From NCBI GenBank assembly GCA_037501455.1, contig CM074858.1, forward strand, positions 87,704,501 through 87,768,500: DNA of 64,000 nucleotides, given 5' to 3'. Origin of the DNA: Lantana camara (Eukaryota > Streptophyta > Magnoliopsida > Lamiales > Verbenaceae). A program made the translations under genes and the position numbers. Of this stretch, positions 1-64,000 are shown one piece after another; position 1 is the first letter of the stretch; the number at the start of each line of letters is the position of its first letter. The notes under the pieces are model-generated. The model was not told the origin of the DNA, searched no databases, and saw nothing but the letters and a program-made list of their open reading frames with translations.

Positions 1-3000
1 GCGTACCCTTGGTTCCGAATTTAATATCTTGAGCTCGGGAACTCGGATTCGAGTTCCGTCAACTCCGCTGAACTCGTAACGAAAATTCGAGTTTAGTAAA
101 ATTAGCCTTGCATTTTTCTTAAGTCATTTGAAACTCCGAAATCCAACCGAAAAACGAAACGGCATTCAACTTGACCTTGCTGCACAAAATGAACCATATC
201 TCACCCAAACCATAACCAAATTAACCATGGTTTGATTCTTTGAAACCCTAACTCAACCACCTATCAGGATATTTCAAGCCCTAACCGAGTTTATCCTCTC
301 ACAATCCCCAAAACTCAGCCAAAGCTACTGCTTCTCATTTCAGTCCCGTAACCCTTCGTCTCTTGGAGATTTTGGAGCTCAAATCTCCTCCAAACTTCAA
401 CCAATCAACAAGGTAAGTTTAGGGTTGTATTATATGGTTAATTCTGATCATTTCCATCCCTTCATTCATGATTTTGAGCATGGTTTATTCATCCTGAACT
501 GTTTTTCCGAAAATAAGAGATTTTGGACAATTTCTTGTTCCCCTTCGATTCTCAATGATTTTGATTGATTCCAAGCCTGAGATTAATTGTTTTGACTTCC
601 TCATATCATTTATGATCATAGATTTCAGGGTTGTTGAGATATTTATGAAATATCATTTAGGATCTTTTGAGAAATGTCCACTTGAAGGTCACGTACGCTT
701 CCAATTCTTGTTTGAGCTTGGTTGGGACTGATTTACTTGCTGAATTCATGTTGTTTTGCTGCACATTTGATCGCTTTATGGACTTGAACTGAATCAGATT
801 AGTTGAGAGATGCATACCCTGTTTTCCCGCAGCTTTGCTCTGTTTTTCCGCTGTTAATTTGCTGCGTTTCCTTCTTCTTTTTTGTTCTGTCCAATTCGTG
901 GTTTGGTAGTGTATGTTCTTGTTGAGTTTGTGCTGCATTTGTACCTGGTATTGCTGCCTTGGTTACTTGCATTTCTCGTGCATGAGTTCTGCTCTGTTTC
1001 TGCTCAATTCTGCTGTCAACGAGAGGCTGCTGCTGCTGCACGTCACGGGCGTGCCATTTTTGGCAGTTCCTGCGAGGAACGGGGGTGCAAGCCGGCCTGG
1101 GATTTCTGTACCGAGACACGGGGGTGTCTCGGTCTAGGTTTGGAGGGTGACACGGGGGTGTCACCCTGTTTTGCTTGAATCCTTGCTGCGTTTCTGGGTC
1201 TGTTGTTGCTGCTGTAAATGTTATGCAGTGTGTGTGTTGTGTGCCTGCATGGGAGTGGTGTGGTGTGTGCATGTATTTGTGTTTGTATTTGCATGTGTAG
1301 GTAATATATAGTATATACATATTATATGCATGTAGTTTCTATATATTGCATGCATGGGGTATTTATATATATCTGTAATATTTATGTGAATTATGCATGC
1401 ATGTGTGTGTGTCTACGTGTATATGGATATATTATATATATATGTATGATTATGTATTATTATATATATATATTATATTCTATATGTTTATATATTATAT
1501 AGTATATATTTATTATATATTTAAAATATTATTTGATTTAATTTAATTATTGAAATTAATTGATTTCCATTTTGTGTATTTAATTATCGACTATTGATTG
1601 AACGTTTTATTTGTTTTATTCCTAAATGTAAATTTGAATAATATGTGTTATGCTTCTTAAATGAATTTTAGATTAATTGATATTCATTATGAATTTATGA
1701 ATATTCTAAATTTATGAAATTTATATGAATTTATGAAATCATAAAATTGAATGAAACATATGAATGAATGAGTTGATTATATGTTTTAAATTTCTTAATC
1801 GTGCACATGAACATTTTATTGTTACAATATGATCATTTATGCCTTCATATCATATTCACTTCATTGCCGTGCGTCATATATGGTTCATTAAGAGTCTTGA
1901 GTCTCACGAACACGTCTTGTGGTCTTTTGTACAGTTGTCTCCAGGGTGGAGAGCTTTTGATCGTTCAGGCACTTGGTGCTCGATCCTTGTTTCATCACGG
2001 TTCAGGTGAGGGTGGTTTTCGTTTTAGCTATGTAACAAACCCTACAACCCTTATGTGAAAAGCTTTGGCCAAAACCTTATGATTATATATATATGGTTTT
2101 CAAACGAAGTTATCGAGTAAATTCTTCTGAATTATACGTATGAGCGTATATAAGCTTGAAAAATGGTTTTGTAATGAGGCTATGCTCCAAACCGTGTGTC
2201 TTCATGCTAGTTATGGATTAGGATGACACGGAGAGGTACGTATATAGCATATGCCGAATTACACGGTAAGGTATTTACGAATTATGTTATGTACTTATGA
2301 ATTATGAAATGTATTTATGAATTAAGTCATGTACTTATGAATTGAAATGTTTTGGCGAGACACATTTATAACTTATTATTGAACGGGCCCCGGGACTTAG
2401 TATATGAGGCTAACCGAGGAAGCAAGGGCTGACGGGGATCCCATATACTAGTCTCAACCAAACTACGGTGATACCGGCCCTCGCTAGGAGATTTAGTGGG
2501 GAATGGGAGCTGAGTGCCTTTGGGGGAGTCATGAAACCCCATTGGCCATTGACTGAGGTGGTCGGGTCTTGCTAACCCGCCCACCACCCGGAGGAAGAAG
2601 GTTGGTTAGGATTTACGCCTCTTCTTATGTATATGTTTTGATAGAATTATGCACCGTGCGGGAAGGCCGGGACACGGACTGCCCAAACGCATATATTTAT
2701 GATATGATTTATGGTCCGCATGTATTATGATATATTGCATGATCGCCTAATCAATATATTATTGATGTTTATGTACACGGTCGGAGTTTGGATGGAGGTT
2801 GTGCACGCTCACTCGCCGAGCCTTATATTTATATATGATTTATGAATGTACTGAATTTGATATGACCTAGTCGTAAAGTTCGAGCATTGTTTATCTATTT
2901 TCTTACCCTTAGTGGGAACTAATTTCAAATAAAACCTTGCTCGGGATTTATGACTTGCATGTGCATGTTTTATATATATATATATCGCTCCTGCTCACTC

Positions 3001-3473
3001 AGTCTTCTAGAGACTGACCCTCTCCCTCCCCAATCTTTTTAGTGTGCGGGTTTGATTGTGGAGTTTCGAGCTAGGCGGAGGTGTTTGGAGTCTTTAGGTG
3101 GGTCGAGTTAGGTTAGGGGAGTCTCTGCACTCACTCTTGTATTGAATTTATGTTGATTCGATTCTGCAGTATCTTGGCACTTGAATAATTATGTAATTGT
3201 TATTGAACTGTTTTATTGGATTGTATTTATGAGTTTAAAAGAGGCCTGAAGAGCCCAAATTCTACTTATGAGTTGTATGTTTGAATTTAAGTTTGCAATG
3301 CATTATACGTTGTTGATTGGCTTCATTGCGGGGTCTAGTTCCGCCTAGCTTAGGAAGGTTTTTATATTTGTCTCCCGTTCGCTATGGGTTGATACGGGTG
3401 AGGAGTTACTGTTTCGTTACTCGTGTTGAGCCATAGTGCGGGGGATGTGGTGCCTCACGTGCGGGGTGCTACA
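1..3473 (+). mobile_element. Family A LTR, cut by the window's left edge
   Basis: This stretch is the reverse complement, with divergence, of most of the two LTRs at 41094-45375 and 47595-51890. It opens at the segment matching about 51240 and closes with the family's terminal GGGGTGCTACA at 3473. No primer-binding site follows, so this is a 3' LTR or a solo LTR. It contains (TA)n-rich stretches around 1300-1520 and the hairpin pair at 1111-1166. Several short open frames here are low-complexity accidents. It differs much more from the other two copies than they do from each other, so it is an older insertion. The 5 bases after it are CCTTC; the matching duplication would lie left of the window. 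Confidence 0.88.
1111..1166 (+). repeat. Paired GC-rich hairpins of the family A LTR
   Basis: Two perfect inverted repeats sit 12 bases apart: CGAGACACGGGGGTGTCTCG within 1111-1132 and GTGACACGGGGGTGTCAC within 1145-1166. Both have a GGGG centre. The same pair is kept at 43555-43610 and 50070-50125 in the other family A LTRs. Confidence 0.85.
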
Positions 3474-4150
3474 CCTTCGACGGCGGATTTCAAGGCGTAG
3501 CTTCCATCCAGATCTTCGACGGCAGATTTGAAGGCGGAGGTTTTCGAACGGCGCTGACAACAAGCCATTTCCAATTGCTGCAAATGCGGGGGTCTTCGAC
3601 GGCAGATTTGAAGGCGGAGGTTTTCCAATTGACCTTTTTTCTTGCTGCTGGTAAACCCCCTGCGAGATTGATCTCTATTTCAAGCTGGTATGTTAACTTC
3701 TTTGTGCTTCTTGTTCAAATTCTTTCCCGTTTAATTTGTGGGATTTCTCATCTTGCTCTGTTTTTGGGGTTTTCAGGTGCTGTCCGATTTTGTTGATTTT
3801 TTAGTTTATAATATTTTGAGGTAAGTTTAATATTGTTGTTGATGATTTGTTTCTGCTGCTGTGTGTTTACATGGTGATATGACTTGATCTGATGATGGAG
3901 GTGTTTTCTTGAATTCTATTGGCAGATTTGGAAGGAAATACTTACTTTTGGGGAGTTAGAGAATTAGGAGATGGGTGTTGAGATATTGGAGATTGGAGTT
4001 AAGATGAAGAAAGGAGCGATCTTTACAATCAGAGGGTGTTTTAGATTAGTTTGCAATCATCCATTTCTAGTTTGCAATTAGTTTGAGATATTGGAGATTG
4101 GGATCGCCCTTAAGTTACTATTTCTGCTCAATTTACATTTATGTGGTGGG
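3474..4150. other. Remnant left of the copia insertion, probably CACTA-1 interior
   Basis: No gene is recognisable. A motif beginning CTTCGACGGC and continuing GATTTGAAGGCGG occurs three times (from about 3475, 3513 and 3593), followed by T-rich, intron-like DNA. It lies directly left of the Ty1/copia element and should have been continuous with 22628 onward before that insertion. It is therefore inferred to be interior sequence of CACTA-1, possibly the 5' end of a captured gene. The open frame at 3575-3796 has no recognisable family. Confidence 0.4.
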
Positions 4151-4537
4151 TGTTGGAAAACACGAATCAGAAAGCAGCGGAAATTTAAAAAATTTCCAAC
4201 AAAAGGATCTAGGACTCGCAATCGTGTATCCAAATTCGTAGGGATTAAGAAACTTACTTTTCTTTTATTCTTTCTTGAAGCATTTCAAGCCACCCAAGAA
4301 CGCTCTTCTCCCTGCTTGATCCCCTCTCCTTGGTAAAGTTCGAATCTTCAAACTTCTAACTTGAAGCTCTCTAGAGATAGTCCACCAACTTGATCACAAT
4401 CTAACTAGTAAGGATGCTAGTTCTCTAGTTAGTGTTTAGGCTTAACCTAGGGTTTCGTTTATCTTGGAGAAAGGATGGTGTTTAACACATGAACCAAAAA
4501 AATTGTCAATTAGCTCTAAGGGGAGCTCGAGCTCCCC

Positions 4538-4545
4538 TATTTATA
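4538..4545 (-). promoter_or_regulatory. TATA box in the copia 3' LTR
   Basis: On the minus strand this reads TATAAATA followed by GGGG, next to the palindrome GGAGCTCGAGCTCC at 4522-4535. The equivalent in the 5' LTR is at 21084-21091. Confidence 0.5.
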
Positions 4546-4896
4546 AGAGGGGAGTGGCCGAAATTCCTAGTCCTTATGGACTAGGGTTTTGGTCCCTCTC
4601 TCTCCTATTACTTGATCATCAAGTATTTTGACTTTGACTTTGAATTCTAATTCAAATCAACTTTCAAGAGAGCTAAAAATATCCAAACTATTTTTGGATA
4701 ATTTTATACTTTATTTATTTAAAATAAATAACTTATTTTATCTAATTAATTAATTCATAATTAATTAACTAGATTATTTTTCTCCAAAATAAGACTTTCT
4801 TTTTAATTCAAAATTAAACCAAAGTCTATTAAATAATTAACACATTTAATTATTTAATATATATATATATATATATATACACGATATATATATATA

Positions 4897-4964
4897 CACG
4901 TGTGGGACACGTGTCACAAGGACACGTGTCACTCACGTGACCCACACGTGTGGTTTCACACGTG
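4897..4964. promoter_or_regulatory. Cluster of six G-box (CACGTG) motifs in the copia 3' LTR
   Basis: CACGTG starts at 4897, 4908, 4923, 4934, 4945 and 4959. The 5' LTR keeps three (21444, 21455, 21466), with a fourth site changed to CACTTG. G-boxes are known plant binding sites for bZIP and bHLH factors; use as an LTR enhancer is inferred. Confidence 0.55.
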
Positions 4965-6112
4965 TGGAACCCTTTTGGCCCGATTAACTCGTTTAATCAT
5001 TTTAAAGCCTCAACTCATGTAACCAAGTTGTTGTGTGTGACCCTCTAGGTTCTCAATTCAATTAGCAGTGACCCTAATTAATTAATTCACTAATTAATTA
5101 ATCAGTCCACAGATTAAACGACCATAGTCTAGCAACAGGTGTTTAACCCTTAGCTGAATTGGAATGTTCGGATTCGACAGAACCTTTAAGTCATTGATTT
5201 ATGTGAGATACAATCCTCCTACTTACTATCTCTCAACCAAGATCTAGGGCACGGGAATAATCAGAACCCTAATAATCCGGTCTTAAAGCTAAGTGAATTT
5301 CATATCCATTTGATCTCAATCCAAGAAACCCTTTTCTTGATGTCTTGATCTACTGCCTTGGCCAAGGACTCCATATGGCATATGAATGACTTACACAATA
5401 ATAGATCACCTTGCAAATGCAAGTGTAGGTCCTTTCTTGATTCTCATTCACTTTCATGAATCACTTGTGCAGCCCCAGCATAAGCCTTGAATCAGTTGTC
5501 TAAGGCGACACCCTTTAAAGCTTATACCTAAGACTACAAAGTTAACTCATAAAGTGACAAGGAATCTCAAGTCTAAGGATCAATTAATCACATCAATGAC
5601 TCGTGAGATATTTCCTAATCTGGAAGTTTCTATTTCCTGAAATAGAAACTTCCTTTCCCATTTAGGAATGTTCTCACACGGGGCACCTCAGTGAACTTAC
5701 TTATTAAAGTAAGCACCCTCATGTATGACGCACGTATCAACTATACACTTTGCACCTCCATGAAACAAGGTGCTCCTTCTTAAGGGCGTGATCTCACAAG
5801 CAAGCCTTAGAGGAGTCAGGTTGACACTCCCACTGTCGGTATGACTCATCGGCTTGGAGTATTTTACTAATCATGACTTATGTGAAATAGGGCTCGTTTC
5901 ATGAACCATTTCACCTAAATGGTAGAGTCCTAAAGTCATCAGGATTAGGGGAGTTCTCATACATGCACAGATAAAGTAAACACATACCAAACAAGAGCAT
6001 ATAAAGAAGTGTTGCCTCAATTCGTTATTCCATTCAAAGATTGTATGTGATTACAATAAGGAAAAGCACAAAGCGGATATACAATCGGCTTTCTAGGGCA
6101 CTATTCCTAACA

Positions 6113-6124
6113 ATCTCCCACTTG
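6113..6124 (-). other. Polypurine tract of the copia element
   Basis: On the minus strand it reads CAAGTGGGAGAT, directly abutting the 3' LTR start (TGTTAGG on that strand). This is the expected plus-strand primer site for reverse transcription. Confidence 0.8.
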
Positions 6125-6128
6125 CCCG

Positions 6129-8132
6129 TCAAAGCCATTCTAAAGCTACTCTAAGTCCCATCTTCTGAAGATGACCTTGGAAAGCTTCTCGACTAAGGGG
6201 TTTAGTAAGTGGATCTGCCACGTTCTCTGCTGATGTGACCCTCTCAATTTGTACATCTCCTCTTTTAATAATATCACGGATTAGGTGATACTTCCTCATA
6301 ATGTGTTTGGTCCGTTGGTGAGATCTTGGTTCTCTTGCTTGAGCAACCGCCCCAGTGTTGTCACAAAACACATAAATGGGGTCTTTCATGCTAGGAACAA
6401 CATTCAACTCTTGAATGAAGTTTCTAATCCAAACACCTTCCTTAGCTGCATCATTTGCAGCCAAGTATTCGCCCTCAGTGGTCGAATCTGCAGTGGTCGT
6501 TTGCTTGGAACTCTTCCAACTCACTGCTCCGCCGTTTAGGTAGAAAATGTATCCTGACATTGACTTAAAATCATCTAAGTCAGATGCAAAGCTTGCATCA
6601 CAGTATCCTTCGACAGTAAGAACTTTCTGGCCTCCGTAAACTAAGAATAAATCTTTAGTACTTTTCAAGTACTTAAGAATATTCTTCACGGCAGCCCAGT
6701 GATCATCTCCAGGGTCAGATTGGAAACGACTTGTAACACTAAGTGCATAAGCCACATCCGGTCGAGTACATAACATTGCATACATTATGCTACCTATTGC
6801 TGATGCATAAGGTGTATGAGTCATTCTTTCCTTCTCAAGGTTAGTCTTAGGACACATCTTCTTTGAAAGACATGTTCCTACACTCATAGGAAGGTTCTTA
6901 ACCTTTGCTGACTCCATATTGAATCTCTTCAATACCTTGTCAATGTACATCGACTGTGATAGTCCTATTAACCTTCTAGATCTATCTCTATAGATTTTAA
7001 TTCCAATGATATAGAACGCATCACCCAGATCTTTCATCTCGAATTGGTTCGATAACCATAACTTAGTCACTTTCATGTCATCCTTCGAATTCCCAATAAG
7101 AAGGATGTCATCAACATAAAGTACTAAGAATTGCACTGAGGTCTCCAATTCCTTTCTATACACACATGATTCATTCGAAATTTGGATGAAGCTAAACGCT
7201 TTGGCTGATTCATCAAATTGAATGTTCCAGTTCCTAGAAGCCTGTTTCAATCCATACATTGATCTTTGGAGTTTGCAAACCTTTTGCTCACTCCCACTGA
7301 ATGTGAAACCTATGGGTTGCTCCATATAAATGTCTTTATCAATGTCACCATTAAGAAAGGCAGTTTTCACATCCATTTGCCATATCTCGTAGTCATAATA
7401 CGCAGCAATGGCAAGCATGATCCGAATAGACTTTTGCATTGCAACTGGCGAAAAGGTTTCATCAAAGTCAACGCCGGGTCTTTGAGTGAATCCTTTTGCA
7501 ACCAGTCTTGCTTTGTAGGCTACAATGCTTCCATCAACTCCAAGCTTTCTCTTAAAGATCCATTTGCAACCTATGGGTTTGACCCCATCAGGAAAATCTA
7601 CCAAGGTCCAAACTTGGTTGGAGTTCATGCAGTCCATTTCGGATTTCATGGCTTCTATCCACTGTTCAGAGTCAGAATCTGAAAGTGCCTCCTCATTTGT
7701 TAAAGGATCATTATCCTTCTGAGAGATTTCATGGAAGAATCCATACCATCTCTCCGGCTGTCTAGGAGTGCGTTCAGAACGCCTCAGATGAGGATTTTCG
7801 TGTGTATCGAAATTCGTGATTGGTTGTTGTTGATCAGAAGGGGACGTTTCTTCAGTGGGGGGCGTGGGCTCACTTTGTATTTCCTCTAATTCTATGATCT
7901 TGCCTTTCTTTTCTCTAAGGAATGGTTCCTCAAGAAAAGTGGCATTTCTGGAAACAAACACCTTTTGCTCAGATTGATCATAGAAGTAGTATCCTATGGA
8001 TTCCTTAGGATAACCTACAAAGTAGCATAAGTTAGAACGAGATTCTAACTTATTTCCCACTGTCCTCTTCACGTAAGCAGAACAACCCCAAATTCTTAAG
8101 TAAGAATAACTAGGGATTTTACCATGCCACAT
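6129..8132 (-). CDS. Ty1/copia pol: integrase tail, reverse transcriptase and RNase H
   Basis: A 667-codon open frame forms the C-terminal part of a broken copia polyprotein. Residues 1-130 are the integrase C-terminal region and linker. Reverse transcriptase follows, with MDVKTAFLNG near 253-262 and catalytic YVDD at 339-342. RNase H occupies roughly 505-650, with DASFASD, STTEGEY and the terminal TKHIMRKYHLIRD segment. The first ATG is internal to pol: coding continues upstream in another frame, separated by a frameshift near 8155-8165. It would copy element RNA into DNA in a cytoplasmic particle. The catalytic motifs look complete, but the integrase, protease and gag upstream are broken. 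Confidence 0.93.
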   Translation of the reverse strand: MWHGKIPSYSYLRIWGCSAYVKRTVGNKLESRSNLCYFVGYPKESIGYYFYDQSEQKVFVSRNATFLEEPFLREKKGKIIELEEIQSEPTPPTEETSPSDQQQPITNFDTHENPHLRRSERTPRQPERWYGFFHEISQKDNDPLTNEEALSDSDSEQWIEAMKSEMDCMNSNQVWTLVDFPDGVKPIGCKWIFKRKLGVDGSIVAYKARLVAKGFTQRPGVDFDETFSPVAMQKSIRIMLAIAAYYDYEIWQMDVKTAFLNGDIDKDIYMEQPIGFTFSGSEQKVCKLQRSMYGLKQASRNWNIQFDESAKAFSFIQISNESCVYRKELETSVQFLVLYVDDILLIGNSKDDMKVTKLWLSNQFEMKDLGDAFYIIGIKIYRDRSRRLIGLSQSMYIDKVLKRFNMESAKVKNLPMSVGTCLSKKMCPKTNLEKERMTHTPYASAIGSIMYAMLCTRPDVAYALSVTSRFQSDPGDDHWAAVKNILKYLKSTKDLFLVYGGQKVLTVEGYCDASFASDLDDFKSMSGYIFYLNGGAVSWKSSKQTTTADSTTEGEYLAANDAAKEGVWIRNFIQELNVVPSMKDPIYVFCDNTGAVAQAREPRSHQRTKHIMRKYHLIRDIIKRGDVQIERVTSAENVADPLTKPLSREAFQGHLQKMGLRVALEWL

Positions 8133-8805
8133 TTCATAGGGCGTTTTAGGGACTGACTTAGAGAACTAGATTCAAAATCTTTGCTGCACTTTCTAGGGCA
8201 TAACCCCAAAAAGAAGGTGGTAAGTCAGTGAAACTCATCATGGAGCGAACCATATCAAGTAAGGTTCGATTCCTTCTCTCAGAAACTCCATTAAGCTGAG
8301 GAGTTCACGGAGGAGTCCACTGAGAGAAAATCCCATTATCTTTGAGATGATTAAGGAATTCTTCACTAAGATACTCGCCTCCTCGATCAGATCGAAGTGC
8401 TTTGATCTTGTGACCAGTTTGGTGCTCAACCTCCTTTTGAAATTCTAAGAATTTCTCAAAAGCTTCAGATTTATACTTCATTAAGTATACATAACCATAT
8501 CGACTAAAGTGGTCGGTAAAGGTTATGAAATACTGATGATTGTTTCTAGTGCTTACACTAAGCGGTCCACAAACATCAGTATGGATCAAATCCAAAACCT
8601 TAGTGGCACGTTCCACAGTCCCTTTAAAAGGGACTTTGGACATTTTTCCTTTGAGACAGGATTCGCAAGAAGTTAACTCCTTAAGATCATTTTCAGAGAA
8701 TGATCCTAAAGTGTTTATCTTGCTAATTTTGTTCTTGGAAATATGTCCCAATCTAGCGTGCCATAAGGGAGCTGAAACTTTGTCATCTTTCTTACGCTTC
8801 GTTTC
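8133..8805 (-). pseudogene. Ty1/copia integrase, broken
   Basis: Reading leftward on the minus strand, the zinc-binding domain begins LWHARLGHI and ends with SCESCLKGK, giving the His-His-Cys-Cys set. The catalytic core shows HTDVCGPL, FTDHFSRYGY and DRGGEYLSEEF, the expected Asp-Asp-Glu residues. An in-frame TGA at 8305-8307 falls just after the QWTPP segment. The frame then continues (QLNGVSERRNRTLLDM) to a one-base frameshift near 8155-8165, after which the reverse transcriptase frame takes over. This enzyme inserts element DNA into the genome; this copy would be truncated. Confidence 0.9.
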
Positions 8806-9102
8806 TCATTGTATATTCATAATATTGATATTCTGAGTTAGATAAAGTCCATTACTTAGAGTACCGATGTGAACGGAAGAGTTTTTCCGTTTGATAAAAT
8901 ATTTACCATTCTTAATATAAGTTTCATAACCTTCACAATCTAAAATTGGAACAAAAATTATATTACGAATAATTCTCGGTACATAAAGGACTTTATTTAA
9001 GACTAACTCAAAACTACCTAAATCTAATCTAATTGTGCCTAAAGCTCGAGCTTCAACATTTGAGCCATCACCGATCTTCAAGACACATTCTCCTTCTTTG
9101 AG
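8806..9102 (-). pseudogene. Ty1/copia protease C-terminal and pre-integrase segment
   Basis: This frame links protease to integrase (LGTIRLDLGSFELVLNKVLY, then NGLYLTQNINI) and is in phase with both neighbours. It is closed upstream by a TAA at 9103-9105 and downstream by a TGA at 8806-8808. Both stops lie inside what should be one continuous polyprotein frame. Confidence 0.85.
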
Positions 9103-10040
9103 TTATTGGACTTCACTTAGCATCTGTACATCATTACAGATATGAGTTCCACAACCGGTATCAAGTACCCAAGAACTAGAATTAATAGAAAGATTTACTT
9201 CAACGAGAAAGATACCTTTCTTTAGAGTAGCCTTGTACTCTGGGCAGTTTCTCCTCCAATGTCCCGCTTTGCCACAATGGAAGCAAACATCCTCTTTCTG
9301 ATCACGCTTCTTCTTTTGGGCCTTCCCCTTCGAAACGCCACCAGTGGGCCTAAGGGGTTTCTTCTTCTTCCTTTGGGCTTTCTTGCCCTTACCTTTAGAA
9401 GGCCCAGAAGAGGAAGATGGAGCATTCACCATCAAAACCTTATTGTCCTTCTTGATCGTGCTTTCAGCAGTCACAAGCTGACTAATCAGCTCAGCTACAG
9501 TAGCACCAGCATGATTCATATTGAAGTTAAGGACAAATGGGTTGAATGATGGTGGGAGCGAAGCTAGCAACAAATCCACTGAAAGCTCATCTTTCAGTGG
9601 CATGTCCATGGAAGCAAGTTTCTCAGTAAGGGCGAGAAACTTGAGTCCATATTCATGGACACTTGAACCTTCTCTCATTCTCAAGTGGAACAATTCCTTT
9701 GAAGTGTTATACCTTGTAACACGTTCATGAGGGCGGTAAAGTTTCTCTAAGTGGTTGTAAATCTCCAAAGCGAATTCCATGGCCTCATGTTGCCTTTGCA
9801 AGTCCGGAGACATGTTAGCCAACATAAGGCAACAGGCTTGGAGATTATCATCCTTCCACTTCTGTCCCGCTCGGACCGAGTGGGAGCCTCCCCTTCGGGA
9901 CTAGGCTTCCCTTCGAAGAGAACATAAGTTCTCTTCTCACAATCTAAAATGATTTTTAGATTCCTCAGCCAATCAGAATAGTTGGGACCAGTCAACTTAT
10001 TTGAATCGAGGATCGACACAAGAGGGTTTTTGGTTGCCAT
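9103..10040 (-). pseudogene. Ty1/copia gag with start of protease, frameshifted
   Basis: The frame starts at the ATG at 10040 (MATKNPLVSILDSNKLTGPN), with a gag-type N-terminus followed by a SDWLRNLK segment. A one-base shift near 9870 moves reading to the frame that ends at 9103. The downstream part has a copia gag helix region, a Lys-rich basic tract, a CCHC zinc knuckle CFHCGKAGHWRRNC (residues 181-194 of that frame) and the protease motif VLDTGCGTH (Asp at 222). Gag would form the particle and package RNA. The frame ends at an internal TAA. Confidence 0.88.
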
Positions 10041-10247
10041 TTCAAAACACGTAGAGAATCACAGAATCTACGACCTAAATGGTAAAACAGAGAACTAGTG
10101 AGCATGCTGAATTATAACGATATACAAAAGATAAGGTCTTTAATCTAATGTAGCTCCCACTGTTTTTCAAAGATCTAGAATTCCCAAAGATCTAAGAGGA
10201 ACACGTTTCCCAATGGGTACTAAGATCCTAGGCTTTTTACCTCGAAC

Positions 10248-10571
10248 CCACGACTCGTGGACATTCTAAGTAAAACCCTAGGTAGGTACAACTTACCAAT
10301 TCTAACACCTTTAGAACTCTTAGTAATTGTTTTTTTTTTTTTGCATCGCCTATCTTTCAATATGGACCCACGACTCGTGCGACGTCCATATTTACTTAGG
10401 CGTTAAGCTAGACCCATCAATCATAAGATCATGATCAAAACTTAGTTCGAACGACCCACGACTCGTGGACATCGCCCTTGCCAAAATTGACCACGAAATA
10501 TTGACCATTTAAAATGATCAATTAGGTAACTAAGAACTAATAAGCTCCACTAGCTATCCCACGACTCGCGG
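10248..10571. repeat. Four dispersed CCACGACTCGTGG palindromes
   Basis: Inverted repeats with arms CCACGA and TCGTGG around one base start at 10248, 10368, 10456 and 10559. The second and fourth each carry an arm change (CTCGTGC, CTCGCGG). All lie in the copia leader, about 88-120 bases apart. Confidence 0.8.
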
Positions 10572-11742
10572 AAAATAACTAGCTTCACTTACTAAACTTA
10601 AAACCTATTGATGGAATGCTAGGAATTTAATTCAAAATTTGCATCTCAAATTAAATACCTATTTGTTCGAAATTAGCTTAATATTTGATGGGAATTTTCG
10701 AATCAACCGGAGAGTTGTCCGGTTCGACCTCACCAACATATATGTTATCCAATTTTATTAGTCTTGATTAATGCAAGTACACTTAAATGCATTTCAGACA
10801 AGCACATAAACAGATAACATGTCCTAGCATGATACTAACATGTAATGATCATGGGTTCTACCTATCTTATGCGTGATATGTGGGAGCCATTCCACAATCA
10901 CAAGTTCTAACATACATGCCACATAAACAGTTTAAATCACATAAGGGAAAGCGGTAACAAAATACGAGCTCTATCTCTATTACATTTAACAATTGAGATT
11001 CCCCTCCCTAACATTTTGAGGGGTCTTCACTTATGGCCTCCTTGTTACTTGAATGTGGTCCATCTTACTCCATGGGTGCATTGTCTCCAAAATGAAAATA
11101 AAACCTCACCACCTATCTCTACTCTCAAATTACAATAAAAGGAAAAAGACATAAACTAATAAGGCTCAATCTTCATATTGGCCTTAGACAATTACACGGG
11201 GCATACCCCGGCCTCAAAACAGTAATATGGAAAGCCACATAATAAATCACATAACAGTACGCACATAAGTGAGGCTCCAACCTCAATTGAAAAACGCAAC
11301 TATAGGGCTCCAACCCCAATTTAAACCATCCATGTGCATAAATTAAAACCATACATAGATCTAAACCCATGATCGCCTAAGATGCTTAAATTGCAAGAAT
11401 TTAAATTTAACTAATAAATTAAAATTCTCGCTGTAAGCTCTAATAGCTTAAAACACGACTTAGATGCAATTCTTGTTCAAGAGCCTTTTCAATAAAACCG
11501 AAAAAACAATAAACTAATAAAATTCCAATTAATTTTTGAAAATTAATAATTTTATTCTTTCAATATTTTCAGAAAATAAAGTTTGCAATTTTTCCCAAAA
11601 TTTAAATCGATCAATTTCTTAAAAATCCCAATTTAATCAAAATTTTAAAATAATTTTATTTTTGTAAAACTGATTTTAAAAGATAAAATTAAAATAAAAT
11701 TAAATCGGGATTTTCAAGGGCCGAAAACACGAAACACGAAGA

Positions 11743-12070
11743 TTGGCCCGAAACCACCCACCCAAGGGAGGGCACCGCCGCGCAGCATCAAGCGCACGCG
11801 CGCCAGCTGTGCGCACAGCGTGCGGTAATTGCCGCCCGCGTGCGCGCGCTGGGCGCTCGGCTTGTGCGCTTGTCGCGCGCAGCAGTGCCTGCCCGATGGC
11901 GGGCGGTCTCGGCCAGGGCGTCCCGCTCTGTTGCGGGACGGCGCGGGCGGCTGTCCCGCGCGGTTGCGGGACAGGCGAGCGGGCGAGCCTAGGCGCGTGC
12001 GGGAGGGCCTCCCGCGCGGTTGCGGGAGGGCTGGGCGGCGGCGACGGGCTGGGCGTGCGACTTGCTAGCA
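11743..12070. repeat. GC-rich island with three related hairpins
   Basis: The island is very GC-rich within otherwise AT-rich DNA. It holds three hairpins: arms CGTCCCGC / GCGGGACG (11919-11940), CTGTCCCGC / GCGGGACAG (11951-11974) and CCTCCCGC / GCGGGAGG (12008-12029). Loops are TCTGTT, GCGGTT and GCGGTT. The outer arm bases differ between units yet still pair. A weaker GCCCG-AT-GGCGGGC lies at about 11891. Confidence 0.75.
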
Positions 12071-12345
12071 CGCCTAGGCTCGTCCTATTTCGTGTTCGTT
12101 TCGTATTTTGGGTTTCTCCAAAACCCGTTTCAATTAAAAAAAATATTCGATTTAGATAAATTTCAACTAAAACGATTTTCAAAAACAAGATTTGAGAAAA
12201 CAGTTTTAGAAATTCAGAAAAAATTACAGTTTCGTATTTCAAGCTTTCTAAAAGAACTCATGAATACCTAATTTACATCTAAGCCTAAGAATTTCTACCA
12301 AATTCAGAATAATAGAGATGAATCAGAAACACGATTAACGAGGTG

Positions 12346-12357
12346 GCTCTGATACCA
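12346..12357 (-). other. tRNA-Met primer-binding site of the copia element
   Basis: On the minus strand it reads TGGTATCAGAGC, the common plant initiator-Met tRNA primer site, two bases from the 5' LTR end. Confidence 0.88.
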
Positions 12358-12392
12358 CTTGTTGGAAAACACGAATCAGAAAGCAGAGGAAA

Positions 12393-14968
12393 TGTAGCAC
12401 CCCTGTACGAAGAGATTCTATACCCCCGCACTATAGGCCGATCCACATACGAAATGGACAATCCGTACATGAACTAACTACGGGTGACAAGTAAAAGAAA
12501 CAGGCTAGCTAGGCGGGACTATACCCCAAAGTAGTACGAATCCAAGACATAAAAGTTAAAAGCGGAAGCATAATATCAATATTACTTATAGGTACCATAT
12601 TTCCATCAAAAGTATAAATATTAATAGGTACCAACATGTATCAATACATTATCATCTCCAATATATTATACAGATAAAAGTCTCCAGATGATAACAATAA
12701 CAATAATAGACTAATTCTGAGATACCACTATCAATAACTTGAAAGTACGTGAAGTGCTAGACTCAACTGGACAACAAGACATGACTCTGACTCCCGCCTA
12801 GCACACGACCGCGACAACCTGAAAGGTGGGGTGTCAGTCCATGGAAGACTGAGTGAGGGGCATAAATATATATATTAGCGCAATTACCATGCAAGTTATA
12901 ACCTCGGGTAAGGTTTTACAATTAAAAGTAATATAAGTTCCCAATCACATAAACTCGCCCGAGATTACAACTACCAATATTAAGCAATTTAATCATTTTC
13001 ATGTTTCAATGTGTGAAATATGTGGCCCGGCGAGTGAGGGCAATCTCCAACCTTACTCCAACTGTGTACAATACATGCTGGCTTTATCTTTTAATAAGTG
13101 ATCATGCAATTAAGCTATCGTGCAGTCGTGCAGGTGTATTCAGGCAGAACAATCAATACATGCAATCATGACAATAACCCGAGGACAATCCGTGGTGCCG
13201 GACCCGTCCCCAGTCTCCTTCTTCCTCTGGTGATGGTGGGATTGCAAGGCCCCACCATCCCATCTCATTGAGCAGAGGGTACATGAATCCCTAAGCCCGG
13301 AGCTCCTTCCTCCACTAATCTCCTAGCGGATTCAGGGGTGACCCCAAATGTGGTGAGGATAATGTTTGAGTTACCCGTCAGCCCATGCTTTCCCGGTTGG
13401 CTCAAACCATTACCCTTGGGCCCAACGTGACATGCTTTACTCGCCAAAACACGATCAATCAATCAATCATGATACATGACTTGCTTGCAATTGTGTATAA
13501 GTTTAGAAAACATTAGAAATAAGTATATATATACCTTTTGGCTTGAAATCCACATAAAGGTTATATGGGTTCTATATACTAGCAATTAAACCTCACCTTT
13601 ACCGACAAAAGACAAGTAGGGCACGGCCTACGGGGCTTGCTCCTCGTCCCTACGAAGCTGGTCTGTGCAAAATAGACGTGTACACGTGAGACTTGACTCT
13701 AAATAGACCAAATATGACGAACGGCGAAAATGCAACAAGATGACGTGCAAATCACAATGTGGCATGAAAACATCTTGTTTCGGTACATATTGGATCATAT
13801 AATAGCAATTCGGGGTCAAAGAAGACGTTGGATCGAGGGGCTAAAAACGTAATTTTATGCAGAATGTTTTGTTCTGCATGTCAGGTGGGAACGGTCGTTC
13901 TGGCTTCCCTTTGTAAATGGGAACGGTCGTTCCCATAAACCCCAAAACATGCCAGCGTTTTTAATTTAAGAAACGCTCCTTGGCTGGGAACGGCCCTTCC
14001 GGCACTAAGGCCAAAATGGGAACGGCCGTTCCCATGCTCAGCCGCCTGTTTTGTTTGAAAAGGTGGGAACGCCCGTTCCCACAATGCCTTGAGGCTGGGA
14101 ACGGTCGTTCCCAGTTTCTGCAAATGAAGAAAACAGAGAAGAACAGAGCATAGCTACGGGAAGCAACAACCAAGCCACCAAGTTCCAATTTTGATCCCCA
14201 AATGCTATTATTTCTGGCACTACTCATGTATATATGTTCATAAGATGATAATATAACACTTAAACACTTAAATCACTAAAGAACACCAAGAATTCCCACT
14301 TTCAAGCTCATACCCCATATCACCACAAAAGCTCAAGTTATTCAAGAATTCATGCTTTAATTTATGGTATAATCATATATTCATGCGTCTAATACCATAT
14401 AATCCATATATTGCATAAATCACAAACCCTAACTACTTCATATATGCTCAAGAATCATCAATCCATACATAAACCCACCTTGAGCTTAAAGAAATGAAGA
14501 AGGAAGAGGATGATGATGATCAACTTCAAAGCTTAAAATATTTCTTGGAATCTTGGTGAAAATTGGATGAAATCTCCTTCCTACTTCTTAGCTTAAGGTT
14601 CGGTGGAAGAAAGGGAAGCAAACCGATGGATTTTGGTGCCAAAATGATCAAGGAAGCTTGGAGATATAATAATACGTGATTCACCATCCTTGAAATTGAT
14701 GAAAGGATCAATTTGCAATTTAGTCCCTCAAGGGTTTTAAATCATGCAATTAAGGATAAATGGTTTGTTAATTGATCAATTAAGTCCTTGGAAAAGTTAT
14801 GCAATTTGGTCCCTCGATTTAAAAGAATGAACGTTTAGGGAAATTCCGTAATTAATCAAACTCGGTAAATATTTTACACAATGAATATTTTCAAGTCATG
14901 AAAGGAATTATTGCTTTGATATAAATTTATAAAATTTCATGAAAATATTATAAAATATAATTTATAAA
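12393..14968 (-). repeat. 3' LTR of family B, inner end deleted
   Basis: This aligns closely with 18094-20724 but stops at TTTATAAA. The last 50 or so bases present in the other copy (after 20680, ending GGGCATTACA) and the polypurine tract are missing. It also lacks a short segment after 12478 (CTATAGCGA-like) that the other LTR keeps. Confidence 0.9.
13887..14112. repeat. GGGAACG-type palindrome cluster in the family B LTR
   Basis: Six copies of a 16-base inverted repeat occur here, including GGGAACGGCCGTTCCC, GGGAACGGTCGTTCCC and GGGAACGCCCGTTCCC, with two decayed copies. The equivalent cluster in the other LTR is at 19596-19821. The arms GGGAACG/CGTTCCC are constant and the centre varies. 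Confidence 0.85.
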
Positions 14969-15005
14969 CAGGTCCACTGTCAAGTTCCGAATGATACACA
15001 AGCTA

Positions 15006-15167
15006 TAAGAGAACCCCGTTTCTTAACCAAGGAATGAAAGAACCCCGTCTTTCAACAAGAAGTGAGAAAACCCCGTTTCTCAGCAAGAAGTGAGAGAGCC
15101 CCGTCTCTCAATAGGGAAATGAGAGAGTCCCGTCTCTCAACAGGAAATGAGAGAGCCCCGTCTCTCA
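15006..15167. repeat. Array of six 20-bp hairpins with co-varying arms
   Basis: Units lie at 15006, 15035, 15063, 15091, 15120 and 15148, each 20 bases, spaced 28-29 bases. Arms are TAAGA/TCTTA, TGAAAGA/TCTTTCA, TGAGAAA/TTTCTCA and then TGAGAGA/TCTCTCA three times. Loops are ACCCCG, GCCCCG or GTCCCG. The array sits just inside the truncated 3' LTR. A related array is in family A at 45434-45568. Confidence 0.9.
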
Positions 15168-15372
15168 ACAGGGAAATAATTCAAGGAGCAAGTTGTAGAA
15201 ACAATGGCACGAATGTTACATAAACAAATAGGTTCATATTAATTCATAAATATCATACAGACAAGTAAAACCATTTTAATCACATACTTATCACTCATAA
15301 TTAACTAACTTGCAACAAATAAGAAATTAAATACAATAACAATAAAATTCATGATGCACATGATATGCATGG

Positions 15373-16161
15373 CTAAATGTACAGTTCACCGATGGTTGTA
15401 CTATGCATATAGTTGGTACCTTCTTCCTTCCTGACCGAATTCACATTCACAATTTGTACCCCCCTCTCACGAACACCTTCCCGAGCCCGAACAAGCAATC
15501 TTTCATCCCTGGTAGATTTCTTTTGTCGCTTGGAACATGTATCTATTTGATGCTCGTCGCTCCCACAATACAGGCATAACCCTAACCGTCTTCTACAACC
15601 CTCATAACTGTGATTATCACGTCCACAATAGTTGCAAAGAAGTTTCCCGGAAGATGTTATTGAAGCTGGGGTACGTGAAGCTCCCGAACTCGATCCAAGT
15701 GATTGTTTTTTTTTCTTTCGGGATCTTTCTTGAGGTGTCGGGGTATGATAAGGGAGAGGTCGCTTTCCTTTGTTGAAGTTTTGTGCTAATTTTGAGCCTG
15801 AAGTCTGCCCGGATTGAGGATTAGACCTTCTTACCACCAACGAGGTGGTGCCTCGAACTTTCTCTTGGGAACCATTTGGAGTTAGTTCCCACACTCTTTT
15901 AACTTTCCTAAATCGCGGCTCAACCGGAACATTATTTCCTTCAAAGACCTTCGAGGGTTGTTGGTTTTGAAACTCCCTAAAGGCTATCGAAATTTGGTCC
16001 GGCTGTGGTGAAGAAACTAGTGGCACTGATGATACATACTCTTTTATCTTCTGATCGATCAAACTAACCAAGGAATCGAAAAACTCTTGAGGTCGAATCG
16101 GAGGGGGTAAATGTGGAGGAACCCTAGGCTCTCATTCGTGATGAGGGCGACCTTGAGACAT
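15373..16161 (-). pseudogene. Family B gag remnant with two CCHC zinc knuckles
   Basis: An ATG at 16161 (MSQGRPHHE) opens a frame interrupted once by TGA and then open to 15373. The C-terminal half carries two knuckles, CNYCGRDNHSYEGC and CLYCGSDEHQIDTC, 7 residues apart, after a basic Ser/Lys-rich tract. This paired arrangement is seen in gag of Del/Tekay-type gypsy elements. The usual capsid domain is not visible between the N-terminal segment and the knuckles, and no protease or reverse transcriptase follows, so I infer a large internal deletion. If made, the product could bind element RNA but not form a normal particle. Confidence 0.75.
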
Positions 16162-18074
16162 CCTGAAATCAAGACACTAGATATGCATGTTGAGTTAATA
16201 TGTCAATGCAGATACACACTTGGAAGTAATAACTTCAACATATTAGAATAATTACGTTCAATCGGGGAAGGCACACATAATTATAGAAATTTAAAAGTTT
16301 AAAGTAACGTATGATGCACGTGCTTATGGATGCATTGAACCTGTCACCGGAGTAATGGAAAGCTTTATCTTGGCATGTAATTCCTTGTTTGTTGAAATAT
16401 AAGTTTATCTTGAATCGTTGGTCATTTCTTGTTTTTCCCACGGTCTTCTAATTTCAAAATTACCTAGCAACAATTTGTGTATTCCCACGGCTTGAGATTA
16501 TAATTTCTTGAACCTGAAGTCTTCTATGCTCATGGAAATAGCATCTTGTCTTTTATTTAATGTTAACTTTCCAATTGTTGCCCAAGTCTTCTTCATGGTT
16601 GTCATTCCGTTCAAAACTTCCTGGTTTACTCTTTAGGAATTCAAATAATTAAATGAACTCCCTTTTCCATTGTTTATACTTGATCGCCCGACATCCACCT
16701 AGCAATTCCTTGCCTTCCTTTATCGTCCTCATTTTGTTGCTTCACATCTTTTAACATGACCCCACAACACGACAATTCAGCTTGGATCTAGAAAATACTC
16801 CAACTAGATAAAACCTTTAGCGTGATCGCCTTCCAAATTTATATCCACCGGAGTGTCAAACCTCCTTTATTCCTTCCCTTAATTAAAATCCCCAAATCAT
16901 GCTATCTCCCATAATTCTCTTTGCTTTATTTCCATGAAGGTTAAACTTTGTTGCTTCTTGCCTCTTACCATAACTACTTCCTTGATTGATAATTTTCTTG
17001 TATTAATTTGTGTGATTGTATGACCCCAAATATGGACTCTTGAATTCAACTCTTCTCCACTTATGGAAGTAGCTTCCAAACTTCCTTTAAACAAATAAAT
17101 CTTCAATTATTGCCCCGATTCATCAAGGTGCCACCGTGACCGAAATCTCTTAAATCTAGTTTTTATAAGTTGAATAATTGTTGAACTTGTCTTCTTACTT
17201 GCTTACGCCTTGTACATATAATTTCCTTCCCTTCATTCTTCATTCTTATCATTTTCGTTTGCTAATTAATACCTTCTGCTTTGCTCTCTAAACATGGCAA
17301 CTCAACTTGAATCTGAAAAACGAGCTCAATCCACCCAATTATAGGATCCATAGCATTCTAACCTTTCATGAATAGATCATCCGACTATACTAAATTGATT
17401 TGAATTATTGGAATGATTTCCCTCTCCTACTTGAATTTGCTTCCCAATTAACTGAGTCTTAATTTGACAACACGCCCGAATCTTGAATAATTAGTACCTC
17501 GCTTCTCCCTTCACCTAGCCCTCGAATGAAATATAATTTCCACGGTTGGTTCTTTCACTCCGAATTTCGTTCTTTGGAATCATAACTTGATAGAAGAAGT
17601 TGACGATTCTCAGATCCACATATGAATTCCCCGGTTCACTTCTAACTCTTCCAAGCTAAAGAAATAGCACTTGTAATATACTGAGGTTGTCATACAAGTT
17701 GGCCGTGGGGTTGATATCACTTCCATAACCTGTAACTCACAATTTACTTTGAAAATAAATGCATGTGGGTGAGGCGTGCTCATGTCACACGATTGTCACC
17801 TAGTTGATGCCCACAAGGAGAGTTTAATAGAAAATGCAACAGGTAATTTATCAATGTTTAAAATAAAACACGTTGAGCACGTAATTCCGAATAATTCAAG
17901 ATCAATGAATTAACAATTAATAGCAAACATTAATGCAGGGCGTAGTTTATCAGGTAATTTACTAATTCAAATAAATTCAAATAATATGCAAGACTCTCAA
18001 ATTATCAATTAATCCTATGTCGTTCGACCTAGACTTGACACGACACGACACGAGAACCTCGGTTTTGCAACCGG
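16162..18074 (-). other. Non-coding interior of family B
   Basis: About 1.9 kb without convincing coding sequence lie between the primer site and the gag remnant. The segment next to the primer site (about 18015-18086) resembles the corresponding segment of family A (about 47520-47586). Confidence 0.7.
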
Positions 18075-18086
18075 GCTCTGATACCA
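18075..18086 (-). other. Primer-binding site of family B
   Basis: The minus strand reads TGGTATCAGAGC, seven bases from the 5' LTR at 18094. It matches the Met-tRNA primer site also used by family A and the copia element here. Confidence 0.88.
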
Positions 18087-18093
18087 CCTTGGA

Positions 18094-20724
18094 TGTAGCA
18101 CCCCTGTACGAAGAGATACTACACCCCCGCACTATAGGCCGATCCACATACGAAATGGACAATCCGTACATGAACTAACCTATAGCGAACGGGTGACAAG
18201 TAAAAGAAACAGGCTAGCTAGGCGGGACTATACCCCAAAGTAGTACGAATCCAAGACATAAAAGTTAAAAGCGGAAGCATAATATCAATATTACTTATAG
18301 GTACCATATTTCCATCAAAAGTATAAATATTAATAGGTACCAACATGTATCAATACATTATCATCTCCAATATATTATACAGATAAAAGTCTCCAGATGA
18401 TAACAATAACAATAATAGACTAATTCTGAGATATCACTATCAATAACTTGAAAGTGCGTGAAGTGCTAGACTCAACTGGACAACAAGACATGACTCTGAC
18501 TCCCGCCTAGCACACGACCGCGACAACCTGAAAGGTGGGGTGTCAGTCCATGGAAGACTGAGTGAGGGGCATAAATATATATATTAGCGCAATTACCATG
18601 CAAGTTATAACCTCGGGTAAGGTTTTACAATTAAAAGTAATATAAGTTCCCAATCACATAAACTCGCCCGAGATTACAACTACCAATATTAAGCAATTTA
18701 ATCATTTTCATGTTTCAATGTGTGAAATATGTGGCCCGGCGAGTGAGGGCAATCTCCAACCTTACTCCAACTGTGTACAATACATGCTGGCTTTATCTTT
18801 TAATAAGTGATCATGCAATTAAGCTATCGTGCAGTCGTGCAGGTGTATTCAGGCAGAACAATCAATACATGCAATCATGACAATAACCCGAGGACAATCC
18901 GTGGTGCCGGACCCGTCCCCAGTCTCCTTCTTCCTCTGGTGATGGTGGGATTGCAAGGCCCCACCATCCAATCTCATTGAGCAGAGGGTACATGAATCCC
19001 TAAGCCCGGAGCTCCTTCCTCCACTAATCTCCTAGTGGATTCAGGGGTGACCCCAAATGTGGTGAGGATAATGTTCGAGTTACCCGTCAGCCCATGCTTT
19101 CCCGGTTGGCTCAAACCATTACCCTCGGGCCCAACGTGACATGCTTTACTCGCCAAAACACGATCAATCAATCAATCATGATACATGACTTGCTTGCAAT
19201 TGTGTATAAGTTTAGAAAACATTAGAAATAAGTATATATATACCTTTTGGCTTGAAATCCACATAAAGGTTATATGGGTTCTATATACTAGCAATTAAAC
19301 CTCACCTTTACCGATAAAAGACAAGTAGGGCACGGCCTACGGGGCTTGCTCCTCGTCCCTACGAAGCTGGTCTGTGCAAAATAGACGTGTACATGTGAGA
19401 CTTGACTCTAAATAGACCAAATATGACGAACGGCGAAAATGCAACGAGATGACGTGCAAATCACAATGTGGCATGAAAACATCTTGTTTCGGTACATATT
19501 GGATCATATAATAGCAATTCGGGGTCAAAGAAGTCGTTGGATCGAGGGGCTAAAAACGTAATTTTATGCAGAATGTTTTGTTCTGCATGTCAGGTGGGAA
19601 CGGCCGTTCTGGCTTCCCTTTGTAAATGGGAACGGTCGTTCCCATATACCTCAAAACATGCCAACTTTTTTAATTTAAGAAACGCGCCTTGGCTGGGAAC
19701 GGCCCTTCCGACACCAAGGCCAAAATGGGAACGGCCGTTCCCATGCTCAGCCGCCTGTTTTGTTTGAAAAGGTGGGAACGCCCGTTCCCACAATGCCTTG
19801 AGGCTGGGAACGGTCGTTCCCAGTTTCTGTAAATGAAGAAAACAGAGAAGAACAGAGCATAGCTATGGGAAGCAACAACCAAGCCACCAAGTTCCAATTT
19901 TGATCCCCAAATGCTATTATTTCTGGCACTACTCATGTATATATGTTCATAAGATGATAATATAACACTTAAACACTTAAATCACTAAAGAACACCAAGA
20001 ATTCCCACTTTCAAGCTCATACCCCATATCACCACAAAAGCTCAAGTTATTCAAGAATTCATGCTTTAATTTATGGTATAATCATATATTCATGCGTCTA
20101 ATACCATATAATCCATATATTGCATAAATCACAAACCCTAACTACTTCATATATGCTCAAGAATCATCAATCCATACATAAACCCACCTTGAGCTTAAAG
20201 AAATGAAGAAGGAAGAGGATGATGATGATCAACTTCAAAGCTTGAAATATTTCTTGGAATCTTGGTGAAAATTGGATGAAATCTCCTTCCTACTTCTTAG
20301 CTTAAGGTTCGGTGGAAGAAAGGGAAGCAAACCGATGGATTTTGGTGCCAAAATGATCAAGGAAGCTTGGAGATGTAATAATACGTGATTCACCATCCTT
20401 GAAATTGATGAAAGGATCAATTTGCAATTTAGTCCCTCAAGGGTTTTAAATCATGCAATTAAGGATAAATGGTTTGTTAATTGATCAATTAAGTCCTTGG
20501 AAAAGTTATGCAATTTGGTCCCTCGATTTAAAAGAATGAACGTTTAGGGAAATTCCGTAATTAATCAAACTCGGTAAATATTTTACACAATGAATATTTT
20601 CAAGTCATGAAAGGAATTCTTGCTTTGATATAAATTTATAAAATTTCATGAAAATTTTATAAAATATAATTTATAAAATTATTGTAAACATAGAAATGTA
20701 ATTAATGAAATTTGGGGCATTACA
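18094..20724 (-). repeat. 5' LTR of family B (complete, 2631 bp)
   Basis: It runs from TGTAGCACCCC to GGGCATTACA on the + strand and includes the palindrome cluster at 19596-19821. Short open frames within it are mirrored in the other LTR and are not genes. Confidence 0.92.
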
Positions 20725-21398
20725 GGAAATTTAAAAAATTTCCAACAAAAGGATCTAGGACTAGCAATCGTGTATCCAAATTCGTAGGGATTAAGAAACT
20801 TACTTTTCTTTTATTCTTTCTTGAAGCGTTTCAAGCCACCCAAGAACGCTCTTCTCGTGGCTTGATCCCCTCTCCTTGGTAAAGCTCGAATCTTCAAACT
20901 TCTAACTTGAAGCTCTCTAGAGATAGTCCACCAACTTGATCACAATCTAACTAGTAAGGATGCTAGTTCTCTAGTTAGTGTTTAGGCTTAACCTAGGGTT
21001 TCGTTTATCTTGGAGAAAGGATGGTGTTCAACACATGAACCAAAAGAATTGTCAATTAGCTCTAAGGGGAGCTCGAGCTCCCCTATTTATAAGAGGGGAG
21101 TGGCCGAAATTCCTAGTCCTTATGGACTAAGGTTTTGGTCCCTCTCTCTCCTATTACTTGATCATCAAGTATTTTGACTTTGACTTTGAATTCTAATTCA
21201 AATCAACTTTCAAGAGAGCTAAAAATATCCAAACTATTTTTGGATAATTTTATACTTTATTTATTTAAAATAAATAACTTATTTTATCTAATTAATTAAT
21301 TCATAATTAATTAACTAGATTATTTTTCTCCAAAATAAGACTTTCTTTTTAATTCAAAATTAAACCAAAGTCTATTAAATAATTAACACATTTAATTA

Positions 21399-21446
<48 letters not shown>

Positions 21447-22627
21447 GTGTCACTCACGTGACCCACACGTGTGGTTTCACACTTGTGGAACCCTTTTGGC
21501 CCGATTAACTTGTTTAATCATTTTAAAACCTCAACTCATGTAACCAAGTTATTGTGTGTGACCCTCTAGGTTCTCAATTCAATTAGCAGTGACCCTAATT
21601 AATTAATTCACTAATTAATTAATCAGTCCACAGATTAAACGACCATAGTCTAGCAACAGGTGTTTAACCCCTATCTGAATTGGAATGTTCGGATTCGACA
21701 GAACCTTTAAGTCATTGATTCATGTGAGATACAATCCTCCTACTTACTATCTCTCAACCAAGATCTAGGGCACGGGAATAATCAGAACCCTAATAATCCG
21801 GTCTTAAAGCTAAGTGCATTTCATATCCATTTGATCTCAATCCAAGAAACCCTTTTCTTGATGTCTTGATCTACTGCCTTGGCCAAGGACTCCATATGGC
21901 ATATGAATGACTTACACAATAAGAGATCACCTTGCAAATGTAAGTGTAGGTCCTTTCTTGATTCTCATTCACTTTCATGAATCACTTGTGCAGCCCCAGC
22001 ATAAGCCTTGAATCAGTTGTCTAAGGCGACACCCTTTAAAGCCTAAGACTACAGAGTTAACTCATAAAGTGACAAGGAACCTCAAGTCTAAGGATCAATT
22101 AATCACATCAATGACTCGTGAGATATTTCCTAATCTGGAAGTTTCTATTTCCTGAAATAGAAACTTCCTTTCCCATTTAGGAATCTTCTCACACGTGGCA
22201 CCTCAGTGAACTTACTTATTAAAGTGAGCACCCTCATGTATCACGCACGTATCAACTATACACTTTGCACCTCCATGAAACAAGGTGGTCCTTCTTAAGG
22301 GCGTGATCCCACAAGCAAGCCTTAGAGGAGTCAGGTTGACACTCCCACTGTCGGTAGGACTCATCAGCTTGGAGTATTTTACTAATCATGACTTATGTGA
22401 AATAGGGCTCGTTTCATGAACCATTTCACCTAAATGGTAGAGTTCTAAAGTCATCAGGATTAGGGGAGTTCTCATGCATGCACAGATAAAGTAAACGCAT
22501 ACCAAACAAGAGCATATAAAGAAGTGTTGCCTCAATTCGTTATTTCATTCAAAGATTGTCTGTGATTACAATAAGGAAAAGCACAAAGAGGATATACAAT
22601 CGGCTTTCTAGGGCACTATTCCTAACA
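20725..22627 (-). repeat. 5' LTR of the Ty1/copia element, larger part
   Basis: This resumes, after the GGAAA duplication, the LTR begun at 12360-12392 and ends CTATTCCTAACA. The likely TATA box (TATAAATA, minus strand) is at 21084-21091, with CACGTG motifs at 21444-21471. Interruption by family B separates its first 33 bases (+ strand order) and the primer site from the promoter by 8.3 kb. Confidence 0.92.
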
Positions 22628-23679
22628 GTGCGTTGTTTCTGTTCTTTAAGATTTATGAATTTAGTTTACCTATGTTTATGTTTTTTCAAGTTTATGAATT
22701 CCGGACCTAATTTTAAAAAATTAGTTTACTTGCATATGGTGTGTTTATGCTCTTTCAAGTTTATGAATTCCTGATCTAATTTTCTAGATTTAATTTACCA
22801 GCTCTTTCAGATTTTATTAATTACAGATCTACTTTTCAGATTTATCAATTAATTCTGGATCTGTAATCTAATTTCCAAAAATTTAGGTTTCTGATTTCCA
22901 AGAATTAGAATTTGGATGATTTAATTTACTCCTACTCTTACTAATCTTTCAAATTTTGTTTTCAGGATACGCCGAGACCTGAAACCCGTATCTGGTAATT
23001 GTTTTCAGGAATCTCATTGTTTTCAATAAATTTCTATTGCTTCCTTTTTCATTTCTATTTCTACTGGAAGGTTGATTGTTTCTTGATATATAATATAGAT
23101 TTGCTTCAATCAGTTATTCCAAGAATCAAGACGATTGAATCTTTTCTTGGAATAACAGATTGAATAACCATTAATTCTAACTTTTGGAAGGTTGAATAGC
23201 CTTTGTTTCTTGGAATAAGCAACAGATTGAATCTTTTCTTGATTTATAGGTTGAGGATATAGATTCTTGTGCCATCTTTGATTTGGTGCAGAAATACTAA
23301 TTTTGATTTGTGCGTGCATTATTATTGAATGGTTTTTTGCGGAATATGAAATATGGGCAGGTTGTTATCGCCATGAAATTAATCATTTGGATTGTTATCG
23401 CCATGAAATTAGTCAAGATCTAATTTTTTCTTTCAATGAATTAAAGAAACCCGCATCTTAATATAGTGTCCTGTAATGGGCGTTTGGATTTAATTCTGTT
23501 CCTATTTTCAGCGTCTAAGTTTTACGATTTCTGTTCAAGCTCAATCTTGGTGAGAATTCTTGGGGTTTGATTTGTTTTGATAATTCTATTCAGGTGTTTT
23601 GATCTGCTGCAGATATCATTGAAGTGGGCTGCCTATTTCCGTGTATAGGTGTAGTCATTTCAGTTCATCTCCAAACTAG

Positions 23680-23886
23680 AATCTTGAAAACAAAGTTGCA
23701 ATCTTCTGGGATTTGGACAATAAGCCTCTGAAGTTGGTTCCTCTTTGTGATGCAGCCGTTAAGTTAAGAAAAGCTGCTCAAAGATTTGGATTTGTGAAGT
23801 ATATGATTGTTTATGCTATTCTCCATTCATTTAGCTACGTCCCTCAAGTTAAAGCGCAAAGAAGAGAGAGGAAGTCATTGAATTAA
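23680..23886 (+). pseudogene. Captured fragment of an NYN-domain (limkain-b1/MARF1-like) gene
   Basis: After a TAG at 23677 the frame reads NLENKVAIFWDLDNKPLKLV, then DAAVKLRKAAQRFGFVKYMI, then SFSYVPQVKAQRRERKSLN and a TAA at 23884. The run IFWDLDNKP with a downstream SYVPQV and Arg-rich segment is characteristic of plant NYN-domain proteins, a PIN-like nuclease fold in which the first Asp residues bind metal. Only the N-terminal strand and helices of the domain are present, with no start codon. Position inside a CACTA element indicates transposon capture. Residues such as AILHS where the family usually has an Asn-Arg-His stretch suggest decay. Confidence 0.72.
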
Positions 23887-24194
23887 TGGCTATTCAATGT
23901 GTTATTCCAAGAAAGATCCAATCTGTTAGCCTTTTGATGTGTTATAGCAGCAAACTGGGCTATTGAATTAATATAGACTTGCTTATTTTTATTACATCAT
24001 TTGTAGTATGTAGCATGGATTGGCTTCAATGCAAAGATTTTTGAAGATTTTGAGTAAAAAGAATGTATTTGGATTTTCAGAATTTGATTACTCATATATA
24101 GAATGTATTTAGAATTAGAATTTATATCAAAATTTTAGATTCAAAACAGGTATAATAATAAATAAATAAAATAAAAAAAAAATAATTTTAACTT

Positions 24195-24579
24195 TTCCGA
24201 GGGAATTCCCTCGGAAATGTGTTTGTCCATTTTTTTTTAATTCTATATTCCGAGGGAATTTTCGAGGGAATTCCCTCGGAAATATTTATTTCTATTTTTT
24301 TTTAATTTTATTTTCAGAGGGAATTCCCTCGGAAATCTTTTTGTCCAATATTTTTTTTAATTTTATTTTCCGAGAGAATTTTCGAGGGAATTCCCTCGGA
24401 AAATTTTCCGAGGGAATATCATCATTGGGTTCATTCCGAGGGAAATATTATGATTTTTATTTCCCTCGGAGGGAATTCCCTCGAAAATTTTTCCCTCGGA
24501 ACCAATTCCGAGGAGGCTTTTTTCCGAGGGAATGGTTTCCCTCGGAATTCCCTCGGAATTCGGCTGTTTTCTTGTAGTG
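24195..24579. repeat. Subterminal palindromic repeats of CACTA-1
   Basis: Repeats of TTCCGAGGGAATTCCCTCGG and its parts occur in both orientations, more than ten times in under 400 bases, up to the TTGTAGTG terminus. CACTA elements carry subterminal repeats as transposase-binding sites. The units here are themselves perfect palindromes (CCGAGGGAATTCCCTCGG). Confidence 0.85.
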
Positions 24580-24582
24580 AAG

Positions 24583-25016
24583 CCGAAAAGCAAGGATGGG
24601 AAACCGCATTTGAGAAATTCCTTAATGTTTCCTCGGACCGTTTCAAGAGTTTGAAAACACAAGTGGATCAAGTGGTTACACAAAACCGAAACATTGAGAT
24701 CCAAATTGGGCAACTTGCTAATGCTATAAATCCTAGACCCCAAGGGATACTCCCTAGCAAGACGGATTCAAATCCTAGAGAGCATTGCAAGGCTATAACT
24801 CTTAGAAGTGGAAAAGCCTATGATGCACCACCTTTACCTACACGGTATGAGTCCGATTCGAGTGGTGCAAAAAAACAAGAGAAGTTGGCGGATGTTAATG
24901 TTGAAAAGGGAAAAGCAAAGATGAATGAAATGGAAGAGTTGAAGGACAAGAAGGAGATAGAAGTGGAAAAGTCAAATTTGGATGAACACAATGACAAAGA
25001 AGAAAGCCCCCTTTGA
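24583..25016 (+). pseudogene. Athila-like gag C-terminal fragment
   Basis: The frame runs SEAEKQGWETAFEKFLNV, then NIEIQIGQLANAINPRPQG, then HCKAITLRSGKAY. The last two blocks are typical of the gag end of Athila-type elements. It then becomes Lys/Glu-rich. The 5' end is cut by CACTA-1: an open frame continuing into the transposon from 24450 is accidental. A one-base shift at about 25005 separates it from the protease frame. Confidence 0.85.
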
Positions 25017-26209
25017 AGCCAAATGTTTACATTCCACCTAAACCTTATGTTCCACCGGTGCCATTCCCACAAAGGCTTCAAAAACAAGCAAAGGAAAAGC
25101 AATTTGATAAGTTCCTTACTATGCTCAAGCAACTTCATATTAACATACCATTTGCCGAGGCATTAGCTCAAATGCCATCTTATTTGAAGTTTTTGAAGGA
25201 GCTCGTATCAAACAAGAAGAAGTTGGAGAACTTTGCAACTATTGCACTCACCGAAGAGTGTAGTGCCATCATACAAAGGAAACTTCCACCGAAACTCAAA
25301 GATCCCGGGAGTTTTTCTATCCCTCTCACCATTGGTCCTTTACACTTTGATAATGCTTTATGTGATTTAGGAGCGAGTGTAAGTCTAATTTCTTTGTCTA
25401 CTTGTAGGAAATTGGGCTTGAAGGAGCTAAGGCCAACCAATACGACTTTGCAACTCGCGGATCGATCGGTGAAGTATCCAACGGGAGTGCTTGATGATGT
25501 GTTAGTCAAAGTGGGAAAGTGTTACATACCGGTGGATCTAGTTGTTCTTGATATAGGTGATGATGAGAGCATGTCTCTTATTTTGGGAAGGCCGTTCCTA
25601 ACTACGGCCGGAGCGTTGATTGACGTAAAGAATGGACACCTTACCCTACAAGTCGGTGAAGAAAAGGTTGAATTCAATTTGTACAAGGCAATGAAGAGTC
25701 CCACCGTGGAGGAAAAGTGTTTTCAAGTTGAAGTTGTAGAGGATCACCGCATGTTTGAGTTGCACATCAAGGATCCGTTAGAGCTTTGTTTAGGAGGCTT
25801 TGAGAAGATTGAGGGAGAAGAGGAGACTCTAGAAGAGCTTGAGTCATATGTGAAGGCATTGGAGGCCACACCCTTCGTTCCCTTCCAAAGGAGGTACCAC
25901 TTTAAGGAATTGGGGAGCGGTAAATCCCTTCCTCCCCCTTCGTATGTTAAAGCTATCGTACTTGATTTGAAACCCCTCCCCTCTCATTTAAAATATGCGT
26001 CTCTTGGTGATAATGAGAGTTTACCGGTTATTGTGTCTTTGGATCTACATGATGTGCAATTAGATGCTTTATTGCGTGTTTTAAGAATGCATGTAAAAGC
26101 TTTAGGATGGTCAATTTCGGATATCAAGGGAATTAGTCCCTCAATTTGCATGCATAAAATCTTGATGGAAGATAACCATAAACCTCTATTGAGCATCAAC
26201 GTAGGTTAA
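25013..26209 (+). pseudogene. Athila-like protease region of gag-pol
   Basis: A 398-codon open segment begins with a Pro-rich linker (YIPPKPYVPPVPFPQRL). An aspartic protease follows with NALCDLGASVSLI (catalytic Asp at about 118), then LILGRPFLTTAGALIDV, the matching C-terminal protease block. The remainder links to reverse transcriptase. The initial ATG is internal: the true frame continues from gag across a one-base frameshift. A second frameshift near 26183 diverts reading to a stop at 26207. The protease would mature the gag-pol polyprotein. Confidence 0.88.
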
Positions 26210-26877
26210 ACCCGAATATGAAAGAAGTTGTGAGAGCCGAGGTGTTGAAATTGTTAGATGCGGGTATAATTTACCCGATTTCGGATAGCTCTTGGGTTAG
26301 CCCGGTACAAGTTGTGCCGAAAAAGGGAGGGATGACGGTTATTAGAAATGAAAACAATGAACTTATCCCTACACGCACGGTTATGGGATGGAGAGTGTGC
26401 ATAGATTATAGAAAATTGAACAATACAACCCGTAAGGACAATTTCCCATTACCGTTCATTGATCAAATGTTAGAGAGGTTAGCCGGGCATGAGTACTATT
26501 GTTTTCTAGATGGATACTCGGGATATAATCAAATTGCCATAGCACCCGAGGATCAAGAAAAATGCACTTTCACTTGCCCCTATGGCACTTTTGCTTTTAG
26601 AAGAATGCCATTTGGTCTTTGTAATGCGCCGGCTACATTCCAACGTTGCATGATGGCAATTTTCTCGGATTTTATTGAGCGAACAATGGAAATCTTTATG
26701 GATGATTTTTCGGTGTTTGGGTCTTCTTTTGATGCATGCCTTGATAATCTTACTAATGTGTTGAAACGTTGTGAAGATACTAATTTGGTGTTAAATTGGG
26801 AGAAGTGCCACTTCATGGTGCGTGAAGGAATTGTCCTAGGCCATCGAATTTCGGCCAAGGGAATTGAAGTGGATTGA
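26203..26877 (+). pseudogene. Athila-like reverse transcriptase, N-terminal and catalytic part
   Basis: The ATG at 26218 is internal to pol. Blocks visible are WVSPVQVVPKKGG, WRVCIDYRKLN, CFLDGYSGYNQI, FAFRRMPFGLCNAPATFQRC and the catalytic FMDDFSVFG (residues 160-163 of this segment). The frame ends at an in-frame TGA (26875-26877) just before the thumb domain, which continues in phase. All RT catalytic aspartates are present; the stop inactivates the product. Confidence 0.92.
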
Positions 26878-28029
26878 GCTAAGATTGAAGTCATTGCTAA
26901 ATTGCCACCACCCGCCAATGTTAAGGGAGTTAGGAATTTTCTTGGTCATGCCGGATTTTATCGCCGGTTTATCAAGGATTTTTCTAAAATTACCTTGCCT
27001 CTTTGCAAGCTTTTACAAAAGGATGCTGAATTTGTGTTTGATAATAATTGTTTGCTTGCTTTTGATAGGTTGAAGAAGGAGCTTACTTCAGCCCCGATTA
27101 TGGTGGCTCCGGACTGGACGTTACCTTTTGAGCTAATGTCTGATGCAAGTGACTTGGCTATAGGAGCTGTTCTTGGTCAAAAAAGGGAGAAACGTTTACA
27201 CGTTATAGCATACTCTAGCAAGACACTTAATGATGCACAATTAAGCTATGCCACCACTGAAAAAGAATTACTTTCAATTGTGCATGCATTTGATAAATTT
27301 CGTTCGCATTTGATAGGATCGAAGACGATGGTTTACACGGATCACGCAACTATCAAGTACTTATTGTCAAAAAAGGATTCCAAACCTCGTCTCATTAGAT
27401 GGATCTTACTACTTCAAGAATTTGATTTTGAGATCCGAGATAAGAAGGGAACGGAGAATGTGGTAGCAGACCACTTATCTCGTTTGGAGCTCAAGGAGAA
27501 TGAGGAAGAACGCAAGATGAGCATTGCTGAAAATTTTCCGGATGAGCAACTTTTTAAAGTAGTTTCGGAAGTTCCATGGTATGCGGATTTTGTGAATTAC
27601 CTAGTGAGTAGGATCATACCACCCGATTTGAGCTTCCACCAAAAAAGAAAATTTTTGTCCGATGCAAAGTATTATTTTTGGGAGGAGCCGTTACTTTACA
27701 AGAATTGCTCGGATGGATTGGTGAGAAGATGTGTACCCGAAGATGAAGTTGACAAGATTTTGAATGGTTGTCATGCAAGCCCCTATGGAGGCCACTCAAG
27801 TTCAAGAAAGATAGCGGCAAAAGTTCTACAATCGGGTTTTTGGTGGCCCTCTTTGTTTAAAGATGCTCATAAATTCATGGAGAGATGTGACTCTTGTCAA
27901 AGAACGGGGAACTTAGGGAGGAGAGATGAGATGCCCTTGCGATATATTTTGGAGATGAAGTTGTTTGATGTATGGGGCATCAACTTTATGGGCCCGTTTC
28001 CGTCGTCCCATGGCAATCAATACACCTAG
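26878..28029 (+). pseudogene. Athila-like RT thumb, RNase H and integrase N-terminus
   Basis: Continues in phase after the TGA. The RT connection is RNFLGHAGFYRRFIKDFS. RNase H shows LMSDASDLAIGAVLGQ, ATTEKELLSIVHAFDKF and VYTDHATIKYLL. A GTENVVADHLSRL tether leads to the integrase zinc-binding domain (HASPYGGHSSSRKI, then CDSCQRTGN) and the first catalytic Asp region ([13 protein letters not shown]). It closes at a TAG created by a one-base shift near 28024. Confidence 0.92.
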
Positions 28030-28862
28030 TAGGCGTTGACTACGTATCTAAATGGGTAGAGGCCGTGGCGAGTCCCACGAATGATTCGAAGGTTGGATTG
28101 AAGTTTTTAAGGAAGAACATTTTCACTAGATTTGGAGTCCCAAGGGCTCTCATAAGTGATGGAGGGTCCCATTTTTGCAACGAACCTTTGGAAATTCTCT
28201 TAAAGAAGTATGGAGTTCACCACTGGGTGGCAACTCCATATCACCCGCAATCGAGCGGACAAGTCGAAATTTCTAACCGAGAAATTAAGCACATCCTTGA
28301 AAAGACCGTGAGTAGCTCAAGGAAGGATTGGGCAATCAAATTGGATGATGTATTGTGGGCGTGCCGGACAACTTGCAAGACACCTATTGGAACATCGCCA
28401 TATATGTTGGTCTATGGAAAGGCTTGCCATCTTCCGGTCGAGCTTGAGCACAAAGCGTATTGGGCCATTCGAGCTATTAATTTCGATCTTAAGCAAGCAG
28501 GGGAGAATAGGGCCCTGCAACTTCATGAGCTTGAGGAATTTAGGCTAAACGCTTAAGAGAATGCCAAGTTATACAAAGAACGGACAAAGAGATGCCATGA
28601 CAAACACATTCAGGTGAAGGAGTTCAAAGTGGGACAACTAGTTTTGTTGTTTAATTCAAGATTGAAATTATTTCCCGGAAAGCTGAAATCGAGATGGTCG
28701 AGTCCTTTTCGATTCGTTAAAGTTCTTGATAATGCTGCAGTGGAGATTGGAAATGAAAAATCTGGCACTTTCCTCGTTAATGGGCAGCCTTTGAAGCCTT
28801 ATTTTGTGAGGGAGCCCATTGAGAAGAGCACCTCGTGTGTGCTTACAATTCCGACCATCTAA
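28029..28862 (+). pseudogene. Athila-like integrase core and C-terminus
   Basis: After the frameshift the core continues with [23 protein letters not shown] and [17 protein letters not shown], covering the second Asp and the Glu. A TAA at 28554-28556 interrupts the frame, which resumes in phase with [15 protein letters not shown] and a C-terminal beta-rich segment ([20 protein letters not shown]) ending at 28862. The order agrees with gypsy integrase. Confidence 0.9.
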
Positions 28863-30555
28863 TTTGGTGACAAAGTCGAGCTAACGACTTTAAACTTAGA
28901 ACTACTTTTCTCTCCCTTACCTTTTTCTTTCTTTCTCTTTCTTTTAGGTGGTCATTAATCGTAGCTTTGTGTTTTTGTCTCCTTGTGTGTAGGTTGTTGA
29001 GTTTAAGCGAAGAAGAGTTACCTCCGTGATGTAATTGCAAGTTTCGACACCCCTTATGGGGTTGAGGTCCATCTATCTTCTTAAATTCTTGCTCTTGAGA
29101 TGTTTGATGCATGTGTTGATGATGAGATTACTTGCCTTTATTCTTATGTGTTTTGAGTTGAAGTGATGCGCGGTTGAGGAATGATGCTCTTATCTTGTAT
29201 ATCTTGTTTCAATGCATTATGGTCTATCATGCTAGCCTTGAGTATTGACTTTGGAAATTTTTACGTGTGTAAATACAGGCTGCAAAGTGGTTGGTAAGTG
29301 ATGAGTTTAGGGTATAAACCAGTATACTATGGTGTGCATTGCATATTTGTTGCTTGAATTCTTGTTTCTTGCAAAAGAAAATACCGTTTTGTTTTGATTA
29401 AGTTACATTATTGGGTCATTAAGTGCTCCGATAGAGGTATAGGTTGATTCCGAGTCATTTCGAACTATTTTGAAAGTGTTGAGTGAATATTTTCGTTTCA
29501 CTCGGATCTCATGTTTTGAAAATTACACCGACCTCCCCCATGAATTCTTTCCAGTTTTGGAGCCTTTTGTATAAAATCCACCCTCGTGGATTTTCCAGCA
29601 CAAGAAAATCCGCGATCGCGGATTTCTGTCAAAGTCAGACCCTTAGCTTCTGTATTGAAAATCCACCCTAGCGGATTTTTTTTCCTTACAGAAATCCACC
29701 CCCGTGGATTTTTATTTTCCAGAAATTCCAACTTTACTTAATGCTGAAACACGTTTGTCTGCATTCCAACAACCCTGTCCTGCTTTCTCTATTTCTAACA
29801 TAAGGGTTTAACATTCTTGCACAATACACCCACACATTCAAATAATATACCACATTTCTCCCGTGCACACGAACCGAGGTAAATTCCAGCAACTGACGGA
29901 GTGTTTCTTCTACCCAGCTATTCTTCTTCCCCTGTTCCTTCTCTCACTCGGTAAGCTTCTTTCCCCTTTCTTTTCTCTGAAATTTTGGTCAAGTTTGAAG
30001 TTTTGTCACTCTCCCATCTCCAAATCTGATTACCACTTGAAATTTTTGTTCTTTCTTGTTGAATCCTTAAGATTTTTTTTTTTTTTTTTTACTGAACTTG
30101 CTGTTTTCATGCTCTATTTGCTTCGGTTTGGCTTGAATCTCATATTTCTTAAAATTTTTGTGAAGTTTTTGGTAAGCATGAAACCTTAGAAGCATGCTAG
30201 TTCCATTTCGTGTGAGTATGGATTTATTCTTGGATTTGTATTTAATGTGAGCATGAAGCTGTGAAGGGATGCTGAGATTTGTAGGGATCTAGTGGATTCT
30301 GAAGCAGGCTAATTTCTTGAACCCTAGATTCATTTTTTTCTGAAATTCTGATGAAATTCTTGGAGTTAATTGTTGTAGCTGCGTTTTTGTTGTTAAGTTC
30401 TTACTCTTAAGCATGTTAGAACACACCTCCTTTGAGAATTAAGTTAAAGCCACCCTCTTTTCTGGATGCACACAAGATGTTTGATGAAAGTCTTGAATGA
30501 ACTTTGGTGCTTTAGATGTTGTTAATCCTTGGTTAGATGCTTTTGAAATGCAGAA
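28863..30555 (+). other. Spacer between pol and the third ORF of the Athila-like element
   Basis: No coding sequence is recognisable. It contains the hairpin cluster at 29570-29720, an 18-base or longer T run near 30070, and pyrimidine-rich DNA preceding the third ORF. Many Athila-type elements have such a spacer before their 3' ORF. Confidence 0.6.
29570..29720. repeat. AAATCC-GGATTT hairpins upstream of the third ORF
   Basis: Four inverted repeats: AAATCCACCCTCGTGGATTT, AAATCCGCGATCGCGGATTT (perfect), AAATCCACCCTAGCGGATTT and AAATCCACCCCCGTGGATTT. Arms are constant; the centre varies. The same motif recurs inside the 3' LTR at 33670-33960. Confidence 0.85.
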
Positions 30556-31814
30556 ATGGCTCCTAAGAAGCGATCTACCGTGGGTGAGGCCTCCACTTCC
30601 AAAAGTCTAAGAGTTCCACATCTCACTCAATGCCACCCTACAATCCGTTTGACCGTGTAGTGCACCGGGAGCTTTACCCGACTTACTTTATGCATGTACC
30701 GGTGTTGGAAGAGCTGGGGATTTACAAATACATTCGACAATTTGCAAATAGGCTTGGATGGGTTAACTTTCTCCACAAATGGGCACCAACTTACCCTACT
30801 CTTACTAGGGAGTTCATCCTAACGATGGAATGGAAAGATGATAAGTTGACTTTCGGAATTAACAATGAGAGATACACACTTAAGTTGGCTGAATTGCATG
30901 AAGTTTTTGGATTTCCAGACTCCAACCTAAACTCGAGGGTGAGGCCTCTCACCAAACTCCCAAAGATGAAGGTTGATGAGCGAGAGGCAGTTTGGAGGAC
31001 GTTCCCGTTGGCTCCAGATGCAATACCGTATGATGAAAGCAATACAAAGTCTTCTAACATTCATTCCCTCACTTGGCGCGTCATCCACCGAATCTTGTCT
31101 GCGGGTTTCTGTGCTCGATCGAACAACAAAACCACTGTCAATGTTGTCGAGCTTACACTCATGGACTGCATGAGTAAGGATATAAGTATTGATGGTACTT
31201 ATATGTTAATGGACAAGATGTACACTGCTGCAAATAGGAAGCAAGTCAGATTCGCATTTGGTGGTTTTGTCACGATGATAGCCACGAGTGTTGGTTGGGA
31301 GCCCTCGGAAGACATGGTGCCCCTGGAAATGAACCCATTCTTAGATGAGAAACATCTCTCGCACATGGAATTGGTAGCATTGTGGGGATCACCTCTTAAC
31401 AAGTGGGTTAATTATTGGCCAAAGGAAAAGCGCAACATTTACAATGTCATGTATGATTGGGGTATTGAGTATTGGAAGGATTTAAGCCCGGAACAACGGG
31501 AGTATTTGAATAAACTGTCTAGTTCGAATAACCAGCCACAACTGCCAGCACTTGAGGCACCGCCGGAAGCATCGCAAGAAGATATGCCTAATACTGAGGG
31601 TTATCCGAGTATGGCGGGATTGTTGGAAAGAATGGGTAATTTAGAGCTTGGTTTGACGAGTGTTAGAGATGAAGTGGCTGCTCTCCATGCTTCGCAGGAT
31701 CGAGCAAATGAGATAAATGAGGCAAATTTCAAAGCTCTCAATGACCACTTTATGGCCTGGAATGCAAACATGACTTCTTACTTCCGTGGATGGCCCGACA
31801 ACCCTCCGGAGTGA
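30556..31814 (+). pseudogene. Third (env-position) ORF of the Athila-like element, function unknown
   Basis: An ATG at 30556 (MAPKKRSTVGEASTS) starts a basic N-terminus. A one-base shift near 30598 leads to the long open frame from 30630 (394 codons). The body has AP-TYPTLTREFILTM, LTFGINNERYTLKLAELHEV and FGFPDSN, a pattern I associate with 'ATHILA ORF-1 / putative plant transposon protein' sequences. This assignment is from memory of the family and not certain. The C-terminal 60 residues are helical and charged, likely coiled coil (LLERMGNLELGLTSVRDEV). I see no signal peptide or membrane segment, so there is no support for an envelope function. Confidence 0.65.
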
Positions 31815-33475
31815 TTATTACTCTTTTATCCCTTCCTTGGTGGAGCGAGTGATGTGATGCGAAGGGATACTCTCTAAACTTCAGCTCCCATTTTCATGCC
31901 TTGCTGCTTTTGTTGTTTTGTTGGTTGATTTTGCTACTTGAACTTTATTCGTATCTAGTGTGTGGGAACTGTGTGGTAGGATTATTGTTAAGACATTTGA
32001 TGCCCAGTCTGTGGGGTTTTGTGTGGTTCTGTTAACGTTTAACTCTAGGATGATTGCTTGCTAAGACCTTTTCATTATAACTCCTCTTTACTTGTAATAT
32101 GCATGTTGATTGTCATTTGCCGCCGAGGCTCTTGATCCGTGTTATGAGTCGTTGTTTTGCAGGGATAGGTCTATTTTTGTTCGTGCCCCACTGTCGGTTT
32201 TTCACCAATTTGAGGGAGTTTTCTTTATCTCCTAATTCTTCTTTCTTGCATGGGGACCATGCTTCGATTCTAGTGTGGGGGTGGGGATTGTGAGCTTGTG
32301 TTGGATTTAGTTATTTATCTTGAGAAGCTCGTTTCTTATACTTGCTCGTCGATAAAGAATGTTATGAAATGAGAATTGACTCCGACTCTTAATTTTGCTT
32401 TGATCTTTTGACGCATAATTACTAATTTGAGTTAGGTTAGTCGAATGTATGAAAATGTGTATGAGAATTCAAAAAGAATAGTGTGTGAGCATGCTAAAAA
32501 TTTTGTGCAATGTTAAATGATACATTGGACTTCCAATTCTTAGAGGAAGTTTATATTTCCCAATAAGAGGTAAAATATGGTTAGAGTGAGCTTTAGTGTC
32601 TTTCGAGGCGAAATCTTGAATTGACAAAAGATTAGGGAAATGACTTAGGCATTCGTTGTCAGTGGATAAAGCCTTTCATTTGCCTTTTTCACTAAATAAT
32701 ATAGTCCAATTGACCCCATTGAGCCTTTTTGTTGTGCAAAAATTTCTTTCTAGCCACATTACAAGCCTAAGCACAACAAAGTTTACAACCATCCCTTTTA
32801 TTTTGTCACACCATGCTTGCTCGTTTGATTTTATGTTGTTGTATCTTTTGACACATTCTTGATGATTCTTGTACGAAAAGAGAGAAAAGATGAAAAGAAA
32901 GAAAGAAAAATTGAGAAAAAGTCGAAAGAAAAGAAAAAGAATAGAGCAAAAGAAAAGAAAAGAAAAATATGCAAAGTGCGATAAGAAAGTGAGGACAATT
33001 GTAAACATCTTAGTGTGGGGGAATGTGTATTAGGCGAAGTAAGAGTTTGGTCTTGTATTGTAAAACGATGTGAGCTTTGGTGTTTAGTCACTTGAATCCA
33101 TATTTCCATAACCGTGACCCTAAGCCTACATTACAAGCTTGAAAGACCTTTCGATCCCGCAATCTTGAGTCGATTCCATTAGTGGAGATAGGCATGAAGG
33201 GTGATCTCGAACCCGTAAATTAGTTTCTACAAGGGAAATATAAACCAATCCGGGAATTTGTCGTGCTTTGTTTCATTTATTATTGCACATTATTTGAAGT
33301 ATGCTAACTACACTATTTTGATGAATTCCATATGCATGAGTAATATGTTTGATAGGCTAGACTCGAATAGGTGATAGTGTGTCGGTTGATTATTGCGAAA
33401 TTGATTAAGTTGGATTGACTTTTCGAACTTTTATATCATTACTCGAGGACGAGCAATGTTTTAGTGTGGGGGAGT
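31815..33475 (+). other. 3' spacer of the Athila-like element with polypurine tract
   Basis: Non-coding. The motif TAGTGTGGGGG occurs three times (32271, 33011, 33462); the last directly precedes the LTR and is the likely polypurine tract. A/G-rich DNA at 32875-32970 produces open frames on the other strand that are compositional. Confidence 0.6.
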
Positions 33476-35036
33476 TGTTGAGTCGTGTTTTCTTGCTCCT
33501 TTGAGGCGTTATTTACGTATTTTTAGCCCTACATTTAGAATCTTATTGGAATTTTATGCTCTTTGCAGATGTTTTTAACATAGAAGAGTTAGAGGGACGA
33601 AATGGAGCAAAACCCGCCAAAATTCAAGCTTAAAAAGGATATCTTACAACTTTGAATTGTTGTTGCCTTCATTTGGAAATCCACCCCCGTGGATTTCGCA
33701 GTTCAAAATTTTCCACCCTCGCGGAAATTTGAGGCAGAAGCTTTCTGACCTAAATCCACCCCCATGGATTTCGCAGTTCAAAATTTTCCACCCTCGCGGA
33801 AATTTGAGGCAGAAGCTTTCTGACCTAAATCCACCCCCATGGATTTCGTAGTAGAAAAAAATCCACCCCCGTGGATTTTTATTATAAAGTGTCAGTGCGT
33901 TTTCAAAATCCACCCCCGTGGATTTATTTGCCCTTGAAAATCTACCCCCCTGGATTTTCTCCAGAAATACGTTTTTCCTAGTTTTTAACCTACTTTTCGG
34001 GGGTGTTTGAGGGAGCTTCGTTTTTTTAACCTAATTGGGAACAAGGAGCAGCGAAGGAGAGATTCTGAAGCCGCCATTTCCATACCTTGAAGCCATGAAG
34101 ATCATTTGATAAATTAGTTTGCATTTTAAATTCCTTATTGCTTTCTTAGCTAATATAGTATAATTTCCCTTTCTAGTTTGATTAAGTAAGTTTTAGCTCT
34201 TGTATGAGCCTTTTGACCTTGGATGTTTGAGTTTGAATCTTGATCTATGAATATGATTTACTTTCAGAATGATTCATCTTATTCTTGGGTTGAGTGTGTG
34301 GATATGAGTGGCTAGATCTCAAGAGCTAGGGGATGACACAAAGTGAGGATTAGGTGTTTGATAAAATGTCTCAATGAATGAGTTTGGTTCTTATGTTGGG
34401 AAAATGGTTTCAAAGCTTGTGTGAGTGTGGCCTACTTATACTTGATCCTTAATTCACCTTCTAATTGAGAAATTGTTTGTGAGTTGGTAATATTTTCCTA
34501 AACACTTGAAGTCTAGGTCTAAAGAGATTTAACTTAACTTTGAGCAATTGAATCATGATTAATAATGCCAAGCCTCTAATTAGTTAATGATACTAACCTT
34601 GAGCTTTTGGCCTAATCTTTGTTTCAATGATCACGAGAGTGGCTTTGTCTTAGACTAGGTACGTGCACTAGACTTTGAGAAAAGCTAGTGTATATATATA
34701 AGTGGTTAGAATTGTAAGAACAACTTCATTTGTTGAGCATTGAATTTGCACCGAAGCCTTATAAACGTGTTATTCCCCCGGCTCCCTTTAAATTACTTGA
34801 GTTTCATTTAAGAGTTTAATTACTTGTTTACTTTAGTTTGCCTGTGTTTACCCTTCTCATTTTCTTAGCGGCTAGTTCATTACTACAAATTTCCTTCTGG
34901 TCTATAGATTAACAAACGCACTTTACAATTGACTTTGAGTTCCCCTTCCCCTGGGATTCGACCCCTTGTGCTACAATTGATTCTTTTACAACTTGCACTT
35001 AGGTTACATTTTTACTACCAATTCGACCATCTTGCA
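33476..35036 (+). repeat. 3' LTR of the Athila-like element (right end approximate)
   Basis: It starts TGTTGAGTCGTG immediately after the polypurine tract. No second copy is in the window, so the right end, placed near the CTTGCACATC segment, is a guess. It includes GGGATTCGACCCCTTG at about 34955, a pattern often near the end of gypsy LTRs, and the hairpin cluster at 33670-33960. Confidence 0.6.
33670..33960. repeat. Hairpin cluster inside the Athila-like LTR
   Basis: At least six AAATCC-GGATTT inverted repeats (for example AAATCCACCCCCGTGGATTT) alternate with TTTCCACCCTCGCGGAAA. A unit of about 77 bases, from near 33690, is tandemly duplicated. Later copies show changed centres (CCCCCATGG, CCCCCCTGG). 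Confidence 0.85.
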
Positions 35037-36458
35037 CATCTTGAGATTCCTTTCCGATTTGATACCTTCCCAGACCTTGTTCTGCCCGGATGAGGTTTAA
35101 CGAAGATCGGACGGCCTCATAAACCGGAATCAATTGTGTGTTTAGGTGTAGAGTTGAGAGTTAACAATGAGAAGTGAAATCTAGTTACAAATTTGAACTG
35201 TGGAGTTAATATTGATAGTTTTTCTGTAGGAGAGTGATGTCTAATTTGTCTTGTGCACCGGTTGTTTTGCCTATTCCCCCTAGAATGAATACTAATTTAT
35301 GTTATAATTAATTAGTTGATGGTAAGGATTAGTTTTTCAGTAATATAATTTACTAATATTAATTAAATTCGATTTTATTATAAGTAATTATACGATATAA
35401 AGTTAAAATTAATCAATAATGGTTAAAAATCAATTAAAAAAATAATTAATTTGATGTATTGTTGAATTTGTTTTATTTACCTAACTTAGTGAAAAAAATT
35501 ATTATTTTAAAATTATAATTAAATTATGTTTATATAAATATAAGTTAGTTGCAAACCTTCGATTTTTAAATTATGTTTATATAAATATAAGTTTATTGAA
35601 TGAAATTACAAACCTTCGATTTTTAATATATATATTAAAAATATAAAACATTCCTTCTAGAGCTACACAATTATTAAAACTTCCAATATTGGAATCTTTA
35701 GTTGGATATTTGATTATATTTGTATTTCTTTGATTTGGTGGGAATAATTTAAAACTTTGATGGCATAGTACAAACTGTAATTTTCATGTTTTAAAGTTGT
35801 TCAAATATTATTAATATTGAATATCTATCGTAAAGTATTAAATTTTATAAAAATATGTATTTAAATGAAATAGGATAAATTATAAATTAGAAAAAAAAAA
35901 AACTTATCTAATCTAAAAAAAATATAAGTAAATTTTACAAATCAAACTAAATATAGAAGTCAAATAAAAAATAAATAAAATTATAATTTAACGTTTTGTG
36001 TTGGTTTTACAATTTATCTTAAATTTTTTTGTATATGAGTGGGTGTTTATGATTCATGTATACAAGTACGATACGACTCAAATTCGTTTGTAAATTTAAC
36101 ATGTCAGAGTTGTCCGACACAATTCAATACGAACATGACATAACGCGACATGATAAAATAATATTTTTAGAAGTGTTCGTGCATCATAAATGAGTGTTAA
36201 TTTGAAATTATAAAGTTTCTATTTATATATGTGAGAATTACATTAAAAAATTAAGGTTTAATTGAGGTCTCAATGATGCACGGATACAGATACGACGACA
36301 CAGGCACAGTACAATATGGATACGGAGACACAAATTTTTTCTTGAATTTTTTACGTAAAAAATATCGAACACGATATCAGACACAACATGAACAAAATGG
36401 TATATATTTTTGGAAGTGTCCATGCATCAAAATGTCCCATAATTATATCCTTTTGAAG
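35037..36458. other. AT-rich intergenic DNA
   Basis: I see no gene or recognisable element. A segment ending AACCTTCGATTTTTAA is imperfectly repeated at about 35540-35625. Confidence 0.5.
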
Positions 36459-36860
36459 CTAAATGGAGAAATAATATTCAGAACTTAAATAAGAGAATAC
36501 AAACGTCTTGGCTACAACCGGAATATCAATAGAACTTATACAAGTCGAAATTGTATATTTCACAAACGTATGAGCTACATAATTAGCTTCACGTCGAACA
36601 AAACAAAAGGACACACAATGGCCGAAAATTTGAAAGCAATGTGCCCCGGAAAATATGGTCTCCATCAGTGGAATTAATCAAGTGAATGATACTTTGGCGG
36701 CAATCCCCTTCTATAATAATTTTTCTTCAACCAAAGTCGTGCTAGGATAATTGTTTGTTCCGGATCCGAAGGGCGCCTCCTTATGATTCATCTCCCAACC
36801 GACGCATGCCCGCTCCAAATTCCTTGCCACTACCCCTGTTAAGAAATCTAGGCAATGGAT
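36459..36860 (-). pseudogene. RNase H-like (RVT_3 type) relic
   Basis: On the minus strand, segments GDCRQSIIHLINSTDGD and CFVRREANYVAHTFVKYT occur in different frames, in the order found in RNase H-like domains at the C-terminus of plant non-LTR retrotransposon-derived proteins. The usual C-terminal pattern is FVRREAN-VAH. The frame is broken by stops and shifts. It could be a LINE tail or an old domesticated copy; too little remains to tell. Confidence 0.55.
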
Positions 36861-36871
36861 GCAGTTAGACA

Positions 36872-37331
36872 GGGGTATTCCCTATCCTTAAAATTTCTAT
36901 CGCTCCTAACTTTCTAGGAAGTGTGCTAAAGGTTGCAGAAGATGCATTTCCAGGATATATGTCAAACTTTTAGAGATGATAATTTCGTGTGTTAACACTG
37001 CATAAGAAATCTGATGAGTGTTTTGAGTATTCTTTTCAGTTCAAGAGGTTGTATATATGGACTTTCAGGGGTTAAATTAATTTGTTGGCTAATTTAGAAC
37101 AAATCTGGGGTATTCCCTATCCTTAAAATTTCTATCGCTCCTAACTTTCTAGGAAGTGTGCTAAAGGTTGCAGAAGATGCATTTCCAGGATATATGTCAA
37201 ACTTTTAGAGATGATAATTTATCTGATGAGTGTTTTGAGTATTCTTTTCAGTTCAAGAGGTTGTATATATGGACTTTCAGGGGTTAAATTAATTTGTTGG
37301 CTAATTTAGGGCTAATTTAGAACAAATCTGG
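36872..37331. repeat. Tandem duplication, about 235-bp unit
   Basis: The segment beginning GGGGTATTCCCTATCC at 36872 is repeated from 37107. The second copy lacks about 26 bases around the GTGTTAACACTGC segment and has an extra TTTAGGGCTAA near its end. Otherwise the copies look nearly identical. Confidence 0.88.
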
Positions 37332-37380
37332 ACCAAAAAGATAGGCTTTGAACTCAGAGGCGAGGCTCCAAGCTCCTAGC

Positions 37381-37436
37381 AACAATGCGCCATCAAAACA
37401 CCATAATCAACAATGCGCCATCAAAACACCATAATC
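37381..37436. repeat. 28-bp tandem duplication
   Basis: Two adjacent identical copies of a unit beginning AACAATGCGCCATCAAAACA and ending CCATAATC. Confidence 0.9.
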
Positions 37437-37644
37437 GCCCAAGCCCGTGCACGGGCGGTGCATCGCACCAAATGTGAGTCCATCAGTCCACTCTTACATT
37501 TCATAATTTAATAACACTCTTAATATCTTAACTTATATAGCTGACCATATTATGCTATTAAATCAATGTGGGATAAGTTTTTCAAATAACCTTTTCATAT
37601 GCCTTTTGTTCTTTCATATTCCCAATAATTCTTCAAAAATTACT

Positions 37645-37715
37645 TAGGTTTATTTTCAAAGGGAAGGTCCTGGGTTCGAATCCCACTTGGATGTGCGTGT
37701 ATGTAAAAAAAAAAA
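37645..37715 (+). other. Possible truncated tRNA-derived SINE
   Basis: A pol III B-box-like sequence GGTTCGAATCC (37673-37683) is followed within 20 bases by a short A run (37704-37715). No A box or clear 5' part is visible, so this is a weak call. Confidence 0.3.
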
Positions 37716-37985
37716 TTACTTGGGAATATAAATACAATGCATATATACAACAACCCTAATTCTTACCTCCGACCTATCCCGAAACACCGGCCTATTGAAA
37801 TTGTCACCACTCCGCTTGTCCCGCAACCTCCATCTAGTCCCTATCCTCAGGACTTGAGTAGCCCTCGACTCCGGAGCCAATGTCTCTTATACTATATATA
37901 TATATAGAATCTCTTATACTATATATACTCACCTTGCATATGATTGGCCATAGCAACAAACTTCTCCGCCTACTGTACTAACCCC
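37716..37985. other. Intergenic DNA before the hAT element
   Basis: No feature recognised, apart from a short TATA-rich duplication at about 37888-37926. The last 8 bases, CTAACCCC (37978-37985), are the hAT target duplication. Confidence 0.4.
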
Positions 37986-38396
37986 TAGGGGTGGCAAAAT
38001 GGGTTGAACCCAATGGGTCCAACCCATTATAGGTGGGTTGGGTTGGGTTGGTTTTGATGAAATTTAAATTGGGTTGGTTTGGGTTGGGTCAATGATGGGT
38101 TAGGAAAGTAATGGGTTCTTCATGGGTTATGGTGGGTTGATATTGGGTTTGAGTTGGGTCTTTAATGGTTTAAGATTAATTATCCAATTTTAATGTTTTA
38201 TTACTATTTTACCCTCCAGATAAATTAAATATTATATTTTTATTCATAAACTTTTTAAACATAATTACACATACTAACACATATTTACACACACTAACAC
38301 AATTTTACACATATTTTCACACAATAACATATTTTTTACACACATTTACACACTAACATAATTTTACACGTATTTTCACACACGAACACGATTTTT

Positions 38397-39230
38397 AACT
38401 CGTTTGCCAAATTTTCAACCTGCTCTATTTATTTTAGACTCGTTTGACCCATTTTGGATCAATTTCACCCATTTTTCAACCCGTTCAATCTATTTTGGAC
38501 TCGTTTGACCCGTTTTTCGACTTATTCGACCAATTTTGGACTCGTTTGACCAATTTTGGACCCGTTTCATCCATTTATCGACCTATTAGACCTGTTTTGG
38601 ACTTATTTGGCCCATTTTGAGCTCGTTTCACCTGTTTTTCAACTTGTTCAACCTATTTTGGACTCGTTTGACCCATTTCAGACCATTTTTACCGGTTTTT
38701 CGCCCTATTCGACCAATTTTGGACTCGTTTGATCAGTTTGGACCTCTTTCACTCGTTTTTCAACCTATTCGATCTATTTTGGACTCGTTTGGCCCATTTT
38801 AGACCTATTTCACCGATTTTTTTGTGTGTTTGAATTATTTTAGACCCATTTGATCCGTTTTTTGACTTATTCAACCCATTTTGGGCTTGCTTCACCTATT
38901 TTTCAATATGTTTGATTTATTTTGAGACTGTTTCACCCGTTTTTTGACTTGTTCAACCTATTTTGGACTCGTTTGACCCATTTCAGACCATTTTTATCGG
39001 TTTTTCGCCCTATTCGACCAATTTTGGATTCGTTTGATCAGTTTTGGATCTCTTTCACTCGTTTTTCAACCTATTCGATCTATTTTGGACTCGTTTGGCC
39101 CATTTTAGACCTATTTCACCGATTTTTTATGTGTTTGATTATTTTAGACCCATTTGATCCATTTTTTGAATTGTTCAACCAATTTGGACTTGTTTCAACC
39201 TATTTTTAGCATGTTTACTCTAACGTATCA
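38397..39230. repeat. Degenerate repeats with a duplicated ~304-bp block in the hAT element
   Basis: Units built on TTTTGGACTCGTTTGACCCA are reiterated about every 45-60 bases. A larger block starting near 38628 is repeated near 38933. Reverse-complement relatives (GTCAAACGAGTCCAAAATAG) appear at 40600-41090 and 51896-52230. Confidence 0.85.
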
Positions 39231-39235
39231 TATAT

Positions 39236-40600
39236 ATCCAAATTTGGTGAATATGATCTAAAATGGGCCAAATAGATCCAAAATAAGTAAAATGGATCCA
39301 AATGGGTAAAATGTATCCAACTGGGCTAAATGGATCCAAATGGGTAAAATGGATCCAAATGGGTAAAATGTGGGTTAAATGGATCCAACTGGGTAAAATG
39401 TGGATAAAATGGATCCAAAATGGGTAAAATGGATCCAAATGGGTAAATTGTGGGTTAAATGGATCCAACTGGGTAAAATGTGGATAAAATGGATCCAAAA
39501 TGGGTAAAATGGATCCAAATGGGTAAATTGGATCCAAAATGGGTAAAATGGATCCAAATGGATAAAATTGGATCCAAAATGGGTAAAATTGATCCAAATG
39601 GGTAAAATTGATCCAAGTGGATAAAATAGATCCAAAATGAATAAAATGGATCTAAATGGGTAAAATGGATCCAACTGGGTAAAATAGATCCAAAATGGGT
39701 TAAATGAATCCAAATGGGTAAAATGTGGGTTAAATGGATCTAAGTGGGTAAAATGGATCCAAATGGATAAAATAGATCCAAAATGGGTAAAATAAATCCA
39801 AATGGGTAAAATGGATCCAACTGGGTAAAATAGATCCAAAATGGGTAAAATAGATTCAAATGGGTAAAATGGATCGAACTGGGTAAAATAGATCAAAAAT
39901 GGGTTAAATGGATCCAAATGGGTAAAATGGATCCAAATGGGTAAAATGTGGGTTAAATGGATCCAAGTGGGTAAAATGGATCCAAATGGGTAAAATAGAT
40001 CCAAATGGGTAAAATGGATCCAAGTGGGTAAAATAGATCCAAAATGGGTTAAATGGATCCAAATGGGTAAAATGGATCCAACTGGGCTAAATGGATCCAA
40101 ATGGGTAAAATGTGGGTTAAATGGATCCAACTGGGTAAAATGTGGGTAAAATGAATTCAAGTGGATAAAATGGATCCAATATGGGTAAAATGGATCCAAG
40201 TGGGTAAAATGGATCCAAATTGGTAAAATGTGGATTAAATGGATCCAAATGGATAAAATATAGGTTAAATGGATCCAAGTGGGTAAAATGGATCCAAAAT
40301 GGATCGAAATGGGTAAAATTGATCCAAGTGGGTAAAATGGATTCAAAATGGGTAAAATTGATACAAATGGGTAAAATAAATACAAATTGGTAAAATTGAA
40401 TCGAAATGGGTAAAATGGTTCCAAATTGGTAAAATTTGGGTAAAATGGATCCAAATAGGTAAAATTGATCCAAGTGGGTAAAATGAATCCAAATGGGTAA
40501 AATGGATGCAAAATGAGTAAAATGGATACAAATTGGTAAAATGGATCTAAATGGATAAAATTAATCCAAAATGGGTAAAGTAGATCCAAAACGGGTGGAA
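39236..40600. repeat. Satellite-like array of ~19-bp units (GGATCCAAATGGGTAAAAT)
   Basis: Dozens of near-identical units follow head to tail with small variants (AACTGGG, AAGTGGG, AAAATGGG) and an embedded AATGTGGGTTAAAT spacer recurring irregularly. GGATCC (BamHI site) is in most units. Stop codons are absent on the minus strand, which produces a spurious 435-codon open frame (39375-40682). Confidence 0.93.
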
Positions 40601-41093
40601 AGGGCCCAAAACGAGTCGAACGATTCCAAAATAGGACAAATAGGTCAAAAAACAAGTTAAAAGAGAGTCCAAAATAGGTCAAGAGGTCAAAAACGGGCCT
40701 AAAACAAGTAGAACAAATCGAAAATAGGTCTAACAGGTTGAAAAACGGGTGAGATGGGCTTCAAACGGTTCAAAACGAGTCTAAATAGATTTAACAGGTT
40801 CAAAAAAGGATTAAAATAGCCCAAAATGGGCCAAACGAGTCAAAAATAGAATGAACATATCAAAAAACGGGCGAAATAGGTTAAAAACGGGTCAAATTAG
40901 TCCAAAATAGGTCAAATAGGTCGAAATACGGGTTGAAATGGCAAAAAATGGGTCAAACGAGCCTTGAATAAGACAAACAAGTCGAAAAACGAGTGAAACG
41001 ATCCCGAAATGGGTAAAATGATTCCAAAATAGGTCGAAAAACGGGTGAAAGGGGCCCAAAACGAGTTGAACGAGTCAAAAATTGGTCGAACAG

Positions 41094-44000
41094 TGTAGCA
41101 CCCCGCACGTGAGGCGCCACATCCCCCGCACTAAGGCTCAACACGAGTAACGAAACAGTAAATTCGCACCCGTATCAAACCCTAGCGAACGGGAGACAAA
41201 CATAAAAACCTTCCTAAGCTAGGCGGAACTTAGACCCCGCAATAACAACCAACCCACAAAATATAGTGCCTCGAAATTCCAAATATCAAACATACAAACC
41301 CTAAGCAACTTGGCTCTTCAGGCCTCTCTTAAAATTCATAAACACAATCCAACAAAACAATTCAATGGCAATTATACAAGAATCAATTCCAAGATCTTAC
41401 AATGTCGAATCAATCACAACATAAATACATGAAGTGAATGCAGAGACGCTTCTAAAGTAACTTGACCGACTCAAACCCAACATAACTCCGCCTAGCTCGA
41501 GACTCCAAAGCCAAACCTGCACGCTAAAGTGTTGGGGAGGGAGAGGGTCAGTCTCTAGAAGACTGAGTGAGCAAGAGCGATAGATATATATAAAACATGC
41601 ACATGCAAGTCATAAATTCCAAGCAAGGTTTTATTTTGTAATTGGTTCCCACTAAGGGTAAGAAAATAGATAATCAATGCTCGAACTTTACGCCTAAGAC
41701 AAATTAAATTCATTCCATACGTAAATCATACTTAAATATAAGGCTCGGCGAGTGAGCGTGCACAACCTCCATCCAAACTCCGACCGTGTACGACAATTAT
41801 CAATAATATATTGATTAGGTGATCATGCAATAAATCATAATACAGGCAGACCATAAATTAAGCCCTAAATATATTGTTTGGGCAATCCGGTTCCCGGCCT
41901 TCCCGCACAGTGCCTATCAATCGATATTCAATCAGTCAATTATAATTAATTCCAACCTTCTTCCTCCGGGTTGGTGGTGGGTTTGCAAGGCCCGACCACC
42001 TCCGTCTTTGACCAAAAGGGGTTACATGACTCCCCAGATGGCACTCAGCTCCCTTTCCCCGCCAATCTCCTGACGAGGTCCAGTACCGCTGTCTAGTAGT
42101 GGGACTAGTATATGGGATCCCCGTCAGCCCTTGCTTCCTCGGTTAGCCACATATACTAAGTCCCGGGGCCCGTTCCGTCAGAAATCCGAAATGTGTCTCG
42201 CCAAACAATCAATTCATAAGTACATATCATAATTCATAAATACATACTATAAGAAATCATACCTTACCGTGTAACTCGGCTTATGCTATATACGTACCTC
42301 TCCGTGTCATCCGAATCCGTAGCTAGCATGAAGACACACGGTTTGGAGCATAGCCTCATTACAAACCCATTTTCAAGCTTATATACGCTCATACGTATAA
42401 TTCAGAAGGATTTACTCGATAGCTTTGTTTGGAAATCATATATATATAATCATAAGGTTTTTGGCCAAAGCTTTGCACATAAGGGTTATAGGGTTTGTTA
42501 TATAGCTACAACGAAAACCACTCTCACCTTAACCGTGATGAAACAAGGATCGAACACCAAGTGCCTGAACGATCAAAAGCTCTCCACCTGGAGACGAACT
42601 GTACAAAAGACCACAAGACGTGTTCGTGAGACTCAAGACTCTTAATGAACCATATATGACGCACGGCAATGAAGTGAATATGATATGAATGCATAAATGA
42701 TCATATTATATCATAAAAATGTTCATGTGCACGATTAATAAATTTAAAACATATACTCATGCATTCGTTCATACATTTCATTCAATTTCATAATTTCATA
42801 AATTCATATTAAGTCCATAAATTCATAACATTCATAGGTTCATATAAATTTCATAAATTCGAATCATTCGTAATATTCATAGTACATAACAATTAATCTA
42901 AAATTCATTGAAGAAGCATCACACATATTATTCAATTTCACATTTAGGAATAAAATAAATAGAACGTTCAATCAATAGTCAGTATAATAAATACGCGAAA
43001 TAGAATTCACTAAATTTCAATAATTAAATAAATCAAATAATATTTAAAATATATAATAAATATATATACATATAATATAATATATATATACATAATATAC
43101 TAAATATATAATAGCATATAACATATAATATATATATAATATATATATATACTCACGTACATACTCACACAACATGCATGCATATATATTACATATATTA
43201 CATGCATAATTATATATATACCATATATAATATACATATTATATACTATATATATATTATATACATGCATGCAACACATGCACGTACACACACAAATCAC
43301 AACCCATGCATGCTTATATATATAATACATGCACAATATATATATATACCATATTTTACACACATGCATGCATTAATATATATATTATACACATGCAACA
43401 TTTACACTACAACACAATCCACAAATCAAAACACACACACACAGACATGTATATATATATATATATACTCTACGCACAGCAGAAGTAGCAGCAAAGCTAA
43501 GGAAACAACAGCAGCAACATCTCCAGAAATTCACAGCAGAAACCAAGCAAAACGGGGTGACACGGGGGTGTCACCCACAAAGCTTGGACCGAGACACCCC
43601 CGTGTCTCGGTACAGAAAAGCCAGCCCTCACAGCACCCCCGTTCCTCGCTGGAACGGGTAGAAAGGACACGCCCGTGACAGCAGTAGCAGCTCCCTCAGT
43701 TTTGGCAAAAATGTGCAGGAAACAGAGCATGAAAAACCCAACAAGAACGAAGGCTACACAAGCAACATACAAGGTCCAAAATGCTGCAAGAAACTCAACA
43801 AAGATACATGCTAAAAGCTATGAATTGGACAGCCAAAAAGGAAGAAGGAAACGAAGCAAAATGACAGCTGAAAACCAGTTGAAAAACAGGGCAACAAACG
43901 CGAGGAACAGGGCAAGCTTGCATTCAATCCTTCTCCATCTATTTAATCAGTTAAGGCCATCAAATAAGCAGCAAAAGATCATATAATCAACAAGGAAATC

Positions 44001-45375
44001 AGTTCCAAAAGTGATCATTCAAAACATGAAAGCATACGTGACATATATGTGGAATTTCTGAAACTTACCTAAACGATATCTCAAGAATAACTTAACAACC
44101 ATGAGATCAAAGATCAGAAATGATATGAGGATGTCAAAACAATTAATCTCAGGCTTGGAATCACTCAAAACCATAGAGAATCGAAAGAGATCAACTTATT
44201 GCCCAAAAACCATCATTTTCGGTAAAATAGTCCAGAAATGGAGAAACCAAGCTCAAACTTGTGAATGAAAGGATGAAAATGAACAGAATTAAACATATAA
44301 TTCAACCCCTAACTTACCTTGATGATTGCTTGAAGTTTGGGGAAGATTTGAGCTCCAAAATCTCCAAATGAAGAAGGGTTTCGGGACTGGAGGAGAGGCA
44401 GTAGCTTTTTGCTGAGTTTTGGGGATGATGAGAGGATAATCTTGGTTAGGGCTGATTATATCTAGATAGAGGGTTGAGTTAGGGTTAAAAGGAATTAAAC
44501 CATAGTTAATTTGGTCATGGTTTGCTCAAGATATGGCTCAATTAGTGTAACAAGGTCATGTAAGTCTCCGTTTCGTTTTTCGGTTGGATTTCGGAGATTC
44601 AAATGAATTAGGAAAATTATAAGGCTAAGTTTACTAAACTCGAATTTTCGTTACGAGTTCAGCGGAGTTGACGGAACTCGAATCCGAGTTCCCGAGCTCA
44701 AGATATTAAATTCGGAACCAAGGGTACGCTAAGTGCTCGTTAGCCCCCGTTTTGGTTCCTTAAATGAAATTAAATTCGTTATCATAACAAATGAATTCGA
44801 AAACATAAATTGAGTATAAAATCAAGTTCATAACACATATATGTACAACATATTACAAAATCGTGGCAATTTGATATCATTTCATATAAGAACGAAGCAT
44901 AAAATAAACGAACAAACTAAATCATGCAATTCATGCAAGTGTTCATGCAAAAATATGATTTTCATGCGATTTTCATGCATAAATAATTCTCATGCATAAA
45001 TGGAATAAAATGCATGCAAAATTAATTCCCATGCAAAATATGATTTTCATGCAAAATATTTTAGTTTGCATGCATAATTAAAATCCTCATGCATAAGTAT
45101 ATATTTTCTCATGCATATATAGTTTCCAACGTATAAATATATATATATATAAATAATTAAACATATATATATATATATATAATACGAAACATATATATAA
45201 AATTTAATAATGTTATAATAAGATAATATAATATAATGTAATAAAATAATAACAATTATAATAAAATTAAATATAAAACACGTAAAAACAATTAATCACG
45301 TAATTAAATAATTAAATTGCGCATTTTATAAACAAATACGCCACATTATTATAAAATGAAAACTGGGGCGTTACA
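41094..45375 (-). repeat. 3' LTR of the family A element
   Basis: It runs from TGTAGCACCCC to GGGCGTTACA on the + strand and is nearly identical to 47595-51890. Long TA-rich tracts lie at 43020-43400. Open frames in it, such as 42283-42645 and 43178-43678, recur identically in the other LTR and show no protein family. Confidence 0.95.
43555..43610. repeat. Hairpin pair in the family A 3' LTR
   Basis: Inverted repeats centred on GTGACACGGGGGTGTCAC (43555-43576) and CGAGACACCCCCGTGTCTCG (43589-43610). A third, weaker one (CGTTCC-TCGCT-GGAACG) follows at about 43640-43656. The other LTR has the first two at 50070-50125. Confidence 0.88.
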
Positions 45376-45393
45376 ATCTCTCCCCCTTAAAAG
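45376..45393 (-). other. Polypurine tract of family A
   Basis: On the minus strand it reads CTTTTAAGGGGGAGAGAT, abutting the 3' LTR. Confidence 0.82.
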
Positions 45394-45433
45394 AATCCGT
45401 CCTCGGATTCAAAACACGCTTGAAATCAAATAA

Positions 45434-45568
45434 TGAGAGATTCCCCGTCTCTCACAAACAACAAGGAGAGAGCCCCGTCTCTCAAGCAGTAATGAGAGAA
45501 CCCCGTCTCTCGCAAGCAAAGAGAGTACCCCGTCTCTCAAACAAAAATAAGAGAATCCCCGTCTCTTA
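45434..45568. repeat. Array of five 18-21-bp hairpins with co-varying arms (family A)
   Basis: Units start at 45434, 45465, 45493, 45521 and 45548. Arms are TGAGAGA/TCTCTCA in the first, near versions in the next three, and TAAGAGA/TCTCTTA in the last. Centres all contain CCCCG. It lies 40 bases inside the polypurine tract, the same place as the family B array. Confidence 0.88.
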
Positions 45569-45888
45569 ACCGAAAATAAAGCAAGGAAGTCTCCAATACT
45601 CCCAAGCAACTCACGCAAAACCCAAATTTAAAATCACGTAAGGCACCCAAAGCAAGTAATAAACGTCGTTCACATCGATATTCAATTACTCCAAGTAATT
45701 TAACACTGTACAGATCAAAACACCTAACATAAAATTTATATAAGTTAAATTTGCATGGATGCATGTATCATGAATGCTATAAGTACCGTTCACCGAAGTT
45801 TCAAAGTTTAGAATTGGGAGTTGTCGTTGTCCAGGGTAGAATCTATCCTGAAGGTAGCTCAGTGGTCAGATTGTCTTGAATCTCTTCA

Positions 45889-45923
<35 letters not shown>

Positions 45924-47574
45924 CGGTGAAGCTATTGATAAATCCTTTAAGGATCATACGCTTGGATCCGTTCTAACTTGTACTATTTCCAGTCTTCACC
46001 ATCTCCCCCAATCTTCGTTCGACCATCCCATTCTTTTTATTTAACCGAGCTTGACTTCCCGAATGCCCTTAGATCATATGTCACGAAGTTAGACCTATAG
46101 CTTCTATTTTACTCATACCAAAGTTTAAAATTACCCTCAAGGATAACTACTCCTGACAATCTTGACGATTCGATCCCTACCTTGGGGTATTCGTCATTAG
46201 GATCTACCTTAACAAATCCATTCATTCCCTTTTTGACCCCTTCAGGTTATATTTGGCATCTAGTTCCATTTTTCTTGAATCGAAGATAGAGTGTTCTTGA
46301 TGACTCTTGAAGTTCGAGGTAAATCCTCCAATGATCACTTTCTCCAGTTTGGTTTCTTCGTGGATTTCCTTCCGGATCACCTTTGATAGAACCGATACTT
46401 AATAATGTTGTCTCGGGTCCCTTAATACCTCTACTAAAAATCTTGGTCGACAACATCACCTCATCTAATAGCTTGATCAACTTTTCCTTTAGTTAAATCC
46501 ATCTTAGGAGGTCACAGAAACTCCCATATAATTTCATCCTCCATTTTATCTCTCGGTCGTGCTCTCCCCCTTAAATTTCTGTTGTCCCGGGTTGAACTCC
46601 ATTGATTCTTCTTTCCTATTCTTATCCGATCCGAACACTCCATTACTTCCTTTCCTTTAAATCAGGTATGGTTCGGTTGAACTGACACTTGATAGTTGAG
46701 GCGAAAGGACTTCCTATCAAGTAAACACTAAAATGCATGTTGGGTTAAAATGACAATGCATGGGTCACGTTTACATCACGCAGTTATACAACACATTAGC
46801 ATAACAAAACCAATTAGAAATGCACGGATAAACATAAGGTCAAAAGAATAAATAATTAATGCAAAATATGATGCACGTGCTATGAATGCTTTGGGAACCT
46901 GTCACCGATGTGGGATGTTATTATTAGCTCGGTAGCTTTCCTCGTTCTTCCGATCCCAAGGTCACTTGACCTGATAATTATTCCTTGCCTTTCCCACGGT
47001 CTTCGAGACTTTCATGCTTCTTTGTAAGTCAACTTGTATTTTCCACTGTCCGAGATTGCAATTTCTTGATCCCTAAATCTTTCACGTCCACTGAGTTAGC
47101 ATCCCACAATCAATCCTCATTTCACCAAGTGTCCTTCTGCCATCGCGTCTCTAAATTCAATCTTCCCATCCTGAAGCCTAATCCTTGATCTCTAGCCCTA
47201 TTTGGGAAGTCTCGCATCTAGCATTCTCCACATTCCTCCTCGGGCATCCTTCCTATCTTCCATGCCTCCTAACGAATTTGCAATAGGTTGTTGTGATCAT
47301 AAAATTTGGCCGTGGTTTGATATCATCTTTATAACCTGAAAACCATAACTCATTTCAAGAATGGATGCATGCGATTAGTGCATGCTCATGACACATATTC
47401 AATACAAAAGACAAGAATCCATAGAAAAATGCAACAAGTAATTCAACAAAATTCTTAAGAGAAGCCAAATTCCATATTCAAGATCGATGCAATACACACA
47501 ACATCACATAGTCCCTATGCCGTTCGACTTAGACTGACTCCGACACGACTCAAGAACACCGGTTTTGTAACCGG

Positions 47575-47586
47575 GCTCTGATACCA
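47575..47586 (-). other. Primer-binding site of family A
   Basis: On the minus strand it reads TGGTATCAGAGC, eight bases inside the 5' LTR boundary. Confidence 0.88.
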
Positions 47587-47594
47587 CTTAAGGA

Positions 47595-50500
47595 TGTAGC
47601 ACCCCGCACGTGAGGCGCCACATCCCCCGCACTAAGGCTCAACACGAGTAACGAAACAGTAAATTCGCACCCGTATCAAACCCTAGCGAACGGGAGACAA
47701 ACATAAAAACCTTCCTAAGCTAGGCGGAACTTAGACCCCGCAATAACAACCAACCCACAAAATATAGTGCCTCGAAATTCCAAATATCAAACATACAAAC
47801 CCTAAGCAACTTGGCTCTTCAGGCCTCTCTTAAAATTCATAAACACAATCCAACAAAACAATTCAATGGCAATTATACAAGAATCAATTCCAAGATCTTA
47901 CAATGTCGAATCAATCACAACATAAATACATGAAGTGAATGCAGAGACGCTTCTAAAGTAACTTGACCGACTCAAACCCAACATAACTCCGCCTAGCTCG
48001 AGACTCCAAAGCCAAACCTGCACGCTAAAGTGTTGGGGAGGGAGAGGGTCAGTCTCTAGAAGACTGAGTGAGCAAGAGCGATAGATATATATAAAACATG
48101 CACATGCAAGTCATAAATTCCAAGCAAGGTTTTATTTTGTAATTGGTTCCCACTAAGGGTAAGAAAATAGATAATCAATGCTCGAACTTTACGCCTAAGA
48201 CAAATTAAATTCATTCCATACGTAAATCATACTTAAATATAAGGCTCGGCGAGTGAGCGTGCAAAACCTCCATCCAAACTCCGACCGTGTACGACAATTA
48301 TCAATAATATATTGATTAGGTGATCATGCAATAAATCATAATACAGGCAGACCATAAATTAAGCCCTAAATATATTGTTTGGGCAATCCGGTTCCCGGCC
48401 TTCCCGCACAGTGCCTATCAATCGATATTCAATCAGTCAATCAATCAGTCAATTATAATTAATTCCAACCTTCTTCCTCCGGGTTGGTGGTGGGTTTGCA
48501 AGGCCCGACCACCTCCGTCTTTGACCAAAAGGGGTTACATGACTCCCCAGATGGCACTCAGCTCCCTTTCCCCGCCAATCTCCTGACGAGGTCCAGTACC
48601 GCTGTCTAGTAGTGGGACTAGTATATGGGATCCCCGTCAGCCCTTGCTTCCTCGGTTAGCCACATATACTAAGTCCCGGGGCCCGTTCCGTCAGAAATCC
48701 GAAATGTGTCTCGCCAAACAATCAATTCATAAGTACATATCATAATTCATAAATACATACTATAAGAAATCATACCTTACCGTGTAACTCGGCTTATGCT
48801 ATATACGTACCTCTCCGTGTCATCCGAATCCGTAGCTAGCATGAAGACACACGGTTTGGAGCATAGCCTCATTACAAACCCATTTTCAAGCTTATATACG
48901 CTCATACGTATAATTCAGAAGGATTTACTCGATAGCTTTGTTTGGAAATCATATATATATAATCATAAGGTTTTTGGCCAAAGCTTTGCACATAAGGGTT
49001 ATAGGGTTTGTTATATAGCTACAACGAAAACCACCCTCACCTTAACCGTGATGAAACAAGGATCGAACACCAAGTGCCTGAACGATCAAAAGCTCTCCAC
49101 CTGGAGACGAACTGTACAAAAGACCACAAGACGTGTTCGTGAGACTCAAGACTCTTAATGAACCATATATGACGCACGGCAATGAAGTGAATATGATATG
49201 AATGCATAAATGATCATATTATATCATAAAAATGTTCATGTGCACGATTAATAAATTTAAAACATATACTCATGCATTCGTTCATACATTTCATTCAATT
49301 TCATAATTTCATAAATTCATATTAAGTCCATAAATTCATAACATTCATAGGTTCATATAAATTTCATAAATTCGAATCATTCGTAATATTCATAGTACAT
49401 AACAATTAATCTAAAATTCATTGAAGAAGCATCACACATATTATTCAATTTCACATTTAGGAATAAAATAAATAGAACGTTCAATCAATAGTCAGTATAA
49501 TAAATACGCGAAATAGAATTCACTAAATTTCAATAATTAAATAAATCAAATAATATTTAAAATATATAATAAATATATATACATATAATATAATATATAT
49601 ATACATAATATACTAAATATATAATAGCATATAACATATAATATATATATAATATATATATATATACTCACGTACATACTCACACAACATGCATGCATAT
49701 ATATTACATATATTACATGCATAATTATATATATACCATATATAATATACATATTATATACTATATATATATTATATACATGCATGCAACACATGCACGT
49801 ACACACACAAATCACAACCCATGCATGCTTATATATATAATACATGCACAATATATATATATACCATATTTTACACACATGCATGCATTAATATATATAT
49901 TATACACATGCAACATTTACACTACAACACAATCCACAAATCAAAACACACACACACAGACATGTATATATATATATATATACTCTACGCACAGCAGAAG
50001 TAGCAGCAAAGCTAAGGAAACAACAGCAGCAACATCTCCAGAAATTCACAGCAGAAACCAAGCAAAACGGGGTGACACGGGGGTGTCACCCACAAAGCTT
50101 GGACCGAGACACCCCCGTGTCTCGGTACAGAAAAGCCAGCCCTCACAGCACCCCCGTTCCTCGCTGGAACGGGTAGAAAGGACACGCCCGTGACAGCAGT
50201 AGCAGCTCCCTCAGTTTTGGCAAAAATGTGCAGGAAACAGAGCATGAAAAACCCAACAAGAACGAAGGCTACACAAGCAACATACAAGGTCCAAAATGCT
50301 GCAAGAAACTCAACAAAGATACATGCTAAAAGCTATGAATTGGACAGCCAAAAAGGAAGAAGGAAACGAAGCAAAATGACAGCTGAAAACCAGTTGAAAA
50401 ACAGGGCAACAAACGCGAGGAACAGGGCAAGCTTGCATTCAATCCTTCTCCATCTATTTAATCAGTTAAGGCCATCAAATAAGCAGCAAAAGATCATATA

Positions 50501-51890
50501 ATCAACAAGGAAATCAGTTCCAAAAGTGATCATTCAAAACATGAAAGCATACGTGACATATATGTGGAATTTCTGAAACTTACCTAAACGATATCTCAAG
50601 AATAACTTAACAACCATGAGATCAAAGATCAGAAATGATATGAGGATGTCAAAACAATTAATCTCAGGCTTGGAATCACTCAAAACCATAGAGAATCGAA
50701 AGAGATCAACTTATTGCCCAAAAACCATCATTTTCGGTAAAATAGTCCAGAAATGGAGAAACCAAGCTCAAACTTGTGAATGAAAGGATGAAAATGAACA
50801 GAATTAAACATATAATTCAACCCCTAACTTACCTTGATGATTGCTTGAAGTTTGGGGAAGATTTGAGCTCCAAAATCTCCAAATGAAGAAGGGTTTCGGG
50901 ACTGGAGGAGAGGCAGTAGCTTTTTGCTGAGTTTTGGGGATGATGAGAGGATAATCTTGGGTAGGGCTGATTATATCTAGATAGAGGGTTGAGTTAGGGT
51001 TAAAAGGAATTAAACCATAGTTAATTTGGTCATGGTTTGCTCAAGATATGGCTCAATTAGTGTAACAAGGTCATGTAAGTCTCCGTTTCGTTTTTCGGTT
51101 GGATTTCGGAGATTCAAATGAATTAGGAAAATTATAAGGCTAAGTTTACTAAACTCGAATTTTCGTTACGAGTTCAGCGGAGTTGACGGAACTCGAATCC
51201 GAGTTCCCGAGCTCAAGATATTAAATTCGGAACCAAGGGTACGCTAAGTGCTCGTTAGCCCCCGTTTTGGTTCCTTAAATGAAATTAAATTCGTTATCAT
51301 AACAAATGAATTCGAAAACATAAATTGAGTATAAAATCAAGTTCATAACACATATATGTACAACATATTACAAAATCGTGGCAATTTGATATCATTTCAT
51401 ATAAGAACGAAGCATAAAATAAACGAACAAACTAAATCATGCAATTCATGCAAGTGTTCATGCAAAAATATGATTTTCATGCGATTTTCATGCATAAATA
51501 ATTCTCATGCATAAATGGAATAAAATGCATGCAAAATTAATTCCCATGCAAAATATGATTTTCATGCAAAATATTTTAGTTTGCATGCATAATTAAAATC
51601 CTCATGCATAAGTATATATTTTCTCATGCATATATAGTTTCCAACGTATAAATATATATATATATAAATAATTAAACATATATATATATATATATAATAC
51701 GAAACATATATATAAAATTTAATAATGTTATAATAAGATAATATAATATAATGTAATAAAATAATAACAATTATAATAAAATTAAATATAAAACACGTAA
51801 AAACAATTAATCACGTAATTAAATAATTAAATTGCGCATTTTATAAACAAATACGCCACATTATTATAAAATGAAAACTGGGGCGTTACA
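47595..51890 (-). repeat. 5' LTR of the family A element
   Basis: 4296 bp, matching the 3' LTR. Differences seen by eye: an extra 12-base CAATCAGTCAAT unit near 48433, one extra TA near 49665, and single substitutions near 48263, 49034 and 50961. The 14-base length difference is fully explained by the two indels. Confidence 0.95.
50070..50125. repeat. Hairpin pair in the family A 5' LTR
   Basis: Same as 43555-43610: GTGACACGGGGGTGTCAC within 50070-50091 and CGAGACACCCCCGTGTCTCG within 50104-50125, unchanged. Confidence 0.88.
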
Positions 51891-52627
51891 AACAGGTTGA
51901 AAATTGGGCGAAATGGGTCCAAAATGGGTCAAACGAGTCCAAAATAGGTCGAACAGGTTGAAATTTGGGTGAAATGGGTCCAAAACGGATCAAATGATTA
52001 CTAAAAAGGTCGAATAGGTCGAAAAACGGGTGAAAAAGGCCCAAAACGAGTCGAACGAGTCAGAAATAGGTCGAACAGATTGAAAATTGGGTGAAATGGG
52101 TCCAAAACGGGTCAAACGAGTCCAAAATAGGTCGAACATGTCGAAAAACGGGTGAAACAGACCAAAAATGGGTTAAACGAGTCTAAAATAAAACGAACAT
52201 GTCGAAAAACGAAAAAACGGACTCAAAATAGACCAAATGGGTTGAAAATATATTAATTGGGTCAAATAAATCCAAAATAAGTTAAATATATTAGTGAAGG
52301 GTATATTGGACATTTAAGTACTTGAATTGAGTTGGAACTCATTAATAACCCATTATTGAACCCACTAGCAAACCATTAAAACCCACCACAACCCATCAAA
52401 AGCCCATTAAGAACCCAACCCATTAAGAACCCATTAGTATAGAACCCGTTTTTGACCCAAACCATTTAGACCCAACCCATATGAACCCAACCCAAACCCA
52501 GCCCAACCCACCCATTTGCCACCCCTACTAACCCCTAAGGCAGACACGCCAATGCCCAAGTTTTAAAAAAAAAAAAAAAAAAAATTGTTTTAAGAGGGTC
52601 TTTTTTAAAAAATACCTAAAAGTTGAA

Positions 52628-52954
52628 AAAATTTGCTTTAACTCCCCATTTTTAAAAAGATTCTTCTTTGCTCCCTAGATGACAAGCCAAATTTGCTTTA
52701 ACTCCCCATTTTTTTTGAAGGTTGTATTAAAACTCAAGAATCTCGTACCCGAACCCCGAAATCACGTACTTAAATGCCCAAATGATGTATTTGCCCCCCA
52801 AATACATCATTTGGGCATTTAAGTACGTGATTTCGGGGTTCGGGTACGAGATTCTTGAGTTTTAATACAACCATGGGGAGTTAAAGCAAATTTGGCCTGT
52901 CATCTAGGGAGCAAAGAGGAACTTTTTTAAAAATGGGGAGTTAAAGCAAATTTG
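52628..52954. repeat. Foldback element with long, nearly perfect arms
   Basis: An inverted repeat is centred near 52796. The inner arms (about 52720-52792 and 52800-52872) are essentially perfect over 73 bases around a GCCCCCC-type spacer. The outer arms pair with a few mismatches and each carry AATTTGCTTTAACTCCCCAT twice. A transcript would form a long hairpin. Target duplications were not established. Confidence 0.9.
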
Positions 52955-53254
52955 AGTTCTCATTTGGGGATTTTTCGGGAATTTCCCGTTGTTTGGGTAA
53001 ATAGTTTAGTTTTAATAATTCAATAATAAAAAATATTTAGATAGACAACATATTTAATATGGAATGCACAATATTTTTACTAGTTCATAATGAATTAGTT
53101 TATGGAATGCACAATATATATATGTAAAATACTTTTTAATAGATACAATAATATAATTTAAGATTTATTTTATTCATTAATATACTATTTTTAATAATAT
53201 TAGACAATTATATTTATAACTTACATGTATATGTATAATATCACAACATAAATA

Positions 53255-53480
53255 TATACAGTCCTTCAGGCCATCGCACCGCCGCCTGTACGTCACCATC
53301 ACCCACCACCGCTATCATCCTCCTCCAATTGAACCAGACTCCACCACCACCGTCACTCTTCTCGTCAGATGGAACTAGATCTCCACCATCACTACCCCCC
53401 TTCTCCTCAAATCAAAGTAGATCTACAAAATTACCATCTTCGTCGTCACCTCACCGCCACCGCACTGCCACCGTCACCCA
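53255..53480. other. CCACC-rich low-complexity DNA
   Basis: CCACC/CCATC-rich sequence with open frames in several phases (for example 53329-53538), rich in Pro, Ser and His. No start context, domain or splice pattern supports a gene. Confidence 0.4.
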
Positions 53481-53569
53481 CCACCTCTATTCTCTTCCGA
53501 ACGACCATTTTCTACAAACTTGTTTATTTTTTTTGTAAGACACATTATTGTAAATACAATTGACCTTTA

Positions 53570-53925
53570 TGTATCAAATATCAGTTTTCGTCCTCTACGT
53601 ATGGCGTTTTTTGGTTTTGGTCCTGAACTTTTCACTTTTCTCACATTACTTTTCTCACATTACATCCTCTATGTTTCAAAAAATCTCAATTTCAGTCTTT
53701 TAGCTAATGGACGTTAAATACTGGACGGAAAAAGGCAAGTGTCATTCACGCGCCACTCACACACTCACGCGCCTTTTTCCATTAAAAAAGTTTGTTAGCT
53801 AAATGAGTGAAATTGAGATTTTTTGAAACATAGAGAATGCAATTTGAGAAAAATAAAAAGTTTAGGACCAAAACTAAAAAACGTCAAATGTAGAGGACAA
53901 AAAATGATATTTTTTCATCTAAAAA
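53570..53925. repeat. Diverged foldback (MITE-like) element
   Basis: The left arm (CGTCCTCTACGTATGGCGTT, then GGTTTTGGTCCTGAACTTTT and TTTCAAAAAATCTCAATTTC) pairs with the right arm (53800-53925) with scattered mismatches. The centre near 53745 has CACGCGCC/GGCG-type sequence. Confidence 0.8.
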
Positions 53926-54551
53926 ATTATGTTATTGCAACATATTGACAACTAATCGCATAACATTTGAAAGAAATAAAAAAACTAATGAGTTACATTA
54001 ATCCTCTACCCTTTATGACATGTTTCTTGACCCGGCCCCGGAATATGGACATTTAAGATATAATCATTCCATTCTATGCTCTCTACATCGAATCCAAACT
54101 CTCTTCTTTCTTCCTCAGATATGCATCCCATCAGATTTTACATTGCTGTTGTCGAACCTGTCATTTTTTTTTTCCACATTAATTACATATATATGCATGA
54201 AATTAAATGTCGTAATGATGATGCAATAAAACGAAATGCTGAAATCTTTTATGTATGCAAGTTCTTTTATATTATATGGCGGTTAAGCTAGAATTTTAAT
54301 AAAAGCATCGTGCATGTATGTAAATTCTAACAATTTTAAAGGGTAATTTTTATTTTGATAATTTTTACACAAAAATGTTAGTGGGGTTCCAAATTGAGGA
54401 GGGGCGGTTGCTCCATCTCTCCTGTCTCCGCTTTAATGTGCATGCAACCAATCAACTTTAGACATCATGAGAGGAATATAATGATATAATCAAGTGAATG
54501 CTGATATGATCATATATATGTTCACGACTCCATAAGGATCATGATCGTTAC

Positions 54552-54607
54552 CTTCCTTTATAAAAAGTGTACGGTTCGTAGATCGTAGCCAAATGCTGCG
54601 CTTGCAC
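54552..54607 (-). pseudogene. FAR pseudogene, 3' half of the interrupted exon
   Basis: The minus strand reads VQAQHLATIYEPYTFYKGR, the IYEPYTF-GR block near the FAR C-terminus, and ends AG before the splice donor GTAACG (54551-54546). The first five bases (54603-54607) are the TRIM target duplication. Removing the insertion would place this in phase with 60846-61193. Confidence 0.9.
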
Positions 54608-54639
54608 TATTAGAAATATCACTACCAAAAAACATCCGA

Positions 54640-55210
54640 TTTCCGGCGAAAATTTCAGACGAAATTTTGGACGTTTTCGTCTGAAATCGTTGGTTTTCGA
54701 CCACCTTCGGACGAACTTCCGACGAACTAAAGTTCGTCTGAAAGACCCTCGTCGCAGATAAATACAGACGAAATTTCCGAGGAAAATTCCAACGAACCAT
54801 TTTTCCGACGAAACTCAGACGAATTTCAGACGAAATATTTTCTCGCCCGAAATCAACAAATTTCCGACGAACCAAATTTCCGGCGAAATTGCGAGGAAAT
54901 TTCCGACGAAGAGATAAACACCAATTTTTCATCGTCTAAATTTCAGACAAAATTGCGACGAATTTTCCGACCAAAATATATTGGTTAAATTTTCATCGAA
55001 TATTTTCCGACGCCTTTGCGACCAAAATATGTCGTCTGAAATCCTTTTCCGACGAAATTTTCGATCATATGTTATTTCAAACGAATTTCAGATGAACTTT
55101 AATATATTTCAGACGAACTTCAGACGATTTTCAGACGAACTTTAATATATATATTTCAAAATTTTACTAGAAATTCTGAATTTTGTTCAGACGAATTTCG
55201 TAGCTAATTT
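54640..55210. repeat. Left subterminal repeats of CACTA-2
   Basis: Dozens of copies of TTTCAGACGAA, TTTCCGACGAA and their inverses. The matching right set is at 59225-59650. Confidence 0.88.
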
Positions 55211-55249
55211 CGTCGCAAATTGCATAATTTAATTTATTTTTTATTTTTT

Positions 55250-57179
55250 TTCGAAATCTCAACCTACTTGTTCAACAATTATATACCCCAAAATAAAATA
55301 ATAAAAGCTTGAAATTCGACAATAATGTATAATACGCCAACAATAAATTAAAAATTCAACCATGTCCATAAATCCAACATTATTGTAAAAACAAATCCAA
55401 CTGCACGAAATTCGGTAAAATCTATTGAATTACAATATCTTCAACTACTATTACATAAATCCATATGTTCCAAACCCTATGTAAAATACGCCAACACTAG
55501 ATATAAAGCGAAAATTTCTCTCCACCATTTAAAAATTTACCTAGTGTTGCTACATTGCCACTTAAGCCATTTATTTTGAGGTGCCTGATCTGTAAAAAAA
55601 AAACCATTAAACCTACAAAGGTTATTTGATGAATAAGGATTTAAACTTTAAAAACACGTAAATGCATGAATATATAAGACAATGCATCAAAGAGAATCCA
55701 TCATTTCTTGATATATGCATCTGATATAAGGTGCCAAAATTTAAAATACATTTCAGTTTATATGGTTATCTGAAATTCTATTTTTCCATGCAGCGCATAC
55801 AATATAACCAGCTCACATGAGTACAGTCAATACACAAAACTCATGCTGTCATTGTTGTTGCATTATGTGGCTTTGAATTTGGTTACAACAAGCTTCACTT
55901 AAGATGTTGCCAAATTACATGAACCTCCCCTTAGGAATTTTACAATTTACAGAAACATCCCCTTAAAGAAACATCCCCTTTGTTTATGAAAGAAACATCA
56001 TGTTCTGATTTTTAACAAAAATTCAAAACTTCATGTTCAGATTTTTACCAATTCAGCAAATTCATAAAGATGGACTGTTTACAAGAATTCAACAACAATT
56101 TACAAGAAACAAATGGTGTCCTATTTCATAAAGCTACAATCTTTATTTAATTTGTGTATTAATTGGTCCAATGCAGCAACAGGCAAAAAAATTGACAAAC
56201 CTTGATCCATCCAACAATCTAGCTAGCAGATGTAATGCAATTTAATGCAATTTACAAAAATATGTTTCTTGCAAATAGCCTAACAGAATTATTCTTTTCA
56301 ATTATTTAACACTTACAAGCTCCCTCTTTATTACTCAACAATCAACAAGGATTCACCAAGCAAATATATACCAGCAGAAACATTATCTTAGCAAACATAT
56401 ACAACAACAATATCAATGAAATCCATCAAAACACAGTTGATCCGCTGAATTAAAAAACAATAGCCTGAAAGATCTTGCCTTCAAAACAGATCAATGCTCC
56501 TCAAGATTATGTGTAGACTTTACAAGACCACTTTGTAGGCTGAAGGAAACAAATATCTTACTTTTGCACAATCAAAAAACCAAACAGGGTGGCAGACAAG
56601 CAAGATCGGGCAACTTGGACAGTATTTAGAGCAAAACATCACAGCAATGTGATTTCAGGATGGAGAGAGTCCAAGAATAATCTAAATATACTTTCACTTG
56701 ATATATTTTAACTCAAAAGGAAACAATATGGAGTCTACCAATTCTAACAAAAAGGTCGGAAAAAACAAACAGATAAAGAACAATATTTCTTGAATATTAT
56801 CACATTCAACAGATTATATAATGGAGAACAGATCTCAGTGCAGAAGTTATACTCATAGTATAATGAAATTAGCAGTATATGGATCACTTTATCGAAGTAG
56901 TAACACAAGTCAAATCACAATATAGAAGATAATGCAACACAGAATCAACCAGCACACTAACTAAGAGAATATTAAGTTTAGTCATGCAGGACTGTCAAAA
57001 AAGCATATCAAGTGTGAAATATGGAGCAGAAATTCAACCACGGAAGCTTCAAGGAATACAGGTAAAGGACAGGAAAAGACAAATCTAATGTAAAGAAGAA
57101 AATCACGTCTCTTTCTTTTGAAATTAACAAGACACATCAAAGCATAAAAGAACAAGTGATCAACAACTGTTGAACAAAC
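55250..57179. other. CACTA-2 interior without recognisable genes
   Basis: AT-rich, intron-like DNA. No domain, tRNA or repeat was recognised on either strand. Confidence 0.4.
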
Positions 57180-57242
57180 CTCACTGATGACTTCATTAAC
57201 CAACTGTTTTGCAGCTTCAATCTGTTCACTAGTTCCATCAAT
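57180..57242 (-). pseudogene. Captured KH-domain exon
   Basis: A 63-base exon on the minus strand lies between acceptor GCATTACAG and donor GTTTGTT. It encodes IDGTSEQIEAAKQLVNEVIS followed by Glu. This is the last strand and helix of an RNA-binding KH domain, as in plant FUBP-type proteins. Upstream and downstream exons are absent, so it is a captured fragment. It has no stop, suggesting capture was not ancient. Confidence 0.65.
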
Positions 57243-57277
57243 CTGTAATGCTAACAGAATAACAGTTAAAAACTGAT

Positions 57278-57540
57278 ACACAGATAAAGAACATACCAAA
57301 TCATACCAGCTAAAGAACATAGAAAATAAGTTCAAGAGCCACAATAACACATCATACACGGGAATGCATACACAGATAAAGAACATACCAAATCATACCA
57401 GCAAAAGAACATAGAAAATAAGTTCAAGAGCCACAATAACACATCATACACGGGAATGCATACACAGATAAAGAACATACCAAATCATACCAGCAAAAGA
57501 ACATAGAAAATATGTTCAAGAGCCACAATAACATCCATGA
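57278..57540. repeat. 92-bp tandem repeat, nearly three copies
   Basis: Units beginning ACACAGATAAAGAACATACC start at 57278, 57370 and 57462. They lie in the intron-like DNA upstream (minus-strand sense) of the KH exon. Open frames crossing them (56982-57386) are accidental. Confidence 0.9.
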
Positions 57541-57727
57541 ATTCAACAACGCATAGCAATTCTTAACATCCATGAATTCAACAATGCATAGTTCCAAAAC
57601 AACTTTCAACAATATTCATATGTAGGAACTGATAATCAAGGACATCTAATAAATTGAATTATTCTTCACTCAAAACGAGTTGAAAAAGAGAATTAAATTT
57701 TGGGGCAAATTATTATTCTCTTCTTAC

Positions 57728-57995
57728 CAGCAGACCTCAGAGCATCAACTTCAGCTTAAGAAGACACAGCCCCTGATGCAACAGCAGGCGGAGGCAGCGG
57801 CATTGGACGGGTAATAGCATCATTTCCAGTGGTGTTATAAGCATTCATGACATCCTGCATGCCACTCAACAAATTCTGCACCCGCAACTTCTCCTGCTCC
57901 AAACGACACCGTTCCTGATCCACCAACACTTTCTGCTCCTTCAATGTTATATAATCGTCCAAAAGCGCCCCCAAACTCAACAAGCTCTTCGGAGC
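57728..57995 (-). pseudogene. Captured coiled-coil exon, parent gene not identified
   Basis: A 268-base exon on the minus strand lies between acceptor ATATGTTTCAG and donor GTAAGAAG. It encodes APKSLLSLGALLDDYITLK, then a Glu/Arg/Gln-rich segment (LVDQERCRLEQEKLRVQNLL) likely to form a coiled coil, then a Pro-rich PMPLPPPAVASG tail. A TAA at 57756-57758 interrupts the exon before its donor. Whether it comes from the same gene as the KH exon is unknown. Confidence 0.6.
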
Positions 57996-58879
57996 CTGAA
58001 ACATATAAACACAATTTACACACCAAAAATATAACAGATCTTCACCTAGAAACACAAATAAACAAGCAATTACTTCTTGAACCGATTTCAATACACAAGA
58101 TTAGTCAAACACCCTCTTTAAGTTTTAGGAGTTTACATTTTGACGTCTTTGGTGGAACTAATCAAAATGATGCATATATTTTCGGTTGATTTAATCAAAA
58201 TGACAAATTCTGAAACAACTGATAAATATAGTGCACTCGCTATACACAAGAAATTCATTACATTATAAATTTTTAGAGAAGGGGCAAAGTAAATATTCTT
58301 GTAAATTCATTACACGCGAGTTGCTTCAAGTTTCCATTTTCATTAAGGTGGTATCATTTACATGCTTGTAAAAATGCCGAAACTCATTTACGAAATATGA
58401 CCGTGGTGACATTACTATCTTTGCTCTAAAATAAAACATCATAAAACACCAAGATCCCTGCAATTGCACTAAAAATATAGACAAAATAGAATTAAAACAT
58501 TTAACTCAAACACAACACTCTTAAACAATGAGATTCGGAAAATAAAGCAAGTATCATCTTGTCCACAAAAATCACTTCAAAAAATAGAAAAAGGTGGAAA
58601 ATAGCCTCAAAGAAAAAAAAAATTCTAGAACAAAGTAACCATGAAAATATAGCCCAAATAATCCATCTTTTCCATCTTTTCCATAATATAGAACACAAAT
58701 CAGCAAAAGGAGATGAAACAGAGAAAAACAGACCCTAAAATCAAAGCTTGAGAAAACGAAAATGGGGAAAAGCCAACAGACACTGACATCTCAAAAAATC
58801 AACTGAAAATTAACTCAATTATCCGAACAAACATCAAACCCAAATCAATACTTATGAAAAATTAAAAAAAATACCAGCT

Positions 58880-59220
58880 ATTGGAATCTATGTAGTAAGA
58901 ACGCAGCTCGAAGGGGACAGTCTCCCGTCGACGATGGAGACGGAGGCTTCGGCGAGGCAGAAACCGTGGGCCAAGGTTGATTATAGCGGAGATTGAGAGT
59001 GCCGAAACCCTATCTGCTGAATGTGGACAAGCTTTTCAACGAGGGATATTGAGAGGGAGATTCAGTGAGGGAGATTGGGAGGGAAACGCATGAAATGATA
59101 TTTGGAGAGGCGGGATTGGATCTATCTGCTGAAACGTCCGAAACCATATCTGCTAAAATGATATTTGGAGAGGCGGGATTAGGGCATGAATATTCAGAGA
59201 TACTTCTCAATTTCATTTGA
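58880..59220 (-). other. Possible captured 5' end of a gene, with internal duplication
   Basis: GC-richer than its surroundings. On the minus strand a segment ends CCAATAGCTG before GTATTTTT, like a 5' exon with donor. The segment AAATGATATTTGGAGAGGCG is duplicated (about 59092 and 59155). No protein domain was recognised. Confidence 0.35.
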
Positions 59221-59667
59221 TAAAGTTTTGAAAAATTTCAGACGAAATGGTTGGCTTGAATTTCGTCGCCCAACATCGATTTCAGTGCTAAAAAAAACCC
59301 CCAATTATTTTTCAGACGACATATTTCGTCGGAGTTTGGCCGCAAATGTAAAATAATTTTAGATGAAATCATTCGTCTGAATTTCTTCTAAAAAGTCAGA
59401 CGAATTTCAGACTAATTTTCGTCTGAAACTAAAAATGAAATTTAATTTAAAATTTCAGACGAAAGTTCGTCGCAAACGTTCGTCTGAATTATAAAAAATA
59501 TTTATTTTATTAATTAAAATTTTATTTCGTCTGAAATTCGTCGCAAATTCGTCGAAAATTTTAAATCATATAAGAAAAGTAGCATGTTATTAGTTTCGTC
59601 GGAATTTCATCGGAAATTTTCAGACCCAAAAAGTTCGTCGGAAAATGCCTGTTTTTTTATAGTGTAT

Positions 59668-59880
59668 TTCTAATATCTAGTTTTATCTGTTTGTAACTAT
59701 CTTTTATTCTTATCCTAGGGATAACTTCCACCGTAGATAGGTTATATATATGTGTAGTGTGTATCTTACAAATTATTGAGAATACATATTATTGATCAGA
59801 TTATAAAATACGTATTCTCTTTCACTTCTTTTCTCTGTATATCCATCAATTCTAAGATGTATGTCCATTAATTTCTAAGA
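59668..59880 (+). repeat. 5' LTR of the TRIM element (main part)
   Basis: Continues 54608-54619 after CACTA-2 and matches 60627-60840 closely. It ends ATTTCTAAGA. A TATATATATG segment is a possible TATA region. Confidence 0.92.
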
Positions 59881-59892
59881 TGGTCTCAGAGC
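59881..59892 (+). other. Primer-binding site of the TRIM element
   Basis: TGGTCTCAGAGC, one base different from the Met-tRNA site TGGTATCAGAGC, flush with the LTR end. Confidence 0.85.
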
Positions 59893-60054
59893 AAAAGATT
59901 TCTTCCGCTGCAAAACAAATCCTCCCAAACAAAATCCGCTCAAATACTTCAGAATCCGCTCAAATCCTTGAGAACAAAACTCTCCTCCATTCCGAAATAA
60001 GATCCTCCACTATAAATAAATATTTCTGATCCATTTTTTATTATGGCATGTGGC

Positions 60055-60262
60055 CAAGAATTTTTAATTTTCTTATCCATGGCAAGTCCGCCATGTGTTT
60101 TCTCATCGATGACAAGTCGTCATGAGAAATCTTTTTCAATCCATGACAAATCCGCCATGAGTAATCAATCAATGACAAAGTTTGCCATGAGTAAATCAAT
60201 CCATGACATGCCCGTCATGAGTAATTTTCTTATCCATGGCAAAGTCAGCCATGAGTAATCCA
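60055..60262 (+). repeat. Degenerate palindromic tandem repeats in the TRIM interior
   Basis: About seven units of roughly 28 bases built on CATGACAAATCCGCCATGAG, whose ends (CATG...CATG; ATGGC/GCCAT in some units) are inverted. Confidence 0.75.
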
Positions 60263-60357
60263 TCAATGGATTAAGTATGTGAAAGAAAGTTCCAGAAGAT
60301 GTAACTGGAGCAAATTGTGCTTTGAGTTTTGTACGACTAAAAAAATAAAATGAAAAG

Positions 60358-60560
60358 AAAAATAAGGATCAGAAAAATAAAGTTTCAAGTCTTCCGAGAA
60401 AATCAAGCAGAGAGTTGGAAAAAATTTTCAAAACTTTGGAGAAAATCAAGGAGAAAGAGTTGCAAAAAGTTTTCAAGAGTTTGGAGAAAATCAAAGAGAA
60501 AGGATTTTGCAAGAAAAATAAAGTTTTCAAGATTTGAGAAAATCAAGCCAAAAAGAAGAT
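60358..60560 (+). repeat. A/G-rich tandem repeats in the TRIM interior
   Basis: Three to four imperfect units containing TTTGGAGAAAATCAAG and AGTTTTCAAGA, period about 55-60 bases. They leave open a Lys/Phe/Arg-rich frame that is not a credible gene. Confidence 0.7.
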
Positions 60561-60601
60561 AAAATTCAAGTTGGATTTCTTCATTCTTCCGAAACTCCAA
60601 C

Positions 60602-60614
60602 TTGAGGGGGGGAG
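60602..60614 (+). other. Polypurine tract of the TRIM element
   Basis: TTGAGGGGGGGAG immediately before the 3' LTR. Confidence 0.82.
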
Positions 60615-60840
60615 TATTAGAAATATATCTAATATTTAGTTTTATCTGTTTGTAACTATTTTTTATTCTTATCCTAGGGATAACTTCCACCGTAGATAGA
60701 TTATATATATGTGTAGTGTGTATCCTACAAATCATTGAGAATACAGATTATTGATCAGATTACAAAAAAACGTATTCTCTTTCACTTCTTTTCTCTGCAT
60801 ATCCATCAATTCTAAGATGTATGTCCATTAATTTCTAAGA
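60615..60840 (+). repeat. 3' LTR of the TRIM element
   Basis: 226 bp from TATTAGAAATATATC to ATTTCTAAGA, with scattered differences from the 5' LTR (for example ATTTAG versus ATCTAG near the start). Confidence 0.93.
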
Positions 60841-61193
60841 TGCACCACTGATTTTTCGATGAGCTTTTCAAGCTTTCGAGACAACTTTGCATCAACATTG
60901 ACCGAGAGTTCTTGTCGGACTTGGTTGACGACATGCTTCAAAATGTGGGCAGAGAACTCCTCCATGGAGCTGAAGAACCGGAACGGCTCAATGGGGAGCG
61001 ACCTTCCCATTGAGTCGATGAACGGCGAGGCTTTGAAGTGCTCGTAGAACATTTCCATGAGGTTCCGGTAGCATAAGGGGTTGACGACAGATAAATTAGT
61101 AACCTGATAGATATTGCTTCCCCGGTTCTCTAGCTGCACCGTGTTTTGCTATGGCCGCGAGGGTCGCGTTGACAACCATATCAGCGGGAACCT
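60841..61193 (-). pseudogene. FAR pseudogene exon, 5' half of the interrupted exon
   Basis: After acceptor TTTTTCTTCCAG the minus strand reads VPADMVVNATLAAIAKHG, a FAR hallmark following the preceding exon's VLDV. A one-base shift between about 61110 and 61140 moves to the frame with NIYQVTNLSVVNPLCY, PFIDSMGRSLPIEPFRFFSS and KLSRKLEKLIEKSVV. These match the FAR C-terminal 'sterile' domain of the MS2/FAR2 type. The exon is cut at 60841 by the TRIM insertion and resumes at 54607. Confidence 0.92.
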
Positions 61194-62296
61194 GGAAGAA
61201 AAATGTCATTTTTCATAGTGCTTTTGTGTTGGAGGAATAGGTAATGGACAGAAAAGCAAGGGAAGTTTCCGAAGTGGATTTGAATGGACATTTGATTTAG
61301 AGCTGAGACCTGCCGCTGGGAAAACTTTAAGCTCAAACTCTGTAGTTATGGACCGTTGGAGATGTGATGATTCTATTATATATAATACAATATCTTGATT
61401 AGTTTCACCGATGCCTTTTATATTGCTTACTACGATAGAGGAATTAATTTTTGATTGGCAAAATTGCATTTTTGTTCTTTTACATATAGTTAGAATTCAA
61501 TTTTGATCCGTAGGTAAATCACTAACACATTTAATTTTATATCTAATTAATTTTTAATACATATAGTTCGAATTTACACATTTAGTCTTTTATTAACATA
61601 TTTGGTTATTTAATTTGAACATATATATTTGGTTCTGAAAAAATTAGTAGAGTGAGCATGTTTTGTCAATAGGACCAAAAAAAAAAAAAAAAAAAGGAAC
61701 AAATGTGTTAATATAAGACTAAATATGTAAATTTGAACTAAATGTTTTAAAAATTAATAAGTTGTAGCACAAATGTATTAGTGGAATATATACTTATCGA
61801 CCAAAATTGGATTATGACCATGCTTATAGGACAACAAGTTCAATTTTACCTTTTTGATTACATTTTCTTGAACTCACTAATCACAACATCAAGTTAAAAG
61901 AATGCATGATTCTTCAGCTTGGATAGGGCCTTTCAAACTTTGATTCTTTTATTGTGTTCACGCCTTATGTTCAAGCATGTAGTCGAAAAGTAATGTTATA
62001 TATGTGTGTGTAAATATTAAAACATTATTTTAAAAAAAAAGAAAGAAAGAAGAACATAATATGAAGAAATGGCCACGTTGCATGCACGAACTATAGTTTC
62101 TTGATTTTGAGCCTTGTTCCCGTACAAGCCATACTCAATCTTAAACTTAGTGAGGTCTGGCTGGTTAGGTTCACAAACAGTCTAAGTTTGGTTGCACTAA
62201 TCCTACTTGAAAAGTTTACATACTATTCACAGAGATGGTGCCAGAATTCGAGTGTAGAGGGATGAGATTAGAACTTGATAAAAGTTAGGTACTTAC
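61194..62296 (-). other. FAR pseudogene intron with a MITE-like insertion
   Basis: Bounded by donor GTAAGT (minus strand, at 62296) and acceptor TTCCAG. It contains the foldback at 61480-61850. Confidence 0.8.
61480..61850. repeat. Diverged foldback element in the FAR intron
   Basis: Left-arm motifs such as TTTACACATTTAGTCTTTTATTAACA pair with right-arm ATGTGTTAATATAAGACTAA and ATATGTAAATTTGAAC, around a 19-base A run near 61678-61696. Confidence 0.7.
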
Positions 62297-62378
62297 TACA
62301 TCAAGAACTCCATTGGGGTCGACAAGGAAACCTGTAATGCGGCCCTTTCCGTAGTTCATAACGACTGGATCCATCATC
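62297..62378 (-). pseudogene. FAR pseudogene exon: MMDPVV to VLDV
   Basis: An 82-base exon on the minus strand lies between acceptor GAAATCCAG and donor GTAAGT. It encodes MMDPVVMNYGKGRITGFLVD then PNGVLDV, continuing in phase from GWMEGSR of the previous exon and into VPADM of the next. It is conserved in FAR proteins and intact. Confidence 0.93.
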
Positions 62379-62942
62379 CTGGATTTCAAGATATTTTTGT
62401 CAGTTCATGAAAGAGTTATTTGCACCCAAAACCTTGTGTAATTCGAAAAGAGAAAAAAAACCCTGTAAAAGAAATTAGTTTAAAAAATCCTGTGTTATAA
62501 AACTTAAGCCTACCGCCCCTTTTCATCATCCCGTCAACTGAATGACGTGTTTTGACTAAAATGTCCCTCCTCATTTTAGAAGCATTCAACCAAAATTAAA
62601 GAGTTATATGCACAAAAAATCCTGTGTTATGCGTAAAGAGCAAAAAAGATCCCGACAAAAAAAAAATTATTTATTTACTAAGGGCGTGACTTTTGGGTAG
62701 ATTTTTTTATTTATTATTTTATTTTTTGGTGAAAGATAAGGTTTTTATTAATACATTATTAATAATTATATATATATTTTAATTTTCTTTAAGAATTAAA
62801 TTAAGTAAATAATGATAAGGTTCATAGATTTGTTAAGGTTAAAACTTGTTATGCATTCTTTCTTAGAGCATAATAAGGTTTATTAAGTGAATAATAATAA
62901 TAAAAGAATAAATAATATTTTATTGGATTTAACAATTATATT

Positions 62943-62984
<42 letters not shown>

Positions 62985-63567
62985 GTTTTTCATATATATT
63001 TTGAAAATAATGTATATAACATTTAGATATTTAGATATTTTTTAATTTATTAATATAATATTTAATAAAGTAAAAAATTGATATATAACATGTTTTAATA
63101 TATGATTTAAAAAAAAGAAAAATAAAATTAATTAGTAATTCATATAACATATCAATTTTTCAATATAATAATATAACTAGAACTCATTATATTAAAAATC
63201 AAATAAATAAATAATTATTTAAAATTAGAAAAGTTAATGTGGCAAAAAAAATTTCAAACTCTGTTTACAGGGATTTCTGTGCACAATTCAACAAATACAG
63301 AGTTTTTTGTGCATATTTTAACAACTTATTTTCTTTCAATAAGGGACTCAAAAGAATGGCACGAGAGACTCAAGCATAGGCTGCAGGTTTTCCGTACAAA
63401 GAAAAAAAAAACATAAGGTTTTTTGGGAGAATTTTTTTTTGGACAGAATTTTTATTGCTCTTTTCGAATTACATAGGATTTTGGGTGCAAATAACTCAGT
63501 AATTAAATTAAACTTCGAAACATTTTTACTAATCTATTTAGGTTGAACAAACTGTGTGGGATTTTAC
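62379..63567 (-). other. FAR pseudogene intron filled by a ~1.1-kb foldback element
   Basis: Donor GTAAAATC lies at 63567 (minus strand) and acceptor TCCAG at 62379. Almost all of it is the element at 62413-63497. Confidence 0.82.
62413..63497. repeat. Large terminal-inverted-repeat element in the FAR intron
   Basis: The left end GAGTTATTTGCACCCAAAAC and right end (about 63460-63497, ending GGGTGCAAATAACTC) are inverted for roughly 45-50 bases. A second inverted pair lies inside (near 62600 and 63270-63330, GAGTTATATGCACAAAAAAT type). An AAT microsatellite is at about 62947-62983. No coding capacity; no clear target duplication found. Confidence 0.8.
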
Positions 63568-63722
63568 CTGCTTCCCTCCATCCATCCTGGGAACTGGTCC
63601 TTGTACGTGCTCTCGATTACGCCCGACCTAACTACAACGACGGGTATGTCGCCTCTTAGAGTTTCTATCATCATCTCTCCCATGCTTTGGTAAATGCATA
63701 TGTATCTTGCCATCCAAATGTG
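63568..63722 (-). pseudogene. FAR pseudogene exon with the active-site motif, frameshifted
   Basis: On the minus strand GWQDTYAFTKA contains the YxxxK catalytic pair of the Rossmann-fold reductase domain. One base is missing directly after it (about 63683). The continuing frame reads MGEMMIETLRGDIPVVVVRS, then GVIESTYKDQFPGWMEGSR, up to donor GTAAAA. The block is typical of MS2/FAR2-like reductases. The exon's 5' boundary (plus-strand right end) is uncertain. Confidence 0.9.
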
Positions 63723-63797
63723 TTTGCCCATATCAAGATGAAAGTTGAATTAAGGGATCTTAACTTGGTTTCTCGCGACCATTAAGTTCTTACATAT

Positions 63798-64000
63798 TGT
63801 TAAAAGGGAAGGTTGACCGTAATACCTTATCACCCGTTTTAGGGCCGATTTGTCGGGATCTTTGTCCCGTGTATAGGCTTATTTATATTCTCTGTTTCCT
63901 CTGTATTAGAATATACGAATACAAGAAAATGAATACCAATTTCAGTTTTACCCAAGCATTGTCCATTAAAATTAACATGGTATCAGAGCAGGTTTCGATT
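63798..64000 (+). mobile_element. 5' LTR and primer site of a small LTR element, cut by the window edge
   Basis: A 180-base LTR (63798-63977) begins TGTTAAAAGGG and ends AAAATTAACA, with TGTTAA/TTAACA inverted ends. It is directly followed by TGGTATCAGAGC (63978-63989). It sits within the FAR pseudogene region, upstream of the active-site exon in gene orientation. The rest is off-window. Confidence 0.82.

Follow-up and report, generated by a model that had tools for sequence, protein, structure and literature searches.

Tandem hairpins with matched arms beside the 3' LTR of Lantana camara retrotransposons: a candidate cis-acting element

Introduction

Other lineages of plant LTR retrotransposons are known to carry tandem repeats in the stretch from pol to the 3' LTR. 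In Ogre/Tat elements, such repeats occupy the 3' untranslated region (UTR), which separates the coding sequence from the 3' LTR; they are hypervariable there and seed satellites (PMC7004042). The arrays described here resemble them in standing ahead of the 3' LTR and in differing between families, but they consist of 20-nt hairpin units, which number from three to nine to an array in the loci displayed, and the accessible sections of the Ogre/Tat account make no mention of covarying hairpins, a common loop, or a hairpin on the side of the polypurine tract (PPT) (PMC7004042). Retand elements likewise have arrays downstream of pol and ahead of the 3' LTR, and the available text of a 2025 paper calls their origin and function unknown; Retand is a lineage outside the chromoviruses that has antisense ORFs and long internal regions, and the main text of the paper uses neither the word "hairpin" nor the term "secondary structure" (PMC11963269). 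In Ty3, both UTRs and POL matter for localization and packaging, and 3' UTR segments of a bipartite PBS pair with the primer tRNA. Ty3 thus resembles the present case in having cis-acting sequences in the 3' UTR, although the accessible portions of the two Ty3 papers describe no tandem hairpin array (PMC4974528, PMC11381356). A G-quadruplex built from GGGG loops of the sense RNA was also considered for the present arrays; quadruplexes in plant LTR elements, as far as the available sections of the source go, lie mainly inside the LTRs (PMC3902901).

A literature search covering mainly open-access journals returned no description of covarying hairpin arrays or of a covarying PPT-side hairpin in plant LTR elements. 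Here, we analyze an array of six hairpins (positions 15006 to 15167) in a 64-kb stretch of L. camara DNA, referred to as the window, together with related arrays from the same genome. Two window elements carry such arrays, and they appear to have the build of TR-GAG and non-coding LTR elements; to our knowledge, the array is no part of the definition of either class. We propose, tentatively, that the array may act in cis as a structured RNA element recognized by Gag.

Materials and methods

Loci related to the window array were found by similarity to it (L001 to L028 and L086 to L090), which favors arms like its own; by a loop-only pattern of three CCCGT motifs at the array spacing with the arms unspecified (L059 to L079 and L081 to L084); or by the presence of one perfect main unit (L091 to L110). 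The set of 77 arrays excludes CCGACGG arrays, loci L067, L069, L073, L080, and L085, as well as 30 short pattern loci (L029 to L058) and arrays with identical units. GGATCC and CCCGTG repeats were also left out of the array survey. From the window, only the two arrays described below were included. Ill-formed units in L083 and L104 were kept and count against pairing. Stem pairs were numbered outward from the loop, with the main unit (TGAGAGA/TCTCTCA) as the reference. An LTR end plus a pyrimidine tract (the complement of the PPT) was sought within 520 nt of each array.

Results

The array is the last feature ahead of the 3' LTR of an LTR retrotransposon that lies on the minus strand and contains a gag-like ORF (Table 1). 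The window copy has two LTRs (98.6% identity over the aligned part) and a PBS, which we take to be of the initiator-Met type, and a PPT is present in its relatives. No tRNA gene was found within the 64-kb window. A sequence-only reading had placed the array just inside the 3' LTR. This placement was borne out, with the correction that the window copy no longer has its PPT and also lacks half of the hairpin on the PPT side and some 47 bp at the tip of the 3' LTR, all of which relatives retain.

Table 1. Positions of the hairpin units and of the elements that carry them, numbered along the window
Feature	Positions	Strand	Description
5' LTR, host element	18093..20724	(-)	Starts TGTAATGCCCC on minus strand; ends read from sequence
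3' LTR, host element	12392..14968	(-)	Without about 47 bp of its first end
PBS, host element	18073..18086	(-)	TGGTATCAGAGCCC on minus strand, read from sequence; presumably initiator-Met type
gag/nucleocapsid-like ORF, 252 aa	15373..16131	(-)	Encodes two zinc knuckles of the CCHC type as well as a basic stretch
Unit, first in element sense	15148..15167	(-)	TGAGAGA/TCTCTCA, plus-strand loop GCCCCG
Unit	15120..15139	(-)	TGAGAGA/TCTCTCA, plus-strand loop GTCCCG
Unit	15091..15110	(-)	TGAGAGA/TCTCTCA, plus-strand loop GCCCCG
Unit	15063..15082	(-)	TGAGAAA/TTTCTCA, loop ACCCCG; pair 2 changed on both sides relative to main unit
Unit	15035..15054	(-)	TGAAAGA/TCTTTCA, loop ACCCCG; pair 4 changed on both sides
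Unit 1	15006..15025	(-)	TAAGAGA/TTTCTTA, loop ACCCCG; pair 6 changed on both sides, G.T mispair at pair 2
Second array, five units	45434..45568	(-)	In element without coding capacity, LTRs 41094-45376 and 47595-51891
PPT-side hairpin, second element	45393..45410	(-)	GAATCCG-TCCT-CGGATTC

TR-GAG elements are defined by a gag ORF and the absence of pol from the internal region. The 252-aa ORF with its two knuckles is the longest within the 3.1 kb separating the LTRs, but a Pfam search gave no family above the cutoff, gag included, and a homologue search gave none at an E value of ≤0.001. Membership in the Tat clade would be read from pol, and that in the Tekay/Del chromoviruses from an integrase with a chromodomain and the RT of the clade; neither the 3.1-kb internal region nor the 2.2-kb internal region of the second window element contains a pol-sized ORF. 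No autonomous partner with pol was found among the loci fetched. We considered as a candidate the array of L083, beside a fragment that we judged by eye to be integrase-like, and dropped it because this fragment lies 3' of the array in the sense direction. LTR-like repeats that are 96.4% identical (4179 to 6112 and 20725 to 22627) flank the host element, which seems, from their arrangement, to be nested in a larger element (4179 to 22627). A further short hairpin, CGGTT-GCAA-AACCG in element sense, can form just downstream of the host PBS (within 18055 to 18092).

The second array belongs to an element whose LTRs are 99.6% identical. Between them, no ORF exceeds 81 aa, and yet the element retains a PBS, a PPT, the PPT-side hairpin, and the five-unit array. 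The presence of PBS, PPT, and array in an element that does not code suggests that the array is a module acting in cis. Just downstream of this PBS (within 47545 to 47594), a short hairpin with the sequence CCGGTT-ACAA-AACCGG in element sense can likewise form.

The six units of the first array are 20 nt long and repeat with a period of about 28 nt. Five of them form a perfect 7-bp stem around [A/G][C/T]CCCG, and unit 1 has a single G.T mispair. The tandem units and their matched arms are as the sequence-only reading had listed them. Each of the other unit types differs from the main unit by one pair, changed on both sides: TGAGAAA/TTTCTCA at pair 2, TGAAAGA/TCTTTCA at pair 4, and TAAGAGA/TCTCTTA at pair 6. 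Several relatives have lost one base from the loop of unit 3 while keeping its stem whole. A scan of positions 14900 to 15300 against Rfam 15 gave no match above the gathering cutoff (one match with an E value of 0.99 and 17.2 bits versus a cutoff of 54).

Hairpins of many sorts are abundant in the window. With low-complexity stems left out and hairpins in duplicated LTRs counted twice, 77 had stems of at least 7 bp, compared to a mean of 11.3 (maximum, 19) in 60 first-order Markov controls, and an unanchored scan found 19 with a CCCC or GGGG loop versus a mean of 0.15 (maximum, 1) in 60 controls. Each LTR of the host element holds a cluster of four GGGAAC-G[GC][TC]C-GTTCCC hairpins (13917 to 14114 and 19626 to 19823) in which the outermost pair varies (A-T, A-T, G-C, and C-G) and one loop is the self-complementary GGCC. 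Hairpins with the arms ACCGAGACAC/GTGTCTCGGT and GGGTGACAC/GTGTCACCC and GGGG or CCCC loops occur in the LTRs of the second element (43555 to 43611 and 50070 to 50126) and in a related stretch (1110 to 1167), relative to which one hairpin of the second-element LTRs has its loop inverted. Further hairpins, of the form AAATCCAC-CCCC-GTGGATTT, lie at 29573 to 29711 and 33676 to 33925 together with variants whose arms are altered, for example to AAATCCGC/GCGGATTT. At 11919 to 12029, the arm differences among CGTCCCGC/GCGGGACG, CTGTCCCGC/GCGGGACAG, and CCTCCCGC/GCGGGAGG are matched, and two of the three share the loop GCGGTT. A perfect inverted repeat of at least 30 bp (30 bp being the limit of the scan) surrounds CCCCC at 52764 to 52828. 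Arrays of palindromes of the CCGAGGGAATTCCCTCGG and CCGACGGGA..TCCCGTCGG types at 24194 to 24561 and in L068 presumably resemble the subterminal repeats of CACTA transposons.

Next, we examined the surroundings of the 77 arrays. A PPT was found on the expected side, 43 to 313 nt away, in 66 of them and on the other side in none, so that the placement next to the 3' LTR proposed for the window copy holds for these 66 as well. The distance was 43 to 56 nt in 51 of the 66 and 80 to 313 nt in the other 15. Because the PPT is always on the expected side, the loop reads CGGGG in element sense wherever a PPT is seen. The 11 arrays without one are the window copy (L001), six arrays of a single flank group (L059, L081, L091, L092, L104, and L106), and L083, L084, L086, and L098. 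The PPT-side hairpin had a perfect stem of 6 bp or more at 55 of 64 sites. Its stem is GGACCTGG/CCAGGTCC with the loop TCC at 39 sites, GAATCCG/CGGATTC with the loop TCCT at 7, and GAATCTGG/CCAGATTC at 2, with single variants at the remaining 7; the loop is TCC or TCCT with few exceptions. The hairpin is absent in L014 and L016 and broken in L070 and L105.

At the scale of the 1.27-Gb genome, the exact main unit occurs 7,541 times. The loop-only pattern gave 18,779 and 18,584 matches on the two strands versus 381 and 422 for a reversed control. Some of the matches to the loop-only pattern are not this array, as the 100 places listed include CCCGTG, GGATCC, and other repeats. To count arm changes, we used a pattern without a pairing filter (left arm TRARARA and right arm TYTYTYA) and obtained the classes by subtraction. 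There were 10,412 units in total, 8,049 with the right arm unchanged, 7,904 with the left arm unchanged, and 7,541 with both unchanged, which leaves 508 units with a change in the left arm alone, 363 with one in the right arm alone, and 2,000 with changes on both sides. Independent margins would give about 569 units changed on both sides (odds ratio of about 82, among copies that are related). Among the 100 units listed from this pattern, 68 were unchanged, 3 were changed on the left only, 3 on the right only, and 26 on both sides; in 24 of these 26 the two changes matched exactly, in 1 partially, and in 1 not at all.

The association also holds within arrays. The 390 units of the 77 arrays have on average 6.32 of 7 Watson-Crick pairs, compared to 5.75 when right arms were shuffled within each array (maximum of 5.84 in 1,000 shuffles, so that the observed value was never reached). 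Across 206 distinct units, stem pairs 6, 4, and 2 were the top three of all 231 column pairs by covariation, and stem pairs 3 and 5 ranked sixth and eleventh. By hand calculation, the chance that the top three all come from the seven stem pairs is about 2 in 100,000 under random ranks. Arrays occur in several flank groups, and clean both-sided changes were found in six of eight; a seventh (L083) offers nothing but an ill-formed unit, and L070 has none. Other arms carry a like loop (for example, CCGTGACA/TGTCACGG, GGTGACA/TGTCACC, and GTTGACA/TGTCAAC in L067, L069, and L073), a likeness that is partly a product of the search because these loci were found by a CCCGT anchor, and some of their units are badly paired. 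Two near-identical arrays 5.6 to 6.9 kb apart were seen in each of L066, L068, and L075, as tandem LTR-internal-LTR-internal-LTR structures would lead one to expect.

Covariation was also compared to a phylogenetic null. On a tree of units, matched double changes fell on 5 branches versus a null mean of 2.0 and maximum of 8, so that the null was not rejected; the tree was built from 24 nt and has little power. A first version, which fixed a 6-nt loop register and so misaligned units with 5- or 7-nt loops, gave E values of 2.5 to 8 for stem pairs 6, 4, and 2 and did not reject the null either; the second took the register from the left arm only. The covariation test is thus divided, with stem pairs at ranks 1 to 3 of 231 but no excess of double changes on the tree. 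Conversion among a few unit types, which the sequence-only reading had named as a threat to its claim, holds in part: four types (TGAGAGA, TGAAAGA, TGAGAAA, and TAAGAGA) make up most sampled units, and independent double changes are not above the null. The claim that pairing itself is kept is supported by the arm association, the pair ranks, and the matched arm variants of the PPT-side hairpin, although the tree null stands.

In 28 copies, the mean share of minority letters was lowest in arms (0.037) and loops (0.042), higher in linkers (0.097), and highest in flanks (0.142). Similarity to the array was the criterion by which these copies had been found, so that the comparison with flanks is biased and that with linkers is the fairer one. 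This low variation of arms and loops relative to linkers bears on the rival that survives best, a mutational origin. Template switching in the course of replication or reverse transcription, with one arm serving as template for the other, could have perfected the hairpins, and the few resulting types could then have been multiplied by unit duplication and transposition, with no selection on pairing needed. The dominance of four types, the tree result, the excess of hairpins of many sorts in the window, and the differing orders in which TGAGAGA and TGAAAGA units repeat across the two arrays of L075 are all consistent with such an origin. Besides the linker comparison, however, it is opposed by the constant side and place of the arrays relative to the PPT, by the retention of an array in a non-coding element, and by a skew among mispairs (below) far stronger than that in the flanks. 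We therefore consider a purely mutational origin unlikely, though it is the most serious competitor of a cis-acting RNA element.

To see which strand folds, we compared the mispairs in the arms. Among distinct units with at least 4 pairs, A.C mispairs on the plus strand outnumbered G.T mispairs by 42 to 19 (P = 0.004); the counts were 32 versus 13 (P = 0.007) with at least 5 pairs and 14 versus 7 (P = 0.19) with at least 6, the strictest cutoff. As A.C on the plus strand corresponds to G.U in the sense RNA, pairing is better preserved in the sense strand. The flanks of the 28 copies show a slight skew at most (per site, G>A at 0.78 and 0.81 versus C>T at 0.71 and 0.71 and T>C at 0.56 and 0.52 versus A>G at 0.52 and 0.51). 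The genome-wide excess of left-only over right-only changes points the same way as sense-RNA pairing. Folding predictions favor the opposite strand. The sense RNA of the window copy did not fold better than its shuffles (z = +0.49), whereas the other strand did (z = -3.29). In 56 arrays, the mean predicted probability of the unit stems was 0.19 in the sense RNA versus 0.43 in the other strand, which was higher in 50 of the 56; energies were calculated with RNA, not DNA, parameters. In the PPT-side hairpin, every mispair of L079, L093, and L101 is a T.G or G.T when read on the plus strand, the reverse of the tendency in the arms. The evidence on the folding strand is therefore mixed.

The array might also be imagined to fold at the DNA level, within minus-strand cDNA or in chromatin in the form of cruciforms, and to shape the initiation or termination of plus-strand synthesis. 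Of the minus-strand cDNA, the part upstream of the PPT would be expected to remain single-stranded for the longest time. The better prediction of local hairpins on the CCCC strand, which is that of the minus-strand cDNA, would fit this scenario, as would the mispairs of the PPT-side hairpin on that strand and the narrow range of distances to the PPT in most arrays. The arm mispairs, in contrast, favor G.U in the sense RNA, the predictions themselves come from RNA parameters, and no LTR element is known to us to rely on an array of this kind. A DNA-level role thus appears quite improbable.

Discussion

The reading that we prefer is that the array forms a multivalent structured element that acts in cis at the 3' end of the genomic RNA and whose likeliest use is recognition by Gag or its nucleocapsid domain. 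We give this reading a probability of roughly 0.45. Each unit is a hairpin of up to 7 bp whose G-rich loop reads, in most cases, CGGGG[C/U] in the sense of the element, and three to nine such units plus one stronger hairpin stand upstream of the PPT. The molecule that folds would be the sense RNA, and its repeated G-rich loops would be bound, most likely by the zinc knuckles of Gag/nucleocapsid. RNA carrying the array, even when it comes from elements that code for little or nothing, may thereby be selected for packaging or brought to the reverse transcription complex. Nucleocapsid zinc knuckles favor exposed guanines, as is established for retroviruses. The G-rich loops in repeated hairpins, together with the adjoining nucleocapsid-like ORF, make Gag recognition the first candidate. 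In retroviruses, however, packaging signals are usually at the 5' end, which counts against this reading. So do the folding predictions, the loss of significance of the mispair skew at the strictest cutoff, the mispairs in the PPT-side hairpin and its absence or breakage in some loci, the tree null, and the failure to find an autonomous partner with pol. Among the roles that the sequence-only reading had put forward, we infer that packaging, dimerization, or reverse transcription may apply, whereas a role in 3'-end formation is improbable for an array that precedes the entire 2.6-kb 3' LTR.

After Gag recognition, RNA export or stability ranks second among the likely uses of this RNA structure. 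In some retroviruses, transport elements follow the last gene and precede the 3' LTR, and by analogy the array would occupy the same place in the transcript with a repeated structured motif that is kept in a non-coding element. The only comparison of sequence and structure available here, that with Rfam, gave a single match far below the cutoff, and we regard this use as rather improbable. Binding sites for a dimeric protein on double-stranded DNA, which the dyad-symmetric, GAGA-type arms and the period near 28 bp might suggest, are very improbable given that the arms change while the symmetry stays, that different arms carry the same loop, and that the asymmetric loop holds its orientation.

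If the array is indeed a cis-acting RNA element, a bolder and more doubtful extension is that it represents a modular, multivalent 3' assembly signal common to many retrotransposon families of a single genome, with arbitrary arms and a fixed G-rich loop, through which one Gag could capture both coding and non-coding elements. In such a signal, the loop would carry the code, with the stem as no more than its scaffold, which would explain why the same loop is found on other arms elsewhere in these elements.

Tandem repeats ahead of the 3' LTR that keep their base pairing, orientation, and place make the question of their function testable. The arrays could supply plant LTR elements with a defined cis-acting signal and could show how non-coding elements get mobilized by others.
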